This document shows, piece by piece, positions 1 through 64,000 of a stretch of DNA of 64,000 nt (positions are counted from its first letter, which is position 1; the number at the start of each line of letters is the position of its first letter). The stretch is from positions 372,001 to 436,000 of the forward strand of contig NZ_JAJSAP010000003.1 in assembly GCF_021729035.1 (NCBI RefSeq), written 5' to 3'. The notes beneath the pieces were generated by a model. It did no database searches. It saw only the letters and a program-made list of their open reading frames with translations, and was not told the origin of the DNA. Source of the DNA: Microbulbifer sediminum (GTDB lineage Bacteria; Pseudomonadota; Gammaproteobacteria; Pseudomonadales; Cellvibrionaceae). The position numbers and the translations under genes are program-made.

Positions 1-173
1 CGACAGTGACCGGCGTTGGAACACCACAGGCCGGCAGTGGCATCGATAATCTGGCGGCCGTCCTTCTCCATGAGGTAAATACCCTCAGCCCGCTCGACAA
101 GGCGCGGCGCCGCCTTGAAGGAGCGGTTCGGGGTGAACGGCATCCAGAATGCATCGGTATTCTTTTCGGACAT
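1..173 (-). CDS. Omega-amino acid:pyruvate aminotransferase, N-terminal part (runs off the window)
   Basis: Only the first 57 codons are in the window; the gene continues past base 1. The visible N-terminus reads FWMPFTPNRSFKAAPRL followed by IDATAGLWCSNAGHC. This is the typical start of class III PLP aminotransferases of the beta-alanine/omega-amino acid:pyruvate transaminase group. The start is ATG at 173 with GGAG about nine bases upstream. It follows the aldehyde dehydrogenase on the same strand after 130 bases. The pair (transaminase giving a semialdehyde, dehydrogenase oxidising it) suits beta-alanine, GABA or polyamine-derived amine catabolism. The exact substrate cannot be read from this fragment. 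Confidence 0.85.
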   Translation of the reverse strand, partial: MSEKNTDAFWMPFTPNRSFKAAPRLVERAEGIYLMEKDGRQIIDATAGLWCSNAGHC

Positions 174-303
174 AGTCTTTACTCCGGGTTTTCCCTTTGT
201 GTTATCTCTCTGAGCCGTGACCGTCATTATGGCCGATCACGCATAACCTGTTCATTCCCGCAGGAGCAGCGGCTCCCACGTCACCCTGCCAGCGGCGCTA
301 TAT

Positions 304-1749
304 TCAGGCGCCGAAGCAGCAGTACTTGGTTTCGTAGAACTCCGCCATGCCTTCCACGCCGCCCTCGCGGCCGATGCCGGACTCCTTGCTGCCGCCGAAG
401 GGGGCCACCGTGGTGGAGAATACACCGGCGTTACAGGCCACCATACCGTATTCGAGCGCTTCCACCACCCGGTTGGCGCGGCGGATATTCTCGCTCATCA
501 CATAGGCCGCCAGGCCGTAAGGCGTATTGTTGGCACGGCGAATCACGTCGGCCTCGTCCGTGAATTTCTGCACCGGCGCCAGCGGCCCGAAGATCTCCTC
601 GCGGGCAATGCGCATATCGTCGGTCACCCCGGTAATCACCGTGGGCGCATAGTAATTCCCGCCGTCGGCCAGGAAGTCCCCGCCCAGCTCGATGGTCGCC
701 CCCGCCCCGGCGGCGTCCCGCACCAGGCCCGCCACCCGCTCGGCGGCGCGACGATGGATCAGCGGCCCCATGGCAACCCCCTCATCGCAGCCGTGCCCCA
801 CCCGGAGCTCCGCCACTTTCTCCCGCAACTTGTCCACAAACGCATCGTGCACCGATTCGTGTACGTAGATGCGGTTGGTGGACACGCAGGTCTGGCCGGC
901 GTTGCGCATCTTGGTGGCGACGCAGGCGCTGACGGCGGTATCCAGGTCCGCATCGTCGAACACGATAAACGGCGCGTTGCCGCCCAGCTCCATCGACATC
1001 TTCTTGATGCCGGTGGCGCACTGGGCCATCAGGATCTTGCCCACGGCCGTGGAGCCGGTAAAGGTGAATTTGGCCACCCGCTCGTCCTCGGTCAATACGC
1101 GGCCGATGGCCGGGGCGTCAGATCCCACCACCATATTGATGGTGCCCGCCGGCAGCCCTGCCTCTTCAGCCAGCCGGCACAGGGCCAGCGCGGACAGCGG
1201 CGTCTCGGAGGCCGGCTTGATCACCACGGTACAACCGGCCGCCAGCGCCGGTGCCGCCTTGCGGGTGATCATGGCGTTGGGAAAGTTCCATGGGGTGATA
1301 CAGGTCACCACACCCACCGGCTGGCGAATGGTCTGCAGGCGCATGGCCGGGTTGTGGGTGGGGATGGTCTGGCCGTAGGCGCGGCGGCACTCCTCGGCAT
1401 ACCACTCGATGTAAGAGGCGCCATAGGCAATCTCGCCCCTGGCCTCCGCCAGCGGCTTGCCCTGTTCCAGGGTCAGGATACGGGCCAGGTCATCGGCATT
1501 GTCCATGATCAACTGGTACCAGCGCTTCAGTATCGCCGCGCGCTCGGCCGCGGTCTTCTCCCGCCAGGCCGGAAAGGCCCCGTGAGCCGCAGCCACCGCC
1601 GCCTGGGCGTCCGCCGCAGAGCCATCCGCAATCTCCGCCAGCAGGGCGCCATTGGCCGGGTCGCGCACCTCGATCGTGGCAGCGCCTTCCCGCCACTGGC
1701 CATTGATATAGTTCTGGGTTTTCAACAATTCCGGTTTTGCCAGCTGCAC
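304..1749 (-). CDS. gabD: NAD(P)-dependent succinate-semialdehyde dehydrogenase family protein
   Basis: The 481-residue product has the length of E. coli GabD (482). It carries the family signatures ITPWNFPNAM, FTGSTAVGK, the general-base Glu in MELGGNAPF (about residue 254) and the nucleophile Cys in NAGQTCVSTNR (about 288). The open frame extends to 1890, but I chose the GTG at 1749: it has AGGAG about six bases upstream and the protein then begins just before the conserved YINGQW. It oxidises a semialdehyde, probably succinate semialdehyde, to the acid in the cytoplasm. It lies upstream of an omega-aminotransferase and divergent from a LysR gene, so the three probably form a regulated amine or omega-amino acid catabolic unit. 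The choice of succinate over another semialdehyde is inference. Confidence 0.85.
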   Translation of the reverse strand: MQLAKPELLKTQNYINGQWREGAATIEVRDPANGALLAEIADGSAADAQAAVAAAHGAFPAWREKTAAERAAILKRWYQLIMDNADDLARILTLEQGKPLAEARGEIAYGASYIEWYAEECRRAYGQTIPTHNPAMRLQTIRQPVGVVTCITPWNFPNAMITRKAAPALAAGCTVVIKPASETPLSALALCRLAEEAGLPAGTINMVVGSDAPAIGRVLTEDERVAKFTFTGSTAVGKILMAQCATGIKKMSMELGGNAPFIVFDDADLDTAVSACVATKMRNAGQTCVSTNRIYVHESVHDAFVDKLREKVAELRVGHGCDEGVAMGPLIHRRAAERVAGLVRDAAGAGATIELGGDFLADGGNYYAPTVITGVTDDMRIAREEIFGPLAPVQKFTDEADVIRRANNTPYGLAAYVMSENIRRANRVVEALEYGMVACNAGVFSTTVAPFGGSKESGIGREGGVEGMAEFYETKYCCFGA

Positions 1750-1829
1750 TGTGGAACTCCTTGCATCTATGGGACTTTGAGTCGTTACCCGGGATTCTGG
1801 ACAGGTGCCGGCGGTCCGCATAGTCAATT

Positions 1830-1872
1830 TTTTCCAACGAAAATTTACCTTTTTCAAACTTTGCCCTATGCT
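1830..1872 (+). promoter_or_regulatory. Divergent intergenic promoter and candidate LysR operator
   Basis: Between the divergent dehydrogenase and LysR genes lies an AT-rich stretch. It contains the inverted repeat TTTTC-CAAC-GAAAA (1830-1843), close to the T-N11-A form bound by LysR proteins. A -35-like TTTACC (1844-1849) and a -10-like TATGCT (1867-1872) follow, 17 bases apart and pointing to the LysR gene. Assignment to this regulator is inference from position. Confidence 0.4.
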
Positions 1873-1912
1873 CACGCCAGACGGTCGCAACCAGCCATGA
1901 GGAGAGAGTCAC

Positions 1913-2830
1913 ATGAGCGGCAAGACGGCACTGGGCGGGCGCATGACCGATATGGACCTGCGGCTGCTGCGGGTCTTCCGCGAGGTGGTGCGCGCCGGTG
2001 GTCTGGCCCCGGCCGAGGTGGCGCTCAACATCAGCCGGTCCACCATCAGCCTGCACCTTTCAGACCTGGAGGCCCGACTGGGCATGCAGCTGTGCCTGCG
2101 CTCCCGCGGCCGCGCCGATTTCAAGCTGACCCCGGAGGGTGAGGCGCTGTACCAGGCCATCGGCGAACTGGACGGCCACCTGGCCGAGTTCAAGAGCCAG
2201 GTCAACGCCATCCAGTCCCAGCTGACCGGCAGCCTGCGCATCGTATTGCCGGACGACGTGCTGGAAATTCCCCAGCTGGATCTCCCCGCGACCCTGGCGC
2301 ATATCCGCGAGCGTGCCCCGCAGCTGCAGCTGGATGTACAACTGGCGGCGCCCCAGGAGCTGGAGCTGGAAATTCTCGCCGGCCGTGCGGATGTGGGCAT
2401 TAACCCGCTGCATACCCGCCGCCCCGGACTGGACTACCGACCCCTGTTCAATCACCAGTCACTGCTCTACTGCCACCGCAGCCACCCGCTGGCCGCCGAG
2501 CCACGGGTAAGTGAAGAGTTACTGACCGGGCAGGAGCTGGCCGCCCCCAGCCACGCCGTCCTCTCCGGGGCGGCCCATTTCTACCGCCTGTTCCCCAACA
2601 AGAGCACCGCCAACCATATGGCCGCCCGCCTGGCGATGATCCAGTCCGGCCGCTTCATCGGCTTCCTCCCGTCCTACCTGGCAAAGCGCCTGCAGCAGGA
2701 CGGCGACCTTATCGCCCTGCGCCCCGACCAGTTCCACTACGAAATCCAGAACGCGGCCACCTTCAAGCGTACTGCCGCGGACCACCCGGCAGTGCAGCTA
2801 TTCCTCAAAGCATTAGTGGTTACCGGCTAA
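1913..2830 (+). CDS. LysR-family transcriptional regulator
   Basis: The 305-residue protein has an N-terminal winged helix-turn-helix (about residues 13-70: LRLLRVFREVV, then ISRSTISLHLSDLEARLG, then a LxxR wing). A periplasmic-binding-like effector domain follows (about 95-300). The start at 1913 is preceded by GAGGAGAG. It is divergent from the aldehyde dehydrogenase/transaminase pair and most likely controls them, as is usual for LysR genes. The inducer is unknown. The recognition helix has the uncommon LNISRSTISLHL rather than the frequent LxxSQPAVSxQI. Confidence 0.9.
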   Translation: MSGKTALGGRMTDMDLRLLRVFREVVRAGGLAPAEVALNISRSTISLHLSDLEARLGMQLCLRSRGRADFKLTPEGEALYQAIGELDGHLAEFKSQVNAIQSQLTGSLRIVLPDDVLEIPQLDLPATLAHIRERAPQLQLDVQLAAPQELELEILAGRADVGINPLHTRRPGLDYRPLFNHQSLLYCHRSHPLAAEPRVSEELLTGQELAAPSHAVLSGAAHFYRLFPNKSTANHMAARLAMIQSGRFIGFLPSYLAKRLQQDGDLIALRPDQFHYEIQNAATFKRTAADHPAVQLFLKALVVTG

Positions 2831-2977
2831 TTAAATCGCCGGGGAAATTACACGGGATTACGCGGACCCGGCGTGGTTAAATAAGCCCATATATGGGACG
2901 AACCAGTAATCCCCGGGCCCAGCCACCTGCCAGGATATGACAATACCTGACCAGTCAGGGCCCCGACCGACGAGCGC

Positions 2978-3226
2978 ATGTTCATGGAAGAAATATTTAC
3001 AGGAATATTCCGGGTATTGGGCCGGTTTTTATTTGAAATCGTACTTTCGGTAGCGGCTGAAATCCTGTTCCAGCTTCCCGGCCACTGGCTATGCAAACCG
3101 TTTACAAAACCTGGCAGGGAGCCAGATGGCTTTTTAGTCGTTGCACTCAGCATCCTGTTCTGGATCCTGGTAATTGCAGCGTCCTACGCCGGGTTCCGGC
3201 TGCTTGCCGGGGGTGCCGACGCATAA
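2978..3226 (+). CDS. Small two-helix membrane protein, unknown
   Basis: The 82-residue product has a hydrophobic N-terminal segment (about residues 8-32) and a second one (about 52-75) with a short polar linker. No family was recognised. Upstream sequence shows no clear ribosome binding site, but hydrophobic segmentation and reading-frame length favour a real gene. It stands alone between the LysR gene and a DUF4870-type gene. Confidence 0.5.
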   Translation: MFMEEIFTGIFRVLGRFLFEIVLSVAAEILFQLPGHWLCKPFTKPGREPDGFLVVALSILFWILVIAASYAGFRLLAGGADA

Positions 3227-3412
3227 CACGGTCGCGCCGGGGATATTCCGCGCATAGTCAGCAGACAATCAAGACGGAAATCAGGACACCAGGATTCAGG
3301 GAAATCATAAAAATAAAGCCCGGCAGCAACTTCTAATTTGCCGGGCAGTTAATTGATCACCCACGACCACATGGCTTTTAATAACCAGCATCTATTACAA
3401 AGGGACAGAGAG

Positions 3413-3781
3413 ATGAACGAAATAAAACCATGGGGGATGGACAAGAATACGTTCCTGATGTTGATGCATCTCAGCCAGCTGACCGGTTTTTTCTTACCGG
3501 TGGCGGGATTTATCCTGCCAATTGTCATGTGGGCAACCAACAAGGATCAGTCCGATGAGATTGATCGCCATGGCAGGGTAATCCTGAACTGGATGATCAG
3601 CCTGATCATTTATGCCCTGATCTGCTCCATTCTCGTGTTTGTCGTCATTGGCATACTGGGCTTTTTCGTTCTGCTGCTGGTAGAGGTCATTTTTGTGGTG
3701 ATCGCCGCCGTCAGGGCCAGTGAAGGCCACCTGTGGCGATACCCACTCAGCATCAACTTCTTTCCGGTTGATAATGCATGA
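3413..3781 (+). CDS. DUF4870 (Tic20-like) membrane protein
   Basis: The 122-residue protein has the layout of DUF4870 proteins: a short N-terminus with LMHLSQLTGFFLPVAGFILP, then IDRHGRVILNWMISLIIY, then a third hydrophobic segment ending near an RASEGHLWRYP-like tail. Three membrane segments are visible (about 14-36, 54-76 and 79-100). The ATG at 3413 is preferred to the upstream in-frame codon at 3353 because AGGGACAGAGAG precedes it and the family begins here. Its function is unknown; it sits in the inner membrane. Confidence 0.8.
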   Translation: MNEIKPWGMDKNTFLMLMHLSQLTGFFLPVAGFILPIVMWATNKDQSDEIDRHGRVILNWMISLIIYALICSILVFVVIGILGFFVLLLVEVIFVVIAAVRASEGHLWRYPLSINFFPVDNA

Positions 3782-4073
3782 CCCAGGGGGCAATCAACCC
3801 CCGGCGGAATATCCAGCCAGAGAGCATGAGCTTTTAAACCGGCGACTCGGGTGACCACCAGTCTTCTTTCCCGGCTGGCATCCGCCAGGAGCGGGATAGC
3901 TGTCGGGAGATCGAGGCAAAACCCCGGAAAAAAATCCCCCGGCAGGTATCACCGACCATGCTTTTCGGTATCGGCTATGGGGATGGCGTGATGTCATGCC
4001 TGGCCATGCGGGAGCGAGCAGTGCCCGGTGGCAGCCGTACCGGGCAACTGGCCTCCAACAGGAAACAACTATT

Positions 4074-4595
4074 ATGAAAGCAATCGAGTTACTCGCGGTG
4101 GGCATTCGCCTCTGCGGCATCATGCTGGCGATTATCGGCATCAAGGCAATTTCCGGCCACTATGCCAGCTTCGCGATGATGAACTACAGCGATTCAGTAG
4201 ACACCACGCCAATGGCTTTCCTCGCTGTCGCCGAGCTGGTCATCATATTCTGCGCGAGCGTGGTGTTTATCCGCTTCCCCATTTCCGTTGCCGGCAAGCT
4301 GATCCCCTTCGAGTCTTCCCAGCCGCTCAGTTTTTCCGATAGAGGCGCCGACATACTGGCAGTGTCACTCTGCATTCTCGGGGTCTATATACTCTCATGG
4401 GCGCTGCCCGACCTGGTCGATAACGGCCTGTGGCTCTGGTACTACACCGAAGAGCGCTATCAGCTCTCCGGCCAGTACACGGGTACTATCATCGCGTCTA
4501 TCGTTACACTGGTCGAAATCGCTATAGGCCTGTTCCTGTGTCTCCGCAGCCGGGGCTTCAGCCAGCTCATCTGGAAACTGCGCGGCGCGACATAA
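4074..4595 (+). CDS. Four-span membrane protein, unknown
   Basis: The 173-residue protein shows four hydrophobic stretches (about residues 5-26, 48-68, 96-116 and 138-160). A GGAAAC ribosome-binding-like sequence precedes the ATG at 4074. An earlier in-frame start at 3996 would only add a non-hydrophobic Arg-rich extension and is rejected. No family was recognised. The next gene, a GNAT acetyltransferase, begins 38 bases after its stop on the same strand. Confidence 0.65.
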   Translation: MKAIELLAVGIRLCGIMLAIIGIKAISGHYASFAMMNYSDSVDTTPMAFLAVAELVIIFCASVVFIRFPISVAGKLIPFESSQPLSFSDRGADILAVSLCILGVYILSWALPDLVDNGLWLWYYTEERYQLSGQYTGTIIASIVTLVEIAIGLFLCLRSRGFSQLIWKLRGAT

Positions 4596-4633
4596 GCCGG
4601 GCCCGTTATCCTTTCAACCCGGAGTCGTATGTT

Positions 4634-5149
4634 TTGAGTGAACGTGAACCGGTAACCACTTACTACCTTGAGATGCAGTCGCCCGGTGACCTGAGAGGCA
4701 AGGCCCCGGCACCCGGGCTGGAGGTGGTGGAGGCAGAGATCAGGGAATTCCGCTTCAACCGCTACCTTTACCAGCTGGTGGGCGAACCCTGGCAATGGGT
4801 GGACAGGCTTGCCCTGCCCGATGAGGACTGGAAGCAATACGCCGAGCGGGACGCGCTGCGCACCTGGGTGGCCTACTACCGCGGCTCCATCGCCGGCTAT
4901 TACGAGCTGGAGCAACAGGCAGACGGCAACGTACAGATCGCCTATTTCGGCCTGGCACCCCGCTTTGTTGGCATGGGGTTTGGCGGCTACCTGCTGACCC
5001 ATGCCCTGCAATCGGCCTGGGACTGGGCGGGAACAAGGCGGGTCTGGGTGCATACCTGCACGCTCGATCACCCCGGCGCACTGAATAACTATCGCGCCCG
5101 CGGCATGCGGGTTTACAGGACCGAACAGGAGCCGGCGCCCGCCGGCTGA
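4634..5149 (+). CDS. GNAT-family N-acetyltransferase
   Basis: The 171-residue product has the GNAT acetyl-CoA site: a beta strand IAYFGLAPRFVGMGFGGYLL (about 109-128; V/I-x-x-Q/R-G-x-G/A-like) followed by helix and strand RRVWVHTCTLDHPGALNNYRARG. The open frame reaches back to 4430, but that part overlaps the preceding gene in another frame. I chose TTG at 4634 because GGAG lies at 4621-4624. Its acceptor substrate is unknown. The following gene starts 3 bases after its stop, so the two are probably co-translated. Confidence 0.8.
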   Translation: MSEREPVTTYYLEMQSPGDLRGKAPAPGLEVVEAEIREFRFNRYLYQLVGEPWQWVDRLALPDEDWKQYAERDALRTWVAYYRGSIAGYYELEQQADGNVQIAYFGLAPRFVGMGFGGYLLTHALQSAWDWAGTRRVWVHTCTLDHPGALNNYRARGMRVYRTEQEPAPAG

Positions 5150-5151
5150 TC

Positions 5152-5487
5152 ATGCGCTACCCCGTCACGCCCGATGGACGCTACTTTGTGGTGCGGGGCC
5201 GGCTCTGGCGCATGAGTAACCCGGCGCTGCCGGAGCCCGAGCGCGATCGGCTTACGCGCGAGCTGATGCGGCACCGCTCCGCCGTTGGCCGCGCAAGGAA
5301 GGCGGGGAACAAGGCTGCGGAAAAAGCCGCCCGCCAGGGCGTACACCGGGCCAAAGTTGCGCTCGGCGAGCGCGGCCCGGCCTGGTGGCAAGACGGCGCC
5401 CCCGACTACAACCGCCACCTGGTGAAGAACACGCCCTACCGGGAGTGGCACGACGCCCTGCCTGCAAAGGACCGGGACAAAAAATAG
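5152..5487 (+). CDS. Conserved hypothetical basic protein
   Basis: The 111-residue cytoplasmic protein begins MRYPVTPDGRYFVVRGRLWR. It has a charged, helical middle (ERDRLTRELMRHRSAVGRARKAG) and an end resembling WWQDGAPDYNRHLVKNTPY. I recognise it as a short conserved proteobacterial hypothetical without known function. It begins immediately after the GNAT stop, so the two form an operon. Confidence 0.7.
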   Translation: MRYPVTPDGRYFVVRGRLWRMSNPALPEPERDRLTRELMRHRSAVGRARKAGNKAAEKAARQGVHRAKVALGERGPAWWQDGAPDYNRHLVKNTPYREWHDALPAKDRDKK

Positions 5488-5690
5488 TCACTGGCAGCCC
5501 CGCCCGGCATGGCCGGCGCGTCTTTTCCCGGGTGAAGCCGCCGGCGATTGTAAAGCCGGGGCCACTCGTCTATCTACTTAAGCAAGCTTTGCTGTGCCCC
5601 CCCGGCCAGCGATTCCCGGTTACTTCCTGCACGGCCCGCTTTGCTCATGGCCGCTGTTCCTCGTATGGATAACGAGCACAACAGGCGCAT

Positions 5691-7265
5691 ATGGATTCTC
5701 CCGACATTGAGATACCCGGCTACACCATCCATGCCGAGATCGGGCACGGTGGCATGGCCGCGGTTTACCTTGCCACCCAGGATTCGCTCAACCGGAAGGT
5801 GGCCATCAAGGCGCTGCGCAACAGCGCACAGGCTGAATTCGGCCAACGCTTTATCAACGAAGCGCGTTTTATTGCCGGCCTGAACAGCCCCCACCTCATC
5901 ACCATCTACGATGTTGGACAACTGGAAGACGGCGATCACTACATTGCCATGGAGCTCATCGGTGGCGGGGATGTCGTTGAGAATGCCGAACGTTTTACAC
6001 GCCCCGCACCGATTCTCAGGCTTGTCCGCCAGGTAGCCGAGGGCCTGCTGCAGGTACACGATAACGGCATCATCCACCGGGACGTAAAGCCCTCTAATAT
6101 CCTCTTCCGCGATGACGGAACGGCGGTACTCAGCGATTTCGGCATTGCCAAGAATATCGAGAGCGATTCGGACCTGACCCAATCCGGGTTCAGCCTGGGG
6201 AGCCCCTCCTACAGCAGCCCGGAACAGGCTCAGTGTCACCGGATTGATATCACCACGGATATCTACAGCCTGGGTGTGGTACTGCTGGAGCTGTTGCTCG
6301 GCTATAACCCCTTCAAGGGAGACAGCCATACCAATACGGCACTCAACCACATCCAGTTACCGGTGCCGGAACTGCCCGGGGACATTGGCTACCTGGCGCC
6401 ACTGCTCAACAGGATGCTGGCCAAGTCACCCAGTGAGCGTTACCGTTCCTGCCGCGAGCTGATCGCCGATATCGACGCAATCCTGGAGGGAGACGAATCC
6501 CGGCAGGCGGAGGCTACCCTGCCGTTTATCCGCAGGCGCAGGCTTTCCGCAACCCCGGGAAGACGAACCAGGCTTGCCACAGCGGCCAGCTGCGCACTGC
6601 TTGTCGCCGCATACTTCGGTTTTTTCTATAAAACGGAAACCGAGCGAAAGATCGACCGCCTTCTGGAGCAGGCCGCACTCAGCATGGAAGCCGGGCGCTA
6701 TATGACCCCGGCGGGCAACAATGCGCGGAATTTCTATGGCCAGGTGCTGGCGCTGGATAAGAACAACTTCCAGGCGATCCTGGGTTTCAAGTCGGCCCGG
6801 GAAAAGCAGCTGGACCAATACCTGAAGCAGGGTGCACAGGCCCTGCAAGACGGCAGGCTGCAAAAGCCGGAAGGGGACAATGCACTGCATTATTACCGCC
6901 AGGCACTGGCCCTCGACCAGGACAACGCCCGCGCCCATGCCGGTATCGCCAGGGTGCTCGATGAATTTATCCGGCTGGCACGCGTCGAGATCAGCGAGAG
7001 CGATTTCAGTGGTGCCCATTACTATGTGGACAGCGGCCTCAGTATCGAGCCGGGGAACGAGGTGCTGCTCGCACTGAGTACCGAGCTAAAGGAAATACAG
7101 GAGCAACACCGGCAACAGGAACTGCAACAGGCACAGAAGCCCGCCCCATCACAACGGGTTGCCCGGCAGTCCAAACCAGAACCACGGCGCAAGCAGTCTT
7201 CCGTCAGGACCCACCTCCGCAACATAGTTGACAAGTTTCGCGATGTTATCGACGGTGACCGCTGA
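5691..7265 (+). CDS. Hanks-type serine/threonine protein kinase, membrane-anchored, with TPR-like tail
   Basis: The 524-residue protein carries all main kinase motifs: glycine loop GHGGMAAVY (18-26), Lys40 in VAIKAL, HRDVKPSN (129-136, catalytic Asp131), DFG (149-151), and SPEQA (176-180) in the activation segment. One membrane segment follows (about 295-312). The extracytoplasmic tail has two clear repeats of a unit G-R-[YL]-x-[TK]-P-x-G-[ND]-N-A ... LALD-[KQ]-[ND]-N (about 330-440) and a charged C-terminus. The kinase is predicted active and inner-membrane bound, with the repeats as a periplasmic sensor or scaffold. It heads a same-strand series with a lipase, a phospholipase-like protein and a membrane protein. 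Its substrates are unknown. Confidence 0.9.
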   Translation: MDSPDIEIPGYTIHAEIGHGGMAAVYLATQDSLNRKVAIKALRNSAQAEFGQRFINEARFIAGLNSPHLITIYDVGQLEDGDHYIAMELIGGGDVVENAERFTRPAPILRLVRQVAEGLLQVHDNGIIHRDVKPSNILFRDDGTAVLSDFGIAKNIESDSDLTQSGFSLGSPSYSSPEQAQCHRIDITTDIYSLGVVLLELLLGYNPFKGDSHTNTALNHIQLPVPELPGDIGYLAPLLNRMLAKSPSERYRSCRELIADIDAILEGDESRQAEATLPFIRRRRLSATPGRRTRLATAASCALLVAAYFGFFYKTETERKIDRLLEQAALSMEAGRYMTPAGNNARNFYGQVLALDKNNFQAILGFKSAREKQLDQYLKQGAQALQDGRLQKPEGDNALHYYRQALALDQDNARAHAGIARVLDEFIRLARVEISESDFSGAHYYVDSGLSIEPGNEVLLALSTELKEIQEQHRQQELQQAQKPAPSQRVARQSKPEPRRKQSSVRTHLRNIVDKFRDVIDGDR

Positions 7266-7369
7266 AAACACGACATCCTGTTCCGGCAGGAACCCATGAC
7301 TACCGCTGGTGTTTACCACACATCAAAACAAACCTTCTGCTTCGGCCAGCGCGGGGATATCGGGGAGCA

Positions 7370-7972
7370 ATGACAACCAGGAGCAATACCGTCCTGCTGA
7401 TTCCGGGCATCTTCGACCGCGGCAGGTCCATGCACCGCATGGAGGCCGCCCTGGCTCGCTCGGGATTCTCCGCGCACTATATTCACCTGCAGTACAACTC
7501 GGGCTGGTACGGGATGGAATTCCTGGCCCACCAGCTGAAGAGCCAGGTTGAGTCACTGATAGATCCGGGGCAGAGCTGTGCACTGGTGGGCTTCAGTATG
7601 GGCGGCATCGTTGCACGACACTACATCCAGGTGCTGGGTGGTATGGAACGGGTCCATAAATATATCTCCATCGCCAGCCCGCATTTCGGCAGCCTCTGGG
7701 CCAACTGCCTGCCTTACCGCGGCGGACGCCAACTGAGTGTGGGCAGTGATTTCCTGGCGCGGATAAACGAGGAAGTGCACAGCCTCGCTCCCCTGGAGCC
7801 GGTCTCCATCTGGACCCCCTACGATGCCACCATCCTGCCCCACAGCAGTGCGCTGCTACCGCTGGGAAAAAGCTACGAGGTGCCGGTCGCGTTGCACCGC
7901 TGGGTGCCGCTGGACCAGCGGGTGATTGATATTGTTGCCGATGAACTGCCCTCTATACCCGGTGCCCGGTGA
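7370..7972 (+). CDS. Small alpha/beta-hydrolase, lipase/esterase
   Basis: The 200-residue protein matches minimal lipases of the Bacillus LipA type. It has the oxyanion strand VLLIPGI, the nucleophile elbow GFSMGG (74-79, Ser76), SPHFGS (103-108), a likely acid Asp152 in TPYDATILP and His176 in LHRWVP. No signal peptide is visible, so it is probably cytoplasmic or membrane-peripheral. GGGGAGCA precedes the ATG. It follows the kinase on the same strand after about 100 bases. The acyl substrate is not determined. Confidence 0.8.
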   Translation: MTTRSNTVLLIPGIFDRGRSMHRMEAALARSGFSAHYIHLQYNSGWYGMEFLAHQLKSQVESLIDPGQSCALVGFSMGGIVARHYIQVLGGMERVHKYISIASPHFGSLWANCLPYRGGRQLSVGSDFLARINEEVHSLAPLEPVSIWTPYDATILPHSSALLPLGKSYEVPVALHRWVPLDQRVIDIVADELPSIPGAR

Positions 7973-8039
7973 AATTTCCCCTCGATGGCGATCACTGATA
8001 TAAACACTCTTCCCGGTGGAGAGGACAAAAGGAATACGA

Positions 8040-8570
8040 TTGGAATTACACACCGCAAGGACGCCGTTCGATATTCCGGGCGACCGCACGCTATTGCCCC
8101 GGGCCCTCGTCGTACTCCGGGCCCTGCTGGCGGCAGGCTTATCGGTCATAACCACCACACCGGTGTGGGCCGCCACCGAGATAAAACCGTTCACTTCCGA
8201 CGACTGCAGCCTCTTTCCCGATGGCACCTATGAGGCAGATACCCTGTGGCTCGACTGCTGCCGGGCGCATGACCTCGCCTACTGGCAGGGCGGCACGTAT
8301 CGCCAACGGCTGGAGGCGGACCGGGAACTTGAGGCCTGCGTGGCCGACGCCGGCGAACCCGGGATCGGGCGACTGATGCTGGCCGGGGTACGGGTCGGCG
8401 GCTCCCCATTCCTGCCCACCAGCTTCCGCTGGGGCTACGGCTGGCCTTACCAGCGCGGTTACGGGCCGCTCAGTGATGAGGAGCGCTCGGCCGTCAGGGC
8501 CGCCCTGGACAATGCGAGTCCCCGGGAGCCGGGAAAAAATAATCAGCAGGAAGGAGAAACCCGTGAGTAG
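8040..8570 (+). CDS. Secreted phospholipase A2-like protein
   Basis: The 176-residue product has a long hydrophobic export signal (about residues 17-44, ending PVWAA). A compact region follows with SDDCSLFPDG, then CCRAHDLAYWQGG (73-85). The CC-x-x-HD pair is the hallmark of phospholipase A2 folds, in which the His/Asp dyad is catalytic. AD-x-x-L-x-x-C follows at about 93-100. I chose TTG at 8040 because AAAGGA lies upstream; GTG at 8016 is an alternative adding eight residues. The C-terminal third resembles no family I know. It overlaps the next gene by 8 bases. Lipase and phospholipase-like genes side by side suggest lipid processing under the kinase. Confidence 0.65.
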   Translation: MELHTARTPFDIPGDRTLLPRALVVLRALLAAGLSVITTTPVWAATEIKPFTSDDCSLFPDGTYEADTLWLDCCRAHDLAYWQGGTYRQRLEADRELEACVADAGEPGIGRLMLAGVRVGGSPFLPTSFRWGYGWPYQRGYGPLSDEERSAVRAALDNASPREPGKNNQQEGETRE

Positions 8571-9060
8571 CGGCGAGGCAGGCGCAAAACCCTATATCGA
8601 GACCAAGCAGGCCCAGAAAGGATTTCTGTATCCGTTCTTCCTGTTCCATATGGGAGTCTTCGGGTCTGTGCCTTTTTACCAGGCCTACTTCAGTACAGAC
8701 CCCTCTTTCAGCACCATTTTCCTCTTCGGCGGCTTCGGTCTGTATGTTTATATTTTTTTCTACAATCTTATCTTCGGGCGCGATGCCATCCGCTGGATGT
8801 TTATCAATGCCGGCCTGGGCATCTGGGGCATTTACAACGAGCTGGATATTCTGCTCGGCTTAACCGGCCGCTCGCTCGCCGATTTCAGCCCGCTGTATCA
8901 CCTGGTCCCTTTCGCCTATTACGTGATGTACACCTTCCTGCTGCGCCAGGGCGTGATCGACCTGCTGGGCGCGCGCCAGGATGAAACCAGGCGCAGGAAG
9001 GTGGAACACGGCTATATTGCGATTTCACTACTGGTGTATACCGGGCTCTATTTCCTCTAG
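8563..9060 (+). CDS. Multi-span membrane protein, unknown
   Basis: The 165-residue protein has four or five hydrophobic segments (about 20-40, 50-70, 77-95, 108-128 and 145-163). The GTG start at 8563 lies inside the end of the previous gene and is preceded by GAAGGAGA, which indicates translational coupling. The open frame continues upstream to 8473 but that part is Arg/Pro-rich shadow. No family was recognised. The coupling suggests a shared role with the phospholipase-like protein. Confidence 0.7.
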   Translation: MSSGEAGAKPYIETKQAQKGFLYPFFLFHMGVFGSVPFYQAYFSTDPSFSTIFLFGGFGLYVYIFFYNLIFGRDAIRWMFINAGLGIWGIYNELDILLGLTGRSLADFSPLYHLVPFAYYVMYTFLLRQGVIDLLGARQDETRRRKVEHGYIAISLLVYTGLYFL

Positions 9061-9115
9061 CCTGGCCTGCAGCACCTTCAGTAACCGGCAGGCAGGGCGG
9101 ATACAGGATCCGACC

Positions 9116-9874
9116 CTACGGGGCACTTTCCTCTTCCGTGTATGCCCTGTGCAGTTCCACCGGCTTGCCCTGCTTTTTTCGCAGCCGCAGGTTGAGCATT
9201 TCCACGGCCACCGAGAACGCCATGGCAAAGTAGATGTAGCCCTTGGGCACATGCACCTCGAAGCCCTCCAGGATCAGGGTAAAGCCCACCAGGATCAGGA
9301 ACGACAGCGCCAGCATTTTCACCGTGGGATGGCGCTCGACAAAATCCCCGATGGGCTTGGCCGCTACCAGCATCACTATCACGGCGAGGATAATCGCCAC
9401 CGCCATAATGGAAATCTGGTCCACCAGACCCACTGCGGTGATCACCGAGTCCAGTGAGAAAACAATATCCAGGATGGCGATCTGCACCAGTACCATGCCA
9501 AAGCCGGACACCACTCTGGCATCTCCGCTGCCCTCGATACCCTCGAGGCTGTGGTGGATCTCATGGGTGGCCTTGAACAGCAGGAACAGGCCACCACCCA
9601 CCAGGATGACATCGCGGCCGGATATCTCATGGCCGAGTACGCTGAACCAGGGCTCCACCAACCCCATGATCCAGACAATGGAAAACAGCAGCGCCAGCCG
9701 CGTGAGCATCGCCAGGGTCAGGCCGATAAACCGCGCCGACTCGCGCTGGTGATCGGGCAGACGCCCCACCAGGATGGAAATGAAAATGATGTTGTCGATA
9801 CCGAGGACGATTTCCAGCGCCGCCAGCGTTGCCAGCGCCACCCACGCCTCGGGACTTGCCACCCACTCGAACAT
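9116..9874 (-). CDS. TerC-family integral membrane protein (metal ion exporter family)
   Basis: The 252-residue protein has the two TerC/Alx signature helices, EIVLGIDNIIF (about 21-31) and DIVFSLDSVITAVG (about 134-147), with their conserved acidic residues. About seven membrane segments are visible, and a charged tail RLRKKQGKPVELHRAY. Family members such as E. coli Alx and Bacillus YkoY/MeeF take part in manganese export; that role here is inferred. It is a single gene, converging on the membrane protein that ends at 9060. Confidence 0.9.
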   Translation of the reverse strand: MFEWVASPEAWVALATLAALEIVLGIDNIIFISILVGRLPDHQRESARFIGLTLAMLTRLALLFSIVWIMGLVEPWFSVLGHEISGRDVILVGGGLFLLFKATHEIHHSLEGIEGSGDARVVSGFGMVLVQIAILDIVFSLDSVITAVGLVDQISIMAVAIILAVIVMLVAAKPIGDFVERHPTVKMLALSFLILVGFTLILEGFEVHVPKGYIYFAMAFSVAVEMLNLRLRKKQGKPVELHRAYTEEESAP

Positions 9875-9950
9875 GCAAAACTTCCTTTTGCCGTTGATTG
9901 TTGTTCTGAGCGGGTCATTCTACGGCAGGGCTGTCGCAGATTGAATCGAC

Positions 9951-10334
9951 CTAGTCCGCGGCCAGCCAGGCCATCGCCGCTTCCTCATCCTCGAAAAAGC
10001 GCGCGTCGCCACCGATAAACCAGGCGCCGACCTTGGTGGCCAGTTCCTGCCAGCGCTTGTGCCCCACCAGGGCCACCTTGTGGAACTGGCGCCCGTGCTT
10101 GAGGCCCAGCTTGAGGTCATCCCAGGCCGCGCGGGCCTCCCAGCCCTCCAGCTCGGTGGCGTCGAAAAATACATTAATCTTCGGGTGTCGGGCCTCGGCG
10201 AGCGCTGACTCCAGGATCGGCACCATGGCCTCGTAGTCCTTGTGGGTGAGCTTGCCCTTTACCCTCAGGGAGAGGAACAGGTCGTCATTGATGCGTTCCA
10301 GGCCTACGGATAGCCCGTGTCGCTTGATCGTCAT
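9951..10334 (-). CDS. SpoIIAA-like / STAS-fold protein
   Basis: The 127-residue cytoplasmic protein resembles the SpoIIAA-like family (DUF3478 group): LFLSLRVKGKLTHKDYEAMVPILESAL, then KINVFFDATELEGWEARAAWDDLKLGLKHGRQFHKVALVG, then a C-terminal helix after DARFFEDEEAAMAWL. Such proteins have an STAS-like fold and have been linked to membrane or lipid association. No partner kinase of the SpoIIAB type lies near. It stands alone upstream of the TerC gene. Confidence 0.8.
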   Translation of the reverse strand: MTIKRHGLSVGLERINDDLFLSLRVKGKLTHKDYEAMVPILESALAEARHPKINVFFDATELEGWEARAAWDDLKLGLKHGRQFHKVALVGHKRWQELATKVGAWFIGGDARFFEDEEAAMAWLAAD

Positions 10335-10487
10335 GAATACCTCCGTCAGCAGATTTCGCAGTCGTTACCGATCTTACTTTATAGACCAGTCGCCGGGGCG
10401 GGCAGGCTAACAGGGGAGGGAAGGACTGTTGAAGGCAGGGCCGGAAAGGCACCAGCGGACCGGTTGGCCCGCTGGACGGGAAAGGCC

Positions 10488-10793
10488 TCAGTGGCTGAGG
10501 ATTTCCACGATTTCGTGGGTGTGGTGCATCAGGCGCACGAGCTCGCCCTCGATGCTGACCGTCACGACACCGTGGCGATCAACCGGCTTTACGATCACAC
10601 CATGCTCGTAAATATCGCGCTCGAGCACGTGGCCCACCTGCAGCTTTTTTTTCCAGCCCGGGGGCAGCTCACCGCCGTTCTCGACCTTTTTCTGCAGGCC
10701 CGGTGGCAGGTCGTTGTTGGGCTTGGCGAGGGCGCTGGTGCTGCCGGCAGCTACCGCGACGCCGAGCGCCGCTGCAATCATAGTCTTGTACAT
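10488..10793 (-). CDS. Small exported RcnB-like protein
   Basis: The 101-residue product has a clear signal peptide (MYKTMIAAALGVAVAAGSTSALA, cleavage after ALA). The mature part starts with two related turns, DLPPGLQKKVENGG and ELPPGWKKKLQVG. This PPG-x-x-K/W-K pattern occurs in RcnB-type periplasmic proteins. Strand-rich sequence with a His-rich tail (LMHHTHEIVEILSH) follows. GAGGAC precedes the ATG. A role in metal or envelope homeostasis is inferred only from family resemblance. Confidence 0.65.
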   Translation of the reverse strand: MYKTMIAAALGVAVAAGSTSALAKPNNDLPPGLQKKVENGGELPPGWKKKLQVGHVLERDIYEHGVIVKPVDRHGVVTVSIEGELVRLMHHTHEIVEILSH

Positions 10794-10803
10794 ACTACAG
10801 TCC

Positions 10804-11178
10804 TCAGTCTGAAAGGTAATACTCGGTCGTCGACACTACCCGTACCTTCTTGATATGCGGGTTGTTCTTGTCGCGATCACTGATACTGAACTGTCCCTGT
10901 GATGCGCGCCTGATCTTCCCCTGCACGCTATCGGAATCCTCGGCGAACTTCTGTGCCACCTGTCGCGCCTCGGCCGTGGCCTGTTCGATCATTTCCGGCT
11001 TGATATCGTTCAGGCCGGTAAAAATATACCCCGCCTGCCCCTGGTAGCTGTTGCGGGAGCAGGCAAGGCCCTCGCGCTCCGCCAGGCCCCTCACAGTGAC
11101 CGTGCGCTCGTATCCCTCGAAGGGCTCCATGGCCTCGACGCCAAACCATCCCAGCCCCACCAGCCCGATCAGGGCCCC
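10804..11178 (-). pseudogene. Decayed SIMPL-domain (DUF541) gene with internal deletion
   Basis: The frame starts with the SIMPL N-terminus (GALIGLVGLGWFG, then ERTVTVRGLAERE). After about 15 unrelated residues it jumps to the family C-terminus (YIFTGLNDIKPEMIEQATAEA ... SISDRDKNNP ... KKVRVVSTTEYYL). Full SIMPL proteins are about 235-245 residues, so roughly 120 residues are missing while the frame is kept. No ATG, GTG or TTG with a ribosome site lies just before the similarity, because an inverted repeat directly upstream interrupts it. The frame is technically open to 11328 but that stretch overlaps the VOC gene. I read it as a remnant, though a short product cannot be ruled out. Confidence 0.6.
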
Positions 11179-11218
11179 GGGGCCAGGGCATGCGCACAGG
11201 TTCGCCCCCGGGCCCTGA
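11169..11218. repeat. Long GC-rich inverted repeat
   Basis: TCAGGGCCCCGGGG (11169-11182) is complementary to CCCCGGGCCCTGA (11206-11218) with one bulged base and a 23-base loop. It lies directly after the VOC stop codon on the minus strand and at the broken N-terminus of the SIMPL remnant. It may act as a terminator for the VOC gene (no U-run follows) or mark the deletion point. Confidence 0.5.
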
Positions 11219-11230
11219 ATCCAGCCTGAA

Positions 11231-11629
11231 TCAGTCGCTGATCTCGTCGTAGCCACGCCCCCGGAACGCCAGCAGGCAGAAGCCGTGGCCAAACGGGTCG
11301 GCCAGCCCGGCGATTGCGCCCCAGTCATTGACCCTGGTCGGCGACTCGAGTTTCGCCCCGGCGGCGACCGCCTGTTCCACCGACTTTTCTACATCCTCGA
11401 CCACCATATCCAGGTGCACCGGGGTCCAGTGGCGCCGGTAAGACCGCGTATCATCGCCGGCGGTCACAGAGCCGGCCTCCTTCTCCAGCAGGTACAGCGG
11501 CGCGCTGCCACCCAGCATTTCGGCACCGTCATCACCCAGGCGCCGGCCGAGGCGGAGCCCGAGGGCATCGCGATAAAAGGCGATCGCCGCCTCGAGGTCC
11601 GGCACATCGATATTTACCAGCATCTGCAT
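11231..11629 (-). CDS. VOC/glyoxalase-superfamily protein
   Basis: The 132-residue protein shows the paired beta-alpha-beta-beta-beta fold of the vicinal oxygen chelate family: NIDVPDLEAAIAFYRDALGL at the start, then VHLDMVVEDVEKSVEQAVAAGAKL, and DPFGHGFCLLAF at the end. Candidate metal ligands are His and Glu positions in these strands, though the classical final Glu is replaced in GHGFCLL. Substrate unknown. It is about 30 bases downstream of the DUF2007 gene on the same strand. Confidence 0.8.
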   Translation of the reverse strand: MQMLVNIDVPDLEAAIAFYRDALGLRLGRRLGDDGAEMLGGSAPLYLLEKEAGSVTAGDDTRSYRRHWTPVHLDMVVEDVEKSVEQAVAAGAKLESPTRVNDWGAIAGLADPFGHGFCLLAFRGRGYDEISD

Positions 11630-11656
11630 AACCAGTCTCTCTACCCGCTTGCTCTT

Positions 11657-11962
11657 TTACCCGGCCGGCCGTACATGGCCGCAGTGCCAGCAGTAGTCGA
11701 AGGCCGCCCCGTTGCGCTCCCCACAGCCGGGGCAGGACCACTCCACGCCGGAGTCCTCGCCCGCCTGCAGCAGCTGCATGGCCCGCTCGTAATCCCGGTC
11801 CCGCTCAATCCACAGCTCCGGCCACGCCTGGTGCGGCGCCAGCTCGCCGGTCGCACCCTGGGCGTACTCGTTTTTGAGGAACGCCGCGATACCGGCAACG
11901 TCCAGTTTACTTTTCGCCAGTTCAACCAGCAGGCGGTTTTCGTGGGTGTAGACTAGCTTCAA
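11657..11962 (-). CDS. DUF2007 protein with C-terminal zinc ribbon
   Basis: The 101-residue protein begins MKLVYTHENRLLVELAKSKLDVAGI, the usual DUF2007 (putative signal-transducing) start, with WPELWIERDRDYERAMQLL in the middle. It ends in a zinc ribbon with CPGCGE and CWHCGH, giving four cysteines. It is cytoplasmic and of unknown role. It is followed closely by the VOC gene. Confidence 0.85.
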   Translation of the reverse strand: MKLVYTHENRLLVELAKSKLDVAGIAAFLKNEYAQGATGELAPHQAWPELWIERDRDYERAMQLLQAGEDSGVEWSCPGCGERNGAAFDYCWHCGHVRPAG

Positions 11963-11987
11963 GAGTATCCTGTCAATAGACGCTGAA

Positions 11988-13085
11988 TTAGTTGGCCAGA
12001 TTGAAGCTAAACTTCATTTTTCGGTCTGCTGTGCTGACAGGCTGCCCATCCACGAACCGGGGGGCAAAGCGTGCCTCCTCAAGAAAATCGATAACGGCCT
12101 CGCCGAAAGCTTCCGAGCCATCGTATTCGATGATTTCGATATCCTCGACCAACCCCGTATCAGTGATGGTAAAGCGAGCCACTGCGTAACCTTCCTGGCG
12201 GTGCTTCAGGGCCTTTGGGGGATATTCAACTGTGCGCCGAAAAAGTGGTTCAGGCTCCTGGTTCATATCAAAAGGCTTCGCCCTGCCAATGGCCTGGGCC
12301 TGCTCGGTAGCGCTATCTGCGTCCCCCATTTCTTCGTAAACCTTGACCAGGAACGCCCTCGTCATCATTTCCAGCGTACTGTCCCCGCTGTCAGCACTGT
12401 CAACCACCTGCAGGGCATCCGCAAGCATTGGTTCCGCTGCGGCAAATTGTTCCCTTGCGAGATAATATTTACCCAGGTAAAAAGCAGAGAAGAAATGTTT
12501 ACGCCTGTACTGCCGATGAGGCCCGCTGAAGGCATCATACGCCGGCTGCAAATAACTTATTGCCCATGAGTCCTTGGCCCGCTCCAGCGCGATCTTCCCG
12601 GCTTCAAGAGCCACGTTTGCATAAAGCAGGGAGTCTTTCCCCTCCAGCTTTTCCGCCAGTTCCAGTGACTCGCGAATGAAGGTACGGTATTTCCCCTTGA
12701 GGCCATTCCATGACTGTATCGCTTCCAGCCCGGCGAGTGCGAGAAGAGGGTCAATCACTCGCGGGTCATCTTCACCATATACTTTCCGGTGACTTTCGAG
12801 TGATTTCTGTAAATAGGTTTCAGCCTGATCTAGTTTCTTTACCCGCGTCAGTGCCTTCCCGTAATTCAGCGCCGCTACTGCATAGTTGGCATTGCTGTCG
12901 GAAAGACTTTCCGCAGCCAGGTAGACCCCCTCGGCAGCAGCGGCAATCTTTTCAGCATCATTTGCCTTGAGAGCCTGTTGATATTCCGTAAACCGTTCCG
13001 CCAGCTCCCCGGCGAGGGTATTCATCGAAGATAGCACTAGCGACAGCAAGAGAACGACCTGCAGCTTGCTTCCTTTTATTTTCAC
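11988..13085 (-). CDS. Exported TPR-like protein with C-terminal TonB domain
   Basis: The 365-residue product starts with a signal peptide (KLQVVLLLSLVLSSMNTLAGE). It continues with helical repeats of TPR type (about residues 30-255; for example AETYLQKSLESHRKVYGEDD and YYLAREQFAAAEPMLADALQ). It ends with a TonB_C domain (YPPKALKHRQEGYAVARFTITDTGLVEDIEII and AVIDFLEEARFAPRFVDGQPV). GTG at 13085 is chosen because GGGAG precedes it. Classical TonB has an N-terminal anchor and Pro-rich spacer, both absent here, so this is not the energy transducer itself. It is probably a periplasmic protein using a TonB_C fold for protein interaction. Confidence 0.8.
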   Translation of the reverse strand: MKIKGSKLQVVLLLSLVLSSMNTLAGELAERFTEYQQALKANDAEKIAAAAEGVYLAAESLSDSNANYAVAALNYGKALTRVKKLDQAETYLQKSLESHRKVYGEDDPRVIDPLLALAGLEAIQSWNGLKGKYRTFIRESLELAEKLEGKDSLLYANVALEAGKIALERAKDSWAISYLQPAYDAFSGPHRQYRRKHFFSAFYLGKYYLAREQFAAAEPMLADALQVVDSADSGDSTLEMMTRAFLVKVYEEMGDADSATEQAQAIGRAKPFDMNQEPEPLFRRTVEYPPKALKHRQEGYAVARFTITDTGLVEDIEIIEYDGSEAFGEAVIDFLEEARFAPRFVDGQPVSTADRKMKFSFNLAN

Positions 13086-13503
13086 TTGTTTTTCTCCCTG
13101 AACTCGATAATGGCCACAGACCGCTACTGGCACCTACAGCAAGAGCATTCCTCTTAAACTGGAGCTAAAACGAAAAGCGGCTCCCTATCCGGCGGACCAA
13201 GCCGGGTCCGGGACGCGCTTGGGCAGGAGTACCGCAAGAGCCACACAGAAGAGCATACCTACTTGCACGCCGCACCACCACGCATACATCGACAAAGCAG
13301 GGAAGACACAAGGTCAGGCAGGAATGGAGGCTCCGGCAGGACAGGAGAGAGCTAAAGGAAATCTTGGCATCCAGGCCGTGCCACGCAGTTGGCTACCTGT
13401 CCGCGCTGGAATGAGGAAGGCCCCGATGTCGCTACGGGAGTGGCTGTAACTGGAACCCTCCCGACAGGTGGGTACCACCCGTTAAGAGCCAGGCCAAATG
13501 CCA
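13086..13503. other. Gene-poor intergenic stretch
   Basis: About 420 bases lie between the TPR/TonB_C gene (transcribed away) and the aldehyde dehydrogenase terminator. One 76-codon open frame on the plus strand (13219-13449) has atypical composition and no ribosome site, so I do not call it. No RNA gene or repeat was recognised. Confidence 0.5.
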
Positions 13504-13538
13504 GCGCAGCGGGGGCTGGAGACAGCCTCCCGCTGCGC
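13504..13538 (-). terminator. Strong hairpin downstream of aldehyde dehydrogenase
   Basis: GCGCAGCGGGGGCTG (13504-13518) pairs with 13523-13538 over 15 base pairs with one bulge and a GAGA tetraloop. It begins five bases after the dehydrogenase stop. The U-tract is poor, so termination is probable but not certain. Confidence 0.55.
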
Positions 13539-13543
13539 CCTGA

Positions 13544-15052
13544 TCAGCTCAGATCGATCCAGGTGGATTTCAGCTCGCAGTACTTGTCCAGCGCGTGCAG
13601 CGACTTGTCGCGGCCGTTGCCGGACTGCTTGAAGCCGCCGAAGGGCACGGTGATGTCGCCCCCGAAGTAGTTGTTGATCCAGACCGAGCCGGCGCGCATG
13701 TCGCGGGCCACGCGGTGGGCGCGGCCGATATCGCGCGACCACACCGCGGCGGCCAGGCCGTAGATGGAGTCGTTGGCGATCTGCACCGCTTCCTCCTCGC
13801 TCTCGAACTCGATGGCCACCAGCACCGGGCCGAAGATTTCCTCACGCGCCACGGTCATGTCGTTGGTGACATTGCGGAATACGGTCGGCTCGTAATAGTG
13901 GCCGCCCTCCACGGCAGCCGCGGCGGCACCCCCACACACCAGCTGGGCACCTTCCTCTTTGCCTTTCGCCACATAGTGCTCGACGGTGTCGAACTGGTTG
14001 CGGTCGATCAGGGCACCCATGACGGTGGCCGGGTCCTGCGGGTGGCCCGGCTTGAAGCGGGCGCTGGCCTTCTTCACCTTCTCGATAAACTCGCCGGCGA
14101 TGGACTTCTCCACCAGCAGGCGGGTGCCGGCGGTGCAGGTCTCGCCCTGGTTGTAGAAGACCGCGAGTGCGGCGGCCTCGGCGGCCTTGTCCAGGTCCGC
14201 GTCGGCGAACACGATGTTGGGGCTCTTGCCGCCCAGCTCGAGGAAGGTGCGCTTCAGGTTCGACTGGCCGGAGTACTCGGTCAGGGTCTTGCCCACCTCG
14301 GTGGAGCCGGTGAAGGTCAGGCAGTCGATATCCATGTGCAGGCCCAGCGCCTTGCCCAGGCTGCTGCCCGGTCCCGGCAGCACGTTCAGCACGCCGTCCG
14401 GCAGCCCGGCCTCTTTCGCCAGGCCGGCCAGTTTCAGCGCGGTCAGCGGGGTATTGGAGGCAGGCTTGAGGATGACGCTGTTGCCGGTGGCCAGCGCCGG
14501 GCCCAGTTTCCAGCAGGTGGTGGACAGGGGGAAGTTCCACGGCACGATGGCGGCCACCACGCCCAGCGGCATGCGCTGGATCAGCGCCAGGTCATTCGGG
14601 CCAGTCGGCGCCACCTCGTCGTAGACCTTGTCCACCGCCTCGCCGCTCCAGCGGATGGTGGTCACCGCGCCGGGCACGTCCACGTTGATGGTGTCGCTGA
14701 TGGGCTTGCCGGCATCCAGGCTCTCCAGCAGGGCGATCTCGTTCAGGTTCGCCTCGATCAGCTCGGCGAAGCGCACCATGATTTTCTTGCGCTCCATGGG
14801 CGGCATGGCGGACCAGACACCGGACTCGAAGGTCTTGCGGGCGACCTGCACCGCCAGGTCGGCATCCTCGGGACCACAGCTGGCCACCTGCGCCAGCTCG
14901 CGGCCATCCGCCGGGCTGGTGGTGGGGCGGGTGTCACCGGACAGGGCGTCCACATATTCACCGTTGATGAAAGCGCGGCCCTCGATCTGGAGGCTGTCCG
15001 CGAGGGCCAGCCACTCCTGCAGGGTTTCCGGGGTCTTATTCTGTTCTGACAT
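13544..15052 (-). CDS. puuC: Aldehyde dehydrogenase, PuuC-like
   Basis: The 502-residue protein has the aldehyde dehydrogenase signatures VPWNFPLST, FTGSTEVGK, LELGGKSPNIVFADADLD (base Glu) and NQGETCTAGTR (nucleophile Cys). It also has the C-terminal SGNGRDKSLHALDKY typical of the gamma-glutamyl-gamma-aminobutyraldehyde dehydrogenase group. GAGAGG precedes the ATG. It would oxidise an aminoaldehyde from polyamine breakdown with NAD(P). It is a single gene with palindromes in its promoter region and a hairpin after it. The symbol follows the family and was not tested. Confidence 0.85.
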   Translation of the reverse strand: MSEQNKTPETLQEWLALADSLQIEGRAFINGEYVDALSGDTRPTTSPADGRELAQVASCGPEDADLAVQVARKTFESGVWSAMPPMERKKIMVRFAELIEANLNEIALLESLDAGKPISDTINVDVPGAVTTIRWSGEAVDKVYDEVAPTGPNDLALIQRMPLGVVAAIVPWNFPLSTTCWKLGPALATGNSVILKPASNTPLTALKLAGLAKEAGLPDGVLNVLPGPGSSLGKALGLHMDIDCLTFTGSTEVGKTLTEYSGQSNLKRTFLELGGKSPNIVFADADLDKAAEAAALAVFYNQGETCTAGTRLLVEKSIAGEFIEKVKKASARFKPGHPQDPATVMGALIDRNQFDTVEHYVAKGKEEGAQLVCGGAAAAAVEGGHYYEPTVFRNVTNDMTVAREEIFGPVLVAIEFESEEEAVQIANDSIYGLAAAVWSRDIGRAHRVARDMRAGSVWINNYFGGDITVPFGGFKQSGNGRDKSLHALDKYCELKSTWIDLS

Positions 15053-15094
15053 GGCGCACCTCTCAGGTTGTCCAAGGGCAAAATTGAATGATTA

Positions 15095-15122
15095 TTCAGT
15101 TTATACTGAAAATGTGATCACA
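15095..15122. promoter_or_regulatory. Two adjacent palindromes upstream of the PuuC-like gene
   Basis: TTCAGT-TTAT-ACTGAA (15095-15110) and TGTGATCACA (15113-15122) are perfect palindromes in an AT-rich 60-base stretch, 43-70 bases before the dehydrogenase start. This is where an operator is expected. The first has the size of a dimer half-site pair, and the second looks like two fused CRP half sites. The regulator is unknown. Confidence 0.45.
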
Positions 15123-15220
15123 ATTCAAAGGGTTTGTATTGTAACGCGGGGACCGCCCCTGTGCGAAGACGGTTCGGGAACAGATGGAGTGTAGAGGCCG
15201 AAACGAGAGGGGCAGCCGGC

Positions 15221-15245
15221 CCGGGGCCTGCGGGACAGGCCCCGG
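15221..15245 (-). terminator. Perfect 10-bp hairpin after asparaginase gene
   Basis: CCGGGGCCTG pairs perfectly with CAGGCCCCGG across a CGGGA loop, 21 bases downstream of the asparaginase stop. No U-run follows on the minus strand, so termination efficiency is uncertain. Confidence 0.45.
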
Positions 15246-15265
15246 GGTAGAGGGACAGGTGGGGC

Positions 15266-15793
15266 TCAGCCCACCGCCTCGAAGGTGCCCTCTTCGCGGT
15301 TCTTGCGCACGCCGGGGACGGCAAAGACCCGGTTGTGGAAGGCAATATAGAAACCCGGCTCCATCAGGCGGGCGGCCAGCAGGGCCTCGGTGACATTCTG
15401 GCGGGCGTCGGAGTCGATAAAGCCCATGGGCTTCATGGCACCGGTGAACACCACCGGCACCGGGGGCTGGCCCATCTTCTTGAAGCAGAACTCGGCGGTA
15501 TCGGCCATGGTGTCGGTGCCGTGCAGGATCACGATGGGGTCGCCCTGCTGCGCGGTGCGCTCCACGGCCTCGGCGATCAGCGCCCGGTCGCGGTCATCCA
15601 TATCCAGCGAGTCCTTGTTGACCACGCTCTCCAGCTCCAGGTGGGTGTAGGGCAGGCGCAAGCTGGAGATCAGGCCCTCGCGGATGATCGAGGCGCGGTT
15701 CTTGAGGGTGCCCTCCTCCTCGCTGTAACTCTTCTCGATGGTGCCGCCGGTGGTGAGGATACGGACGGTGGTAATCGGGTTCAGGTCGGTCAT
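15266..15793 (-). CDS. Single-domain asparaginase-family protein
   Basis: The 175-residue protein corresponds only to the N-terminal domain of L-asparaginases (full enzymes are about 330 residues). It has both catalytic threonine motifs, TGGTIEKSYS (about 15-24) and HGTDTMADTA (about 90-99), with the Thr/Asp pair. Family relatives of this short length exist as stand-alone genes, so it is probably not a truncation. It should be cytoplasmic because no signal peptide is seen. Activity on asparagine is not proven, since the C-terminal domain that helps form the tetramer is absent. Confidence 0.8.
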   Translation of the reverse strand: MTDLNPITTVRILTTGGTIEKSYSEEEGTLKNRASIIREGLISSLRLPYTHLELESVVNKDSLDMDDRDRALIAEAVERTAQQGDPIVILHGTDTMADTAEFCFKKMGQPPVPVVFTGAMKPMGFIDSDARQNVTEALLAARLMEPGFYIAFHNRVFAVPGVRKNREEGTFEAVG

Positions 15794-15952
15794 CGCGCCT
15801 TCTCTCTGCTGGTCCTATCTGCTGGTCCACAGGTGCCTTGTGGGCAATGCTGCAGGAATGAGTGCCGGAAGGGTGCCCGGCCGGCGGCATCATAGTGCCG
15901 CCGGCCGATGGGAACAATATTAGCCTCGTTTATGGCTGGGCCGGTGCGCCCC

Positions 15953-15979
15953 CGCAGGAGCGGCCCATGGCCGCGATCC
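15953..15979. repeat. REP-like element
   Basis: GCAGGAGCGGCCCATGGCCG is a variant of the interspersed palindrome, immediately downstream of the FAH gene stop. Confidence 0.5.
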
Positions 15980-15983
15980 CACC

Positions 15984-16646
15984 TCAGGCGACCCTGGTCT
16001 CAACCCGCAGCCAGTCGTCCTGCAGCTGCATCACCAGCCGGTCGCCACTGTGCAGCGGGCCCACGCCGGCCGGGGTACCGGTGAGCACCACATCCCCCGG
16101 CTGCAGGGTGAAATAGCTGCTGATATAGGCCACCAGGTCGAGGATGGGCGTGAGCATATGGTTGGTCTTGCCCCGCTGGCGCAGCGCGTCGTTCAGCCAC
16201 AGGGAGTAACTGAGCCCGTCCCAGTCCGGCAGCCAGTCCAGCTTCACGAAGGGCGACAGCGGGCAGGCGCCATCGAACGCCTTGGCCTTCTCCCAGGGGT
16301 GGCCCTGCTGCTTCAGTTCCGCCTGCAGGTCGCGCAGGGTCAGGTCCAGCGCCAGCCCCAGGCCGGCGATGGCGGGCGGCACGTCGCCGGGGTTGGCATT
16401 GCCGATGGTTTCCCCCACCAGCAGCGCCAGCTCCCCCTCGAAGTGACAGCTGCCGCGCCCCGGCGGCAGGTGGATGGGCGCCTCGAAGGGCACCGCGGCG
16501 GTGGCCGGCTTGATGAACAACAGCGGCTCCTCGGGCACGGCATTGTCCAGCTCGGCGGCGTGGGCGGCGTAGTTGCGGCCCACACAGACAATCTTGCCGG
16601 GCGCCAGTCCTGTCGCCGAGCCGCAGGTAAACCGGTGTTGATACAT
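15984..16646 (-). CDS. Fumarylacetoacetate hydrolase-family protein (YcgM-like)
   Basis: The 220-residue protein matches the FAH C-terminal fold: KIVCVGRNYAAHAAEL, EPLLFIKPATAAV, metal ligands in HFEGELALLVG (Glu-x-Glu) and a distal Asp in LALDLTLRDLQ, then GDVVLTGTPAGVGPL. Members act as acylpyruvate hydrolases or oxaloacetate decarboxylases with Mg2+. AGAAGG precedes the ATG. It is divergent from serA. The substrate is unassigned. Confidence 0.88.
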   Translation of the reverse strand: MYQHRFTCGSATGLAPGKIVCVGRNYAAHAAELDNAVPEEPLLFIKPATAAVPFEAPIHLPPGRGSCHFEGELALLVGETIGNANPGDVPPAIAGLGLALDLTLRDLQAELKQQGHPWEKAKAFDGACPLSPFVKLDWLPDWDGLSYSLWLNDALRQRGKTNHMLTPILDLVAYISSYFTLQPGDVVLTGTPAGVGPLHSGDRLVMQLQDDWLRVETRVA

Positions 16647-16714
16647 AACTACCTTCTATTCTTTTTACCTATGGTTAGGATGGATATTTCGTATAAAGCT
16701 TTCCGGGCCGCTTG

Positions 16715-16723
16715 TGGTATGAT
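16715..16723 (+). promoter_or_regulatory. Extended -10 promoter of serA
   Basis: TGGTATGAT holds an extended -10 (TG one base before TATGAT) 73 bases upstream of the serA start. No good -35 is seen at the usual distance, which is normal for this promoter class. Confidence 0.5.
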
Positions 16724-16795
16724 CGCGCCCTCGCCGGATTCCCGGTTTCGCAAATTCTATCTCCGAACCCGTTGCCCATCGTCAAGAGAGTGTAT

Positions 16796-18028
16796 ATGGC
16801 TCCGCAAACATCATTGCAAAAGGACAAGATTCGTATTCTGTTGCTGGAAGGCGTGCACCAGTCGGCCGTCGACCTGCTGGCCTCGCGTGGCTATACCAAT
16901 GTGGAGTATCTCAAGACCTCGCTGCCCGAAGACGAGCTGATCGAGAAGATCGCCGATGCCCATTTTGTGGGTATCCGTTCGCGCACGCAGCTGACCCGCA
17001 AGGTGCTGGAGAGCGCGCCCAAGCTGATTGCCGTCGGCTGCTTCTGCATCGGCACCAACCAGGTGGACCTGCAGGCCGCCACAGAGCTGGGCATAGCCGT
17101 ATTCAACGCCCCCTATTCCAATACCCGCAGTGTGGCCGAGCTGATTATCGCCGAGACCATCCTGATGCTGCGCGGTATCCCGGAGAAAAACATGGTCTGC
17201 CACCGCGGCGGCTGGCAGAAATCCGCCAGGGGCTCGTTCGAGGCCCGCGGCAAGACCCTGGGTATCATCGGCTACGGCGCCATCGGCTCCCAGCTGTCGG
17301 TAATGGCCGAGGCCATCGGCATGCGCGTGATCTTCTTCGACGTGGTCACCAAGCTGCCACTGGGCAACGCCACCCAGATCACGTCCATGGACGAGCTGCT
17401 GGCCCAGGCCGACGTGGTGTCCCTGCACGTGCCGGAGCTGCCCGCCACCAAGATGATGATGGGCGCCGAGCAGATCGAGCGCATGAAGCCCGGCGCCATC
17501 CTGCTGAACGCCTCCCGCGGCAGCGTGGTGGATATCGACGCGCTGGCCGCGGCCCTGAAGAGCGGCCACCTGGCCGGCGCCGCCATCGATGTATTCCCGG
17601 TGGAGCCGCGCGGCAACGACGACGAGTTCCAGTCGCCCCTGCGCGGCATCGACAACGCCCTGCTCACCCCGCATATCGGCGGCTCCACCATGGAGGCGCA
17701 GGAGAATATCGGTGTCGAGGTATCGGACAAGCTGGCGCTCTACTCCGACAACGGCACCACCACCAGCTCGGTCAACTTCCCCGAGGTGGCACTGCCCGGC
17801 CACGCCGGCGCCCACCGCCTGCTGCATATCCACCAGAACGTGCCCGGCGTACTGAGCGCCATCAACAAGGTGTTCTCGGACAACGCCATCAACATCTCGG
17901 CGCAGTTCCTGCAGACCAACGAGACCCTGGGTTACGTGGTGATCGACGTGGATGCCGAGTACTCGGACCTGGCACTGGAAAAACTGAAGAGTGTCCCGGC
18001 CACCCTGCGCTGCCGCGTACTGTTCTGA
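16796..18028 (+). CDS. serA: D-3-phosphoglycerate dehydrogenase
   Basis: The 410-residue product has exactly the length of E. coli SerA. It contains the D-2-hydroxyacid dehydrogenase folds with the NAD loop GIIGYGAIGSQL, the catalytic Arg in NASRGSVVD, Glu in VFPVEP and His in LTPHIGGST. A C-terminal ACT domain (about 338-410: RLLHIHQNVPGVLSAINKVF ... LGYVVIDVDAEYS) should bind serine for feedback inhibition. ATG at 16796 with AGAGAG upstream fits the family start. It makes 3-phosphohydroxypyruvate, the first step of serine synthesis. Confidence 0.95.
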   Translation: MAPQTSLQKDKIRILLLEGVHQSAVDLLASRGYTNVEYLKTSLPEDELIEKIADAHFVGIRSRTQLTRKVLESAPKLIAVGCFCIGTNQVDLQAATELGIAVFNAPYSNTRSVAELIIAETILMLRGIPEKNMVCHRGGWQKSARGSFEARGKTLGIIGYGAIGSQLSVMAEAIGMRVIFFDVVTKLPLGNATQITSMDELLAQADVVSLHVPELPATKMMMGAEQIERMKPGAILLNASRGSVVDIDALAAALKSGHLAGAAIDVFPVEPRGNDDEFQSPLRGIDNALLTPHIGGSTMEAQENIGVEVSDKLALYSDNGTTTSSVNFPEVALPGHAGAHRLLHIHQNVPGVLSAINKVFSDNAINISAQFLQTNETLGYVVIDVDAEYSDLALEKLKSVPATLRCRVLF

Positions 18029-18208
18029 TCCCCCTCGGCCGCGCCCCGGATGACGCGGCCACCCCAGAGCGGTTAGAATCCGCCGCGCCCGGCCCCGGGC
18101 GCGGCCTGGCCGCTGCCAACAACCTGCCGGCCATCCCGACGTACCCGCGGCCCCTGCGCCCACCGAAAGGCTCCCGGTGCTACGGCACCAAGCCAAGAGA
18201 GATACCCA

Positions 18209-19117
18209 GTGCCCGAGAGAGATTCCGCCGCAGCCGGCCTGCTCGCCGGCGTTACCGCCTTCCTGATGTGGGGCGTGGCTCCGCTGTACTTCAAGCTGCT
18301 GGACGGCATTTCCGCCCCGGAGATCCTCGCCCACCGCAGTATCTGGGCGCTGGTGCTGGCCATGATCGTGCTGGCGGTGATCGGCAAGCTGCCGGACTTC
18401 ATGGCCACCCTGCGCGACCGCAAGCGCATGACCACGCTGGCACTCTCCACCCTGCTGATCGGCAGCAACTGGCTGGTGTTCATCTGGGCCGTGACCAGCA
18501 ACCACCTGCTGTCGGCCAGCCTGGGCTACTACATCAACCCGCTGATCAATGTGCTGCTGGGCGTGCTGTTTATGGGCGAGCGCCTGCGGCCGCTGCAGTG
18601 GCTGGCGGTGGCCCTGGCGGCCATCGGTATCGGGCACGAGCTGTGGCAGTTCGGGGAGCTGCCGGTGGTGGCGCTGTTCCTGGCACTGTCGTTCGGTTTC
18701 TACGGCCTGGTGCGCAAGCGCGCACCGGTGGAAAGCCTGACCGGCCTGGCCATGGAGACCCTGTTCATGCTGCCCATCGCGCTGACCTACCTGGTGCTGA
18801 GCACCAGCCCCACCAGCAATATGGCCAGCAACGACTGGCAGCTGAACACCCTGCTGCTGCTCGCCGGCCCGGTGACCCTGCTGCCGCTGCTGCTGTTCAA
18901 TATCGCCGCGCGCCGGCTGAACCTGTCCACGGTGGGCTTCCTGCAGTACCTGGCACCCACCCTGATGCTGGTGATCGCCACCCAGCTGTTCGGCGAGCCG
19001 TTCAATGAGAGCAAGCTGGTGACCTTCGCCTTCGTCTGGTTCGGACTGGCCCTCTACTCCACCGATGCCCTGGCGCAACGGCACAAGGAGCGGGCGCTGC
19101 GGCGGGCGGCGATCTGA
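18209..19117 (+). CDS. rarD: RarD/EamA-family transporter
   Basis: The 302-residue protein has ten predicted membrane helices. It has the RarD features MWGVAPLYFKLLD, EILAHRSIWAL, NWLVFIWAV, SLGYYINPLINVLLG and LQYLAPTLMLVIA. AAGAGAG precedes the GTG start at 18209. It belongs to the drug/metabolite transporter superfamily, and members are linked to chloramphenicol sensitivity in older work. The natural cargo is unknown. Confidence 0.9.
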   Translation: MPERDSAAAGLLAGVTAFLMWGVAPLYFKLLDGISAPEILAHRSIWALVLAMIVLAVIGKLPDFMATLRDRKRMTTLALSTLLIGSNWLVFIWAVTSNHLLSASLGYYINPLINVLLGVLFMGERLRPLQWLAVALAAIGIGHELWQFGELPVVALFLALSFGFYGLVRKRAPVESLTGLAMETLFMLPIALTYLVLSTSPTSNMASNDWQLNTLLLLAGPVTLLPLLLFNIAARRLNLSTVGFLQYLAPTLMLVIATQLFGEPFNESKLVTFAFVWFGLALYSTDALAQRHKERALRRAAI

Positions 19118-19120
19118 CGG

Positions 19121-19147
19121 GGTCGCGGCCAGCGGCCGCTCCTGCGG
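19121..19147. repeat. REP-like element
   Basis: TCGCGGCCAGCGGCCGCTCC, the core of the family in reverse orientation, lies directly after the rarD stop. Confidence 0.65.
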
Positions 19148-19198
19148 TTGCCTTTTCAGGGGCTATCGGCAATGGGCGGGCCGGCGCCACCTATTCCG

Positions 19199-19825
19199 TC
19201 AGGTTCCCGGCCCGCGACCATAGGTCGCCAGGTACTCCGCGGGAATCTCCACCGCGCTGAAGCCGCCGGCAAAGGCGGTGATGATGACCGCCGACAACAG
19301 CAGGCCCGCCACACACAGGGCGTAGCCCAGCCGGTCCCGCTGCACCGGGCCCAGGCGGTTGCGCATCAGCCAGTGGGCGGCGCAGGCCAGGTGGGCAAAG
19401 ATCGCCGCTACCGCCAGGAAATAGTAGGGCAGGAAGAACAGCGCATAGGGGAACACATGCATCCCCGCCGCGGCATAGAAGAAATTCGTATCCAGCCCCA
19501 GCACCGAGCGGCCGAACACCACCGCGCTCACATGCACCAGCAGGAAAAACGCCAGGTAACAGCCGGATGCGGCCTGCAGCCGGTCGAAGAAATCCTGCCG
19601 CTCACCAAAACGCCGCGCCACAAAGTAGAGGCCGGAACCCACCTGGAACAGCACGCAGCCAATCAGCAGCGCCTCCACCAGCGGTAACCGGTACACCTGT
19701 CGCAGGCTTTCCATCAACTGGATATGGGCTTCGACACCGGCCACGGCAAACCCGTGGTTGGCGATATGAAAAATGGCGAAGAGGGCGATGATCACCGCGG
19801 AACTGCGGTGCAGGGTATGCAACAT
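19199..19825 (-). CDS. Five-span membrane protein resembling succinate dehydrogenase cytochrome b superfamily
   Basis: The 208-residue protein has five hydrophobic helices (about 9-29, 47-69, 87-106, 125-150 and 166-188). Histidines lie inside or near them (FHIANHG, LLVHVSAVV, AHLACAAHW), a pattern found in di-heme SDH/FRD-type cytochromes. No catalytic partner genes are nearby, so it is not a respiratory succinate dehydrogenase subunit. A heme-binding stand-alone membrane protein is the best guess. Confidence 0.6.
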   Translation of the reverse strand: MLHTLHRSSAVIIALFAIFHIANHGFAVAGVEAHIQLMESLRQVYRLPLVEALLIGCVLFQVGSGLYFVARRFGERQDFFDRLQAASGCYLAFFLLVHVSAVVFGRSVLGLDTNFFYAAAGMHVFPYALFFLPYYFLAVAAIFAHLACAAHWLMRNRLGPVQRDRLGYALCVAGLLLSAVIITAFAGGFSAVEIPAEYLATYGRGPGT

Positions 19826-19890
19826 GGGAACTCCTTTCCCCGGCCGGTTAACGCAAATAGTTTACCGGCCCGACTATACCGCGCGGATTA

Positions 19891-20862
19891 TTACGTTAGC
19901 CAGTCATCCAGTGCCGTGAGGATCTGGTGCCGGTAGGGCTGGGTCTCGTTGATCATCTGGTGGCGGGCGCCGCGGATGATCACGCGCTTGCTGTTGGGAA
20001 AGCGCGAGCGGATGGCGCGCATGTTGTAGCGCCAGGAGACAGTCTCGTCGCCGGTGCCCTGGATCACCAGGATGCGTTTCTCATTGACCGCGGTCTTCGG
20101 GAAGGCCTTCAACCAGTCCACCATGGCCGCCAGCCAGCGCATGGACATTACCGGTGACTGCAACGGGTCGCGGTGCGCCTGGCGGCGGGCGAACTCGGCA
20201 TCGTGGGTATTGATACTGAAGCCGCGGTTGGGCTCCACCATAAAGAAGCGCCCCAGGTAGAACATCCACTTGCGCACATGCCAGCGTGCCGGGCGCACCA
20301 GCGGCGCCAGCAACATGACTTTGTCGAACGGCTGCCAGCGGCTGTACTGCAGGTAGGCCAGCAGCGCCGCACCGCCGGTGCTCTGCCCCAGGGCATGCCA
20401 GGGGCCCGGCAGCCGGTCCCGGGCAATGTGCATCAGCGCCCCCAGCACCTGCCGGTACTGCAGGAAGGAATCGATGGCCACGCGCTCGCCGCTCGACAGG
20501 CCGTGGCCGGGAAAATCGAAGATCACCACGTTGTATCCACGCTCCAGCCCGAAGCGGATGGCGGAGCCGTAAATACCGGTGTGGTCGAAATAACCGTGGC
20601 AGATAAACAGGGTGCCGCGCGGCTTCTCCAGCAGCCAGTACTGGGCCACCAGCTGGAAGCCGGCCACCTCGAAGGTGCCCACGCCGGTCTTGCTCGCCTG
20701 GGGGAAATTCAGCTGGTAGAAGTTGCGGTATTCCTGCAGGGCCGGCAACAGCTCACAGCCGCTGAAATCCAGCGGCGCCAGCTGTTCGCGCAACGCCGAG
20801 AAGTCCGGTCGCCTGAAGACCGGGCTGTGTTCGACGGCGGAGAATTCCTGCAGTAGATCCAT
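19891..20862 (-). CDS. Alpha/beta-hydrolase, lysophospholipase-like
   Basis: The 323-residue protein is of the Hydrolase_4 (monoacylglycerol lipase) type. It has FICHGYFDHTGIYG, FDFPGHGLSSG, nucleophile Ser161 in GQSTGG, an acid Asp in IQGTGDETVSW (about 272) and a catalytic His in RGARHQM (about 301). No signal peptide is seen. It follows hisF downstream on the same strand after 87 bases but is unlikely to be part of histidine synthesis. Confidence 0.85.
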   Translation of the reverse strand: MDLLQEFSAVEHSPVFRRPDFSALREQLAPLDFSGCELLPALQEYRNFYQLNFPQASKTGVGTFEVAGFQLVAQYWLLEKPRGTLFICHGYFDHTGIYGSAIRFGLERGYNVVIFDFPGHGLSSGERVAIDSFLQYRQVLGALMHIARDRLPGPWHALGQSTGGAALLAYLQYSRWQPFDKVMLLAPLVRPARWHVRKWMFYLGRFFMVEPNRGFSINTHDAEFARRQAHRDPLQSPVMSMRWLAAMVDWLKAFPKTAVNEKRILVIQGTGDETVSWRYNMRAIRSRFPNSKRVIIRGARHQMINETQPYRHQILTALDDWLT

Positions 20863-20949
20863 TTTTCAATGTTACTGCATTTTGGCAGCGGGGGAATCCT
20901 GGCGTGTCACAGTAATGCCACGGCAGGCCCCAGCGGGCGGAAACAGGCG

Positions 20950-21708
20950 TTAGAGCCGCATCTCGATGCCGGCGTCGTGCATATATTGCTTGGCCTCGGC
21001 GATGGTGTACTCGCCGAAGTGGAAGATGCTGGCCGCCAGCACCGCATCGGCGCCGCCTTGCAGCACGCCGTCGGCCAGGTGCTGCAGGTTGCCGACGCCG
21101 CCGGAGGCGATGACGGGCACCGGCACCGCATCGGTCACGGCGCGGGTCAGGGCCAGGTCGAAGCCATTCTTGGTGCCGTCCCGGTCCATGCTGGTGAGCA
21201 GGATTTCCCCGGCGCCCAGGTCGGCCATTTTCTTCGCCCACTCCACCGCATCGATGCCGGTGGGCTTGCGGCCGCCGTGGGTGAAAATCTCCCACTTGTC
21301 TTGTCCCACCTGCTTGGCATCGATGGCGACCACGATGCACTGGCGGCCGAAACGCTCGGCGGCCTCGCGCACGAACTCCGGGTTCTTGACCGCGGCCGAG
21401 TTGATGGCGGTCTTGTCGGCGCCGGCGTTCAGCAGGTTGCGGATATCCTGGATGGTGCGCACACCCCCACCGACGGTGAGCGGGATAAACACCTGCGAGG
21501 CCATCTGCTCCACGGTGTGCAGCATGGTGTCGCGGCCCTCGTGGGTGGCGGTGATATCGAGGAAGGTGATCTCGTCCGCACCCGCCTCGTTGTAGCGGCG
21601 GGCGATTTCCACCGGGTCCCCGGCATCGCGGATATCCACAAAGTTAACGCCCTTCACCACGCGGCCGGCGTCCACGTCCAGGCAGGGGATGATTCGTTTG
21701 GCGAGCAT
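20950..21708 (-). CDS. hisF: Imidazole glycerol phosphate synthase, cyclase subunit
   Basis: The 252-residue TIM barrel shows the HisF pattern: [12 protein letters not shown] with catalytic Asp11, [34 protein letters not shown] with the second Asp, and [11 protein letters not shown] at the phosphate site. It pairs with HisH to convert PRFAR plus ammonia to IGP and AICAR. It is the last gene of hisB-hisH-hisA-hisF. Confidence 0.97.
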
Positions 21709-21731
21709 ATGACTTTCCCCTTACTGATCCC

Positions 21732-22469
21732 TTACTGTCCCTGGCCCCACTCGTCACAGAGTTTCTGTGCCGCGCCCAGGTCCAGCTTGTCCTCGTAGAT
21801 GGCGCGGCCGGTGATGGCCCCGTAGATATCCTGCGCTTCCAGCAGCTGCTCGATATCCTCGATGGAGCTGACCCCGCCGGAGGCGATGATCGGCACCTGC
21901 ACCGCGTGGGCCAGTTCCAGCGTGGCCGGGATATTCACCCCCTGCATCATGCCGTCGCGGGCGATATCGGTGTAGACGATGGCGCTCACGCCGCAGTCCT
22001 CGAAGCGTTTCGCCATCTCGGTGGCCTTCTGGTCGGACACCTGGGCCCAGCCCTCGGTGGCCACCAGCCCGTCCTTCGCATCCAGGCCAACAATGATATG
22101 GCCCTCGAACTCGCGGCAGGCTTGCTTCACCAGCTCCGGGTTCTTGACCGCGGCGGTGCCGATAATGGCCCAGGTCACACCGGCATCCAGGTAGCGCTCG
22201 ATGGTGGGCAGGTCGCGGATACCGCCGCCGATCTGCACCGGCAGGTCCGGGAAGGCCTTCGCGATTGCATTCACCGCCTCGCCGTTGACCGGGTTGCCGG
22301 CGAAGGCGCCGTTCAGGTCCACCAGGTGCAGGCGGCGCGCGCCCTGGTCCACCCAGTGCTGCGCGGTGGCCAGCGGATCGTCGGAGAATACGGTGGCATC
22401 GTCCATTTCGCCCTGGCGCAGGCGCACGCACTGGCCGTCTTTCAGGTCGATCGCGGGAATTACAATCAT
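21732..22469 (-). CDS. hisA: ProFAR isomerase
   Basis: The 245-residue TIM barrel has the HisA features [17 protein letters not shown] (Asp8), [13 protein letters not shown]-like loop, IVGLDAKDG (second catalytic Asp) and [11 protein letters not shown]. It performs the Amadori rearrangement of ProFAR to PRFAR. It lies between hisH and hisF, 23 bases before hisF. Confidence 0.97.
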
Positions 22470-22508
22470 GGTCAGTCTTTCTGTTGGCGGTGTATCAAGT
22501 TGGTGGTT

Positions 22509-22530
22509 TTGCAGGAGCGGCCGCTGCTAC
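22509..22530. repeat. Partial REP-like element
   Basis: GCAGGAGCGGCCGCTGC lies between hisH and hisA; the second half is shortened. Confidence 0.5.
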
Positions 22531-22544
22531 AAAAACAGTGTGGT

Positions 22545-23228
22545 TTAAACCCTGCCGTTCCAGGCGGTGAAATTCTTCAGCAGCTGCAGGCCGCTGTCGG
22601 CGCTCTTCTCCGGATGGAACTGGGTGGCGAAGATATTCTCGCGGGCCACGGCGGCGGCCAGGGACACGCCGTACTCGGTCTGGCCGGCGATATCCGGGTT
22701 ATTTTCCGCTGGAACAGCGCCCGCGGCGGCTGGGGCGGAAGCCTCAGCGGGTACATAGTAACTGTGGACAAAGTAAAAGCGGCTGCCGTCCCCGATCCCG
22801 GACCACAGCGGATGCGCCTGCTTCTGCCACACCTGGTTCCAGCCCATATGCGGGACTTTCAATCTCTCACCATCATGTTCCAGGTCATTGCCGAAAAACT
22901 TCACCGGCTCGGGGAAGATCCCCAGGCAGTCGACCCCGTTATTTTCCTCGCTGTGGCGCATCATGATCTGCATACCCACGCAGATGCCCAGCACCGGCAG
23001 GCCGGAGTCGATGGCGTCCCGCAGCAGTGGCGCGAAACCGGCATCGGTAAAACCCGCCATGCAGTCGCGGATGGCACCCACGCCGGGCACCAGCAGGCGG
23101 TCGGCCCCCCCGGCCTGTTCCGGCGTGGTGGCCAGCACCACCTGGTCCTCCGGCGCCACCTTCTGCAGTGCACTGGCCACCGAGTGCAGGTTGCCCATGC
23201 CGTAGTCGAGTACTGCGATTTTCTGCAC
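22545..23228 (-). CDS. hisH: Imidazole glycerol phosphate synthase, glutaminase subunit
   Basis: The 227-residue class I amidotransferase has the nucleophile Cys83 in GICVGMQ, the His205/Glu207 pair in QFHPEKS, and the oxyanion loop near LLVPGVGA. It feeds ammonia to HisF. An Ala/Pro-rich insertion (about residues 161-178) between FVHSYYV and the next conserved strand makes it longer than the usual 200-215 residues. It sits 27 bases downstream of hisB. Confidence 0.95.
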   Translation of the reverse strand: MQKIAVLDYGMGNLHSVASALQKVAPEDQVVLATTPEQAGGADRLLVPGVGAIRDCMAGFTDAGFAPLLRDAIDSGLPVLGICVGMQIMMRHSEENNGVDCLGIFPEPVKFFGNDLEHDGERLKVPHMGWNQVWQKQAHPLWSGIGDGSRFYFVHSYYVPAEASAPAAAGAVPAENNPDIAGQTEYGVSLAAAVARENIFATQFHPEKSADSGLQLLKNFTAWNGRV

Positions 23229-23255
23229 GACTTTTTCTCTCCTGCTCCGTCCCTG

Positions 23256-23843
23256 TTACAGGACACCTTTCGTGGACGGCATGGTACCCGCCATGCGCGG
23301 GTCCTCCGCCAGCGCCATGCGCAGGGCGCGGCCGAAGGCCTTGAACACCGTCTCCACCTGGTGGTGGGCGTTGTGACCGCGCAGGCAGTCGATATGCAGG
23401 GTCACCAGCGCGTGGTTCACGAAGCCCTGGAAGAACTCGTAGAACAGCTCGGTATCGAAATTGCCGATGCGCTTCTGGGTGAACGGCACATTCATCACCA
23501 GCCCCGGGCGGCCGGAGAAGTCGATCACCACCCTGGAGAGCGCCTCGTCCAGGGGCACATAGGCGTGACCGTAGCGGGTCATGCCCTTCTTGTCGCCGAT
23601 CGCCTCGGCGATAGCCTTGCCCAGGGTGATGCCGATGTCCTCCACCGTGTGGTGGTCGTCGATATGGACGTCGCCGTCGCAGGTGATATCCAGGTCGATC
23701 ATGCCGTGGCGGGCAATCTGGTCGAGCATATGCTCGAGGAAGGGCACCCCGGTCTCGAACTTGCCGTTGCCCTGGCCGTCCAGGTCCAGGCTGACCTTGA
23801 TCTTGGTTTCCAGGGTGTCGCGATTGACGCTGGCCTTGCGCAT
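23256..23843 (-). CDS. hisB: Imidazoleglycerol-phosphate dehydratase
   Basis: The 195-residue protein is the monofunctional HisB. It has the metal-binding histidine clusters [33 protein letters not shown] and [10 protein letters not shown] chose the ATG at 23843 with AAGGA upstream and the family start ([15 protein letters not shown]), not the longer frame from 23891. It removes water from IGP to give imidazole acetol phosphate. It is the first gene of the hisBHAF operon and divergent from the zinc-uptake genes. Confidence 0.96.
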
Positions 23844-23959
23844 AAGCGTTACGGTCCTTAAATGATGCGTTGCAGTGCTTATATAAAGCACTTCAGGAAC
23901 AGAGGCGCGAATTATAGAGAAGAACGCCGCCGCTGTGGCCGGATAGTGTCAGATGAAAC

Positions 23960-23987
23960 TTGATTCATGCGATGCGCCGGATATGAT
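23960..23987 (+). promoter_or_regulatory. Sigma-70-like promoter directly before a probable leaderless gene
   Basis: TTGATT (23960-23965) and TATGAT (23982-23987) are separated by 16 bases. The expected transcription start is around 23994-23995, which is the ATG of the next gene. That gene has no ribosome binding site, so its mRNA may be leaderless. Confidence 0.45.
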
Positions 23988-23994
23988 ACCAGCC

Positions 23995-24282
23995 ATGAAT
24001 ACCCGCTCCCGCCATAAGTCCAACCTGTGGACCGCCCTGTTGCTGCTGATCGCCCTGCTGTCAGCACAGCCGGTATTGGCGGAGCATATCCATTTCGTGG
24101 ACCCGTCGCACGAGCTGTGCGATGTGTGCTTCCACCAGATGTCCGCCGCGGCGGGCAGTGAATACCGGGTCCTCCTGCCGACCCCGTTCACCCGCTACCT
24201 GCGCCAGAGCGCCCCGGTCCCCGGCGACAGCCAGCCCGAGCGCCAGACCGCCCGCGCACCCCCAGCCCCCCTGTCCCACTAA
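23995..24282 (+). CDS. Small exported His/Cys protein, probably metal-related
   Basis: The 95-residue product has a signal peptide (LWTALLLLIALLSAQPVLA). A metal-ligand-like EHIHFVDPSHELCDVCFH with three His and two Cys follows, then a Pro-rich tail. The frame is open from an earlier ATG at 23953, but 23995 gives a standard signal peptide and matches the promoter position. It lies 243 bases upstream of a ZnuD-like receptor. A role in zinc acquisition is inferred from the ligands and the neighbour. Confidence 0.65.
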   Translation: MNTRSRHKSNLWTALLLLIALLSAQPVLAEHIHFVDPSHELCDVCFHQMSAAAGSEYRVLLPTPFTRYLRQSAPVPGDSQPERQTARAPPAPLSH

Positions 24283-24525
24283 AACCGATCGATCCGGCAG
24301 CCCGACCGTCGCACCGCCTTGCACCTCTTGACGTACGCGTGCGCGTGGCCTGCCACCCGGACCACAGAAACACCATGCCGGCGCCGTGTCGCCGCGGGCC
24401 TGTGACGCCGGGGAGAAACCGCGGTGCCCGCGCGCGCCGCACAATCGAACAGGAATTCCGGCGATGCGCGCCCGCGCCCCAGGTGGCAGCCCCCGCGCAC
24501 GCCCGTGAGACAGGTATAAGAACTG

Positions 24526-26652
24526 ATGTACAAGTCCAACAAACTCGCGCTGGCCGTGGCCGGCACCCTGACCATTTCCGCCACATTCGCCCACGCACAG
24601 GAGCAGCAGGGCCAGGCCAGCTCCGCCCTGGAAGAGGTGAACGTCACCGTCTCGCCGCTGGACAAGCCCGCCGACGCCGTGGCCGCGCCGGTCTCGGTGC
24701 TGGCCGGCGACGAGCTGCGCGACAAGGCCGCCGCCACCCTGGGTGACACCCTCAAGGACCAGCTGGGCGTGGCCAACGCCTCCTTCGGCGGCGGCGTGGG
24801 CCTGCCCGTGATCCGCGGCCAGTCCGCCAACCGGGTGAAGGTCCTGAACGACAACCTGGACGTGGCCGACGCCTCCAACACCAGCGCCGACCACGCCAGC
24901 AGCGTGGAGGCCCTGCTGGCCAAGCGCATCGAGATCCTGCGCGGCCCGGCCGCCCTGCGCTACGGCAGTGGCGCCATCGGCGGCGTGGTGAACGTGATCG
25001 ACGGCCGCATCCCCACCGAAGTGCCGGAGGAACTCGAGGGCGCGCTGGAAATGCGCCACGACACCGGCAACGAACAGGATGCCGGCGTCTTCCGCCTGGG
25101 TGGCGGCGCGGGCCAGCTGGCCTGGTACCTGGACGGCACCTACCGCGAGAACGGCGATACCCGGATCCCCGGCCTGGCCATCCGCCACCACGAGGAGGAA
25201 CCCCACGCCGGCGAGGCAGCCGCCGCAGAGGAGGAGTTCAACACCGACGGCTACGTGGGCAACACCCGCGGCCGCGGCCACAGCTACAGCGGCGGCGCCT
25301 CCTGGATCACCGACAGCGGCTTCATCGGCCTGTCGGTGAACAAGACCGGCAAGAACTACGGCATCCCCTTCGGCACCCACGCCCACGAGGAGGAAGTGCA
25401 CGCGGGCGAGACCGCCGAGGAGCACGCAGCCCACGCCGGTGAGGAAGAGGGCCCGGAGGCCGTGCGCATCGACATGGCCCAGACCCGCTACGACCTGAAG
25501 GGCGAGCACCGCTTCGACGACGATTACTGGGACAAGGTCACCTTCCGCCTGGGCCACAACGACTACCAGCACGTGGAACTGGAAGAGGGCGAGCCCGGCA
25601 CCCGCTTTACCAACGACGCCTGGGAGAGCCGCATCGAGCTGACCCACGACGACGGCGGCCCCTGGCGCGGCGCCTACGGCCTGCAGCTGTCCGACAAGGA
25701 CTTCTCCGCCATCGGGGACGAGGCCTTTATCCAGCCCTCCAACACCCGCAGCGCCGGCGCCTTCGTGATGAAGGAGCGCAGCTGGGCCGACTGGCACCTG
25801 GACCTGGGCGGCCGTGTCGAGCGGGTGGAAGTGAGCCCGGAACTCGGTGACGACCGCGACTTCAACCTGGCCAGCGCCAGCGCCTCGCTGCAGTACTTCC
25901 TGGCCGAGCACCAGCATGTGAGCCTGGGCGTGACCAGTGCCGAGCGCGCGCCGGTGGCCGAGGAGCTCTACGCCAACGGCGCCCACCTGGCGGAATCGCG
26001 CTTTATCCTCGGCAACGATGACCTGGACACCGAGAACTCCATCAACTGGGAGCTGGGCTACCACCACCACAACGAGGAGGCCAGCGGCTGGCACGCCGCG
26101 CGGGTGGAGGCCAACCTGTTCTACAACCAGGTGAGCGACTACATCTACGCCCAGAACACCGGCGAGGAAGACCTGGAGAGCGAGTTCCCCATCTACGCCT
26201 ACGCCAACCGCGACGCCACCTTCTACGGCGCCGAGGCCTCGGTGAAATTCCCGCTGGCCGGCGGCCACTTCCTCACCCTGTTCGGCGACAGCGTACGCGC
26301 GCAGTTCGATGACACCCTGATCCCAGGTGAAAGCCGGGACGTGCCGCGCCTGCCGCCGCTGCGCACCGGCCTGGCCCTGGGCGGCGACTACAGCCAGTGG
26401 AACTGGGAGTGGCGCACCACCCACGCCTTCGACCAGGACCACCCGGGCGCCTTCGAGGAAGAGACCGACGGCTACACCCGCATGGACCTGACCGCGCGCT
26501 ACAACCTGCAGGTAGGCGGCAGCGATGCGGTGCTGTTCGCCAGCGCCCGCAACCTGCTGGACGAGGAGATCCGCAACTCCACCTCGCTGCTGCGGGATTT
26601 CGCCCCGGCAGCGGGCCGCAGCGTCGAGGCCGGCGTGCGCTTCCTGTTCTGA
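24526..26652 (+). CDS. znuD: TonB-dependent outer-membrane receptor, ZnuD-like
   Basis: The 708-residue protein has a signal peptide (to about residue 24), a plug domain (about 38-165: PVIRGQSANRVKVLNDN and IEILRGPAALRYGSGAIGGVVNVIDG) and a 22-strand-type barrel ending in GVRFLF. Two loops are rich in His and Glu (about 220-237 and 285-310). In the Neisseria zinc receptor ZnuD such loops capture Zn2+. Together with the small His/Cys gene upstream, zinc import is the best call; copper or heme remain possible. Codon use is strongly biased to C/G-ending codons. Confidence 0.8.
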   Translation: MYKSNKLALAVAGTLTISATFAHAQEQQGQASSALEEVNVTVSPLDKPADAVAAPVSVLAGDELRDKAAATLGDTLKDQLGVANASFGGGVGLPVIRGQSANRVKVLNDNLDVADASNTSADHASSVEALLAKRIEILRGPAALRYGSGAIGGVVNVIDGRIPTEVPEELEGALEMRHDTGNEQDAGVFRLGGGAGQLAWYLDGTYRENGDTRIPGLAIRHHEEEPHAGEAAAAEEEFNTDGYVGNTRGRGHSYSGGASWITDSGFIGLSVNKTGKNYGIPFGTHAHEEEVHAGETAEEHAAHAGEEEGPEAVRIDMAQTRYDLKGEHRFDDDYWDKVTFRLGHNDYQHVELEEGEPGTRFTNDAWESRIELTHDDGGPWRGAYGLQLSDKDFSAIGDEAFIQPSNTRSAGAFVMKERSWADWHLDLGGRVERVEVSPELGDDRDFNLASASASLQYFLAEHQHVSLGVTSAERAPVAEELYANGAHLAESRFILGNDDLDTENSINWELGYHHHNEEASGWHAARVEANLFYNQVSDYIYAQNTGEEDLESEFPIYAYANRDATFYGAEASVKFPLAGGHFLTLFGDSVRAQFDDTLIPGESRDVPRLPPLRTGLALGGDYSQWNWEWRTTHAFDQDHPGAFEEETDGYTRMDLTARYNLQVGGSDAVLFASARNLLDEEIRNSTSLLRDFAPAAGRSVEAGVRFLF

Positions 26653-26915
26653 TCCCCCCTTAGCTCCTGGACCCGGAGCCCGCCCGGCCGTCGCGAAAAA
26701 CCGCGCGGCCGGGCGGAACCTTTTCCTACCCGGGGGCGCGAGCCGTTGTCGCGCTTCCCTTCCTGCGACCAGTTTCGTATCCGCCGGAACCGTTTTTTCC
26801 TACAATTGCCCCACCATTTGAAGAAGTACGCGCAGCGGCAGCGGTGCGGCGACCGACCCCGGCGCCCCCTGCAGCCCGCTGCCCGCCACAGAAAATAACA
26901 GGGATCACCCACCCC

Positions 26916-28961
26916 ATGGCCTGGATCAAGAACACACTGATATTCCTGCTGATCGTTCTCCTGCTGCTGGCCGGTGCCGCCGCCTGGTTGCTGGGGGGCA
27001 TCGACATCAATCGCTACAAGCCGCAACTGGAGCAAATGGCCGCCAAGCAGGGCGTGGCCCTGAAGCTGGATGGCGATATCGGCTGGCAGCTGTGGCCCAG
27101 CCTGGCGCTGGAACTGCAGGGCGTGCAGCTGGCACCGCTGCCGGTGCCGGACCAGCCGCTGGTGAAGGCCGACCGCATCGCCGTGGGCGTGGCGGTCATG
27201 CCGCTGCTGAAAAAGCGCATCGAGGCGCAGGAGATCGTCCTGCTGGGCCCGCAGATCGACCTGAAGGTGGATGAGTCCGGCAAGGGCAACTGGGAACTGC
27301 TGACCGAGGCCATGGAGGCGAAGCGCGAGGCCCAGGCCGAGGAACCGCCGCAGCTGGAAGTGGAGCCTGAGAAAGAGCCCGGCGCCCAGGACCTGAAGCT
27401 GGCGCTGGAGAAACTGCGCATCGAGGACGGCGTGATCCGCTATGCAGATGCCAAGGCCAAGACCGAGTACACCGTGGAGAAGCTCAGCGTCTCTGCCGAC
27501 AACCTGGTGCCCGGCGGCGATGCCGGCCAGATCAAGGCCACCGCCGAAGTCACCGGCAGCGCCCTGAAGCAGCCGGTGACCCTGGATATCGACAGCACCC
27601 TGGCAGTGGACGAGGGCCTCAACGGCCTGCGCCTGCAGCCGCTGGAGTTCCGCGCCGAGAGCGGCGCGGCCGCCGCCAAGCTCTACCTGCGCGGCCACGT
27701 GCGCCGCAGCGCCGACGACCAGCCCTGGCAGCTGCAGTTCACCATGAACGCCGAGGCCAACCCGCTGCGCCCGTGGCTGGAAGTCACCGGCACCGAGCTG
27801 GTGACCCAGAGCGGCTCCGCGCTGCAGAAGTTCAGCATGGAGACCAGCATCGAGGGCACCGAGAAAGAGATCAACCTGACGCCGCTGCAACTGCAGCTGG
27901 ACGAGACCGTGTTCTCCGGCAGCGGCCAGCTGCGCAATGCCGAGATCCCCGGCATCGACCTGACCCTGCGCGGCGGCGCCCTGGTGCTGGACGACTACCT
28001 GCCGCCGCCCTCGCCGCAGGCAGAGGAGCAGCCCGCGCAGGAGACCGCGCCCGCCGAGCCGGTGGAGCTGCCGCTCGCTGCCATGCGCGGCTTCAGCGCC
28101 AATATCGAGCTGGCCCTGGAGCGCCTCAACGCCCTGGAACTGCAGCTGGACGCCCCGCTGCTGCGCCTGAACATCGACAACGGCCTGTACCAGCTGCAGG
28201 AGCTGAGCGCCGACATCTACGACGGCGAGTTCAGCACCAACGGCCAGTTCAACGCCCGCGGCCAGACCGCCACCGGCGAGGTCACCGGCGGCCTCGTGGG
28301 CGTGGAGATCTCCAAGGTGCAGCAGGTGCTGTTCCCCAGCGACCGGGTACAGGTCTCCGGCAAGTCCACCATCAACTGGGCCGCCCGGACCAGGGGCAAG
28401 ACCGACCAGGACCTGCAGAAAAACCTGCGCGCCGCGGTACAGGTATCCAGCCAGCAGCTGGCCCTGGCGCCGTTCAACCTGGAAAAGGGCATGTGCCAGC
28501 TGGTGAGCTTCGTCGAGAAGACCCCGATGACACAGCAGGACTGGCCCGCCCAGACCCGCCTGCAGGACCTGCGGGTGAACATCCAGGTTGAGGGCGACCA
28601 GGTGAAGGTGCAGGAAATCCTCGCCGGGGTGGAGAACATCGCGCTGACCGGCGACGGCAAAGTGGACCTGGAAAAGGCCGACTTCGACTTCGCCCTGGGC
28701 CTGTCGCTCACCGGCGAGCGCACCTCCGACAGCGGCTGCAGCGTGCAGAACGACCGCTGGCGCAACCGCCCGCTGCCCCTGCGCTGCAAGGACACCTTCG
28801 CCGACGCCGGCATCGGCAGCTGCAAGCCCGACAGCCGCCGCACCGACGACCTGCTGCGCGAGGAGCTGAAGCACAAGGCCGAGAAGAAGTACGGCGAAAA
28901 GGTGGAGAAGAAAGTCGACGAACTGAAAGAGAAATTCAAAGGCCTCTTCAAGCGCGACTGA
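26916..28961 (+). CDS. asmA: AsmA-family protein
   Basis: The 681-residue protein has an N-terminal membrane anchor (about 6-27), then the AsmA start (INRYKPQLEQMAAKQGVALKLDGDIGWQLWPSLALELQGV). A long beta-rich body follows, with the C-terminal AsmA_2-like part (GVEISKVQQVLFPSDRVQVSGKSTINWAARTRG) and a lysine-rich coiled tail. AsmA-like proteins bridge the periplasm and are thought to carry phospholipid to the outer membrane. ATG at 26916 has AGGGA upstream. A strong terminator follows. Confidence 0.88.
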   Translation: MAWIKNTLIFLLIVLLLLAGAAAWLLGGIDINRYKPQLEQMAAKQGVALKLDGDIGWQLWPSLALELQGVQLAPLPVPDQPLVKADRIAVGVAVMPLLKKRIEAQEIVLLGPQIDLKVDESGKGNWELLTEAMEAKREAQAEEPPQLEVEPEKEPGAQDLKLALEKLRIEDGVIRYADAKAKTEYTVEKLSVSADNLVPGGDAGQIKATAEVTGSALKQPVTLDIDSTLAVDEGLNGLRLQPLEFRAESGAAAAKLYLRGHVRRSADDQPWQLQFTMNAEANPLRPWLEVTGTELVTQSGSALQKFSMETSIEGTEKEINLTPLQLQLDETVFSGSGQLRNAEIPGIDLTLRGGALVLDDYLPPPSPQAEEQPAQETAPAEPVELPLAAMRGFSANIELALERLNALELQLDAPLLRLNIDNGLYQLQELSADIYDGEFSTNGQFNARGQTATGEVTGGLVGVEISKVQQVLFPSDRVQVSGKSTINWAARTRGKTDQDLQKNLRAAVQVSSQQLALAPFNLEKGMCQLVSFVEKTPMTQQDWPAQTRLQDLRVNIQVEGDQVKVQEILAGVENIALTGDGKVDLEKADFDFALGLSLTGERTSDSGCSVQNDRWRNRPLPLRCKDTFADAGIGSCKPDSRRTDDLLREELKHKAEKKYGEKVEKKVDELKEKFKGLFKRD

Positions 28962-28986
28962 TCTCCCAGTCCATCCCTCAAGACTC

Positions 28987-29011
28987 AAAAGGGCCCCATT
29001 GGGCCCTTTTT
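28987..29011 (+). terminator. Rho-independent terminator after asmA
   Basis: AAAAGGGCCC (28987-28996) pairs perfectly with GGGCCCTTTT (29001-29010) around a CATT loop and runs into a T stretch. It lies 26 bases after the asmA stop. Confidence 0.9.
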
Positions 29012-29032
29012 CATTTCCGAATTACCACACCC

Positions 29033-29057
29033 CGCAGGAACGGCCGCCGGGCGCGAA
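29033..29057. repeat. REP-like element, diverged
   Basis: GCAGGAACGGCCGCCGGGCG follows the asmA terminator. It differs from the core at several bases. Confidence 0.45.
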
Positions 29058-29152
29058 CCCACCACACAGCCCCACAGCTGCGCCCCAAGCCAAGCCCCCA
29101 CCACCTCTGGTAAACTCCCCACACCCGCAGCAACCCCAAACCACCACCCGCG

Positions 29153-30277
29153 ATGTCCCCAACCCAATTCCACCAGGCCGTCCTCAAATGGTTCGACCGA
29201 CACGGCCGCAAGGACCTCCCCTGGCAGCAGGACATCAACCCCTACCGGGTGTGGGTATCGGAAATCATGCTGCAGCAGACCCAGGTCACCGCCGTCATCC
29301 CCTACTTCCAGCGCTTTATGGCCAGCTTCCCCACCCTGGCAGACCTGGCCGGCGCCTCCCAGGACCGGGTCCTGGCCCACTGGAGCGGCCTGGGCTACTA
29401 CGCCCGCGCCCGCAACCTGCACAAGTGCGCGCAGACGGTGATGGAAGAACACGGCGGGGAATTCCCCCGGGACGTGGCGGCACTGGCCAGCCTGCCCGGC
29501 ATCGGCCGCTCCACCGCCGGCGCCATCGCCAGCATCAGCATGGGCATCAACGCCCCCATCCTGGACGGCAACGTGAAACGGGTACTGGCCCGCTACCACG
29601 CCGTGGACGGCTGGCCCGGCCAGACCAGCGTGGCCAACGAACTCTGGGCCCTGGCCGAGGCCTACACCCCGACAAAGCGCTGTAACGACTACACCCAGGC
29701 CATGATGGACCTGGGCGCCACCGTCTGTACCCGCAGCAAACCCAAATGCGACGCCTGCCCCCTGGCCGGCGACTGCGTGGCCCACGCCCAGGGCAACCCC
29801 CAGGACTACCCGGGCAAGAAGCCCAAAAAAGAGAAACCGGTGCGCCTGGCCACCATGCTGCTGCTCGAGTGTGACGGCGACCTCTACCTGGAACAGCGCC
29901 CGCCCAGCGGCATCTGGGGCGGCCTGTGGGTACCGCCGCAGCTGGAAGGCGACGACGGCGGGGAGGCCAGCGCCCAGGAATGGCTGGCCGCGCAAGATAT
30001 CCAGGCCGGCCAGGTCCAGCCCCTGCCACCCATGCGCCACACCTTCACCCACTTCCACCTGGATATCAGCCCGGTGTGGATCCAGCTGGCCGACCGGGCC
30101 AGCCTCGAAGGCGCCCGGGTGACAGAGCCCGGCGGCGACTGGTATAAACTGCGCCAGCTCAACCGCCCCCGGGCGGCACAGGACCTGGGCCTGCCGGCCC
30201 CGATCGCCAAACTGGCCAGGCAGCTGGACGCTTTCCGCGCCCCGCTACTGGCCCAGGAAGATGCCACCGTCCTGTAG
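29153..30277 (+). CDS. mutY: A/G-specific adenine glycosylase
   Basis: The 374-residue protein has the helix-hairpin-helix [12 protein letters not shown] (114-125), catalytic Glu37 in [11 protein letters not shown] and Asp138 in LDGNVKRV. Its four iron-sulfur cysteines are at 192, 199, 202 and 208. A C-terminal NUDIX-like 8-oxoG recognition domain (about 226-350) completes it. It removes adenine opposite 8-oxoguanine. yggX follows, the usual mutY-yggX pair of gammaproteobacteria. Confidence 0.97.
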
Positions 30278-30297
30278 GAGCGGCCGCTGGCCGCGAA
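30273..30297. repeat. REP-like element
   Basis: GGAGCGGCCGCTGGCCGCGA overlaps the last codon of mutY and fills the gap before yggX. Confidence 0.65.
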
Positions 30298-30353
30298 AAC
30301 CCACGGAAGACACGGCCACGGCAAAACCAAATAACCCAACCCCGGAGACCAAC

Positions 30354-30629
30354 ATGTCCAGAACCGTATTCTGTCGCAAATACCAACAGGAACTCGAAGG
30401 CCTGGACGCGCCCCCCATGCCCGGCCCCAAGGGCCAGGAAATTTACGAGAACGTCTCCAAGAAAGCCTGGCAGGAGTGGATGGCCCACCAGACCATGCTC
30501 ATCAACGAAAAGCGCCTCAACATGATGGAACCCTCCACCCGCACCTACCTGGCGGAGCAGCGCGACAAGTTCCTGAGCGGCGAGAGCTACGATGAGGCCG
30601 AAGGCTACGTCCCCCCGGAAGAGCAGTAA
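30354..30629 (+). CDS. yggX: Probable Fe(2+)-trafficking protein
   Basis: The 91-residue protein starts [21 protein letters not shown] with the conserved Cys7 and includes [20 protein letters not shown], the YggX signature. It protects iron-sulfur enzymes from oxidative damage. ATG at 30354 has CCGGAG upstream; the longer open frame from 30261 contains a REP-like repeat and is not coding. It is co-directional with mutY. Confidence 0.96.
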
Positions 30630-30746
30630 GCCCAATCCTGGAAAGCGGCTAGACTGAAAAGCGGGCGCTCACACCCCCTTATCGCCCCACCGGCGAAAAA
30701 ATAGTGAGCACTCGCTAACCGGAAAAACTAGCGTGCAATCAAGGGG

Positions 30747-30776
30747 TTGACTCTCTCATCCAGAGCGGGTTTAATA
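30747..30776 (+). promoter_or_regulatory. Promoter of tRNA-Phe
   Basis: TTGACT (30747-30752) and TTAATA (30771-30776) are 18 bases apart. They are followed by a GC-rich discriminator (CGCGCC), the mark of stringently controlled stable-RNA promoters, 40 bases before the tRNA. Confidence 0.6.
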
Positions 30777-30815
30777 CGCGCCTCGCGACGCAGGGGATAC
30801 CCCGCAAACAGCGAA

Positions 30816-30891
30816 GCCCGGATAGCTCAGTCGGTAGAGCAGGGGATTGAAAATCCCCGTGTCGGTGGTTCGATTCCGCCTCCGGGCACCA
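30816..30891 (+). tRNA. tRNA-Phe (GAA), 76 bases with encoded CCA
   Basis: The acceptor stem GCCCGGA pairs with TCCGGGC, and the D arm contains AGCTCAGTCGGTAGAGC. The anticodon loop TTGAAAA sits within GGGGA/TCCCC and reads GAA. The T arm contains GGTTCGATTCC, and the encoded CCA is at 30889-30891. A terminator follows ten bases later. Confidence 0.97.
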
Positions 30892-30900
30892 TATAAAACA

Positions 30901-30931
30901 AGCCTCACCCGAAAGGGTGGGGCTTTTTTTA
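30901..30931 (+). terminator. Rho-independent terminator of tRNA-Phe
   Basis: AGCCTCACCC pairs with GGGTGGGGCT (one G-T pair) around a GAAA tetraloop and ends in seven T residues. Confidence 0.92.
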
Positions 30932-30956
30932 TATCTATGCCCGGAGTCCGGATGAC

Positions 30957-31119
30957 AAAACGCCGGGAGCGTTTTGGTCTGCCGAAGGCACCCGAAGGGT
31001 CAAATGCATGGATGCATTTGAGACAGTACCACCGCGGTTCGACAAATTGCGAAAGCAATTTGAAACAAGCGCGCAGCGCGAAGCCCGCCAGGGTCACAAC
31101 AGCCCCTAGGCTGTTGTGA
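30957..31119. repeat. Cluster of at least six short hairpins after tRNA-Phe
   Basis: Consecutive perfect inverted repeats are: AAAACGC/GCGTTTT (30957-30975), TGCC/GGCA (30980-30990), ACCC/GGGT (30990-31000), CAAATGCAT/ATGCATTTG (31001-31020), CAAATTGC/GCAATTTG with a GAAA loop (31043-31062), and an 11-bp stem TCACAACAGCC/GGCTGTTGTGA with a CCTA loop (31094-31119). The palindrome ACCGCGGT lies at 31031-31038. Open frames across it are by-products of the repeats and the tRNA. Function unknown; it separates the core genome from the accessory region. The rest of the 512-base gap to 31403 shows nothing recognisable. Confidence 0.7.
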
Positions 31120-31403
31120 TTATTCCGCCCGTCCACTGCCCGCGCGGCTGCCATAACCCTTTCCACCACCTACTCGACCAGACGCGGCGGCGTCGGGCAA
31201 CGAGCGCGATAGCGCGAATCCCACCGAGAACAGTCCTCCGCAAAACCTGCCTCTGTTACTTCCTCTTTAACCCCCATCTTCTTAAATAGGCGCAGACCGG
31301 AGCTACGGTTTTTCGCAAGAGCTTGCCAAAAGCCCGAATGGTTACAAATAAAGCAGATAGCTAATAGAATACTCAAAAAGAAACAATAAGGTATTAGGCA
31401 ACT

Positions 31404-32120
31404 ATGCCAATTCACACTAATGCCAAAAAGGGTTTGCTCTTCCTCAGTGTCATACTACTTGTATATCAGCTAGGGGATGGAAGGCCCACCAATCCAGAAG
31501 GGCAGATATCTTTACCTTATATACCGGTCACACTGGATAAGCCCGAAGTGATCGGCTACCTCATATGGCTTCTTTTCTTTATCTACTGGTGGAGATTCTA
31601 TCTGGACGGCAGGGCTGTCTGGCAAAACCTCAAGCAGTCGGTCCAATTTAGTGCAGCTCGCGACTCATTCTTTGGCAAATACATCAAGAGAGAGAAGGGC
31701 CTGATCGATACGGACCACGAGGTTTTTTGGATAGAGAGCCTCCACCTACATATCGATCGATTCCTATCGTCTTGGACGATCAACGCAACAATTGAACGTC
31801 GTGTACCAGTGCATGGACGATCCAGTGGTGTCACACTTAAAGGTGAAGCCAAGCAAGAATATGATTGCCAGTTTGGATGGCATTACACCTTTCATAAGAT
31901 TTGGTATCTATTTCAAAATGCCTTAACTGCCCGACAGTTTTTCGATTCCGCACTTCCCCATGTTATCGCCATAGCGACGCTATATGTGTGGCATAACTAC
32001 TTGCTTGCGAACTGGCCAAGAGAAATGATATTTGTCGGAATTATTGCAGCTGTGATTATATTCAGTAGAGGTGCTCAAGAGCTTACTGACTTTTTTGGGG
32101 CTTTTGATGAAAAGGGCTAA
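31404..32120 (+). CDS. Membrane protein of unknown function at the edge of the defence region
   Basis: The 238-residue protein has hydrophobic segments at about 9-20, 50-65, 183-198 and 206-222. Between them lies a soluble, aromatic- and His-rich central part of about 115 residues (DHEVFWIESLHLHIDRFL ... FGWHYTFHKIWYLF). GGTATTAGG precedes the ATG. Its GC content is far below that of the core genes, which suggests acquisition. No family was recognised. Two membrane hairpins flanking a cytoplasmic domain beside restriction systems make a defence role possible but unproven. Confidence 0.7.
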   Translation: MPIHTNAKKGLLFLSVILLVYQLGDGRPTNPEGQISLPYIPVTLDKPEVIGYLIWLLFFIYWWRFYLDGRAVWQNLKQSVQFSAARDSFFGKYIKREKGLIDTDHEVFWIESLHLHIDRFLSSWTINATIERRVPVHGRSSGVTLKGEAKQEYDCQFGWHYTFHKIWYLFQNALTARQFFDSALPHVIAIATLYVWHNYLLANWPREMIFVGIIAAVIIFSRGAQELTDFFGAFDEKG

Positions 32121-32282
32121 TCCGCCAAAGAGTCTACTTCTCCACTTCCAGACGATCCCTTTTTGCTTCATCTTGCCGAGTTACGACAAGATGAAGCAAA
32201 AAGAGAGTCTTGTGTAAAGATATCGTTTTACATGGTTTTACTTTTGCGCCAGGCGCACATTGGCTCAGCAAGCAAACCCCTA

Positions 32283-35200
32283 CTAAGCCAACTGATATTT
32301 TTTAAAATTCTCCGCCTGCTCAAAAATCTCCTTATAAACCTCATCCCGATCAACCGGCGGATACCCCTTCTTAGCCAGCACTAAGATCAGATCGACTTTC
32401 AGCTCCGCCTTAATGTCATCACGCTGATTCCAGTCCGTATACTTAGCCTTATCGTCCACCACCCCTTTTACTTCTTTCGAAAGCTCCAGGAGCTTATCCT
32501 CCGGATAGCTAAAGTCGTACTTGGCAGCCAACTTTTTCAGAATGTCGTAAAAAGCCTTCTCTTCCAGATCAATCCCGAGATCACTGAAGGATTCCTTCTC
32601 TTTCTTCAATGCCTGAATCAGGTCAATAATTTCCTCGGAGAAATCGTCGAGGACATTACTTACGAGCACATCATCTTCTTTGCGCTCGTTGTAGTGATCC
32701 ACCAGCTTGCGGAACTTCTCGGAGAAATCCATCCCCTTTGTTTTGTTGATCTTCTTGAAGTCCTCGATGGCCTGAGCCAGAAGCTTCTGTAGCAGCTTGA
32801 TCTTGGTATTGGGCAGTTTGATCTTCTCGATCTTGGCCAGGTAGTCGTCGGCGAAGATATCCGTCTCGCCGGATTCGTCTTCGCCCAGCTTGAATATCTC
32901 CTCCACTCCGTCGGCCTTCAGCGCTTCGGCGATCATCTCGCGCACGCGGGCGTTCATCTGCGCCACGTCGGGGGCGTCACCCTTGATGAGCTTGAACACA
33001 ATGGAGCGCACGGCAAGGTAAAAGTGGATTAGATCGCGTTCGGCCTGGTTGATGCGGTCGGAGCCACAACAGATGTCGTAAGCGGCCTTGAGGCGTTTTA
33101 CCAGCGCCATAAAGCGCTTTTCGATCTTGTCGGTGAGCTGCACATACTCGGCGGCCATATTCAGGCAGTTGAGCTGCTCTAGCGGGCTGCCAGTGAAGTA
33201 GGGCTTACTGTCGAACTTATGGAAGATCTTGTTCAGAAGATCTAGGTGATCCTTGACCACGATAACGGACTGGGCAATCTCCTCGATATTCTGCTGGTCG
33301 GCCTTGTTGTAGTGGGCCAGGGCCAGATTCATCTGCTTTTTGATGCCGATGTAGTCCACCACCAGGCCCTTGTCCTTGCCCTCGTACTTGCGGTTGACGC
33401 GGGAGATGGTCTGGATCAGGTTGTGGCGCTGGATGGGTTTGTCGATATAGATGGTATCAAGGAAGGGCACATCGAAGCCGGTGAGCCACATATCCACCAC
33501 AATGGCGATCTTGAAGTTGGACTTGGGGTTCTTGAACTGGCGATCCAGCTCCTTGCGGTACTCCTTGGTACCCAGCATGTCATAGAGCGCTTTGTCGTCG
33601 TCCTTGCCGCGGGTCATGATCATTTTGATCTGTTCCATGGGCTTGATCTCTTTGCGCTCCCTGTCGGTGAGCTCCGCGCCCTGTTCCGCGGCCAGCACCT
33701 CATTCCACTGCGGGCGCAGCGCGATCACTTCCTGCCAGAAGCGGTAGGCGATCTCGCGGCTGCTGCACACGAACATCGCCTTGCCCTTGATGGTGGCGCC
33801 CTCTTCTAGGCGCTGCTCGTAGTGGTGCACGAAGTCGCTGGCCAGCGCCTTGATACGGTCCGGGTCGCCGAGGATCGCATTCATATTGGCACTGGCCTTC
33901 TTGCTCTCCTCGATCTGGTAGTCGCTGGTGCCGGCCTCGGCGCACTCGGCGTAGTAGTCCTCGATCTCCCTGAGCTTGTCGTTGTCCAGCATCACCTTGG
34001 CGGCGCGGCCTTCGTAGACGATGCGCACGGTGATCTCGTCTTTTACCGACTCCGTCATGGTGTAGCTGTCCACCACCTCGCCGAACACATCCAGGGTGGC
34101 GTCGATGGGGGTACCGGTAAAGCCCACGTAAGTGGCGTTGGGCAGCGAGTCGTGCAGGTACTTGGCGAAGCCGTAGGTGCGCTTGACGCCCTTTTCGGTG
34201 ACGCGCACCTTCTGATCCAGGTTGATCTGGCTGCGATGGGCCTCGTCGCTGATACAGATGACATTGGCGCGCTCGGTCAGCAGCTCGGTGTCTTCGGTGA
34301 ACTTGTGGATGGTGGTGAGGAACACGCCGCCGCTGTTGCGGCCCTTCAGCAGTTGTCGCAGGTGTTCGCGGCTCTCCACGCTCACCACATGCTGGTCGCC
34401 GATATAGCCCTTGGCGTTGGTGAACTGGCCCGAGAGCTGGTCGTCCAGATCGGTGCGGTCGGTGATCAACACGATGGTGGGGCTGGCGAACTCCACGCTC
34501 TTCATCAGCAGGCGCGTCAGGAACAGCATGGTGAAGCTTTTGCCACAGCCGGTGGCCCCGAAGTAGGTACCGCCCTTTCCGTCGCCATCCGGTTTGCGGT
34601 GCCGCAGGATGTTCTGGTACAGCCGGGTGGCGGCGTAGAACTGCGGGTAGCGGCAGACGATCTTGTCTTCGCGCTTGGACACATCCGGGAAGTAGACAAA
34701 ATGCCGGATCACCTCGCGCAGGCGCGCCTTGTCGAACAAACCCTCTAGCATGGTGTGCAGGGCGTTGATGCCGTCCTGTTCGATGGTTTCATCGCCGGTG
34801 ACCTTGCGCCAGGTGTAGAAGAAGTCGTAGGGGGCAAACAGCGAGCCCATACGCGAGTTGACGCCGTCACTGATTACGCACAGGGCGTTGTATTTCATCA
34901 GCGCGGGAATATCGCGCGCATAGCGGCTGGTGAGCTGCTTCCAGGCATCATAGATGGTGGCGTTTTCGCGGATGGCGCTTTTGAATTCGAACACCACCAG
35001 CGGCAGGCCGTTGATATACAGAATGGCATCGGGGATGCGCTTTTCCGTGCCCTCGATTTCCAACTGGCCCACCACCCGGCAGATATTGCGCTCGTGGTAA
35101 TCCGGCAGCTTCTGCGCCACCAGCGTTTCCACCTCGCCCTCGGCGGGGATGCGCTGCTCCGGCAGCCCTGCGTAGTCGATCAGCTGGATATACAGGTCTT

Positions 35201-35501
35201 TCTTACTGCGGTCTTCGCGCTTTAACAGAAAGCCATCCGCTACGCGTTTGTGGATGGCCTTGTTACTGTCGTAGAGATCGGCGGCAGGCAGCCGCTCCAG
35301 TTCGGTGATCACTGCCTCGATTTCCGCCGGGGTGATGTTGTCATCCGCGTAGCGCTGGCCGAGAAAACGGCGCAAGTCCTCCTTGATCAACACCTCGGTG
35401 GGCGCGCGCTGTAGCTGGCCGCCGGGAGTATTGGAAAAGCCCTGCTGCTCCAGCAGGGCAATAATTGCCTTCTCTAATTTGTCTTCCGTGAACTTGGGCA
35501 T
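32283..35501 (-). CDS. hsdR: Type I restriction endonuclease, R subunit
   Basis: The 1072-residue protein has the N-terminal PD-(D/E)xK nuclease (Asp158 and FEFKS at 171-175, in PDAILYINGLPLVVFEFKS). The SF2 translocase follows, with Walker A GATGCGKS (315-322), SDEAHRSQ (418-425), VGFTGTPID and the motif VI-like QTISRVNR. A helical C-terminus binds the methylase core. All key residues are present, so it should be active. It is the last gene of hsdM-hsdS-hsdR, starting four bases after the hsdS stop. Confidence 0.96.
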   Translation of the reverse strand: MPKFTEDKLEKAIIALLEQQGFSNTPGGQLQRAPTEVLIKEDLRRFLGQRYADDNITPAEIEAVITELERLPAADLYDSNKAIHKRVADGFLLKREDRSKKDLYIQLIDYAGLPEQRIPAEGEVETLVAQKLPDYHERNICRVVGQLEIEGTEKRIPDAILYINGLPLVVFEFKSAIRENATIYDAWKQLTSRYARDIPALMKYNALCVISDGVNSRMGSLFAPYDFFYTWRKVTGDETIEQDGINALHTMLEGLFDKARLREVIRHFVYFPDVSKREDKIVCRYPQFYAATRLYQNILRHRKPDGDGKGGTYFGATGCGKSFTMLFLTRLLMKSVEFASPTIVLITDRTDLDDQLSGQFTNAKGYIGDQHVVSVESREHLRQLLKGRNSGGVFLTTIHKFTEDTELLTERANVICISDEAHRSQINLDQKVRVTEKGVKRTYGFAKYLHDSLPNATYVGFTGTPIDATLDVFGEVVDSYTMTESVKDEITVRIVYEGRAAKVMLDNDKLREIEDYYAECAEAGTSDYQIEESKKASANMNAILGDPDRIKALASDFVHHYEQRLEEGATIKGKAMFVCSSREIAYRFWQEVIALRPQWNEVLAAEQGAELTDRERKEIKPMEQIKMIMTRGKDDDKALYDMLGTKEYRKELDRQFKNPKSNFKIAIVVDMWLTGFDVPFLDTIYIDKPIQRHNLIQTISRVNRKYEGKDKGLVVDYIGIKKQMNLALAHYNKADQQNIEEIAQSVIVVKDHLDLLNKIFHKFDSKPYFTGSPLEQLNCLNMAAEYVQLTDKIEKRFMALVKRLKAAYDICCGSDRINQAERDLIHFYLAVRSIVFKLIKGDAPDVAQMNARVREMIAEALKADGVEEIFKLGEDESGETDIFADDYLAKIEKIKLPNTKIKLLQKLLAQAIEDFKKINKTKGMDFSEKFRKLVDHYNERKEDDVLVSNVLDDFSEEIIDLIQALKKEKESFSDLGIDLEEKAFYDILKKLAAKYDFSYPEDKLLELSKEVKGVVDDKAKYTDWNQRDDIKAELKVDLILVLAKKGYPPVDRDEVYKEIFEQAENFKKYQLA

Positions 35502-35505
35502 GGGC

Positions 35506-36874
35506 TTAAATCACCTCGGCAAGCTGCTGTTCCGCTTCGGGAACTTGAAGCTGCCCAGAGAGAAGTTTAGGCAGCAAGTAATCCCTCAATTCAACTAAAG
35601 TTCGCGTTTGTTCATGAGCATTAATCCATTGGCTAACAAGTTCGTTAGTCCTGGCAGAATACTCTTTTATTAACGCTTTTGATGGCGTAAGCCATCTAAA
35701 TTTATCAATATCTTTCTTACCAAGATGCGCAACAGTAGTCCCGACCTGAGAACTCTCCTCCCGCGCCAGAAGCGGCTTTAGCACCTGCTGTATAAGGAAA
35801 CTATTTGAATAACCGTTCACACACCGAGCTAAAAACAGCCGCTGATTTAACCAACCATCTTGACCCGACCATAATGTCGCTCGAAACTCAGCATCCATAC
35901 CGACAATGACATCTCCCGCTTTTATCAAAGTCCCTTTGGGGTGTTCCTCGGAGCTCCAAATTTGAGGCTTTCCCGTTTTCAAATCCCGTATCCTGATAAT
36001 CGGCTTTCCCAAAGCTTCGTCATTGAACAATTTAGAACTAAACGGAGCTCCATACACAACTTCAGTTAGCGAATATATAGAGCTAATTTCCCAACCCTCC
36101 GGAATCCAGCCTAACTGCTCATTAAATTCAAAACTGCTGGGGAACAGCTGCTGAAGCTCGGCCGGCAGCTTCTGCGCGGAAGCGCCGGCGGCGGTGCGCA
36201 GTTCTTGTCTGGCGCGCGCTCTGGCTTGTAGGGCATCGGGAATCGGGTCGCCGGCGGCAAGGGCGTTGTCGATGACCGGATAAAAATCCACAAACCAGCT
36301 TTTAAACAACGCCTGGGCCATGGATTCCAGGGTGGTGTTGATTTGACGGTTGAGTTCGATTTTTTTATCTATTGCTGAAAGAATAGCAACAATTTTTGAT
36401 TGCTCAGAAATAGACGGCAGCTTTACCTGCACAGTTTGTAAATCTGAACCTCGAATACCCGCCTGGCCTGCACCCTGTTCAGTAATATTCCATATTTCTG
36501 ATCTGCCGATTGGGCTGTTGAAGTAATAGTAAAGATATTCCGACAGGACTTGCTTTCTGTCTGGGCGAACACGAATTAAATGTGATTCAAAAACCGTTAT
36601 TTCATCATCACCCAAAAATATTGAGCACTTACCAGCACCAGAGAGCACCAGTGACTGCCTGGCAAACAGCAGGTCACCGGGTTCCATTGTTGAAGTTTGC
36701 AATTCTTTCTTTGTTGCGGGAACCCGATCGCATTCGATATTGAGCATTCGTCCATGGGCAAAGATTTCACCCATGTTGATGAATTTATAACCCTCGCCAC
36801 GAACTTTTTTTGGCTTTGTCAGGCCATTTCTTGAAGGTTCCGCGTATAGCTCGCCAAATCGAACGGTCTTCCAC

Positions 36875-36885
<11 letters not shown>
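35506..36885 (-). CDS. hsdS: Type I restriction-modification specificity subunit
   Basis: The 459-residue protein has two target recognition domains (about 1-150 and 260-420). They are separated by the conserved helical spacer with SEQSKIVAILSAIDKKIELNRQINTTLESMAQALF (about 158-192), and a partial repeat of the spacer forms the C-terminus (LVELRDYLLPKLLSGQL). An Ala/Arg-rich linker lies at about 210-235. Its base composition is AT-richer in the recognition domains, typical of swapping by recombination. It overlaps hsdM by 11 bases. The target sequence cannot be predicted. Confidence 0.95.
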
Positions 36886-38470
<1,585 letters not shown>

Positions 38471-38482
38471 TACTTTGTACAC

Positions 38483-39194
38483 CTTTGGCTGTTAGCGGGG
38501 CGCAGGCAGGCGGCACCTCGCGAAAATTGGTTAAATTTTCAGCAATTAATGCAAAAATTTGGAAGACTTTGATTCTGCCTGATTTGGCGGGGTATGTCTC
38601 CGTTGGCAGCCTGGGCTGAAGACAGCGGCGGATTCATGCATGAGTCCATGCTGCGAGCGGGGCGGAACTTACCGCGGCCTGGTGGCAAAGGGGGGCCGAA
38701 GTAAGACACAGGCATCGGGGAGACAGGCTAGGGGAGGCGATGCCTCGCATGAAGCGGGCTAGGCGAGTCTTGTGGCCAACGGCGGTGCGTGGCGGCCATG
38801 CCCGCCGTATCGAATAGCAGACCGGTAATGGAACTGTTAGATTAGCCGGAACTAAAAGCAATAATGACAATGTGATGCCTGACACCAAGCTCTTTGCCGT
38901 AGCGGGCTCCTCCGTGACCGCCCATGGCGCCCCAGTCATAGGGTCTCGCCTCGATCAGCCAGCACACATCCTACCTGCCTATCCCTGCCCTATCTGTACA
39001 CTTTTTAACCGCGGGAAGAGCTTGTCGGCACTGGGCCCACTCCCAAATGGCTTATACATCCAAGGCAGAGCGTGGCTTAACGGCGTCTTCAACAAGTTAG
39101 CATTGACTCACAGGCCAACAGGTCACCTGGGAAATTAAGACAACCGGTCCAATAAGCAAAAGAAGATAACCAAGAGATTTTAGGCCCACCCACT
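38483..39194. other. Intergenic region between hsdM and mcrB
   Basis: About 710 bases lie between the divergent hsdM and mcrB genes. It must hold both promoters; an AT-rich stretch lies near 38520-38560. An 88-codon frame at 38872-39138 has no ribosome site and no recognisable domain, so it is not called. No integrase, tRNA or repeat was seen. Confidence 0.5.
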
Positions 39195-41228
39195 ATGAAT
39201 GAAGATCTGCAGAGCCTTTATCAAGCACACATGCAACGCACGGGCGACAATTGGACCCCACGGTACCGCGAGCGCTGCGAGTTTCTCCGCACAATCGACC
39301 CCAAGACATTTGACTGGTCCGATAATGGCTTTCTCGAGGCCTATTGGCGCGAGCGCGATAACGGCATCGCCGGTATTGGCTCCGGCATGCTAAGCCATGA
39401 AGAATTTGAGAATATCCGCGACGAACTGCCGACGATTAGTAAGGAAATATTTTTAGCTCCTACAGCTGCTACTCTAGACTCCATGATGCAGTGGCTCGAA
39501 GAATGTAAGAACGCTGGCAAGTTGAAGTTCACAAAGAAAGGGGTCCTGCGTCGCTTTTTCTGCGCCTGCGACCCTGACAACCTGTCCACTATTGTAAAGA
39601 CATCAGATCTAAAGAGGTTTGTTCGGAATTGGAACCGCTCCGGGTATGGACCAAGGGTAGAGCTCACTGATAACTGGGTGACGCTTAATCACAATGTGAT
39701 GCAGGCGATCAGATCCTCCGGTCTACAAAAAGAAGACGCTTACGATGTGAGCACATTCGCATGGCGCCTGGCTGAATACTTTAACGACCCGAGCATAAGC
39801 TCTTTGATTCGAGGGGCCTCCCATACACTTAACGTACAGGTGAATAGCCGGAATCAGATTGGATCGAGAGCTCCGCTTAATCAAATACTCTATGGTCCCC
39901 CAGGTACAGGTAAAACCTACAGCACAATCGAGAAGGCGGTCGCAATTATTGATCCCGATTGGGTTGCTTCACTCGATGATGACAAAGAGGCATCCGCTCG
40001 ACGAAAACTCATCAAGTCTCGCTATGACGAATACGTAAAATCAGGACAGATTGCCTTCACAACATTCCATCAAAGCTTCAGTTATGAAGACTTTGTCGAG
40101 GGTTTGAAAGCGGATTCTGAAGATGGACAACTAAACTACTTCGTAGAGGATGGCATCTTCAAGACTATCTGCCAACGCGCAGATAGCGATACTCAAATCT
40201 ATGACCTGGACGCAGCTATTACCGACTTAAAGACACAGTGCTCGGAGGAGCCGTTGCGGCTCACCACCGCTACCGGCAAGGCCTTTTCGGTAAGTTACCG
40301 GGGTGGAAAGACATTCCGCTGCCTTCCAGGCGCCTCAACTGAAAAGCGTGACCTGCCAGCCAATGTGCAACATGTGCGCAAAGTCGCCCTTGGTGAAACA
40401 CCAGACAATCTCTATTGTGCAAGCTATGTCCGGGCAATTGCCAGGCACATTAATAGTAATTACTCATTAGATAGTAATAGCGAAGCAGAGCAGAGGGATT
40501 CTGCACCACATGTTCTAATTATCGATGAAATCAACAGGGGAAATATCTCCCGAATCTTTGGGGAATTAATCACGCTACTTGAAGCCAGCAAGAGGAAGGG
40601 CGAATCAGAGCAGCTATCGGTAACTTTACCGTACAGCAAGGAGACCTTCACTATCCCAAACAATCTCTATGTGATAGGAACAATGAATACTGCCGATAGC
40701 AGCCTGGCCAAAGTGGATATCGCTCTTCGTAGACGGTTTAGCTTTGAAGCCTGCTTACCAAATTCAAATCTCTTATCCGAACTTATCGTAGACGGCATCA
40801 ATGTAGGAAGGGTCCTGGAGACAATAAATAAGCGCATAGAAATCCTGTTTGACAGGGATCACTGTATTGGCCATAGCTATTTCATGAAACTGAATAAGGA
40901 TAGCGACGTATACGACTTGGCGAAAATTTTTGGGGATAGCATATTGCCATTACTGGAGGAGTACTTCTTCGACGACTGGGAGATGATCCACCGAGTATTA
41001 GGTGACCATCTAAAGGCGCACGAGGAACTACGATTCATCATTGAAAGATTCAGTAATTCTGAATTGCGCTCACTGCTTGGCGACGACTGGTTAAATGACG
41101 TACAAACTAAAAACCAATGGCATCTTAATCAAGCCGCACTATATATGCCTGAGGCTTATATTGGAATCTACGACAATAACCTGAACACCGTCGACTATGT
41201 CGAAGAAACGGCCCTGGATATGGCCTGA
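39195..41228 (+). CDS. mcrB: McrB-type GTPase of a modification-dependent restriction system
   Basis: The 677-residue protein has a 200-residue N-terminal domain unlike the methylcytosine-binding domain of E. coli McrB. The AAA+ motor follows: Walker A GPPGTGKT (234-241), Walker B with DEINR (444-448, in LIIDEINRGNISRIFGE) and the McrB signature MNTADSS (497-503). GTP drives translocation and, with McrC, cleavage of modified DNA. The N-terminal domain decides which modification is read and is unassigned here. mcrC starts two bases after its stop. Confidence 0.93.
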   Translation: MNEDLQSLYQAHMQRTGDNWTPRYRERCEFLRTIDPKTFDWSDNGFLEAYWRERDNGIAGIGSGMLSHEEFENIRDELPTISKEIFLAPTAATLDSMMQWLEECKNAGKLKFTKKGVLRRFFCACDPDNLSTIVKTSDLKRFVRNWNRSGYGPRVELTDNWVTLNHNVMQAIRSSGLQKEDAYDVSTFAWRLAEYFNDPSISSLIRGASHTLNVQVNSRNQIGSRAPLNQILYGPPGTGKTYSTIEKAVAIIDPDWVASLDDDKEASARRKLIKSRYDEYVKSGQIAFTTFHQSFSYEDFVEGLKADSEDGQLNYFVEDGIFKTICQRADSDTQIYDLDAAITDLKTQCSEEPLRLTTATGKAFSVSYRGGKTFRCLPGASTEKRDLPANVQHVRKVALGETPDNLYCASYVRAIARHINSNYSLDSNSEAEQRDSAPHVLIIDEINRGNISRIFGELITLLEASKRKGESEQLSVTLPYSKETFTIPNNLYVIGTMNTADSSLAKVDIALRRRFSFEACLPNSNLLSELIVDGINVGRVLETINKRIEILFDRDHCIGHSYFMKLNKDSDVYDLAKIFGDSILPLLEEYFFDDWEMIHRVLGDHLKAHEELRFIIERFSNSELRSLLGDDWLNDVQTKNQWHLNQAALYMPEAYIGIYDNNLNTVDYVEETALDMA

Positions 41229-41230
41229 CT

Positions 41231-42568
41231 ATGGTGCCTTATATTGTTCGGGAGTATGGACTGCTATCTCGTTCGGCCGAGGTACGGTTGGAGCAGAACC
41301 CAATTGATCGCCAGGCGATACCGGCCTCGGCTTGGGACTGGCTATTAGCGGAATGTTGCGGAGATGGGCTGCACAAGCAGCTGGTGCGTCCTCGCAAGGT
41401 AGGCGGCAGTGTCTACCTACAAGTGCTTAATTATGCCGGAGTAATCACTACTCCGTGTGGGACGCAGCTGGAAATCGTGCCTAAGAGCTTCGCTAGCAAC
41501 AACTGGTTAGCACTGGCTCGCGGACGCAAAGTTCTTCTAAAGATGCTTAACCGAGTTTACGACCTTAAAGTACGCGAGTTTGATCTAGGCAACTTAGAGC
41601 TATTCGATGGTCCGCTACACGAGATATTGATTGGCCACTTTCTAAACGAAGTAAAGGCGCTTATCCGGCAGGGCGCGCGGTCGAGCTATCGAGACAACAT
41701 GTCCGAGCTTTCCTTCTTACGCGGCCGACTGCGAACCTCCGATCAGCTTCGACAACCACCTTCACGCCAGCATAAGTTTCAGGTTGAATATGAGGAGTTC
41801 TCTCGAAACCGGCCGGAGAACCGCCTAATTCGGTCATCTTTGGCGCATGCGTTGAAGTGGTCGAAAATCACGGCAAATCAGCGTCTAGCTCGGGAGCTTA
41901 TATTTGCTTTCGACGATATCCCTACGTCGAAGGACACCAAAGCGGACTTTAGAAAATGGCAAAGCGACCGCACAATGCAACATTACAAACCTCTAAAGTA
42001 TTGGTGTGAGCTTATTCTCGAAGAGAGGAATCCACGAATGCTGGCGGGGAAACACTTTGGCCAGTCATTCTTGTTCCCTATGAATGAGCTTTTCGAGCGT
42101 TATGTTGGCTCAGTACTCCGCAGCCAATTGCGGCCAGGTTTTGAACTTAAGGAGCAAGCATCTAGCAAGTATTTGATTGAATCCTATAGCGGAAAACCTG
42201 CATACCAGCTGCGGCCCGACATATTAATCCTCAATAATAAGCGATTTCACTCAGTCTTGGATTGCAAGTGGAAGATTCTCTCTCAGTCGAGCACATCACG
42301 ATTTAGGAGCAGCGTAGATGACGCAACCGCTAGTCAAGGTGATCTCTATCAGCTTTTTGCCTACGGCCATAAGTATTTAAACGGGGAGGGGGCTACCTAT
42401 CTCATTTACCCCCATCAGCCCGGCCTTGAATTAGTTTCCGAGCCAATGGAATATTCAGATAGACTGCAAGCGTTCATGATTCCGTTTGACTTAGAGACCG
42501 ATAGGTTCTGCGGTCTTCCGCCGGACTTCATGACAACTCCTAATATCGACTTATCCGTCTCAAATTAA
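41231..42568 (+). CDS. mcrC: McrC nuclease subunit
   Basis: The 445-residue protein has an N-terminal McrB-contact region (about 1-120). A C-terminal PD-(D/E)xK nuclease follows, with Asp near 329 in RPDILIL and DCK (about 343-345) in SVLDCKWK. It cuts DNA after stimulation of McrB GTP hydrolysis. It is coupled to mcrB. GC content is lower than in the surrounding core. Confidence 0.93.
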   Translation: MVPYIVREYGLLSRSAEVRLEQNPIDRQAIPASAWDWLLAECCGDGLHKQLVRPRKVGGSVYLQVLNYAGVITTPCGTQLEIVPKSFASNNWLALARGRKVLLKMLNRVYDLKVREFDLGNLELFDGPLHEILIGHFLNEVKALIRQGARSSYRDNMSELSFLRGRLRTSDQLRQPPSRQHKFQVEYEEFSRNRPENRLIRSSLAHALKWSKITANQRLARELIFAFDDIPTSKDTKADFRKWQSDRTMQHYKPLKYWCELILEERNPRMLAGKHFGQSFLFPMNELFERYVGSVLRSQLRPGFELKEQASSKYLIESYSGKPAYQLRPDILILNNKRFHSVLDCKWKILSQSSTSRFRSSVDDATASQGDLYQLFAYGHKYLNGEGATYLIYPHQPGLELVSEPMEYSDRLQAFMIPFDLETDRFCGLPPDFMTTPNIDLSVSN

Positions 42569-42622
42569 CAGTAAGTTTTTTTCGATGCCAGAAGCCACAA
42601 ACTTCTGCCCTGGGCGCATTTG

Positions 42623-43417
42623 CTAACTGCCTGTCAAGGCATCGCGAGGGGCGAATATCCAGCCTTCGGCAGCCGGCGTAGCCTCATCCGGCTGGTACAA
42701 GGCCTCAGGCTGAAAGTGGTAGAGCCACGCCACCAGGGCGCAGAGGAGCGCATCGCGCTTGTCCTCGTGGTTAATGCCGAACCTATAGCCTGTTGTGTGC
42801 CAAGTATCGGCCTGAGTATTAGCTACTGCATTGCGATAGGGCTGCAACAGCTTCCGGACCAGGGCCGAGGGCTTACAGGCGGCCGGGTAGGCTTCGATTG
42901 CTGTGAGGGTGTTGCCACTGGTCCAAACGCCTGTGGCGGGGTTCTCGGGTGCGAAGCGGGCCAAGGCATGCATGCCCTTGGTGGCCTGGCTGCCGATCAT
43001 GTCCTTGACTGGTGACAGCGGCGTCAGGCCACGCTGGAATAGCATGCGCTCGGTGTGACGGAACAGATAGGGGTTGTCCGCAGATGCCCCGACCGGGCCT
43101 GCCACGCCATCGCCAGCAATCAACTGCCGGAAGGCTTGTGAGAAACCCAGTGGAGTGTCGATGGCCAGTGTTGCGGTTACCGAGTTGTCGGGCACCTCGA
43201 GCTGACAGCACTCCAGTAATGCCCGGATCCACTCCCGCGTATCGCCGGCCTCGTTGATCACTTTGCGCAGGTTGCCACGCCACGGCTGACCGAGGATATT
43301 ACGCTTGCTGTCCAGCACGACCAAGGCATCACGGCTGTTGGCGTTGCGGTCACAGTTCCAACCGCCAACATCCCAGCCGATAAACAGGGGGCAGGAATGA
43401 GTAGTCTCGAGTATCAC
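42623..43417 (-). CDS. DUF429 protein (predicted RNase H-like fold)
   Basis: The 264-residue protein starts FIGWDVGGWNCDRNANSRDALVVLD and continues with TLAIDTPLGFS, ATKGMHALARF, TAIEAYPAA and HEDKRDALLCALVAW. This spacing of acidic residues is that of DUF429, predicted to be RNase H-like and often found near restriction systems. It converges on mcrC with only 54 bases between stops. Function unproven. Confidence 0.75.
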   Translation of the reverse strand: MILETTHSCPLFIGWDVGGWNCDRNANSRDALVVLDSKRNILGQPWRGNLRKVINEAGDTREWIRALLECCQLEVPDNSVTATLAIDTPLGFSQAFRQLIAGDGVAGPVGASADNPYLFRHTERMLFQRGLTPLSPVKDMIGSQATKGMHALARFAPENPATGVWTSGNTLTAIEAYPAACKPSALVRKLLQPYRNAVANTQADTWHTTGYRFGINHEDKRDALLCALVAWLYHFQPEALYQPDEATPAAEGWIFAPRDALTGS

Positions 43418-43854
43418 ATCGGAACCTTGTTAGCTGCGCATCAACCGATTACAGGTAGAGTTCATACTCTCGTAGGGCTTGTGAAGCATTTATTTTCCTT
43501 CTTATTATTCAAGGCCGGCCCAGCCACTCCCCGCAACGCTTGGAACTCCAAGCAATAAGGGCAGATTAATACTCGCGCCACGGCAACGCAATTCTGTGAT
43601 TGAAGTCACTTCATATTGTTAGAGCATGCCCGTTTTCACTGCATGAACGCCAATCCAGGGAACACCTGTGTTACTGAGCGGATCCAAGTGTCCACGAGAT
43701 TAGCGGAAACCAGTGTTGATTCAGCTCAAATTAAGGTTGAATTCCGTAACCTCCGCCACAAGCTTCATTCGTAAGGCAGCTGTGGCATTGCACTGAGCTG
43801 TAATTACGAATAGTTATAAAACTTTACGTTCCTCCAACCATAAGGAGCCTGACT
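43418..43854. other. Intergenic region, end of defence block
   Basis: About 440 bases contain no open frame worth calling. I looked for a copy of the tRNA-Phe 3' end that would mark an island boundary and saw none. AAGGAG at 43842-43847 serves the next gene. Confidence 0.45.
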
Positions 43855-44352
43855 ATGAAAAAGGCAATCCCGTATCTGGTAACAAGCCTCGTACTATCCG
43901 CCCCGGCTCTGGCCCAGCAGCCCGACGCCGCCGGCAAGGAGATGAAGGAAACCAAGATCCCGGCCGAGGCCCAGGCCCGCATGGACGAGAAGCGCGCCAT
44001 GGCCGAACAGAAACGCATGATGGCGGAGCAACAGCGACTGAAGGCCGAGCAGATGCGTGAGGAGGCCATGGAAGAAGGCAAAGTCTCGGAAGAGAAGCGC
44101 ATGGAAGGCAAGAAAAAGCGCATGATGGCCGAAAAGAAGACCGAGATGATGCACGACGAGCACATGATGGCCGGGAAGAAGGCTGAAATGATGCACGACA
44201 AGCACATGAAAGGCGCCAAGGACAACAAGGGCATGACCAAGCAGGCCGAGAAGAAGGCCGGGCAGGAGCGCAAGGAACTGGGCAAAGGCTCCGAGCAGGG
44301 CCAGGCGGCCCGCGAGGAGAACAGCAAGAAGTGGTGGCAGTTCTGGAAGTAA
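43855..44352 (+). CDS. Exported Met/Lys/Glu-rich helical protein
   Basis: The 165-residue product has a signal peptide (MKKAIPYLVTSLVLSAPALA). The mature protein is almost wholly charged helix with many Met: repeated blocks of type EQKRMMAEQQRLKAEQ and an imperfect duplication EMMHDEHMMAGKKA/EMMHDKHMKGAKD (about 100-126). It ends KKWWQFWK. Long coiled coil is likely. Met/His clusters could bind copper or another metal in the periplasm; that is speculation. Strong AAGGAG ribosome site. Confidence 0.75.
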   Translation: MKKAIPYLVTSLVLSAPALAQQPDAAGKEMKETKIPAEAQARMDEKRAMAEQKRMMAEQQRLKAEQMREEAMEEGKVSEEKRMEGKKKRMMAEKKTEMMHDEHMMAGKKAEMMHDKHMKGAKDNKGMTKQAEKKAGQERKELGKGSEQGQAAREENSKKWWQFWK

Positions 44353-44521
44353 GCGCCACCTAACCGTGGGGGTCGCCGCTGAGGCGGCCCCTTGCCCTCA
44401 ACTCAGATGACTCCAAATCTGTCCACTCCTATCTGGGTGACCAAGTATGGGCTGCCAATTAGTCCCGGACTAGGCAAGCGTTTCTGTGGTGACGCACTGT
44501 AACCATGAAAGACATATGAGA

Positions 44522-45964
44522 TCAGGGCTCCGAGGCGTCCAGCTCAGCCAACAAGTCGACCGCCTCCTTGGCCTGGGCATCGGTGTGCGCCCAGTTGACC
44601 ACCCGGTTTAGAAAAAACCGCGCGTCCTCCTTCAGGCCTGCCTTCATCGAATATTCTCCCGCCAAGATATTAGCCGGCAGACTCACAGGGTTCAGTTCGA
44701 GTATCCGTGCGATTTCATTCATCGCCGATTGTTTTCGACCTAGCGCCCAGTAGGCTTCGACCATCAAAGCACTCGCACCATAAAGCGCCTCTTGCTCTCG
44801 TGCGATTTCCAGGTGCTTCAGAGCTTCCGCAAGCAGTGCCTCGCTACTGTCAACTCTCTTTTCCGCAAGATCCAGCAGTGCATGCCCGAGGTAAGCATGG
44901 CCTGCACCGCTCAACGACGGGGCTTCTATAAGCCTCTCGATCAGCTTCTCTTCCTGCCCTACTTCCTCCGACGCATGGCCCTCGATAATGGCAAGCGCCG
45001 CACGACCCTCGCCATCAATCGAATCCTCATATTCGCGCAGCAGATCTCCGGCATATTCCCACTCACCTATGGCAACCGCCAGCCGGACCTTTACATTGAT
45101 CTCATCCCGAAGACTAAGCTCGTTAATGTCTATTTCGGGTTTGAGTTCGCTTACTGGTATGGAGAGAGCGTTCCATTTTCTCTTTGCCGCATAGCGGCGA
45201 AGATCGTTGTATACAGCCTTTGCATCCACACCCAGTTCTTCGAAGAGTACATCCGCATTCCTTTCTCCTTTGGTGTACCGCAGAAGATAGCGTTTGAAGG
45301 GCGCAGAGTAATCATCCATCCCATTCGCGGCGCCCAATATCATCCGGTGGGCGAGCAACCATGCAGCGGCATAAAAGCGCGCCGTATATCGGCCATCCTT
45401 AAACAACTCCCCGGGTTCAAGCAGGTGCTCTACTGGCAGCATTGCATAGTAATCCAGCGCGCTGCGCCGACTGTGCGGCACACCTCCAATGATCGCACTT
45501 CCGTCACTGAATTCCAGCGTTGAGTAAAAGTCAGCCAGTCCCTCGCTATACCAACGTGGATACACGAAGTGGCCCATTCTGTTGGTGAGAAAGTGAATAT
45601 ATTCATGGAAGAAGATCTCGTCCTTTCCACTGGGCCCCACCACCATCAACGGGTACCCCAGGCGGTCTCGATAGAACCCGGCGATGCTATTTTTCCGCGT
45701 AAACTTGCGCAGCGTCCACTCACTCTGGAACAGATAAATCTCAAAAGAGACAGCTTCTGTACTTTTCGGGATTGAGAGTAGCTTGTGGATAGTCGCCTTG
45801 AACATTTCAAAGCGCCGGATCTTTTTAAGGACGCTTTCTTCGGAATAGTCCGAATAAACAATAAAATTATCTGACTCATACTTTCGCCACGTAGACGCCG
45901 CAATTTCAGAGGCGGAGAGACAGATCAACAGGGCCGTGGCCAGCATTTGCGTTGTTGCCTTCAT
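44522..45964 (-). CDS. Secreted gluzincin-like metalloprotease with helical repeats
   Basis: The 480-residue product has a signal peptide (MLATALLICLSASEIAAS). Its zinc-protease core has HEYIH (about 120-124) and the third ligand Glu in RWYSEGLADFY (about 141), the HExxH...E layout of peptidase MA-like proteins. A TPR-like helical second half (about 260-475) probably binds partners or substrate. The ATG at 45964 has GGAAGGA at the right distance; a TTG nine bases earlier is less likely. Substrate unknown. Confidence 0.8.
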   Translation of the reverse strand: MKATTQMLATALLICLSASEIAASTWRKYESDNFIVYSDYSEESVLKKIRRFEMFKATIHKLLSIPKSTEAVSFEIYLFQSEWTLRKFTRKNSIAGFYRDRLGYPLMVVGPSGKDEIFFHEYIHFLTNRMGHFVYPRWYSEGLADFYSTLEFSDGSAIIGGVPHSRRSALDYYAMLPVEHLLEPGELFKDGRYTARFYAAAWLLAHRMILGAANGMDDYSAPFKRYLLRYTKGERNADVLFEELGVDAKAVYNDLRRYAAKRKWNALSIPVSELKPEIDINELSLRDEINVKVRLAVAIGEWEYAGDLLREYEDSIDGEGRAALAIIEGHASEEVGQEEKLIERLIEAPSLSGAGHAYLGHALLDLAEKRVDSSEALLAEALKHLEIAREQEALYGASALMVEAYWALGRKQSAMNEIARILELNPVSLPANILAGEYSMKAGLKEDARFFLNRVVNWAHTDAQAKEAVDLLAELDASEP

Positions 45965-46312
45965 TGGCGCCAATCCTTCCGTGTTTTAGTTGTAGTTCCG
46001 GAGCCTTGAACAATCGGCGTATCATTCCACCTGTAGGTGGCCAACCCCATCTGCAGTGGTCGTCATTATTCTTCGTACAAGTTAGTCAAGAGAGCCCTGT
46101 ACTGCAATTCCAACTCCCCCATTACGCGGTCGCCTCCGTACTATCCCTGCTATCCGTACTATCCGTGCTATAGGGAGTCTATGCCCCAGACGACGTCCTG
46201 CTGAAGCCCTTCTTCTTGTTTGGTTCTTTGTCGCCCTCACCGATCCCTGTCTTTTCCTTCTCCTCCCCCACCGTGCATACTCCCCTCACACTGGAACTGC
46301 TGAGGACGCACC
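45965..46312. other. Intergenic region
   Basis: About 350 bases lie between the divergent protease and VOC genes. A short imperfect repeat of CTATCCGTA-like units occurs at 46137-46172. No gene, RNA or terminator was recognised. Confidence 0.45.
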
Positions 46313-46747
46313 ATGCAACTGACTCCCTTTCACCTGGCCATTCAGGTCCGTGATATTGCCGAGGCCCGCGACTTCTACGGCCGCAAGATGGGCTTTGCCG
46401 AGGGCCGCAGTTCGGACCAGTGGGTGGACTGGAACTTCTTCGGTCACCAGCTGGTGACCCACCTGAACCCGGCCATCGGCCGCGACGGCCAGGTGCCGGC
46501 CATTGCCAACTCCGTGGACGGCCACGGGGTCCCGGTGCCGCACTTTGGCGTGGTGCTGCCGTTTGACCAGTGGCAGGCGTTTGCCGTGCGGGCGCGGGGG
46601 TTTGTGGAGGCGTTTGTGATTGAGCCCTATATCCGCTTTGCGGGGCAGCCCGGGGAGCAGGGGACGATGTTCTTTATGGACCCCAGTGGGAATGCGCTGG
46701 AGTTCAAGGGGTTTCGGGATATTGAGGGGGAGTTGTTTGCTAAGTAA
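46313..46747 (+). CDS. VOC-superfamily protein, dioxygenase-like
   Basis: The 144-residue protein begins PFHLAIQVRDIAEARDFYGRKMGF and ends DPSGNALEFKGFRD, with His in PFHLAI, HFGVVL and the final Glu in NALEFKG as likely metal ligands. This is the glyoxalase/extradiol type fold. GAGGA precedes the ATG. Substrate unknown. Confidence 0.85.
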   Translation: MQLTPFHLAIQVRDIAEARDFYGRKMGFAEGRSSDQWVDWNFFGHQLVTHLNPAIGRDGQVPAIANSVDGHGVPVPHFGVVLPFDQWQAFAVRARGFVEAFVIEPYIRFAGQPGEQGTMFFMDPSGNALEFKGFRDIEGELFAK

Positions 46748-46865
46748 TGTACTGGGGTGAAGGGTAAGCTCGTCGCCCAAGGGCCTGAACTTTGCGCCCG
46801 TGTGGACTGGGGGCTTTGTGGCTGCCTGAATGCCGGCGTCAGCTTCGCTGCTCCGGCGAACCGCC

Positions 46866-46929
46866 GGTCTGCCGGCCCAGCGGTCTGCCGGCCCAGCGGT
46901 CTGCCGGCCCAGCGGTGTGCCGGCCCAGC
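46866..46929. repeat. Four tandem copies of a 16-bp unit
   Basis: The unit GGTCTGCCGGCCCAGC occurs four times head to tail; the last copy has one change (T to G). It lies between two converging genes. Each copy contains the palindrome GCCGGC. Confidence 0.85.
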
Positions 46930-46950
46930 GGGATGACGCGAGGCGAAGGA

Positions 46951-47514
46951 CTAGCCGGCGATACGCTGGAACAGGCCCGCCAGCTCGTCGAAGCGGGAAA
47001 ACCGGTGCCCGCCGTCCTCAAATAGGATGGGTTCGATATCGCAGTGGCCGCGGAGCATTTCCAGGGTCCGCGTGCTGTCCAGCACCTCGTCATCCATGGC
47101 GAGAACATGGGTCACCAGCTTGCCGGTGTCCTTCACGGCATAGTCCCGGGTCGCTTCGAGATCTTCTGGGGAGACAGTGATGGTCTCGTCAGAACCATAC
47201 ACTCCGTAAGTGCCCGGCTGCAGGGATTGCCAGGGTCGCATGGAGGGATTGATCGCCACCCCCGGCACCCCGAACCTGCAGGCCGCCCAGCGGCTCCAGA
47301 AGCCACCGAACGAGGTTCCCGCGAAGGCGACGATATTGTCCGCCCCGTGCTCTTCCACCACGCGTTTCAGGGTGGCTGCGGCAATGGCCGGGTGGTGCGG
47401 CTGGTAGTCCAGCCCGACCACCTCGATGCCCGGCAGGGCGCTACGGAGGGTTTCAACCTTGGCGGATTTGCCGGGCAGGCTGCGGAAGCCGTGGAGGTAA
47501 AAAAGATAGCGCAC
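46951..47514 (-). CDS. yqiA: YqiA-like esterase
   Basis: The 187-residue alpha/beta hydrolase starts MRYLFYLHGFRSLPGKSAK. It has nucleophile Ser68 in GTSFGG, a likely acid in MDDEVLDS and the His in DGGHRF. This is the UPF0227/YqiA type of short esterase. The symbol rests on overall pattern only. Confidence 0.8.
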   Translation of the reverse strand: MRYLFYLHGFRSLPGKSAKVETLRSALPGIEVVGLDYQPHHPAIAAATLKRVVEEHGADNIVAFAGTSFGGFWSRWAACRFGVPGVAINPSMRPWQSLQPGTYGVYGSDETITVSPEDLEATRDYAVKDTGKLVTHVLAMDDEVLDSTRTLEMLRGHCDIEPILFEDGGHRFSRFDELAGLFQRIAG

Positions 47515-47646
47515 TTGTGTATTTCCTGTTTATCCGTTGGTTGAACTTGCTATCTCACAGTACCGACGAGCGCGCCTGCCCCTTTCTTGATGTAGGTTTT
47601 CGACAGGCCACTGCTTAGTATGCTCTCGGGATATTCTGCCAATCAG

Positions 47647-47931
47647 TCAAATTCTCCACAATATCTTCTCTCCGTAAAGTATCCGCGCCAATAACCGCAG
47701 CAAAACGATCACACCCATCGATAATAATGCCATCCATGAAAATATTTTGGCTGTCTTATCGCTATCGAATACGACGAGCAAAAACCAGACAGCTATCTCT
47801 GGCCCTATAATTAATAGCTTCCTAAAATAATTACAAAATACTTTTTGAGAATGATAAACAAAATATGCGTATACCGCGGAGACAGAGCCTAACTCTTTAA
47901 CGTGGCGCTTCAGTTTGCCAGAACAAGGCAC
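47647..47931 (-). CDS. Small membrane protein, unknown
   Basis: The 94-residue product has two hydrophobic segments (about 40-54 and 63-84) after a basic, aromatic N-terminus. It begins with GTG and a weak ribosome site. It lies in AT-rich sequence and may be a recent acquisition. Coding status is uncertain. Confidence 0.4.
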   Translation of the reverse strand: MPCSGKLKRHVKELGSVSAVYAYFVYHSQKVFCNYFRKLLIIGPEIAVWFLLVVFDSDKTAKIFSWMALLSMGVIVLLRLLARILYGEKILWRI

Positions 47932-48014
47932 ATTGTCACTTCAGCCTTCTATAAATCATAAATCACTGTGGTTCAATGCACCTGAACAGATAACGGACTA
48001 TCGAGATTTTCACG

Positions 48015-48830
48015 ATGCACACTTCGGCATGGCTACTTTTATTTTTAGCATTCTCTTCCGCCACAAATAATAATCAGGAATCTGGCATCCCAGTGGAGTT
48101 GACGCAACCCTACCTGGAAACGCTCTTCGAACATGCACATAAGAACCCCAGGAGAACATCTGATGACTGGCTCTCCAGAATTGACAATGATATCTCTGCA
48201 GGACGACGGGAAAGCCTGGTTAAAACCGCATTAGATTTGGGTTTGGATCTCGAGTTTTTAGCCAAATACGGCTTAGAAAAACACGAAAACGGAAGTTATT
48301 CTGCAAACCTCGGTGATCACCCGCAGTGGATCACCATGGCAGACATAGCTCGCTCTGTAACCAGCCGGGGTTATTTAGCTACAAATTCCGAATCCCTGCT
48401 GGATCGAGGAATCCCGAAATCCGATCTCGATATATTACTGGAACACTCCGAAAGCAATTCTTATATGTCAGTCAAATTTACTGCAATGCTGAGCTTTCTA
48501 TCAGAGGCAGAGAAGTATATAGAGCTTATCCGAGGACCAGGTGATCACGAACAACTGTTTACAAAGCTTCTGCTGTTAAGCAACCAGATACAGGCTGATT
48601 ATGAACAAGAGTGGGCCTTCAACCTTCTTAACCGGCTGACCAAACGCACGCGGATGATACTTCTGGAAGAGGCCCTGTCAATTCAGAAAATAAAGAAGTT
48701 TTCGAATGAAGGTTTAAGTCATCAGGAAAAGAAACATGCCCTTTTCCGATCGATAACCTCAGAAAAAATTAAAAAACAGCTACACCAACAATTGAATCAT
48801 CTGAATGGCAGGACAAACAATGACGATTAA
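48015..48830 (+). CDS. Exported protein of unknown function, first of three
   Basis: The 271-residue product has a short N-terminal hydrophobic signal (SAWLLLFLAFSSA). It is otherwise polar and mainly helical, with a Lys/Gln-rich C-terminal part. No family was recognised. The next gene starts inside its last codons (11-base overlap), so the two are translationally coupled. Codon use is AT-rich compared with flanking core genes. Confidence 0.65.
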   Translation: MHTSAWLLLFLAFSSATNNNQESGIPVELTQPYLETLFEHAHKNPRRTSDDWLSRIDNDISAGRRESLVKTALDLGLDLEFLAKYGLEKHENGSYSANLGDHPQWITMADIARSVTSRGYLATNSESLLDRGIPKSDLDILLEHSESNSYMSVKFTAMLSFLSEAEKYIELIRGPGDHEQLFTKLLLLSNQIQADYEQEWAFNLLNRLTKRTRMILLEEALSIQKIKKFSNEGLSHQEKKHALFRSITSEKIKKQLHQQLNHLNGRTNNDD

Positions 48831-49347
48831 ATTGATTAGAGCACTACTACCGATAACCTTCTTGTTCCTGGCAATTAATGCCGATGCTATTGTGACGGTC
48901 ACCGCAGATGGGGATCTCAAGCAAGTCAGCGGGAGCCAGTACAGCCTGTTTTCATCCACAACGGCTTTTTCTTCAATCCCTGGCCTTTATGTCTCCGCCA
49001 CCACGGGCTTCGACTTCAAGTGTCCGTTCAATGGAGCTGGTCCGATTAGAGGGAAAGACAGAGGTATTGCGCTTAACGGTCTTGAAATTGGAATCGTCCA
49101 CTCAAAGAACCAGAATCCTGGCTATACACAATGGACCGGCGGCACTGCTGACTGTACTCACAATTTTCGGGGAACAGGAGACGCCGGCAGCACTACAGCA
49201 GGGTTTTCCTATGTAGGTATCGGTGTTGCTTATCAACTTGTAGGCTTTTCCGATGAAGACGAAAGAACTATCGTGAAGACCTTTGTGAAGACACCCCCGC
49301 CCCCGCCGCCAATCTGCACACCCTGCCCTAGGTGCCAGATTCCGTAA
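48820..49347 (+). CDS. Exported protein of unknown function with Pro/Cys tail, second of three
   Basis: The 175-residue product has a signal peptide (LIRALLPITFLFLAINADA) and a beta-rich Gly/Ser/Thr body. It ends in a Pro run followed by ICTPCPRCQIP with three cysteines. The proline stretch may act as a spacer to a disulfide- or metal-bound end. I chose the ATG at 48820, which overlaps the previous gene. No family was recognised. Confidence 0.65.
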   Translation: MTIKLIRALLPITFLFLAINADAIVTVTADGDLKQVSGSQYSLFSSTTAFSSIPGLYVSATTGFDFKCPFNGAGPIRGKDRGIALNGLEIGIVHSKNQNPGYTQWTGGTADCTHNFRGTGDAGSTTAGFSYVGIGVAYQLVGFSDEDERTIVKTFVKTPPPPPPICTPCPRCQIP

Positions 49348-49387
49348 CCTCCGATCATAATAAGTTCTATCTGAAGCGAGATATGAA

Positions 49388-50050
49388 ATGAATAGGAAAA
49401 ATTTTGTATATCCACTAGCACAAAACTTGATCTGTGCATTTGTTCTGGCTTGCCCGGGTGCCTGGGCATGCTATACCGATCCGCTGATTATTGACCTGGG
49501 AAGGGATCGCCTGAAGCTTGCGGATAAAGGAGTGGGTGTAGCGTACGACTTTATGGGTTGGGATCTTCCCGCACCCGTGCAATGGGTTAAAGCCGAGGGC
49601 AATGAGGCATTCCTGGTCCGTGACCACAATCAGAATGGCATCGTTGATAATGGCCAGGAGCTCTTTGGCGACAACATACGCCTGCAGGATGGGAGCGGCA
49701 TGGCGAGGAATGGGTTCCAAGCCCTGGCTCAATTTGACCTCCCATTACTAGGCGGAAACGACGATGGGCTGATCACTGCCGACGATGTTATCTGGCACGA
49801 ACTCGCTCTTTGGTTGGATATCGATGGAGATGGAGTTTCCACAGATAACGAAATCATCACACTGGAAAGTCAGGGCATAAAGGCATTTGACATTATTCCC
49901 AATATCATTAATCGCTATGACCGTGCAGGAAATCGTATCTCGCTCTGGGATTGGGTTCACGCGGAACGCATCGATAGGAAGGGAAAAGTAAAAGCAGTGA
50001 GATATAAAATGTATGATGTCACATTCGCTCCGCTACCCTCGGAAGCCTGA
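49388..50050 (+). CDS. Exported EF-hand-like calcium-binding protein, third of three
   Basis: The 220-residue product has a signal peptide (LICAFVLACPGAWA). It then has PLIIDLGRDRLKL followed by three Asp-rich loops of EF-hand type: DHNQNGIVDNGQELFG (about 79-94), NDDGLITADD (about 124-133) and DIDGDGVSTDNEI (about 144-156). The same arrangement occurs in C-terminal parts of large hemagglutinin- or RTX-like secreted proteins. Here it stands alone. It is probably calcium-stabilised and extracellular or periplasmic. Confidence 0.75.
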   Translation: MNRKNFVYPLAQNLICAFVLACPGAWACYTDPLIIDLGRDRLKLADKGVGVAYDFMGWDLPAPVQWVKAEGNEAFLVRDHNQNGIVDNGQELFGDNIRLQDGSGMARNGFQALAQFDLPLLGGNDDGLITADDVIWHELALWLDIDGDGVSTDNEIITLESQGIKAFDIIPNIINRYDRAGNRISLWDWVHAERIDRKGKVKAVRYKMYDVTFAPLPSEA

Positions 50051-50157
50051 ATTTCGCTGGTTGTGCACTTGCACGCTTAACCAAGTGTATGTAGCCGGAG
50101 CTGCTTGGAGCGTATTTTCTGCGTATAGCCTCCCCAATCTACTTGGTACGCCTATAG

Positions 50158-50331
50158 GAAAAAGCAGCCGCCAAAGGGCGGCAAATAGCCCTTTGTGGCT
50201 ATTTACGCTTTGTGATCCAGTTGGCACTTTTGGAGGTGTTCACCGTAACCGTGAGCAGACAGGAGTGTTATCTGGACAGGGAAGTTCACCCTGATGGCGG
50301 GATAAAGGAATATCTGGCCACCGCCTACTGA
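50158..50331 (+). other. Possible short coding remnant with two hairpins
   Basis: A frame open from 50158 to the stop at 50329-50331 encodes a plausible end (LEVFTVTVSRQECYLDREV, then GGIKEYLATAY). It has no clear start. Stems GCCGCC/GGCGGC (50167-50182) and AAATAGCC/GGCTATTT (50183-50204) lie in its first part. A terminator follows 20 bases after the stop, so something is or was transcribed here. Confidence 0.25.
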
Positions 50332-50350
50332 AGCAAACCTGCAGAATTTT

Positions 50351-50378
50351 ACCGGGGCATTTATTGCCCCGGTTTTTT
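50351..50378 (+). terminator. Rho-independent terminator
   Basis: ACCGGGGC pairs with GCCCCGGT around ATTTATT and runs into six T residues. It lies 300 bases after the EF-hand-like gene. Confidence 0.88.
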
Positions 50379-50568
50379 ATTCACCCGGCTTCCAGGAATT
50401 CCCCCGCAATAACCCTGCATCCACCTGGCTGTCATGCCGGCGTCGCCGGCGTGGGGCTTATCGCTCTGGCGGAAACAATAATTTTGGGGAAGCAATTGTG
50501 CATTCGAAAGGTACCAATTCCGCACTACCGCGCTTCGAAAGCCTCACTTTTAAAGGTGAGGTTTTTTA
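50379..50568 (+). ncRNA. Candidate small RNA or leader between two terminators
   Basis: No convincing gene lies here, yet the stretch ends in a good terminator. A transcript starting between the two terminators would be a free RNA of at most about 190 bases. It contains internal complementarity (GCCGGCGTCGCCGGC at about 50439-50453). No known RNA family was recognised. The region on to 50862 otherwise holds only the GH16 promoter. Confidence 0.2.
50542..50568 (+). terminator. Rho-independent terminator
   Basis: CCTCAC pairs with GTGAGG (50542-50561), extended by TTT/AAA pairing, followed by six T residues. It ends whatever is transcribed from the 50.4 kb stretch. Confidence 0.8.
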
Positions 50569-50738
50569 TTCTTTTCCTCGTTACGCCCGCATCCGTTCAT
50601 ATTCGACACCTTGTTTCTTTTTCGTGCGTCCCGCTACTTTTCCGTTTCCCAATCAAATTTTAACTGCATCACACTCCCTGGCATGCAGATCAACTTTTAT
50701 TACTTTGTCTATCTTCCTCTGTTCCGCGTCGCCGCGCT

Positions 50739-50752
50739 TTTGATCCGCCCCG
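50739..50752 (+). promoter_or_regulatory. Motif shared upstream of both large GH16 genes (copy 1)
   Basis: TTTGATCCGCCCCG occurs 111 bases before the first GH16 start and again 113 bases before the second (53423-53436). Equal distance and identity suggest either a regulator site or residue of the duplication. Confidence 0.4.
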
Positions 50753-50862
50753 CCGAATTGGCCAGTGCTTCAACTGCCCGCCGCTTACTCGATTGCTAAC
50801 TTGGTGCGCGCACCGCACCAATTGGAGGCGGTGCTTTGAAAATAAAATCGAGGAAATCGAGT

Positions 50863-53022
50863 ATGCACAGCGATAAGAGAAATAAATGCGTGCTGTTCGG
50901 CGCGGCGATGCTGGCATCGTCCCTGGCCTTCGGGCAGCAATGCCAGAGTCCCACTCCCGTATGGGAAGACAATTTCGACGGTACCGCCCTGGACACCACC
51001 AAGTGGGAACCGATGATCGGTGACGGCTGCACCTACGGGATCTGCGGCTGGGGCAACAACGAGCTGCAGTATTACCAGGCCGAGAATGCCGTGGTAGAGA
51101 ACGGCATCCTGACCATCACTGCGCGCAAGGAGCGGGTGAAGAGCAAGGGCTATACCTCCGCGCGCCTGCGCACCGCCAACATGCCCAATGGCGGCGAGTG
51201 GACCAACGGCCGCTTCGAGGCACGCATCAAGCTGCCGGACGGCGCCGGCATGTGGCCGGCCTTCTGGATGCTGCCCACCGACCCGGACGTGGGCTGGCCC
51301 ACCAGCGGCGAGATCGACATCATGGAGTCCACCGGCCAGGCGGACGAGTATGTATCCGGCACCCTGCACTACGGCCAGCCCTACCCGGACAATTCCTTTA
51401 CCGGCAACCGGCTGCTGACCCAGCCCGAGCCCTGGTCGGCCGACTTCCACACCTATGCGCTGGAGTGGGAGCCGAACGAGATGCGCTGGTATGTGGATGA
51501 CCAGCTGTACGCCACCCTCACGCCCCAGGACCTGACGGATTCCTCCTACTGGACCTTCGAGGATTACCAGTACCACTTCCTGCTGAACATGGCGGTGGGC
51601 GGCAACCTGGGCGGCCCGGTGGATGACTCGGCGCTGCCGCAGACCATGCAGGTGGATTACGTGCGCGTGTATGACCAGGGCCAGCCGGCCATCACCGGCG
51701 ACCGCATTGTGGAGAACGGCTCCACCACCACCTATTCCGTGGCCGGTACCGTGGGCGGCAACCCGGGCTTCAGCTGGAGCCTGCCTGCCGATGCCACGCT
51801 GGTCTCCGGTGCCGGCAGTGACACCATCACCGTGCAGTGGGGCAGCAATGGCGGCGACGTGGCGGTGAGCGTGAGCGACAGCTGCGGCAGCGCCGACCTG
51901 AGCCTGCCGGTGTACGTGGCACCGAAGCTGGTACAGGAGCAGGTGCTGGATGACTTCGAGGCGAACCGCCAGCTGGCCTACACCACCGCCGACGGCACCT
52001 TTGTGCAGGACGCGGCCAACCCGGCCCCGGACGCCACCAACGGTTCCGCCACCGTGGCCATGTACACCCGCGATGCCGCGGCGCAGTATGACGTGATCAT
52101 CGCCGACACTACTGCCATCCCGGATGCGGACCCGTTCCTGGCCGGCAACAAGGCGTTCTATATGGACGTGTTCACCAGCGCCGCCCCGGGCACGCAGATC
52201 CTGGTGCAGCTGGAGGACAGCTCCACGGCCACCGCCACCAACTACCCCACCGGGCGCCATTCCAAGTACGCCGCCTACGTGGGCGAGGGCAGCGGCTGGC
52301 AGCGGCTGAAGTTCGAGCTGGACGACCGCATCGACGGCGGCACCCCGGCCAACGCGGTGGACAGCCTGGTGATCCTGTTCGACCCCAACACCTTCAATGG
52401 CGACACCTACTACTGGGACAACTTCGATATCTACGGCCTGGACGGCAGCAGCAACCAGGCACCCGTTGCCAGCGGCAGCGGCAGCTGTGACGGGCTGGGC
52501 TGCAGCTTCGACGGCAGCGCCAGCACCGATGCGGACGGTTCCATCGCCAGCTACGCCTGGGACTTCGGTGACGGCAACAACGGCAGCGGTGTCGCGCCCT
52601 CACATACCTATGCCGTGAGCGGTACCTACACCGTCACCCTGACGGTCACCGACGACCAGGGTGCCACCGACCAGGACAGCTTCGATGTCACCGCCAGCGA
52701 CGGCGCGGCGGCCACCACCATGTATGTCTCCAGCGTGGTGACCGGCACCCAGTCCGCCGGCCGCGGCCAGAAGTACGCCACCGCCACCGTGACGGTGCTG
52801 GACGACCTGGGCCGCGGCGTGGGCGGCTTGACCGTGACCGGCAACTTCAGCGGCACCATCACCGAGACCGGCGCCACCGCCACTACCGATGCCAGCGGCA
52901 TTGCCACGGTGGTGAGCTCCGCCAGCGCCGGCGGCAATGTGCAGGTGGGCTTCTGCGTGAGCGACCTGGCCGGCGGCAACCTGAGCCACGACACCAGCGC
53001 CAGTGCGGGGCTGTGCCAGTAA
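50863..53022 (+). CDS. GH16 endo-beta-1,3-glucanase (laminarinase), multidomain
   Basis: The 719-residue product has a signal peptide (to about residue 24). Its GH16 domain (about 30-285) has the active-site motif GEIDIME (nucleophile Glu150, Asp152, acid/base Glu155). An Ig/PKD-like domain (about 290-370), a carbohydrate-binding-like beta-sandwich (about 380-540, VLDDFEANRQLAYT ... YYWDNFDIYG), a PKD domain (about 545-625, SYAWDFGDGN) and a C-terminal Ig-like domain ending near GLCQ complete it. ATG at 50863 has GAGGAA upstream. It should cut laminarin outside the cell. Its neighbour is a paralogue of identical length. Confidence 0.92.
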   Translation: MHSDKRNKCVLFGAAMLASSLAFGQQCQSPTPVWEDNFDGTALDTTKWEPMIGDGCTYGICGWGNNELQYYQAENAVVENGILTITARKERVKSKGYTSARLRTANMPNGGEWTNGRFEARIKLPDGAGMWPAFWMLPTDPDVGWPTSGEIDIMESTGQADEYVSGTLHYGQPYPDNSFTGNRLLTQPEPWSADFHTYALEWEPNEMRWYVDDQLYATLTPQDLTDSSYWTFEDYQYHFLLNMAVGGNLGGPVDDSALPQTMQVDYVRVYDQGQPAITGDRIVENGSTTTYSVAGTVGGNPGFSWSLPADATLVSGAGSDTITVQWGSNGGDVAVSVSDSCGSADLSLPVYVAPKLVQEQVLDDFEANRQLAYTTADGTFVQDAANPAPDATNGSATVAMYTRDAAAQYDVIIADTTAIPDADPFLAGNKAFYMDVFTSAAPGTQILVQLEDSSTATATNYPTGRHSKYAAYVGEGSGWQRLKFELDDRIDGGTPANAVDSLVILFDPNTFNGDTYYWDNFDIYGLDGSSNQAPVASGSGSCDGLGCSFDGSASTDADGSIASYAWDFGDGNNGSGVAPSHTYAVSGTYTVTLTVTDDQGATDQDSFDVTASDGAAATTMYVSSVVTGTQSAGRGQKYATATVTVLDDLGRGVGGLTVTGNFSGTITETGATATTDASGIATVVSSASAGGNVQVGFCVSDLAGGNLSHDTSASAGLCQ

Positions 53023-53101
53023 CGGCTGGTTGATACGGGCGGGCCCTGTGTCCGCCCGTGTAAAAAAATAAAATTTGGTACCACAGGATGTGCCTGTGTG
53101 G

Positions 53102-53138
53102 GCCCTGTCTCCGGCGCTGCCGGGGCAGGGCTTTTTTT
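53102..53138 (+). terminator. Rho-independent terminator after first GH16 gene
   Basis: GCCCTG pairs with CAGGGC around an inner CCGGC/GCCGG stem and runs into seven T residues, 80 bases after the stop. Confidence 0.82.
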
Positions 53139-53170
53139 GTTCCGTTCCGGTAAGGGATCGCGTCGGTAAG

Positions 53171-53198
53171 GTATCGCGGCCAGCGGCCGCTCCCACAG
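53171..53198. repeat. REP-like palindrome
   Basis: GCGGCCAGCGGCCGCTCCCA is one member of a short interspersed family (see also 15953, 19121, 22509, 29033 and 30273). It occurs between genes here. The rest of the 526-base gap before the second GH16 gene carries only the terminator and the shared upstream motif. Confidence 0.65.
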
Positions 53199-53422
53199 GG
53201 GAAAGCGCTGCGCGCCTCGGCAATAAATTTCTAAAGGCCATCCATTTAATGGAACTTTATTTCCGCAAGATATTTTCCCGTTTTCTGCCCTTTATTTCCG
53301 TCGGTACCGCCCTTTCTTTCCCATCGGGTCCCCGGTGGGTGAATTCTGTTCGCCAGTGCACCCTGCACCCTTTTGGTTCATAACGGCGATGATGCACCCA
53401 AATCGGGCCACACTGCCGTGCA

Positions 53423-53436
53423 TTTGATCCGCCCCG
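53423..53436 (+). promoter_or_regulatory. Motif shared upstream of both large GH16 genes (copy 2)
   Basis: TTTGATCCGCCCCG is identical to the copy at 50739 and lies at nearly the same distance from the start codon. Confidence 0.4.
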
Positions 53437-53548
53437 ACGCTTCGACCCGTGTCGCCACCACTTTTCTTTTTTCCCGCTGATAACTTGCTTGGTCGCATGG
53501 CAGCGGTCGTGGGCTGTGCAGATAATAATGACTTCGAGGAAATCGAGA

Positions 53549-55708
53549 ATGTACAGCGACAAGAGAGCGAAGAGCGCCATCTTCGGCGCGGCGATGCTGA
53601 GTTCATCCATCGCCATCGGGCAGCAATGCCAAAACCCCGCCCCCGTTTGGGAAGATAATTTCGACGGTACCGCAGTTGATACCACCAAGTGGGAAGTAAT
53701 GATCGGCGATGGCTGCAGTTACGGCATCTGCGGCTGGGGCAACAGCGAGCTGCAGTCCTACCAGGCCGACAATGCCACCGTAGAAAACGGCATCCTGACC
53801 ATCACCGCGCGCAAGGAGCGGGTACAGAGCAAGGCCTACACCTCCGCGCGCCTGCGCACCGCCAATATGCCCAACGGCGGCGAGTGGACCAACGGCCGCT
53901 TCGAGGCGCGCATCAAGCTGCCGAACAGCTCCGGCATGTGGCCGGCGTTCTGGATGCTGCCCACCGACCCGGCCGAAGGCTGGCCCATCAGCGGTGAGAT
54001 CGACATCATGGAGGCCACCGGCCAGGCGGACATGTTCGTGTTCGGCACCCTGCACTACGGCGAGCCCTACCCGAACAATTCCCACACCGGCAACAAGGTG
54101 CTGAGCCAGCCGGAGCCCTGGTCGGCCGGCTTCCACACCTACGCGCTGGAATGGGAACCCAACGAAATGCGCTGGTATGTGGACGACCAGCTGTACTCCA
54201 CGCTCACTCCCGATGACCTCACCGATGCGTCTTACTGGACCTTCGAGAACTACCAGTACCACTTTCTGCTGAACCTGGCCGTGGGCGGCGACCTGGGCGG
54301 TCCGGTGGATGATTCGCAGCTGCCGCAGACCATGCAGGTGGATTACGTGCGGGTGTACGACTACGGCCAGCCGAGCGTAGTGGGCGACCGCATTGTGGAC
54401 AACGGCGAGAGCACGACTTATTCCGTGGCCGGGGCCATCGGCAACGGCGCCAGCTACAGCTGGTCCGTACCGGCTGACGCCACCCTGGTCGCCGGTGCCG
54501 GCACTGATACCGTAACGGTACAGTGGGGCAGCAACGGCGGCGACCTGGCCGTGAGCGTGACCGACGACTGCGGCAGCCGCAGCCTGTCCCTGCCGGTGCA
54601 CGTATCACCGCAGATGGCGCAGGAGACGGTACTCGATGACTTCGAGGCGAACCGCGAGCTGGGCTACACCTACTTCGATGGTACCTTCCTCGCAGACGCG
54701 GCCAACCCGGCCCCGGACGCCACCAACGGTTCCTCCACCGTGGCGAGCTATACCCGCTCCGCGGCGGCCCTGTACGACGTGATCGCGGCCGATACTGCTG
54801 CGGTTGCGGATGCGGCGCCCCTGCTGGCGGGCACCAAGGCGTTCTATATGGACGTGTTCACCACCGCCGCCCCGGGCACCGAGATCCTGGTGCAGCTGGA
54901 GGACAGCAGCCAGGCCACGCCCGACAACTACCCCACCGGACGCCACTCCAAGTACGCGGCCTATGTGGGCGAGGAAGCGGGCTGGCAGCGGCTGAAGTTC
55001 CAGCTGGCCGATCGCATCGACGGCGCCACGCCGGACAGCGCGGTGAACAGCCTGGTGGTGCTGTTCGACCCGAACAGCCTCAACGGCGACACCTACTATT
55101 TCGATAACTTCGATATCTACGGTGCCGCGACCGGTGGCAACCAGGCGCCCACGGCCAGCGCCAGCCACAGCTGTGACGCACTCAGCTGCAGCTTCGATGG
55201 CAGTGCCAGCGCCGACAGCGACGGCTCGATCAGCTCCTACCAGTGGGACTTCGGTGACGGCGCAACCGCAACTACCGCCACCGCATCCCACAGCTACGCC
55301 GCGGCGGGCACCTACACCGTGACCCTGACCGTGACCGACGACCAGGGGGCGAGCGACCAGACCAGCTTCGACGTAAGCGCCAGCGACGGCGCCGCAGCCA
55401 CCACCATGTATGTCTCCAGTGTGGTGAACGGCACCGCATCTGCCGGCAAGGGCCAGAAGTACGCCACCGCCACCGTGACGGTGCTGGACGACCTGGGCCG
55501 CGGCGTTAGCGGCGTGAGTGTGAGCGGCAACTTCAGCGGCGACATCACCGAGAGCGGCGCGACGGCGACCACCGATGCCAACGGCATGGCCACCGTCACC
55601 AGCTCCGCCACGGCCGGTGGCAATGTGTCCGCCAGCTTCTGTGTCACCGACCTGAGCGGCGGCGGCCTGAGCCATGACACCGGGGCCAGTGCCGGCCTCT
55701 GCCAGTAA
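53549..55708 (+). CDS. GH16 endo-beta-1,3-glucanase (laminarinase), multidomain paralogue
   Basis: The 719-residue product is collinear with the gene at 50863 in every domain. It has a signal peptide, GH16 with GEIDIME (Glu150/Asp152/Glu155), Ig/PKD-like, a carbohydrate-binding-like sandwich, PKD (SYQWDFGDGA) and a C-terminal Ig-like domain ending GLCQ. Differences cluster in substrate loops (VGWPTSGE versus EGWPISGE; ESTGQADEYV versus EATGQADMFV) and in the middle domains. Even the ribosome site (GAGGAAATCGAG) is conserved. This is a tandem duplication with divergence; the two enzymes may differ in chain-length preference or regulation. Confidence 0.92.
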   Translation: MYSDKRAKSAIFGAAMLSSSIAIGQQCQNPAPVWEDNFDGTAVDTTKWEVMIGDGCSYGICGWGNSELQSYQADNATVENGILTITARKERVQSKAYTSARLRTANMPNGGEWTNGRFEARIKLPNSSGMWPAFWMLPTDPAEGWPISGEIDIMEATGQADMFVFGTLHYGEPYPNNSHTGNKVLSQPEPWSAGFHTYALEWEPNEMRWYVDDQLYSTLTPDDLTDASYWTFENYQYHFLLNLAVGGDLGGPVDDSQLPQTMQVDYVRVYDYGQPSVVGDRIVDNGESTTYSVAGAIGNGASYSWSVPADATLVAGAGTDTVTVQWGSNGGDLAVSVTDDCGSRSLSLPVHVSPQMAQETVLDDFEANRELGYTYFDGTFLADAANPAPDATNGSSTVASYTRSAAALYDVIAADTAAVADAAPLLAGTKAFYMDVFTTAAPGTEILVQLEDSSQATPDNYPTGRHSKYAAYVGEEAGWQRLKFQLADRIDGATPDSAVNSLVVLFDPNSLNGDTYYFDNFDIYGAATGGNQAPTASASHSCDALSCSFDGSASADSDGSISSYQWDFGDGATATTATASHSYAAAGTYTVTLTVTDDQGASDQTSFDVSASDGAAATTMYVSSVVNGTASAGKGQKYATATVTVLDDLGRGVSGVSVSGNFSGDITESGATATTDANGMATVTSSATAGGNVSASFCVTDLSGGGLSHDTGASAGLCQ

Positions 55709-55778
55709 AAAGAATGCTACCGGGTGGGCCCCAACCCACCCGGATTGCATGATGAGGTAGTTTCTCTTTTGATCTTTG

Positions 55779-55818
55779 GGCCCCGTTTCCGGCTTTGTGC
55801 CGGAACGGGGCCTTTTTT
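55779..55818 (+). terminator. Rho-independent terminator after second GH16 gene
   Basis: A 14-bp stem (55779-55793 with 55799-55812, one bulge) has a TTTGT loop and six T residues. It may serve the GH16 gene, which ends 70 bases earlier. Confidence 0.9.
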
Positions 55819-55894
55819 GTTCTATGGAGGGGGGAGCGAAACTGTTCCAACGGCATAGACGGCAGGCCGGTGCCGGCCCGCTCACGGTGGGCCG

Positions 55895-56839
55895 CTAGTA
55901 ACCGGGCTTCAGTGACACCGTCTTGAGCTCTTCATTCACCCGCCGCTGAAACCAGGCCGGACCAACCCACGAGTACAGCACGATCGCCAGCCAGCCGTAA
56001 TGCACCAGTGAAGACCACTGCCCGTGGCCGGTGTCGTCCAGCACCTGCGATGTGAGCTGGAACAGCAGGAAGCCAACCACAAGGATCAGGATGGTGCGGC
56101 TGTTGCCCCCGGACACCAGCCATGAATTTGCGCGGAACCATAAGCCGAACAGCGGATTCCGGCGCGCCTTCACCGAGGACAGCAGGTACAGGGCCTGCTC
56201 GTCGGAGGAGTCCTGTTGCAGCGCCCAGATCGCATGGTCGTAGGCTTCGTCCGTCTCGCCCTCGGCCAGCAGTACCTGCCCCATCAGGACCAGTGACTGC
56301 TGGTGCTGGGGTTCCACCTGCAGGGCTTCCCGCAGGTATTGCCGGGCCCGCCTGCGGTCACCGCCCTCCAGGTGCCAGCGGGCCATGGCCGCGAGGGTGT
56401 CGGGGTCTTCCGGGTCCAGCTCCAGGGCACGCTCGAGGGCGTTGCCGGCCTTGTCGCGCAGGGACAGCATCGAGTAGGCGCGCGCGAGTGCCAGGTGGCA
56501 GGCGCCGTTATCCGGTTCCGGGTCCAGTTCCAGGCTCTGGTGGAAATGCGCCAATGCTTCTTTCGGGCGCATCTTCGCGCACAGCACCTGGCCCAGGGCA
56601 TAGTGGGCAAACGGGCTCTCGGGATCATGCTCGAGCCCCGCCCGCGCCTCGTACTGCGCCGCCACCAGTCGCTTCATGCCGATCAGGCCGATGGCAAGGT
56701 AGCTGTGCAGGAAGCTGTTGGCGGGGTCGATCGACAGTGCCTCACGCAGCGTCTCTGTCGCCCCGGCCATGTCGCTGTAGGAATATTGCCGGCGGGCTTT
56801 TTCGACCAGCCTCTCGATGGCACTGTTTAACGGATCCAT
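55895..56839 (-). CDS. TPR protein with C-terminal membrane segments, last of a four-gene operon
   Basis: The 314-residue protein has five or more TPR units (about 10-225; for example AHFHQSLELDPEPDNGACHLALARAYSML, which I read as a TPR pair). Two hydrophobic segments follow (about 247-265 and 278-295). It has no signal peptide, so the TPRs face the cytoplasm if the ends are inside. It overlaps the previous gene by 13 bases. Probable scaffold for the AAA+ ATPase encoded two genes upstream. Confidence 0.78.
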   Translation of the reverse strand: MDPLNSAIERLVEKARRQYSYSDMAGATETLREALSIDPANSFLHSYLAIGLIGMKRLVAAQYEARAGLEHDPESPFAHYALGQVLCAKMRPKEALAHFHQSLELDPEPDNGACHLALARAYSMLSLRDKAGNALERALELDPEDPDTLAAMARWHLEGGDRRRARQYLREALQVEPQHQQSLVLMGQVLLAEGETDEAYDHAIWALQQDSSDEQALYLLSSVKARRNPLFGLWFRANSWLVSGGNSRTILILVVGFLLFQLTSQVLDDTGHGQWSSLVHYGWLAIVLYSWVGPAWFQRRVNEELKTVSLKPGY

Positions 56840-57318
56840 GGCTGCACTCCATTCCAGACGGCCGCGACCAGGTATTGCTGCAGCTTACCGCCCACCAGAT
56901 AGGCGACCACGAGCAGCGGGATGCCGTTGAACACGGCACCGCCGAAATACTCGTAGAGCTCGAAGGCTGCGCTCTGCTTGAGGTAGATGTAGTAACTGGG
57001 TACCAGGGCGAAGCCAATCAGCAGTATCCGGGTGTAACTGTGGGAGAGACCCGCCACCAGTTCACTGCGCACCAGGAAATCCATACCAAACAAGAGCGCA
57101 AAATAGCCCAGCAGCCCAAACGCGACTGCCATTATTTCCCGGTTGCGCGTGGGGCTGCCCATCACAGCACTGTTGAATACAGACCATGCCCAGCTGATAA
57201 AGACACCGCCAAACATGAAGGATAACAGTGGCCACAGGGGATCTACGGTTAGCCTGGACAGGTTGCCGGGCCGGGGTTCGTCAATAATCTGGTAACCTGC
57301 GGCCATATCACTTGCCAT
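56827..57318 (-). CDS. Membrane protein of unknown function, third gene of the operon
   Basis: The 163-residue protein has about four hydrophobic segments (28-48, 62-82, 93-111 and 127-147). The ATG at 57318 lies inside the end of the ATPase gene (11-base overlap). No family was recognised. The overlap on both sides indicates fixed stoichiometry with its neighbours. Confidence 0.72.
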   Translation of the reverse strand: MASDMAAGYQIIDEPRPGNLSRLTVDPLWPLLSFMFGGVFISWAWSVFNSAVMGSPTRNREIMAVAFGLLGYFALLFGMDFLVRSELVAGLSHSYTRILLIGFALVPSYYIYLKQSAAFELYEYFGGAVFNGIPLLVVAYLVGGKLQQYLVAAVWNGVQPWIR

Positions 57319-58639
57319 GTTTGTTTAAGAAATCGAGTACGTCATTGTACTGGCCCGCCTCGTTGGCATACCGGGCATAGTTCCGCGCCGTGGTGAGCCA
57401 TTCGACGGTGGTGGGTTTTACCTCGCGGAGTGCCTCGAGGACATGGGCATTGGTCAGTGATTTTTCCTCACCGGACGTGATCGATTCGTCGATTACCTCG
57501 TCGATGGCCGTCTCCACCAGGTTCATCAGGTCTGCACCGGAGAAACCGGAGGTGAGCTTCACGACTTTCTCTATGTCGACGCTGTCGCCCCCGGGCCGCT
57601 CGCGCAGGAGGCCGCGCAGGATTTCCGCCCGCGCTTGCGCGTCGGGCGGCGGGACAAACTGGATTCGGTCGAAGCGGCCCGGGCGGCGGAAGGCGGGATC
57701 GAGCGCCCAGGGCACGTTGGTAGCGGCGAGGACCAGCACACCGTGGTTGTCCTGGGCGAACCCATCCAGTTCGGCCAGGAACTGGCTGACCAGCTTCGAG
57801 GACGTTGCCTCGCGGGAATGCTGGCGCTTCGCGGCCAGGGCCTCCACCTCGTCGAAAAATATCACCGCCGGGCTGTTGTTGCGAGCCTGCTCGAAGACGG
57901 CGTGCAGCTTGCTTTCCGACTCGCCGATATACATATCGAGGATGTCGGAGATCACCACATTGAAGAAGCGCGCATTGCACTCGCCGGCGGTCGCGCGGGC
58001 CAGCATGGTCTTGCCACAGCCGGGGGGGCCATATAACAGAATGCCGCCGCCGACTTTCTTGCGGAACCGGGAAAACAGCGAGGGCTTCTGGTACGGCAGG
58101 ATGATTCTTTTGCGGATCTGCTTCTTAACATCCTGTAACCCGCCGATGTCGGCGAAATTAATGATCTCTGCCTCCGGCTCCAGGATCCGCGTCAGCTCCG
58201 TTACGCTGGTGTCGTCATTGGAAATCACCCGCAGGCGCGCGCCCGTCTGCGCCTCGACATTTCTGGCGCCGAGCTGCGTCGCCAGCTGCGGGTCTTCAAG
58301 GGTGGCATTTTCGCTGACCGCAGTGCGGTAGGCTGCTTTTGCCTCCTCCGTGCGCCCCAGCTCAAGCAATACCCGGGCCCGCTGCAGGCCAATGCGGGCC
58401 TCGTCGGCGGCCAGGGCTGCCAGTGCGGCCTCCAACCGCCGGGCCCTGAGCAGGGTATCGCCGGCAAACAGCTGGTCGTCCACTGACAGCCGTGACGGGT
58501 CGACTTCCTGCAGCTGGTCTGCCGCTGCATCGACGGCACCAGTAGCCAGCAGCGCCCGAGCCAGCGCTATCCTCAAGTCAGTATTTTCCGGCGTTGCCGC
58601 GAGGGCGGACTCCAGGCTGCGAATCAGTGTTTCATCCAT
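57308..58639 (-). CDS. AAA+ ATPase with N-terminal TPR region, second gene of the operon
   Basis: The 443-residue protein has helical TPR-like repeats (about 1-120). A classic AAA module follows: NFADIGGLQDVKKQI (about 161-175), Walker A GPPGCGKT (204-211), a pore loop with MYIG (about 236-239), Walker B VIFFDE (259-264), and second-region-of-homology residues in ATNVPWALDPAFRRPGRFDR (about 306-325). A Vps4/p97-type C-terminal helical part is present. It should form hexamers that unfold or remodel proteins. Bound membrane partners in the same operon suggest action on membrane complexes. The substrate is unknown. Confidence 0.88.
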   Translation of the reverse strand: MDETLIRSLESALAATPENTDLRIALARALLATGAVDAAADQLQEVDPSRLSVDDQLFAGDTLLRARRLEAALAALAADEARIGLQRARVLLELGRTEEAKAAYRTAVSENATLEDPQLATQLGARNVEAQTGARLRVISNDDTSVTELTRILEPEAEIINFADIGGLQDVKKQIRKRIILPYQKPSLFSRFRKKVGGGILLYGPPGCGKTMLARATAGECNARFFNVVISDILDMYIGESESKLHAVFEQARNNSPAVIFFDEVEALAAKRQHSREATSSKLVSQFLAELDGFAQDNHGVLVLAATNVPWALDPAFRRPGRFDRIQFVPPPDAQARAEILRGLLRERPGGDSVDIEKVVKLTSGFSGADLMNLVETAIDEVIDESITSGEEKSLTNAHVLEALREVKPTTVEWLTTARNYARYANEAGQYNDVLDFLNKHGK

Positions 58640-58871
58640 TGATACTTTCCTCCTTTACCTCCGGCATGAGGTTTTGCCCCGCGTCTTGCGGGCGTGCCTG
58701 CTTGTGAAAAGCGACAGCAGCCCGCACGGCAAGATACACAGCCACCAGGGCGCAGAAAACCAGCAGTCGCAGCAGCATGGATGATGTGCCGGGAAGACCG
58801 GTGGAAAAAACGATAAAACCGGCAATAAAAACCGCATGCAGGTAGTCCTGCCGGGAGAGATAGTTATGCAT
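58632..58871 (-). CDS. Small membrane protein, first gene of the operon
   Basis: The 79-residue protein has two hydrophobic segments (about 12-28 and 32-52) and a charged C-terminal tail. Its last codons overlap the ATPase start by 8 bases. No family was recognised. The upstream region has no strong ribosome site. Confidence 0.6.
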   Translation of the reverse strand: MHNYLSRQDYLHAVFIAGFIVFSTGLPGTSSMLLRLLVFCALVAVYLAVRAAVAFHKQARPQDAGQNLMPEVKEESING

Positions 58872-59215
58872 TGGCTAATTTTTCTTATGTACGGGGCTTA
58901 TCCGCGATAGAGACACCGCCCCCTTTTTTCTGCGCAGAATACCCGTGAATGGCGAACAGGCACTGAAGCTAGCACAAATTACCCAAAGTGTCCCATCAGT
59001 CGGGAATAGGGGCGCGGGAACGGCGGGCATTACGCACAGGGGCAAGGCCAATATTGACTGTGGGGGATGCGAGCGGTGAGTGCGTCGGGCGGGAGCGGCA
59101 GGTGCAGGCTCTGCAAGGGTACTCTGTCTGCAATGGTCCTCTGCCTGCAATGGCCCTCTGCCCAGAGGGGCGGCTCCCGCGAAACCCCGGCCGGGCTCCA
59201 CGGGAGCCGCGCGGG
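58872..59215. other. Intergenic region with a tandem repeat
   Basis: About 340 bases lie between the operon and the lipoprotein GH16 gene. They hold three tandem copies of a 17-bp unit (59111-59161) and a partial REP-like element just after it (about 59162-59184). No gene was recognised. Confidence 0.5.
59111..59161. repeat. Three tandem copies of a 17-bp unit
   Basis: Copies CTGCAAGGGTACTCTGT, CTGCAATGGTCCTCTGC and CTGCAATGGCCCTCTGC follow one another; the second and third differ by one base. Confidence 0.75.
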
Positions 59216-60277
59216 TCAGGCTTCCGGTGGCTGCTGGCCCGACTTGTTAATGCCCGGGTTGTTAACGCCCGGATTATGGACAAAGTCCTCGCCGCGTGCG
59301 GCGCAACCCTTGCCGGTGTCCGGATCGCGGGTGCATTGATAGACGCGCACGTAGTCCACTTCCATCTGTTGCGGGAAGGCGCTCTCGTCGATGCCGGTGT
59401 CGTTTTCCTTGCCGGCCCAGTTGCCGCCCACCGCCAGGTTCAGCAGCAGGTGAAACCTGCGGTCGAACGGCGCGTGGGGACTGTCGGGCTGGGCGGTGGA
59501 GTACCAGCCGTCGCTGGTCTGGGTGGCGTAATGCACACCGTCCACATACCAGCGGATCTCGCCCTGCTCCCACTCCAGCGCGTATTCGTGGAAGCCGTCG
59601 GCGGGGTTGGCGCCGCCCGGCAGGCGATAGGGCTCGCCGCTGTGCACGTTGTCCGGCGCCGGGCCACCATAGTGGAGGGTCCCGTGGACCCGGTCTTCGC
59701 CGCCCACATGCAGGTTGATCGCCTCCATGATGTCGATCTCGCCGGAGCTGGCCCACCTGCCGTAGTCCCAGTCGGTGGGCAGCATCCACACGGCGGGCCA
59801 GGAACCCTGGCCGCGCGGCAGTTTCGCGCGGATCTCGAAGCGGCCGTATTTCCAGTCGCCCTTGCCGGCGCTGCGCAGGCGCCCCGAGGTGTAGGTGCCG
59901 CTGCCGCTGGTATCGGCCGGGTCGTAATCCGGGTGATCGTCCATCACCGCCGGGCCCACCGCATCCTCGCGGATGGCCTTCAGGTGCAGCTGCCCGTCCG
60001 CCACCCAGACGTTGTCCGGGTCGTCCACGTAACACTGCGCCTCGTCGTTGCCGCCGCCCCAGCAATTGCGCTCGTAGCTCCACTTGCCGGTATCGAGCTG
60101 TTCGCCGTCGAACTCATCACGCCATACCAGGCAGTAGCCGGATTCCAGCGGTGCGGCGAGGCAGTTGCGGGCCCCGGCCGTCCCGGTGGCCGGGGTGGAC
60201 TGGTCGCCACCGTCGCTGCAGGCGGTGACGGCAGTGAGCGCGGTGAGGGCCAGGCGGCCCTGCCATGTTGCTTTCAC
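59216..60277 (-). CDS. GH16 lipoprotein, endo-beta-1,3-glucanase-like
   Basis: The 353-residue product has a lipoprotein signal (ALTAVTAC, lipidated Cys20) and a single GH16 domain with SSGEIDIMEA (Glu180, Asp182, Glu185), WPAVWMLPTDW and the final strand QQMEVDYVRVYQC. It should sit on the outer-membrane surface or periplasmic face and cut laminarin or mixed-linkage glucan. Its ATG overlaps the stop of the GH3 gene in an ATGA, so the two are co-translated. Confidence 0.92.
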   Translation of the reverse strand: MKATWQGRLALTALTAVTACSDGGDQSTPATGTAGARNCLAAPLESGYCLVWRDEFDGEQLDTGKWSYERNCWGGGNDEAQCYVDDPDNVWVADGQLHLKAIREDAVGPAVMDDHPDYDPADTSGSGTYTSGRLRSAGKGDWKYGRFEIRAKLPRGQGSWPAVWMLPTDWDYGRWASSGEIDIMEAINLHVGGEDRVHGTLHYGGPAPDNVHSGEPYRLPGGANPADGFHEYALEWEQGEIRWYVDGVHYATQTSDGWYSTAQPDSPHAPFDRRFHLLLNLAVGGNWAGKENDTGIDESAFPQQMEVDYVRVYQCTRDPDTGKGCAARGEDFVHNPGVNNPGINKSGQQPPEA

Positions 60278-62232
60278 TGCTGCTCCCCCGCTGCCCGGTC
60301 CTCTTTTGCGGAATCCTCTTCTTCCCCTTCATGGGCTGAATAGGTCAGGCCGAAGCCGTAGGGGAACAGCGGATCGTAGTCTGCGTCGCCCTTGTTGATG
60401 GGAATCTGCTTGAGGTCCTTCGGCCAGGTGACCGGCAGTTTGCCGGTGGGGGCGTAATCGCCGAACAGCACGTCCGCCACGCCGGCGCCCTCGGAACCCG
60501 GCAGCCAGGCTGCCACCAACGCATCCCATTCGGGCAACTGGTCGGCGATCAGCAGCGGGCGGCCGGAGACCAGCACCACGACAGTGGGGATATCCGCGGC
60601 CTGTACTTTTTCCAGCACCGCCAGCTGCTCGTCGGCCAGGGTCAGCGGCTTGCACAGTTCGCAGGGGGCCTCGCGGTAGTCGCCCATGCCCTCGGCATAG
60701 GGCTGCTCGCCCACCACCACCACGGCCAGGTCGTGGCCCGCGGCGCCTTCACCCTCTGCGCTGTAGGTGACCGGACCGCCGGCGACGTCCTTGATGCCCT
60801 CGAGGATGGTGGTGCCCTCGGTGATCTCCCCGGCCTTGCCCTGCCACTCGATGGTCCAGCCACCGGACTGCAGGCCGATATCGTCGGCGTGGGCGCCGGC
60901 GACGAACACCTTCTTGCCCCTGGCCAGCGGCAGCAGGTCACCGTCGTTTTTCAGTAGCACCTGGGATTCGCGCACCGCCTGGCGGGCCAGCGCGCGGTGG
61001 TCCGGGTGGCCGAGCAGTTCACCGGCCTGCGGGCCGTTGGCCAGCGGCGGCAGCGGGTTGTCGAACAGGCCCGCCTGCAGCTTGGTTTTCAGGATGCGGG
61101 TCACGGCATCGTCGATACGCTCCATCGACACCTCGCCGGCCTCCACCGCGGCGGTGAGGTCGGTGATGAACTGCTGCCATTTCTCCGGCTCCATCACCAT
61201 ATCCACACCGGCATTCACCGCGCGCACCACGCGCTCGCGGTTGGTGTCCGCGGGGATTTCCTTCAGAGCCTCCCAGTCGGAAATGGTGAAGCCGTCGAAG
61301 CCCAGTTCTTTCTTGAGCACGCCGGTCACCAGCGCCTTGTGCTCGTGCATTTTCTTGCCGTTGACGCTGCTGTAGGAAATCATCACGGTGCCCACGCCGG
61401 CGTCGATCGCCGGCAGGTAGGGGGCGATGTGCTGTTCGCGCAGCTCCTCGTCGGACACCCGGGTATCGCCGCGGTCCATGGCGTAGTCGGCATCGCCGGT
61501 GCCATAACTGGTGCCGCCGTCGCCGACCCAGTGCTTGGCGGTGGCGACAATCTTGTTATTGGCCAGGGTATCGCCGCTCATGGGGCCGCCCTGCAGGCCG
61601 AACACCAGCGGCTCGGCAAACTCTGCCACCAGTTGCGGGTCCTCGCCGAAGCATTCGTAGCTGCGGCCCCAGCGCTCGTCACGGGTCACGCACAGGGTGG
61701 GCGCGAAGGTCCAGCTGACGCCGGTGGCGGCCACTTCGCGGGCGGTGGCATCGCCGATCTTCTGTGCCAGTTCGGGATTGCGGGTGGCGCCCAGGCCGAT
61801 GTTGTGCGGGAAAATAGTGGCGCCCACCACATTGCTGTGGCCGTGCACGGCGTCGGTGCCGTAAATGATGGGGATGCCCAGGCGCGTGGAGGTGGCGGCG
61901 TCCTGGTAGTCGCTGATCATCTGCACCCACTCTTCGCGGGTGTTGTCACCGGGGAAGGACCCACCGCCGTTGAGGATCGAACCCAGGTGGTAGTTTTTCA
62001 CATCTTCCGGGGTGGCGTGGCGGCGTTCAGCCTGGGTCATCTGGCCGACTTTTTCCGCCAGTGTCATCTGCCCTACCAGGGTCGCAACACGGCTGTCGAT
62101 ATCGCCCGCTTCCGGTTTTTCAGATTCTGTTTCAGCCGGTTTCACTGCATCAGGCTCCGCGGTGCAGCCCCCCAGGGCCAGCAGCAGTGCCATCGCACAT
62201 GCCCCCAGTCGGCCAGAGTTATTGGCAAACAT
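60274..62232 (-). CDS. GH3 beta-glucosidase lipoprotein
   Basis: The 652-residue product has a lipobox (LALGGC, Cys23). Its GH3 N-terminal TIM barrel has GTDAVHGHSNVVGATIFPHNIGLGATRNP, KHWVGDGGT and nucleophile Asp319 in FTISDWEAL. The C-terminal sandwich has VFVAGAHADDIGLQSGGWTIEWQG, and the end is LPVTWPKD followed by FPYGFGLTY. It should release glucose from beta-glucan oligosaccharides at the envelope. GGAGGAGAG precedes the start. It is coupled to the downstream GH16. Confidence 0.94.
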   Translation of the reverse strand: MFANNSGRLGACAMALLLALGGCTAEPDAVKPAETESEKPEAGDIDSRVATLVGQMTLAEKVGQMTQAERRHATPEDVKNYHLGSILNGGGSFPGDNTREEWVQMISDYQDAATSTRLGIPIIYGTDAVHGHSNVVGATIFPHNIGLGATRNPELAQKIGDATAREVAATGVSWTFAPTLCVTRDERWGRSYECFGEDPQLVAEFAEPLVFGLQGGPMSGDTLANNKIVATAKHWVGDGGTSYGTGDADYAMDRGDTRVSDEELREQHIAPYLPAIDAGVGTVMISYSSVNGKKMHEHKALVTGVLKKELGFDGFTISDWEALKEIPADTNRERVVRAVNAGVDMVMEPEKWQQFITDLTAAVEAGEVSMERIDDAVTRILKTKLQAGLFDNPLPPLANGPQAGELLGHPDHRALARQAVRESQVLLKNDGDLLPLARGKKVFVAGAHADDIGLQSGGWTIEWQGKAGEITEGTTILEGIKDVAGGPVTYSAEGEGAAGHDLAVVVVGEQPYAEGMGDYREAPCELCKPLTLADEQLAVLEKVQAADIPTVVVLVSGRPLLIADQLPEWDALVAAWLPGSEGAGVADVLFGDYAPTGKLPVTWPKDLKQIPINKGDADYDPLFPYGFGLTYSAHEGEEEDSAKEDRAAGEQQ

Positions 62233-62314
62233 TGTCTCTCCTCCACTGGTCGGCCAGTCCGGGCTGTGACACTGCCGCTGCCCGGCTGGTAATTATTTTT
62301 CGTAGTGTAAATCA

Positions 62315-62342
62315 CAATGCCCGGGCGGGAGCCCGGGCATTG
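62315..62342 (-). terminator. Perfect 12-bp hairpin after the partial GH3 gene
   Basis: CAATGCCCGGGC pairs with GCCCGGGCATTG around a four-base loop (GGGA on the plus strand). It lies 41 bases after the GH3 stop. U-run is weak. Confidence 0.6.
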
Positions 62343-62382
62343 CGTGTTGCCAGTCGGTGCCGGCTATGGTTTGTGACCGTTA

Positions 62383-64000
62383 TCAACCCTGGCAGCGGAT
62401 TTCCGCGTCCTCGGCCGCCTTGGGCACATACTTGATATTGGCCACGGCCAGGTCCAGCGCGCCCTCGCTGCGCAGGGCCATGGCGTTGGATACGCGGCTG
62501 AAGTCGGCGCCCTTGTCGACGAAACACTGCAGGTCGATGGACAGCTTCTGCCACTCACCCGGCTGCAGTGCCTGCAGGGCATTCTGCAGCGGCAGTTCCG
62601 CGGTGCAGTCTTCGCCACAGGCAATCACGGCATTCACCGGCTGCTCGGGCTTGCTGTCGACGCGGATATCCAGGGTCAGGGCGGCACCCTCTTTCAGGTA
62701 GCGGCTCAGGTCCTGGGGCTGTTCCGCGGCCAGCATCACGCTGCCCGGTCGCAGGCCTTTCCACTGGATACGGCGCGCATCCTCCTGGGACTCCATGTCG
62801 ATGGAGGCCACGGTGATGTTCTCGTCGTCACCGCTGGCGGCGCGGTTACCGGCGACGGTCACCGGTGCCTGGCCGGCCTCGGTGATCTGCAGCTGCCACG
62901 GGGAACGCGGGCGGGATACCAGCATCCACGCATCTTCCAGCGCACCGTCGGCATAGGTCTGGCCGTCTTCGGTGAGCTCGTTGCTCACCAGCGATTCCTC
63001 ACCGTACTGCAGCCCGTAACCCAGCTCGAACAGGGGCTCGTAATCCTGGTGGTAGGGGTTCAGCACCGCCTGGTGCACCTGCTCCGGCCAGCTGAACGGC
63101 AGGGTGCCGGTGAACTCATGGCGCACATTGCCCTCGGCGTCGGTGAACAGCACATCCGCCACACCGGCGCCCTCGGAACCCGGCAGCCAGGCGGCCACGA
63201 AGGCATCGGAAGCGTTCATTTCCTTGTTCACCCACAGCACGCGGCCGGACAGGAATACGCTGACTACCGGGATGCCCTGGGACTTGAGCTTTTTCAGCAG
63301 CGCCAGGTCGGCCTTGGTCGCCACCTGGTATTCCAGGCTGGACAGGTCGCCGTGCCATTCCGCGTAGGGGTTCTCGCCGAACACCACGATGGCCACGTCC
63401 GGCTTTTCACCGTTGGCAAAACTGTCGGCGGCAAATTCGCCCTGCTCACTCAGGACCGCTTCACCACCGGCGCCTTTCACGGCTTCCTCGATCCCCTCGA
63501 AGATGGAGGTGGCACCGGGGAAATCCTCGCGGGTGGTACCGGTGCCCTGCCAGGTGATGGTCCAGCCACCGGACTGCTTGGCCAGGTTGTCGGCGCCATC
63601 GCCGGCGACCAGGATGTTCTGGGTCGGCTTCAGCGGCAGCAGCTGGTCGTTGTTCTTCAGCAGCACCAGCGACTTGCGCACCGCCTCGCGCGCCAGCGCG
63701 CGGTGCTCGTCGTTGCCGACGATATCTTTCTTGCCGGCCAGCGGGCGATCGTGCTCGAACAGGCCCGCGCGAACCTTGACCCGCAGGATGCGGCGCACCG
63801 CGTCGTCAAGGCGCTCTGCGCGAATCTCGCCGCTCTGCGCCTGGGCCAGGGTGTTCTTGTACAGCTCTTTCCAGTCGGACGGCACCATGAACATGTCCAG
63901 GCCGGCATTGATGGCCGCGGCACAGCTGTCCACGGTACAGCCGGGCACGAACTTGTGGCCGTTCCAGTCGCCAACCACAAAGCCATCGAAGCCCAGGCGC
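62383..64000 (-). CDS. GH3 exo-beta-1,3/1,4-glucan glucohydrolase, C-terminal part (runs off the window)
   Basis: At least 539 residues are visible, starting near the nucleophile in LGFDGFVVGDWNGH; the N-terminal part lies beyond base 64000. The GH3 C-domain has ILVAGDGADNLAKQSGGWTITWQG and GENPYAEWHGD. After the usual end (LPFSWPEQ, then FELGYGLQYG) there is a further beta-sandwich of about 185 residues, as in the Pseudoalteromonas ExoP type. Together with the neighbouring GH3/GH16 pair it would complete glucan breakdown to glucose. Confidence 0.92.
   Translation of the reverse strand, partial: RLGFDGFVVGDWNGHKFVPGCTVDSCAAAINAGLDMFMVPSDWKELYKNTLAQAQSGEIRAERLDDAVRRILRVKVRAGLFEHDRPLAGKKDIVGNDEHRALAREAVRKSLVLLKNNDQLLPLKPTQNILVAGDGADNLAKQSGGWTITWQGTGTTREDFPGATSIFEGIEEAVKGAGGEAVLSEQGEFAADSFANGEKPDVAIVVFGENPYAEWHGDLSSLEYQVATKADLALLKKLKSQGIPVVSVFLSGRVLWVNKEMNASDAFVAAWLPGSEGAGVADVLFTDAEGNVRHEFTGTLPFSWPEQVHQAVLNPYHQDYEPLFELGYGLQYGEESLVSNELTEDGQTYADGALEDAWMLVSRPRSPWQLQITEAGQAPVTVAGNRAASGDDENITVASIDMESQEDARRIQWKGLRPGSVMLAAEQPQDLSRYLKEGAALTLDIRVDSKPEQPVNAVIACGEDCTAELPLQNALQALQPGEWQKLSIDLQCFVDKGADFSRVSNAMALRSEGALDLAVANIKYVPKAAEDAEIRCQG

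What the first reader, a model, noticed from the sequence alone, without database searches (positions are those of the whole stretch)
30816..43417. Defence island next to tRNA-Phe
Directly after tRNA-Phe the composition becomes AT-richer and the genes are an unknown membrane protein, hsdMSR, mcrBC and DUF429. Restriction clusters beside tRNA genes are a known integration pattern. No integrase or duplicated tRNA end is visible, so the island may be old or exchanged by homologous recombination.
Basis: partly seen in the sequence, partly recalled or inferred. Interest (0 to 1): 0.55.

Follow-up and report, generated by a model that had tools for sequence, protein, structure and literature searches.

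The report
Swappable defence island beside tRNA-Phe
Next to a transfer-RNA gene, this bacterium keeps an exchangeable set of anti-phage genes; related species carry different sets, or almost nothing, in the same gap, whose tRNA side is lined by small folded repeats of a kind that carries copies of the tRNA's own end.

Summary
The two nearest species break similarity at the same borders (about 31.2 kb and 43719) yet hold other cargo: Ssp; another type I system with Druantia III. Three species have near-empty sites. The window's HsdR is 94% identical to copies at other loci of two species whose MutY is 74% identical, so it moved horizontally. This is a tRNA-bordered defence hotspot, a known kind. 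Unexpected: the tRNA border is an array of decayed tRNA-linked repeats (TLRs), a class known from E. coli. Their folded core covaries; 100 of 293 genomes of the order have matches; 143 of 163 top-scoring copies inspected lie within 1 kb downstream of a tRNA, and intact ones end in that tRNA's own 3' end. In two relatives an attL-like sequence abuts the TLR's tRNA-end copy instead of the tRNA. How cassettes are exchanged remains inferred.

The parts
30816..30891 (+). tRNA-Phe(GAA), left anchor and known type of integration target
   Evidence: found after yggX in 47 of 47 relatives
30897..30935 (+). intrinsic-terminator-like hairpin with T run after tRNA-Phe
   Evidence: sequence by eye
30936..31129 (+). 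decayed tRNA-linked repeat (TLR-like) unit 1: inverted copy of the tRNA-Phe 3' end (30936-30955), a nested second core (30956-31027), then T-arm plus multi-hairpin core ending in part of the tRNA 3' end (31028-31129)
   Evidence: nhmmer; R1 hit 117 bits at 31020-31132; arms by eye
31165..31233 (+). degenerate second TLR unit
   Evidence: (30.3 bits at 31160-31245)
31234..43718 (.). variable cargo segment (12.5 kb); both sister species hold different DNA between the same borders
31404..32120 (+). 238-aa membrane protein, orphan (no Pfam, PADLOC or NCBIfam family at E 0.001; 3 weak matches in the other 292 genomes of the order sample)
32283..35501 (-). HsdR, type I restriction subunit, all domains present
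   Evidence: 94% identical copies in G017 and G006 at other loci
35506..36885 (-). HsdS specificity subunit
36875..38482 (-). HsdM N6-adenine methyltransferase
39195..41228 (+). McrB-like AAA+ protein
   Evidence: Pfam AAA families; NCBIfam McrB at 119 of 637 bits
41231..42568 (+). McrC-like endonuclease subunit
   Evidence: Pfam McrBC E 1e-91
42623..43417 (-). PDC-S44 candidate defence protein (weakly DUF429-like); 74% identical protein in G022 at the same locus, with other type I-like genes
43719..44352 (+). right anchor: conserved 136-bp leader and hypB (43855-44352), a small protein with a signal-peptide-like start, rich in Lys and Met (by eye)
29153..30629 (+). mutY and yggX, fixed left flank in the genus

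Best explanation
The stretch between tRNA-Phe (with its TLR array) and hypB is a lineage-wide exchange site. In this species it is filled by a 12.5-kb defence cassette. SHOWN by sequence: fixed left anchor, shared borders in two sister species, different cargo, near-empty sites, foreign composition, horizontal origin of the hsd genes. INFERRED from the protein families: the type I enzyme methylates its own site and cuts unmodified incoming DNA, McrBC cuts DNA carrying modified cytosine, and PDC-S44 is a candidate defence gene, so the cassette guards against phages and plasmids. INFERRED for exchange: mobile elements with tyrosine integrases land at the tRNA-Phe 3' end, or at the copy of that end carried by the downstream TLR; they lose the integrase, and later cassettes are swapped by homologous recombination between mutY-yggX-tRNA-TLR on one side and hypB on the other.
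For: yggX in 48 of 48 genomes; mutY and tRNA-Phe beside it in 47 of 47 fetched relatives. Identical cargo borders in G047 and G046, with flanks near the borders at about 80-94% DNA identity. Defence families in the cargo of the window and six relatives, partial scans: window type I + McrBC + PDC-S44; G047 SspB/C/D (2 of its 8 proteins matched nothing); G046 type I + DruE3/DruH3; G005 MzaB-E + C5 methylase, G012 type IV + Orf5/HEC-06-like, G013 a weak JukB match, G022 PDC-S11 + PDC-S44, with type I-like genes by tblastn only. Near-empty sites of 449, 706 and 736 bp in G020, G008, G014. HsdR 94% aa and about 90% nt identical against MutY 74% aa in the same species pairs. GC 0.525 against 0.655. 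Integrase genes within 3 kb of tRNA-Phe in six relatives. The attL-like 181-182 bp after tRNA-Phe CCA in G032, G026, G017 follows the TLR's tRNA-end copy in G022 and G006.
Against: No integrase among the cargo proteins, no tRNA-end copy and no shared border repeat mark the window's own cassette, so how it arrived is not shown. Recombination tracts in the flanks were not tested. Not all cargo need be defence: the 7-kb cargo of G006 was not scanned and its ORFs look like secreted proteins. hypB homologues at the near-empty sites are only 38-42% identical and of low complexity, so the right anchor is weaker than the left; hypB was seen in 15 of 48 genomes within the DNA fetched.
Confidence: 0.85

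Rival explanations
1. The cassette is the remnant of one integrative element that entered at the tRNA-Phe 3' end, then lost its integrase and one attachment repeat.
For: Integrase genes start 66-96 bp after tRNA-Phe in G004, G032, G026, G017, and tRNA-end duplicates lie downstream in five relatives: G035, G024, G004, G022, G006.
Against: In the window the TLR units, which lie beyond the far tRNA-end copy of islands in G004, G006 and G026, still sit directly after tRNA-Phe, so nothing is inserted at the tRNA end itself; no tRNA-end copy within 3 mismatches in 64 kb.
Confidence: 0.25
2. Vertical inheritance: an ancient resident restriction locus that most relatives lost.
For: 18 of 47 other genomes of the genus have a related HsdR (E <= 1e-30).
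Against: The five most similar (69-94%) are at other loci, and those at this locus (G029, G045, G022) are only 31-34% identical; the 94% copies are in species with 74% MutY identity; the sister species hold other DNA of similar length.
Confidence: 0.03
3. The TLR array is a chance set of hairpin repeats and has nothing to do with the tRNA or the island.
For: The window's own copies are decayed and lack the full tRNA-end copy; model R1 does not score the E. coli TLRs; in 80 (right end) and 88 (left end) of 143 copies the own tRNA is not the strictly best match.
Against: 143 of 163 inspected copies lie within 1 kb downstream of a tRNA on the same strand, first copies 34-88 bp away, mostly 43-75; the own tRNA is strictly best at the right end in 63 and at the left end in 55 of 143, against 7 and 9 in wrong-orientation controls; the helices covary, score 0.310 against 0.112 for shuffles.
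Confidence: 0.02

Closest known systems
Core defense hotspots cDHS1/2 of Pseudomonas aeruginosa (PMC10250203, passages seen)
   Same: Diverse defence cargo between fixed core genes, a non-coding RNA gene (tRNA-Pro or tmRNA) in the flank, very variable size, and 29% and 47% of sites without a detectable mobile gene.
   Different: Here the flank is mutY-yggX-tRNA-Phe, the comparison is between species, and the tRNA side is a TLR array.
E. coli defence-island hotspots, 18 of 41 within tRNA loci (PMC10121019, passages seen)
   Same: tRNA-linked position, variable defence cargo; its hotspot 37 mostly lacks a detectable mobile element.
   Different: Most E. coli cases are assigned to a mobile element; none is seen here.
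E. coli tRNA-linked repeats, TLR / rttR / rrA-rrB-rrF (PMC8144298, passages seen; sequence compared)
   Same: Downstream of a tRNA or 5S gene, tandem; by eye an inverted part-copy on the left, T-arm, hairpin core with a CCCG-AGGG mini-hairpin; a 3' end identical to the upstream RNA's 3' end (intact copies here; exact at 178-bp spacing in tyrV).
   Different: The window's copies are decayed; R1 gives no hit in E. coli, and a search for a full-length inverted copy in tyrV within 5 mismatches found none. Here copies follow 13 tRNA amino-acid types and occur in 100 of 293 genomes of the order and in some outside the class.
Type I RM and McrBC
   Same: Complete HsdRMS; McrB/McrC pair.
   Different: McrB and McrC are far below NCBIfam's equivalog cut-offs (119 of 637, 82 of 338 bits), so modified-base specificity is unknown.

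Membership tests
Defence hotspot between core genes (cDHS-like) | Same flanking core genes in relatives | tested here: met
   yggX 48/48, mutY and tRNA-Phe 47/47 relatives; right flank hypB seen in 15/48 only
Defence hotspot between core genes (cDHS-like) | Different defence systems in the same gap | tested here: met
   window and six relatives, partial scans (G022 type I by tblastn); other cargos not scanned
Defence hotspot between core genes (cDHS-like) | Variation between strains of one species | not testable with these tools
   one genome per species is held
Integrative island in a tRNA gene | Integrase gene at one end | tested here: not met
   Pfam on the seven cargo proteins, no integrase; present in six relatives
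Integrative island in a tRNA gene | Duplicate of the tRNA 3' end at the far end | tested here: not met
   none within 3 mismatches in the window; no exact repeat of 9 to 14 bases shared by the border zones
tRNA-linked repeat (TLR) | Lies directly downstream of a tRNA or rRNA gene, same strand | tested here: met
   44 bases lie between tRNA-Phe and window unit 1; 143/163 copies within 1 kb
tRNA-linked repeat (TLR) | 18-19 bp at the 3' end identical to the upstream tRNA's 3' end | tested here: not met
   window unit 1 keeps only ATTCCGCC (by eye); elsewhere 29/143 copies reach 16 of 17, including G022's copy at this same tRNA. Hence the window units are called decayed, TLR-like
tRNA-linked repeat (TLR) | Similarity of the core to E. 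coli TLRs | tested here: inconclusive
   same order of parts by eye but no R1 score
Type I restriction-modification | HsdR, HsdM, HsdS with complete domains | tested here: met
   activity not tested
McrBC type IV restriction | McrB AAA+ and McrC nuclease side by side | tested here: met
   NCBIfam equivalog thresholds not reached
DUF429 (PF04250) | Pfam gathering score | tested here: not met
   14.1 of 23 bits

The most novel reading that the evidence does not exclude
The repeats bordering the island and the E. coli TLRs (including the one between the rrnB terminators) are one widespread family of tRNA-templated elements: a small multi-hairpin core set into the T-loop of an inverted-plus-direct copy of the host tRNA's own 3' end. 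By offering a second copy of the tRNA end about 100-150 bp downstream, they divert tRNA-targeting integrases from the tRNA and so seed integrase-free, exchangeable cargo gaps such as this defence island.
Probability: 0.25. Interest if true: 0.75.

Novelty: new variant of a known kind. Interest (0 to 1): 0.5.

Why it matters
The P. aeruginosa paper leaves open whether core defence hotspots are common in other clades, and the E. coli paper says that for many islands the mode of mobilisation could not be determined. This locus gives a cross-species case with borders, near-empty sites and a traceable donor pool for one system. If the TLR link is real, a repeat class known in E. coli since 1978 (citation seen), and described in 2021 as without known function before three rRNA-operon copies were shown to be small RNAs, becomes a widespread, structured family with a testable role at tRNA integration sites.

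Tried and rejected
Rfam 15 was scanned for the repeats at gathering score (only tRNAs) and with looser thresholds (tRNAs, and sub-threshold matches to leaders and small RNAs, taken as chance). Border repeats of the cassette: none found. Literature: (listings); passages opened in PMC8144298, PMC2267715, PMC10250203, PMC10121019 only. Of these only PMC8144298 describes the repeat class. In what I saw nothing links it to islands or describes it outside enterobacteria; one listed paper with a single 'rtT RNA' mention (PMC2658671) was not opened, and only open-licence text is held. Integrase screening by phmmer was narrow and was repeated with an iterated profile: 6 of 26 TLR-less relatives against 0 of 21 TLR-adjacent relatives carry one within the DNA held; five loci are under 5 kb and the species are related, so I do not lean on it. 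The membrane protein led nowhere.

Limits of the counts: order, class and phylum model searches scored only 12-13 candidates per genome, genus 78, so copy counts are lower bounds; each tally includes the own genome. The 163 copies inspected were taken from the top of the hit lists, not at random. The tailoring test used the 143 linked copies and includes tandem copies (118 loci: own tRNA strictly best at the right end in 54, left in 44); ties were 14 (right) and 26 (left). In the covariation count four of five measures exceed nearly all shuffles, but the number of further pair types does not (19 against 19.7 in shuffles), the structure was drawn from one sequence, and related rows inflate such counts.

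Full report
CHECK. Pfam covers HsdR (HSDR_N, SWI2/SNF2, C-terminal domain), HsdM and HsdS; McrC matches Pfam McrBC at E 1e-91; McrB matches only AAA families and, weakly, NCBIfam McrB. The 'DUF429' protein is below Pfam's cut-off but is a strong PADLOC PDC-S44. The membrane protein has no Pfam match better than E 0.08.

SAME PLACE IN RELATIVES. The window lies in a 3.85-Mb genome (G000); the search covered 48 genomes of the genus, one per species, the own one included. yggX is found in 48 of 48. I fetched the DNA after it in the 47 relatives (42 stretches of 17.7-20 kb, and 5 of 1.7-4.7 kb at contig ends): mutY, yggX and tRNA-Phe stand together in 47 of 47. In these stretches no hsd or mcr gene of the window has a counterpart above 46% identity.

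BORDERS. Against the two nearest species, G047 and G046 (flanks near the borders about 80-94% DNA identity), similarity stops in the repeat array after tRNA-Phe (31129-31222) and resumes at 43719 in both. Between lie 12.5 kb here, about 14.9 kb in G047 and about 18.7 kb in G046, with no DNA similarity at E 1e-10 to one another; G046's HsdR and HsdM are distant homologues at 23-28%. The resumption point is the leader of hypB (43855), whose homologues stand 0.45-15.4 kb after tRNA-Phe in 13 relatives and further in G046. In G020, G008 and G014 the gap is 449-736 bp and holds one to three repeat units: near-empty sites. Caveat: hypB is of low complexity and 38-42% identical there. Beyond hypB there are two more variable gaps, 44.4-46.3 and 46.8-50.1 kb. 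No exact repeat of 9 to 14 bases is shared by the two border zones, and the repeat finder shows none joining them.

CARGO. PADLOC finds SspB, SspC, SspD in G047; a different type I system with DruE3 and DruH3 (Druantia III) in G046; MzaB-E and a C5 methylase in G005, a type IV enzyme and an Orf5/HEC-06-like protein in G012, a weak JukB match in G013, PDC-S11 and PDC-S44 in G022. G022 also has type I-like genes by tblastn, not scanned with PADLOC. These are seven cargos including the window; the others were not scanned, and G006's looks different. The window's HsdR is 94% identical over 1067 aa (about 90% in DNA) to proteins at other loci of G017 and G006, whose MutY is 74% identical; HsdS there is 41-43% identical and HsdM, where seen, 94%. 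Its McrC has no relative above 38% in the genus (4 of 47 other genomes match).

THE REPEATS AT THE tRNA SIDE. Directly after the tRNA terminator a multi-hairpin repeat occurs in 22 of 48 tRNA-Phe loci (nhmmer), up to three units in tandem. A covariance model from 24 copies finds matches in 32 of 48 genomes of the genus (E 0.01), 100 of 293 genomes (46 of 118 genera) of an order sample (E 0.01), 31 of 274 of a class sample and 20 of 299 of a phylum sample (E 1e-4); the samples overlap and each includes the own genome. Of 163 copies whose surroundings I held, 143 lie within 1 kb downstream of a tRNA on the same strand, first copies 34-88 bp away, after Phe, Ser, Arg, Met, Val, Leu, Lys, Asp, Pro, Tyr, Glu or Gln tRNAs; of nine further loci from the phylum search seven have one, Asn among them. 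Of the 18 loci without a tRNA in place, most show a tRNA-end remnant, a contig end, a tandem array or a tRNA gene interrupted by the core; L166, L168, L221 and L252 show nothing that I recognised, and L151 and L182 are doubtful (by eye). In L174 and L185 the core lies inside the T-loop of tRNA-Cys gene copies.

ANATOMY. Left end: inverted copy of the tRNA's 3' end. Then T-arm 5' strand and TTCGA, three hairpins and a CCC/GGG mini-hairpin, then the tRNA's T-arm 3' strand and, in intact copies, acceptor strand and CCA. The own tRNA is the strictly best match at the right end in 63 and at the left end in 55 of 143, against 7 and 9 in wrong-orientation controls; 29 copies reach at least 16 of 17; in the remainder the ends are decayed or do not distinguish tRNAs. 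The helices pair in 95.0% of cells with covariation 0.310 (shuffles 0.112; slid versions 0.013-0.066); one of five measures, the number of pair types, does not exceed shuffles. Folding z-scores of ten copies, chosen mostly for well-kept ends, run from -2.5 to -7.4; the window's is -2.7. In the window, unit 1 holds a second core nested in its inverted arm, and unit 2 is degenerate.

WHAT THEY ARE. E. [quoted passage not shown] the 2021 paper says they had no known function and shows three to be small RNAs that bind Hfq and CsrA (PMC8144298, passages). The K-12 tyrV and rrnB copies show the same order of parts by eye, although the model does not score them and a script found no full inverted copy in tyrV within 5 mismatches. 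I therefore call the window units decayed, TLR-like.

LINK TO ISLANDS. In G032, G026 and G017 an attL-like stretch (my label) and a P4-type integrase gene start right after tRNA-Phe CCA; in G022 and G006 the same stretch (76-85% identical over 181-182 bp) starts after the TLR's copy of the tRNA end, with no integrase in the DNA held. In G004, G006 and G026 a tRNA-end copy, terminator and TLR lie at the far side of an island. So integrase elements do use this tRNA end, and in two species the join is at the TLR copy. An alternative reading of G022/G006, that the element brought the TLR along, is not excluded.

VERDICT. A tRNA-bordered defence hotspot, well supported; of a known kind. The repeat border is the less ordinary part; its function is open. 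Committed mechanism: integrase entry at the tRNA or TLR copy, loss of the integrase, then swapping by homologous recombination (this order is inferred, about 0.45 likely).

Noticed in passing
30956-31027: A second, different multi-hairpin core sits inside the inverted arm of TLR unit 1; by eye the same arrangement occurs in G047, G046, G020 and G026.
   Followed up: partly
L174 and L185 around 1501-1607: The TLR core is inserted in the T-loop of tRNA-Cys gene copies; intact tRNA-Cys genes lie nearby in the same loci.
   Followed up: partly
L279 (E. coli rrnB, after 5S): The stretch between the rrnB T1 and T2 terminators has, by eye, the same parts as the TLR core; it is the published rrB small RNA gene.
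   Followed up: partly
44397-46312 and 46838-50138: Two more gaps downstream of the island whose genes (a 483-aa protein with weak TPR match, a YqiA-like esterase and several hypotheticals) do not align in the two sister species; also low in GC.
   Followed up: partly
50836-53022 and 53489-55708: Two tandem large paralogues, laminarinase/GH16-like by eye (not tested), kept in both sister species.
   Followed up: no
L050 and L120 (G004): A TLR about 39 kb from tRNA-Phe, with two integrase genes and, by eye, a serine resolvase gene between.
   Followed up: partly
L287 (G006) 18765-19016: An HsdR N-terminal fragment, 79% identical to the window's over 84 aa, in the same 20 kb as a full hsdR.
   Followed up: no
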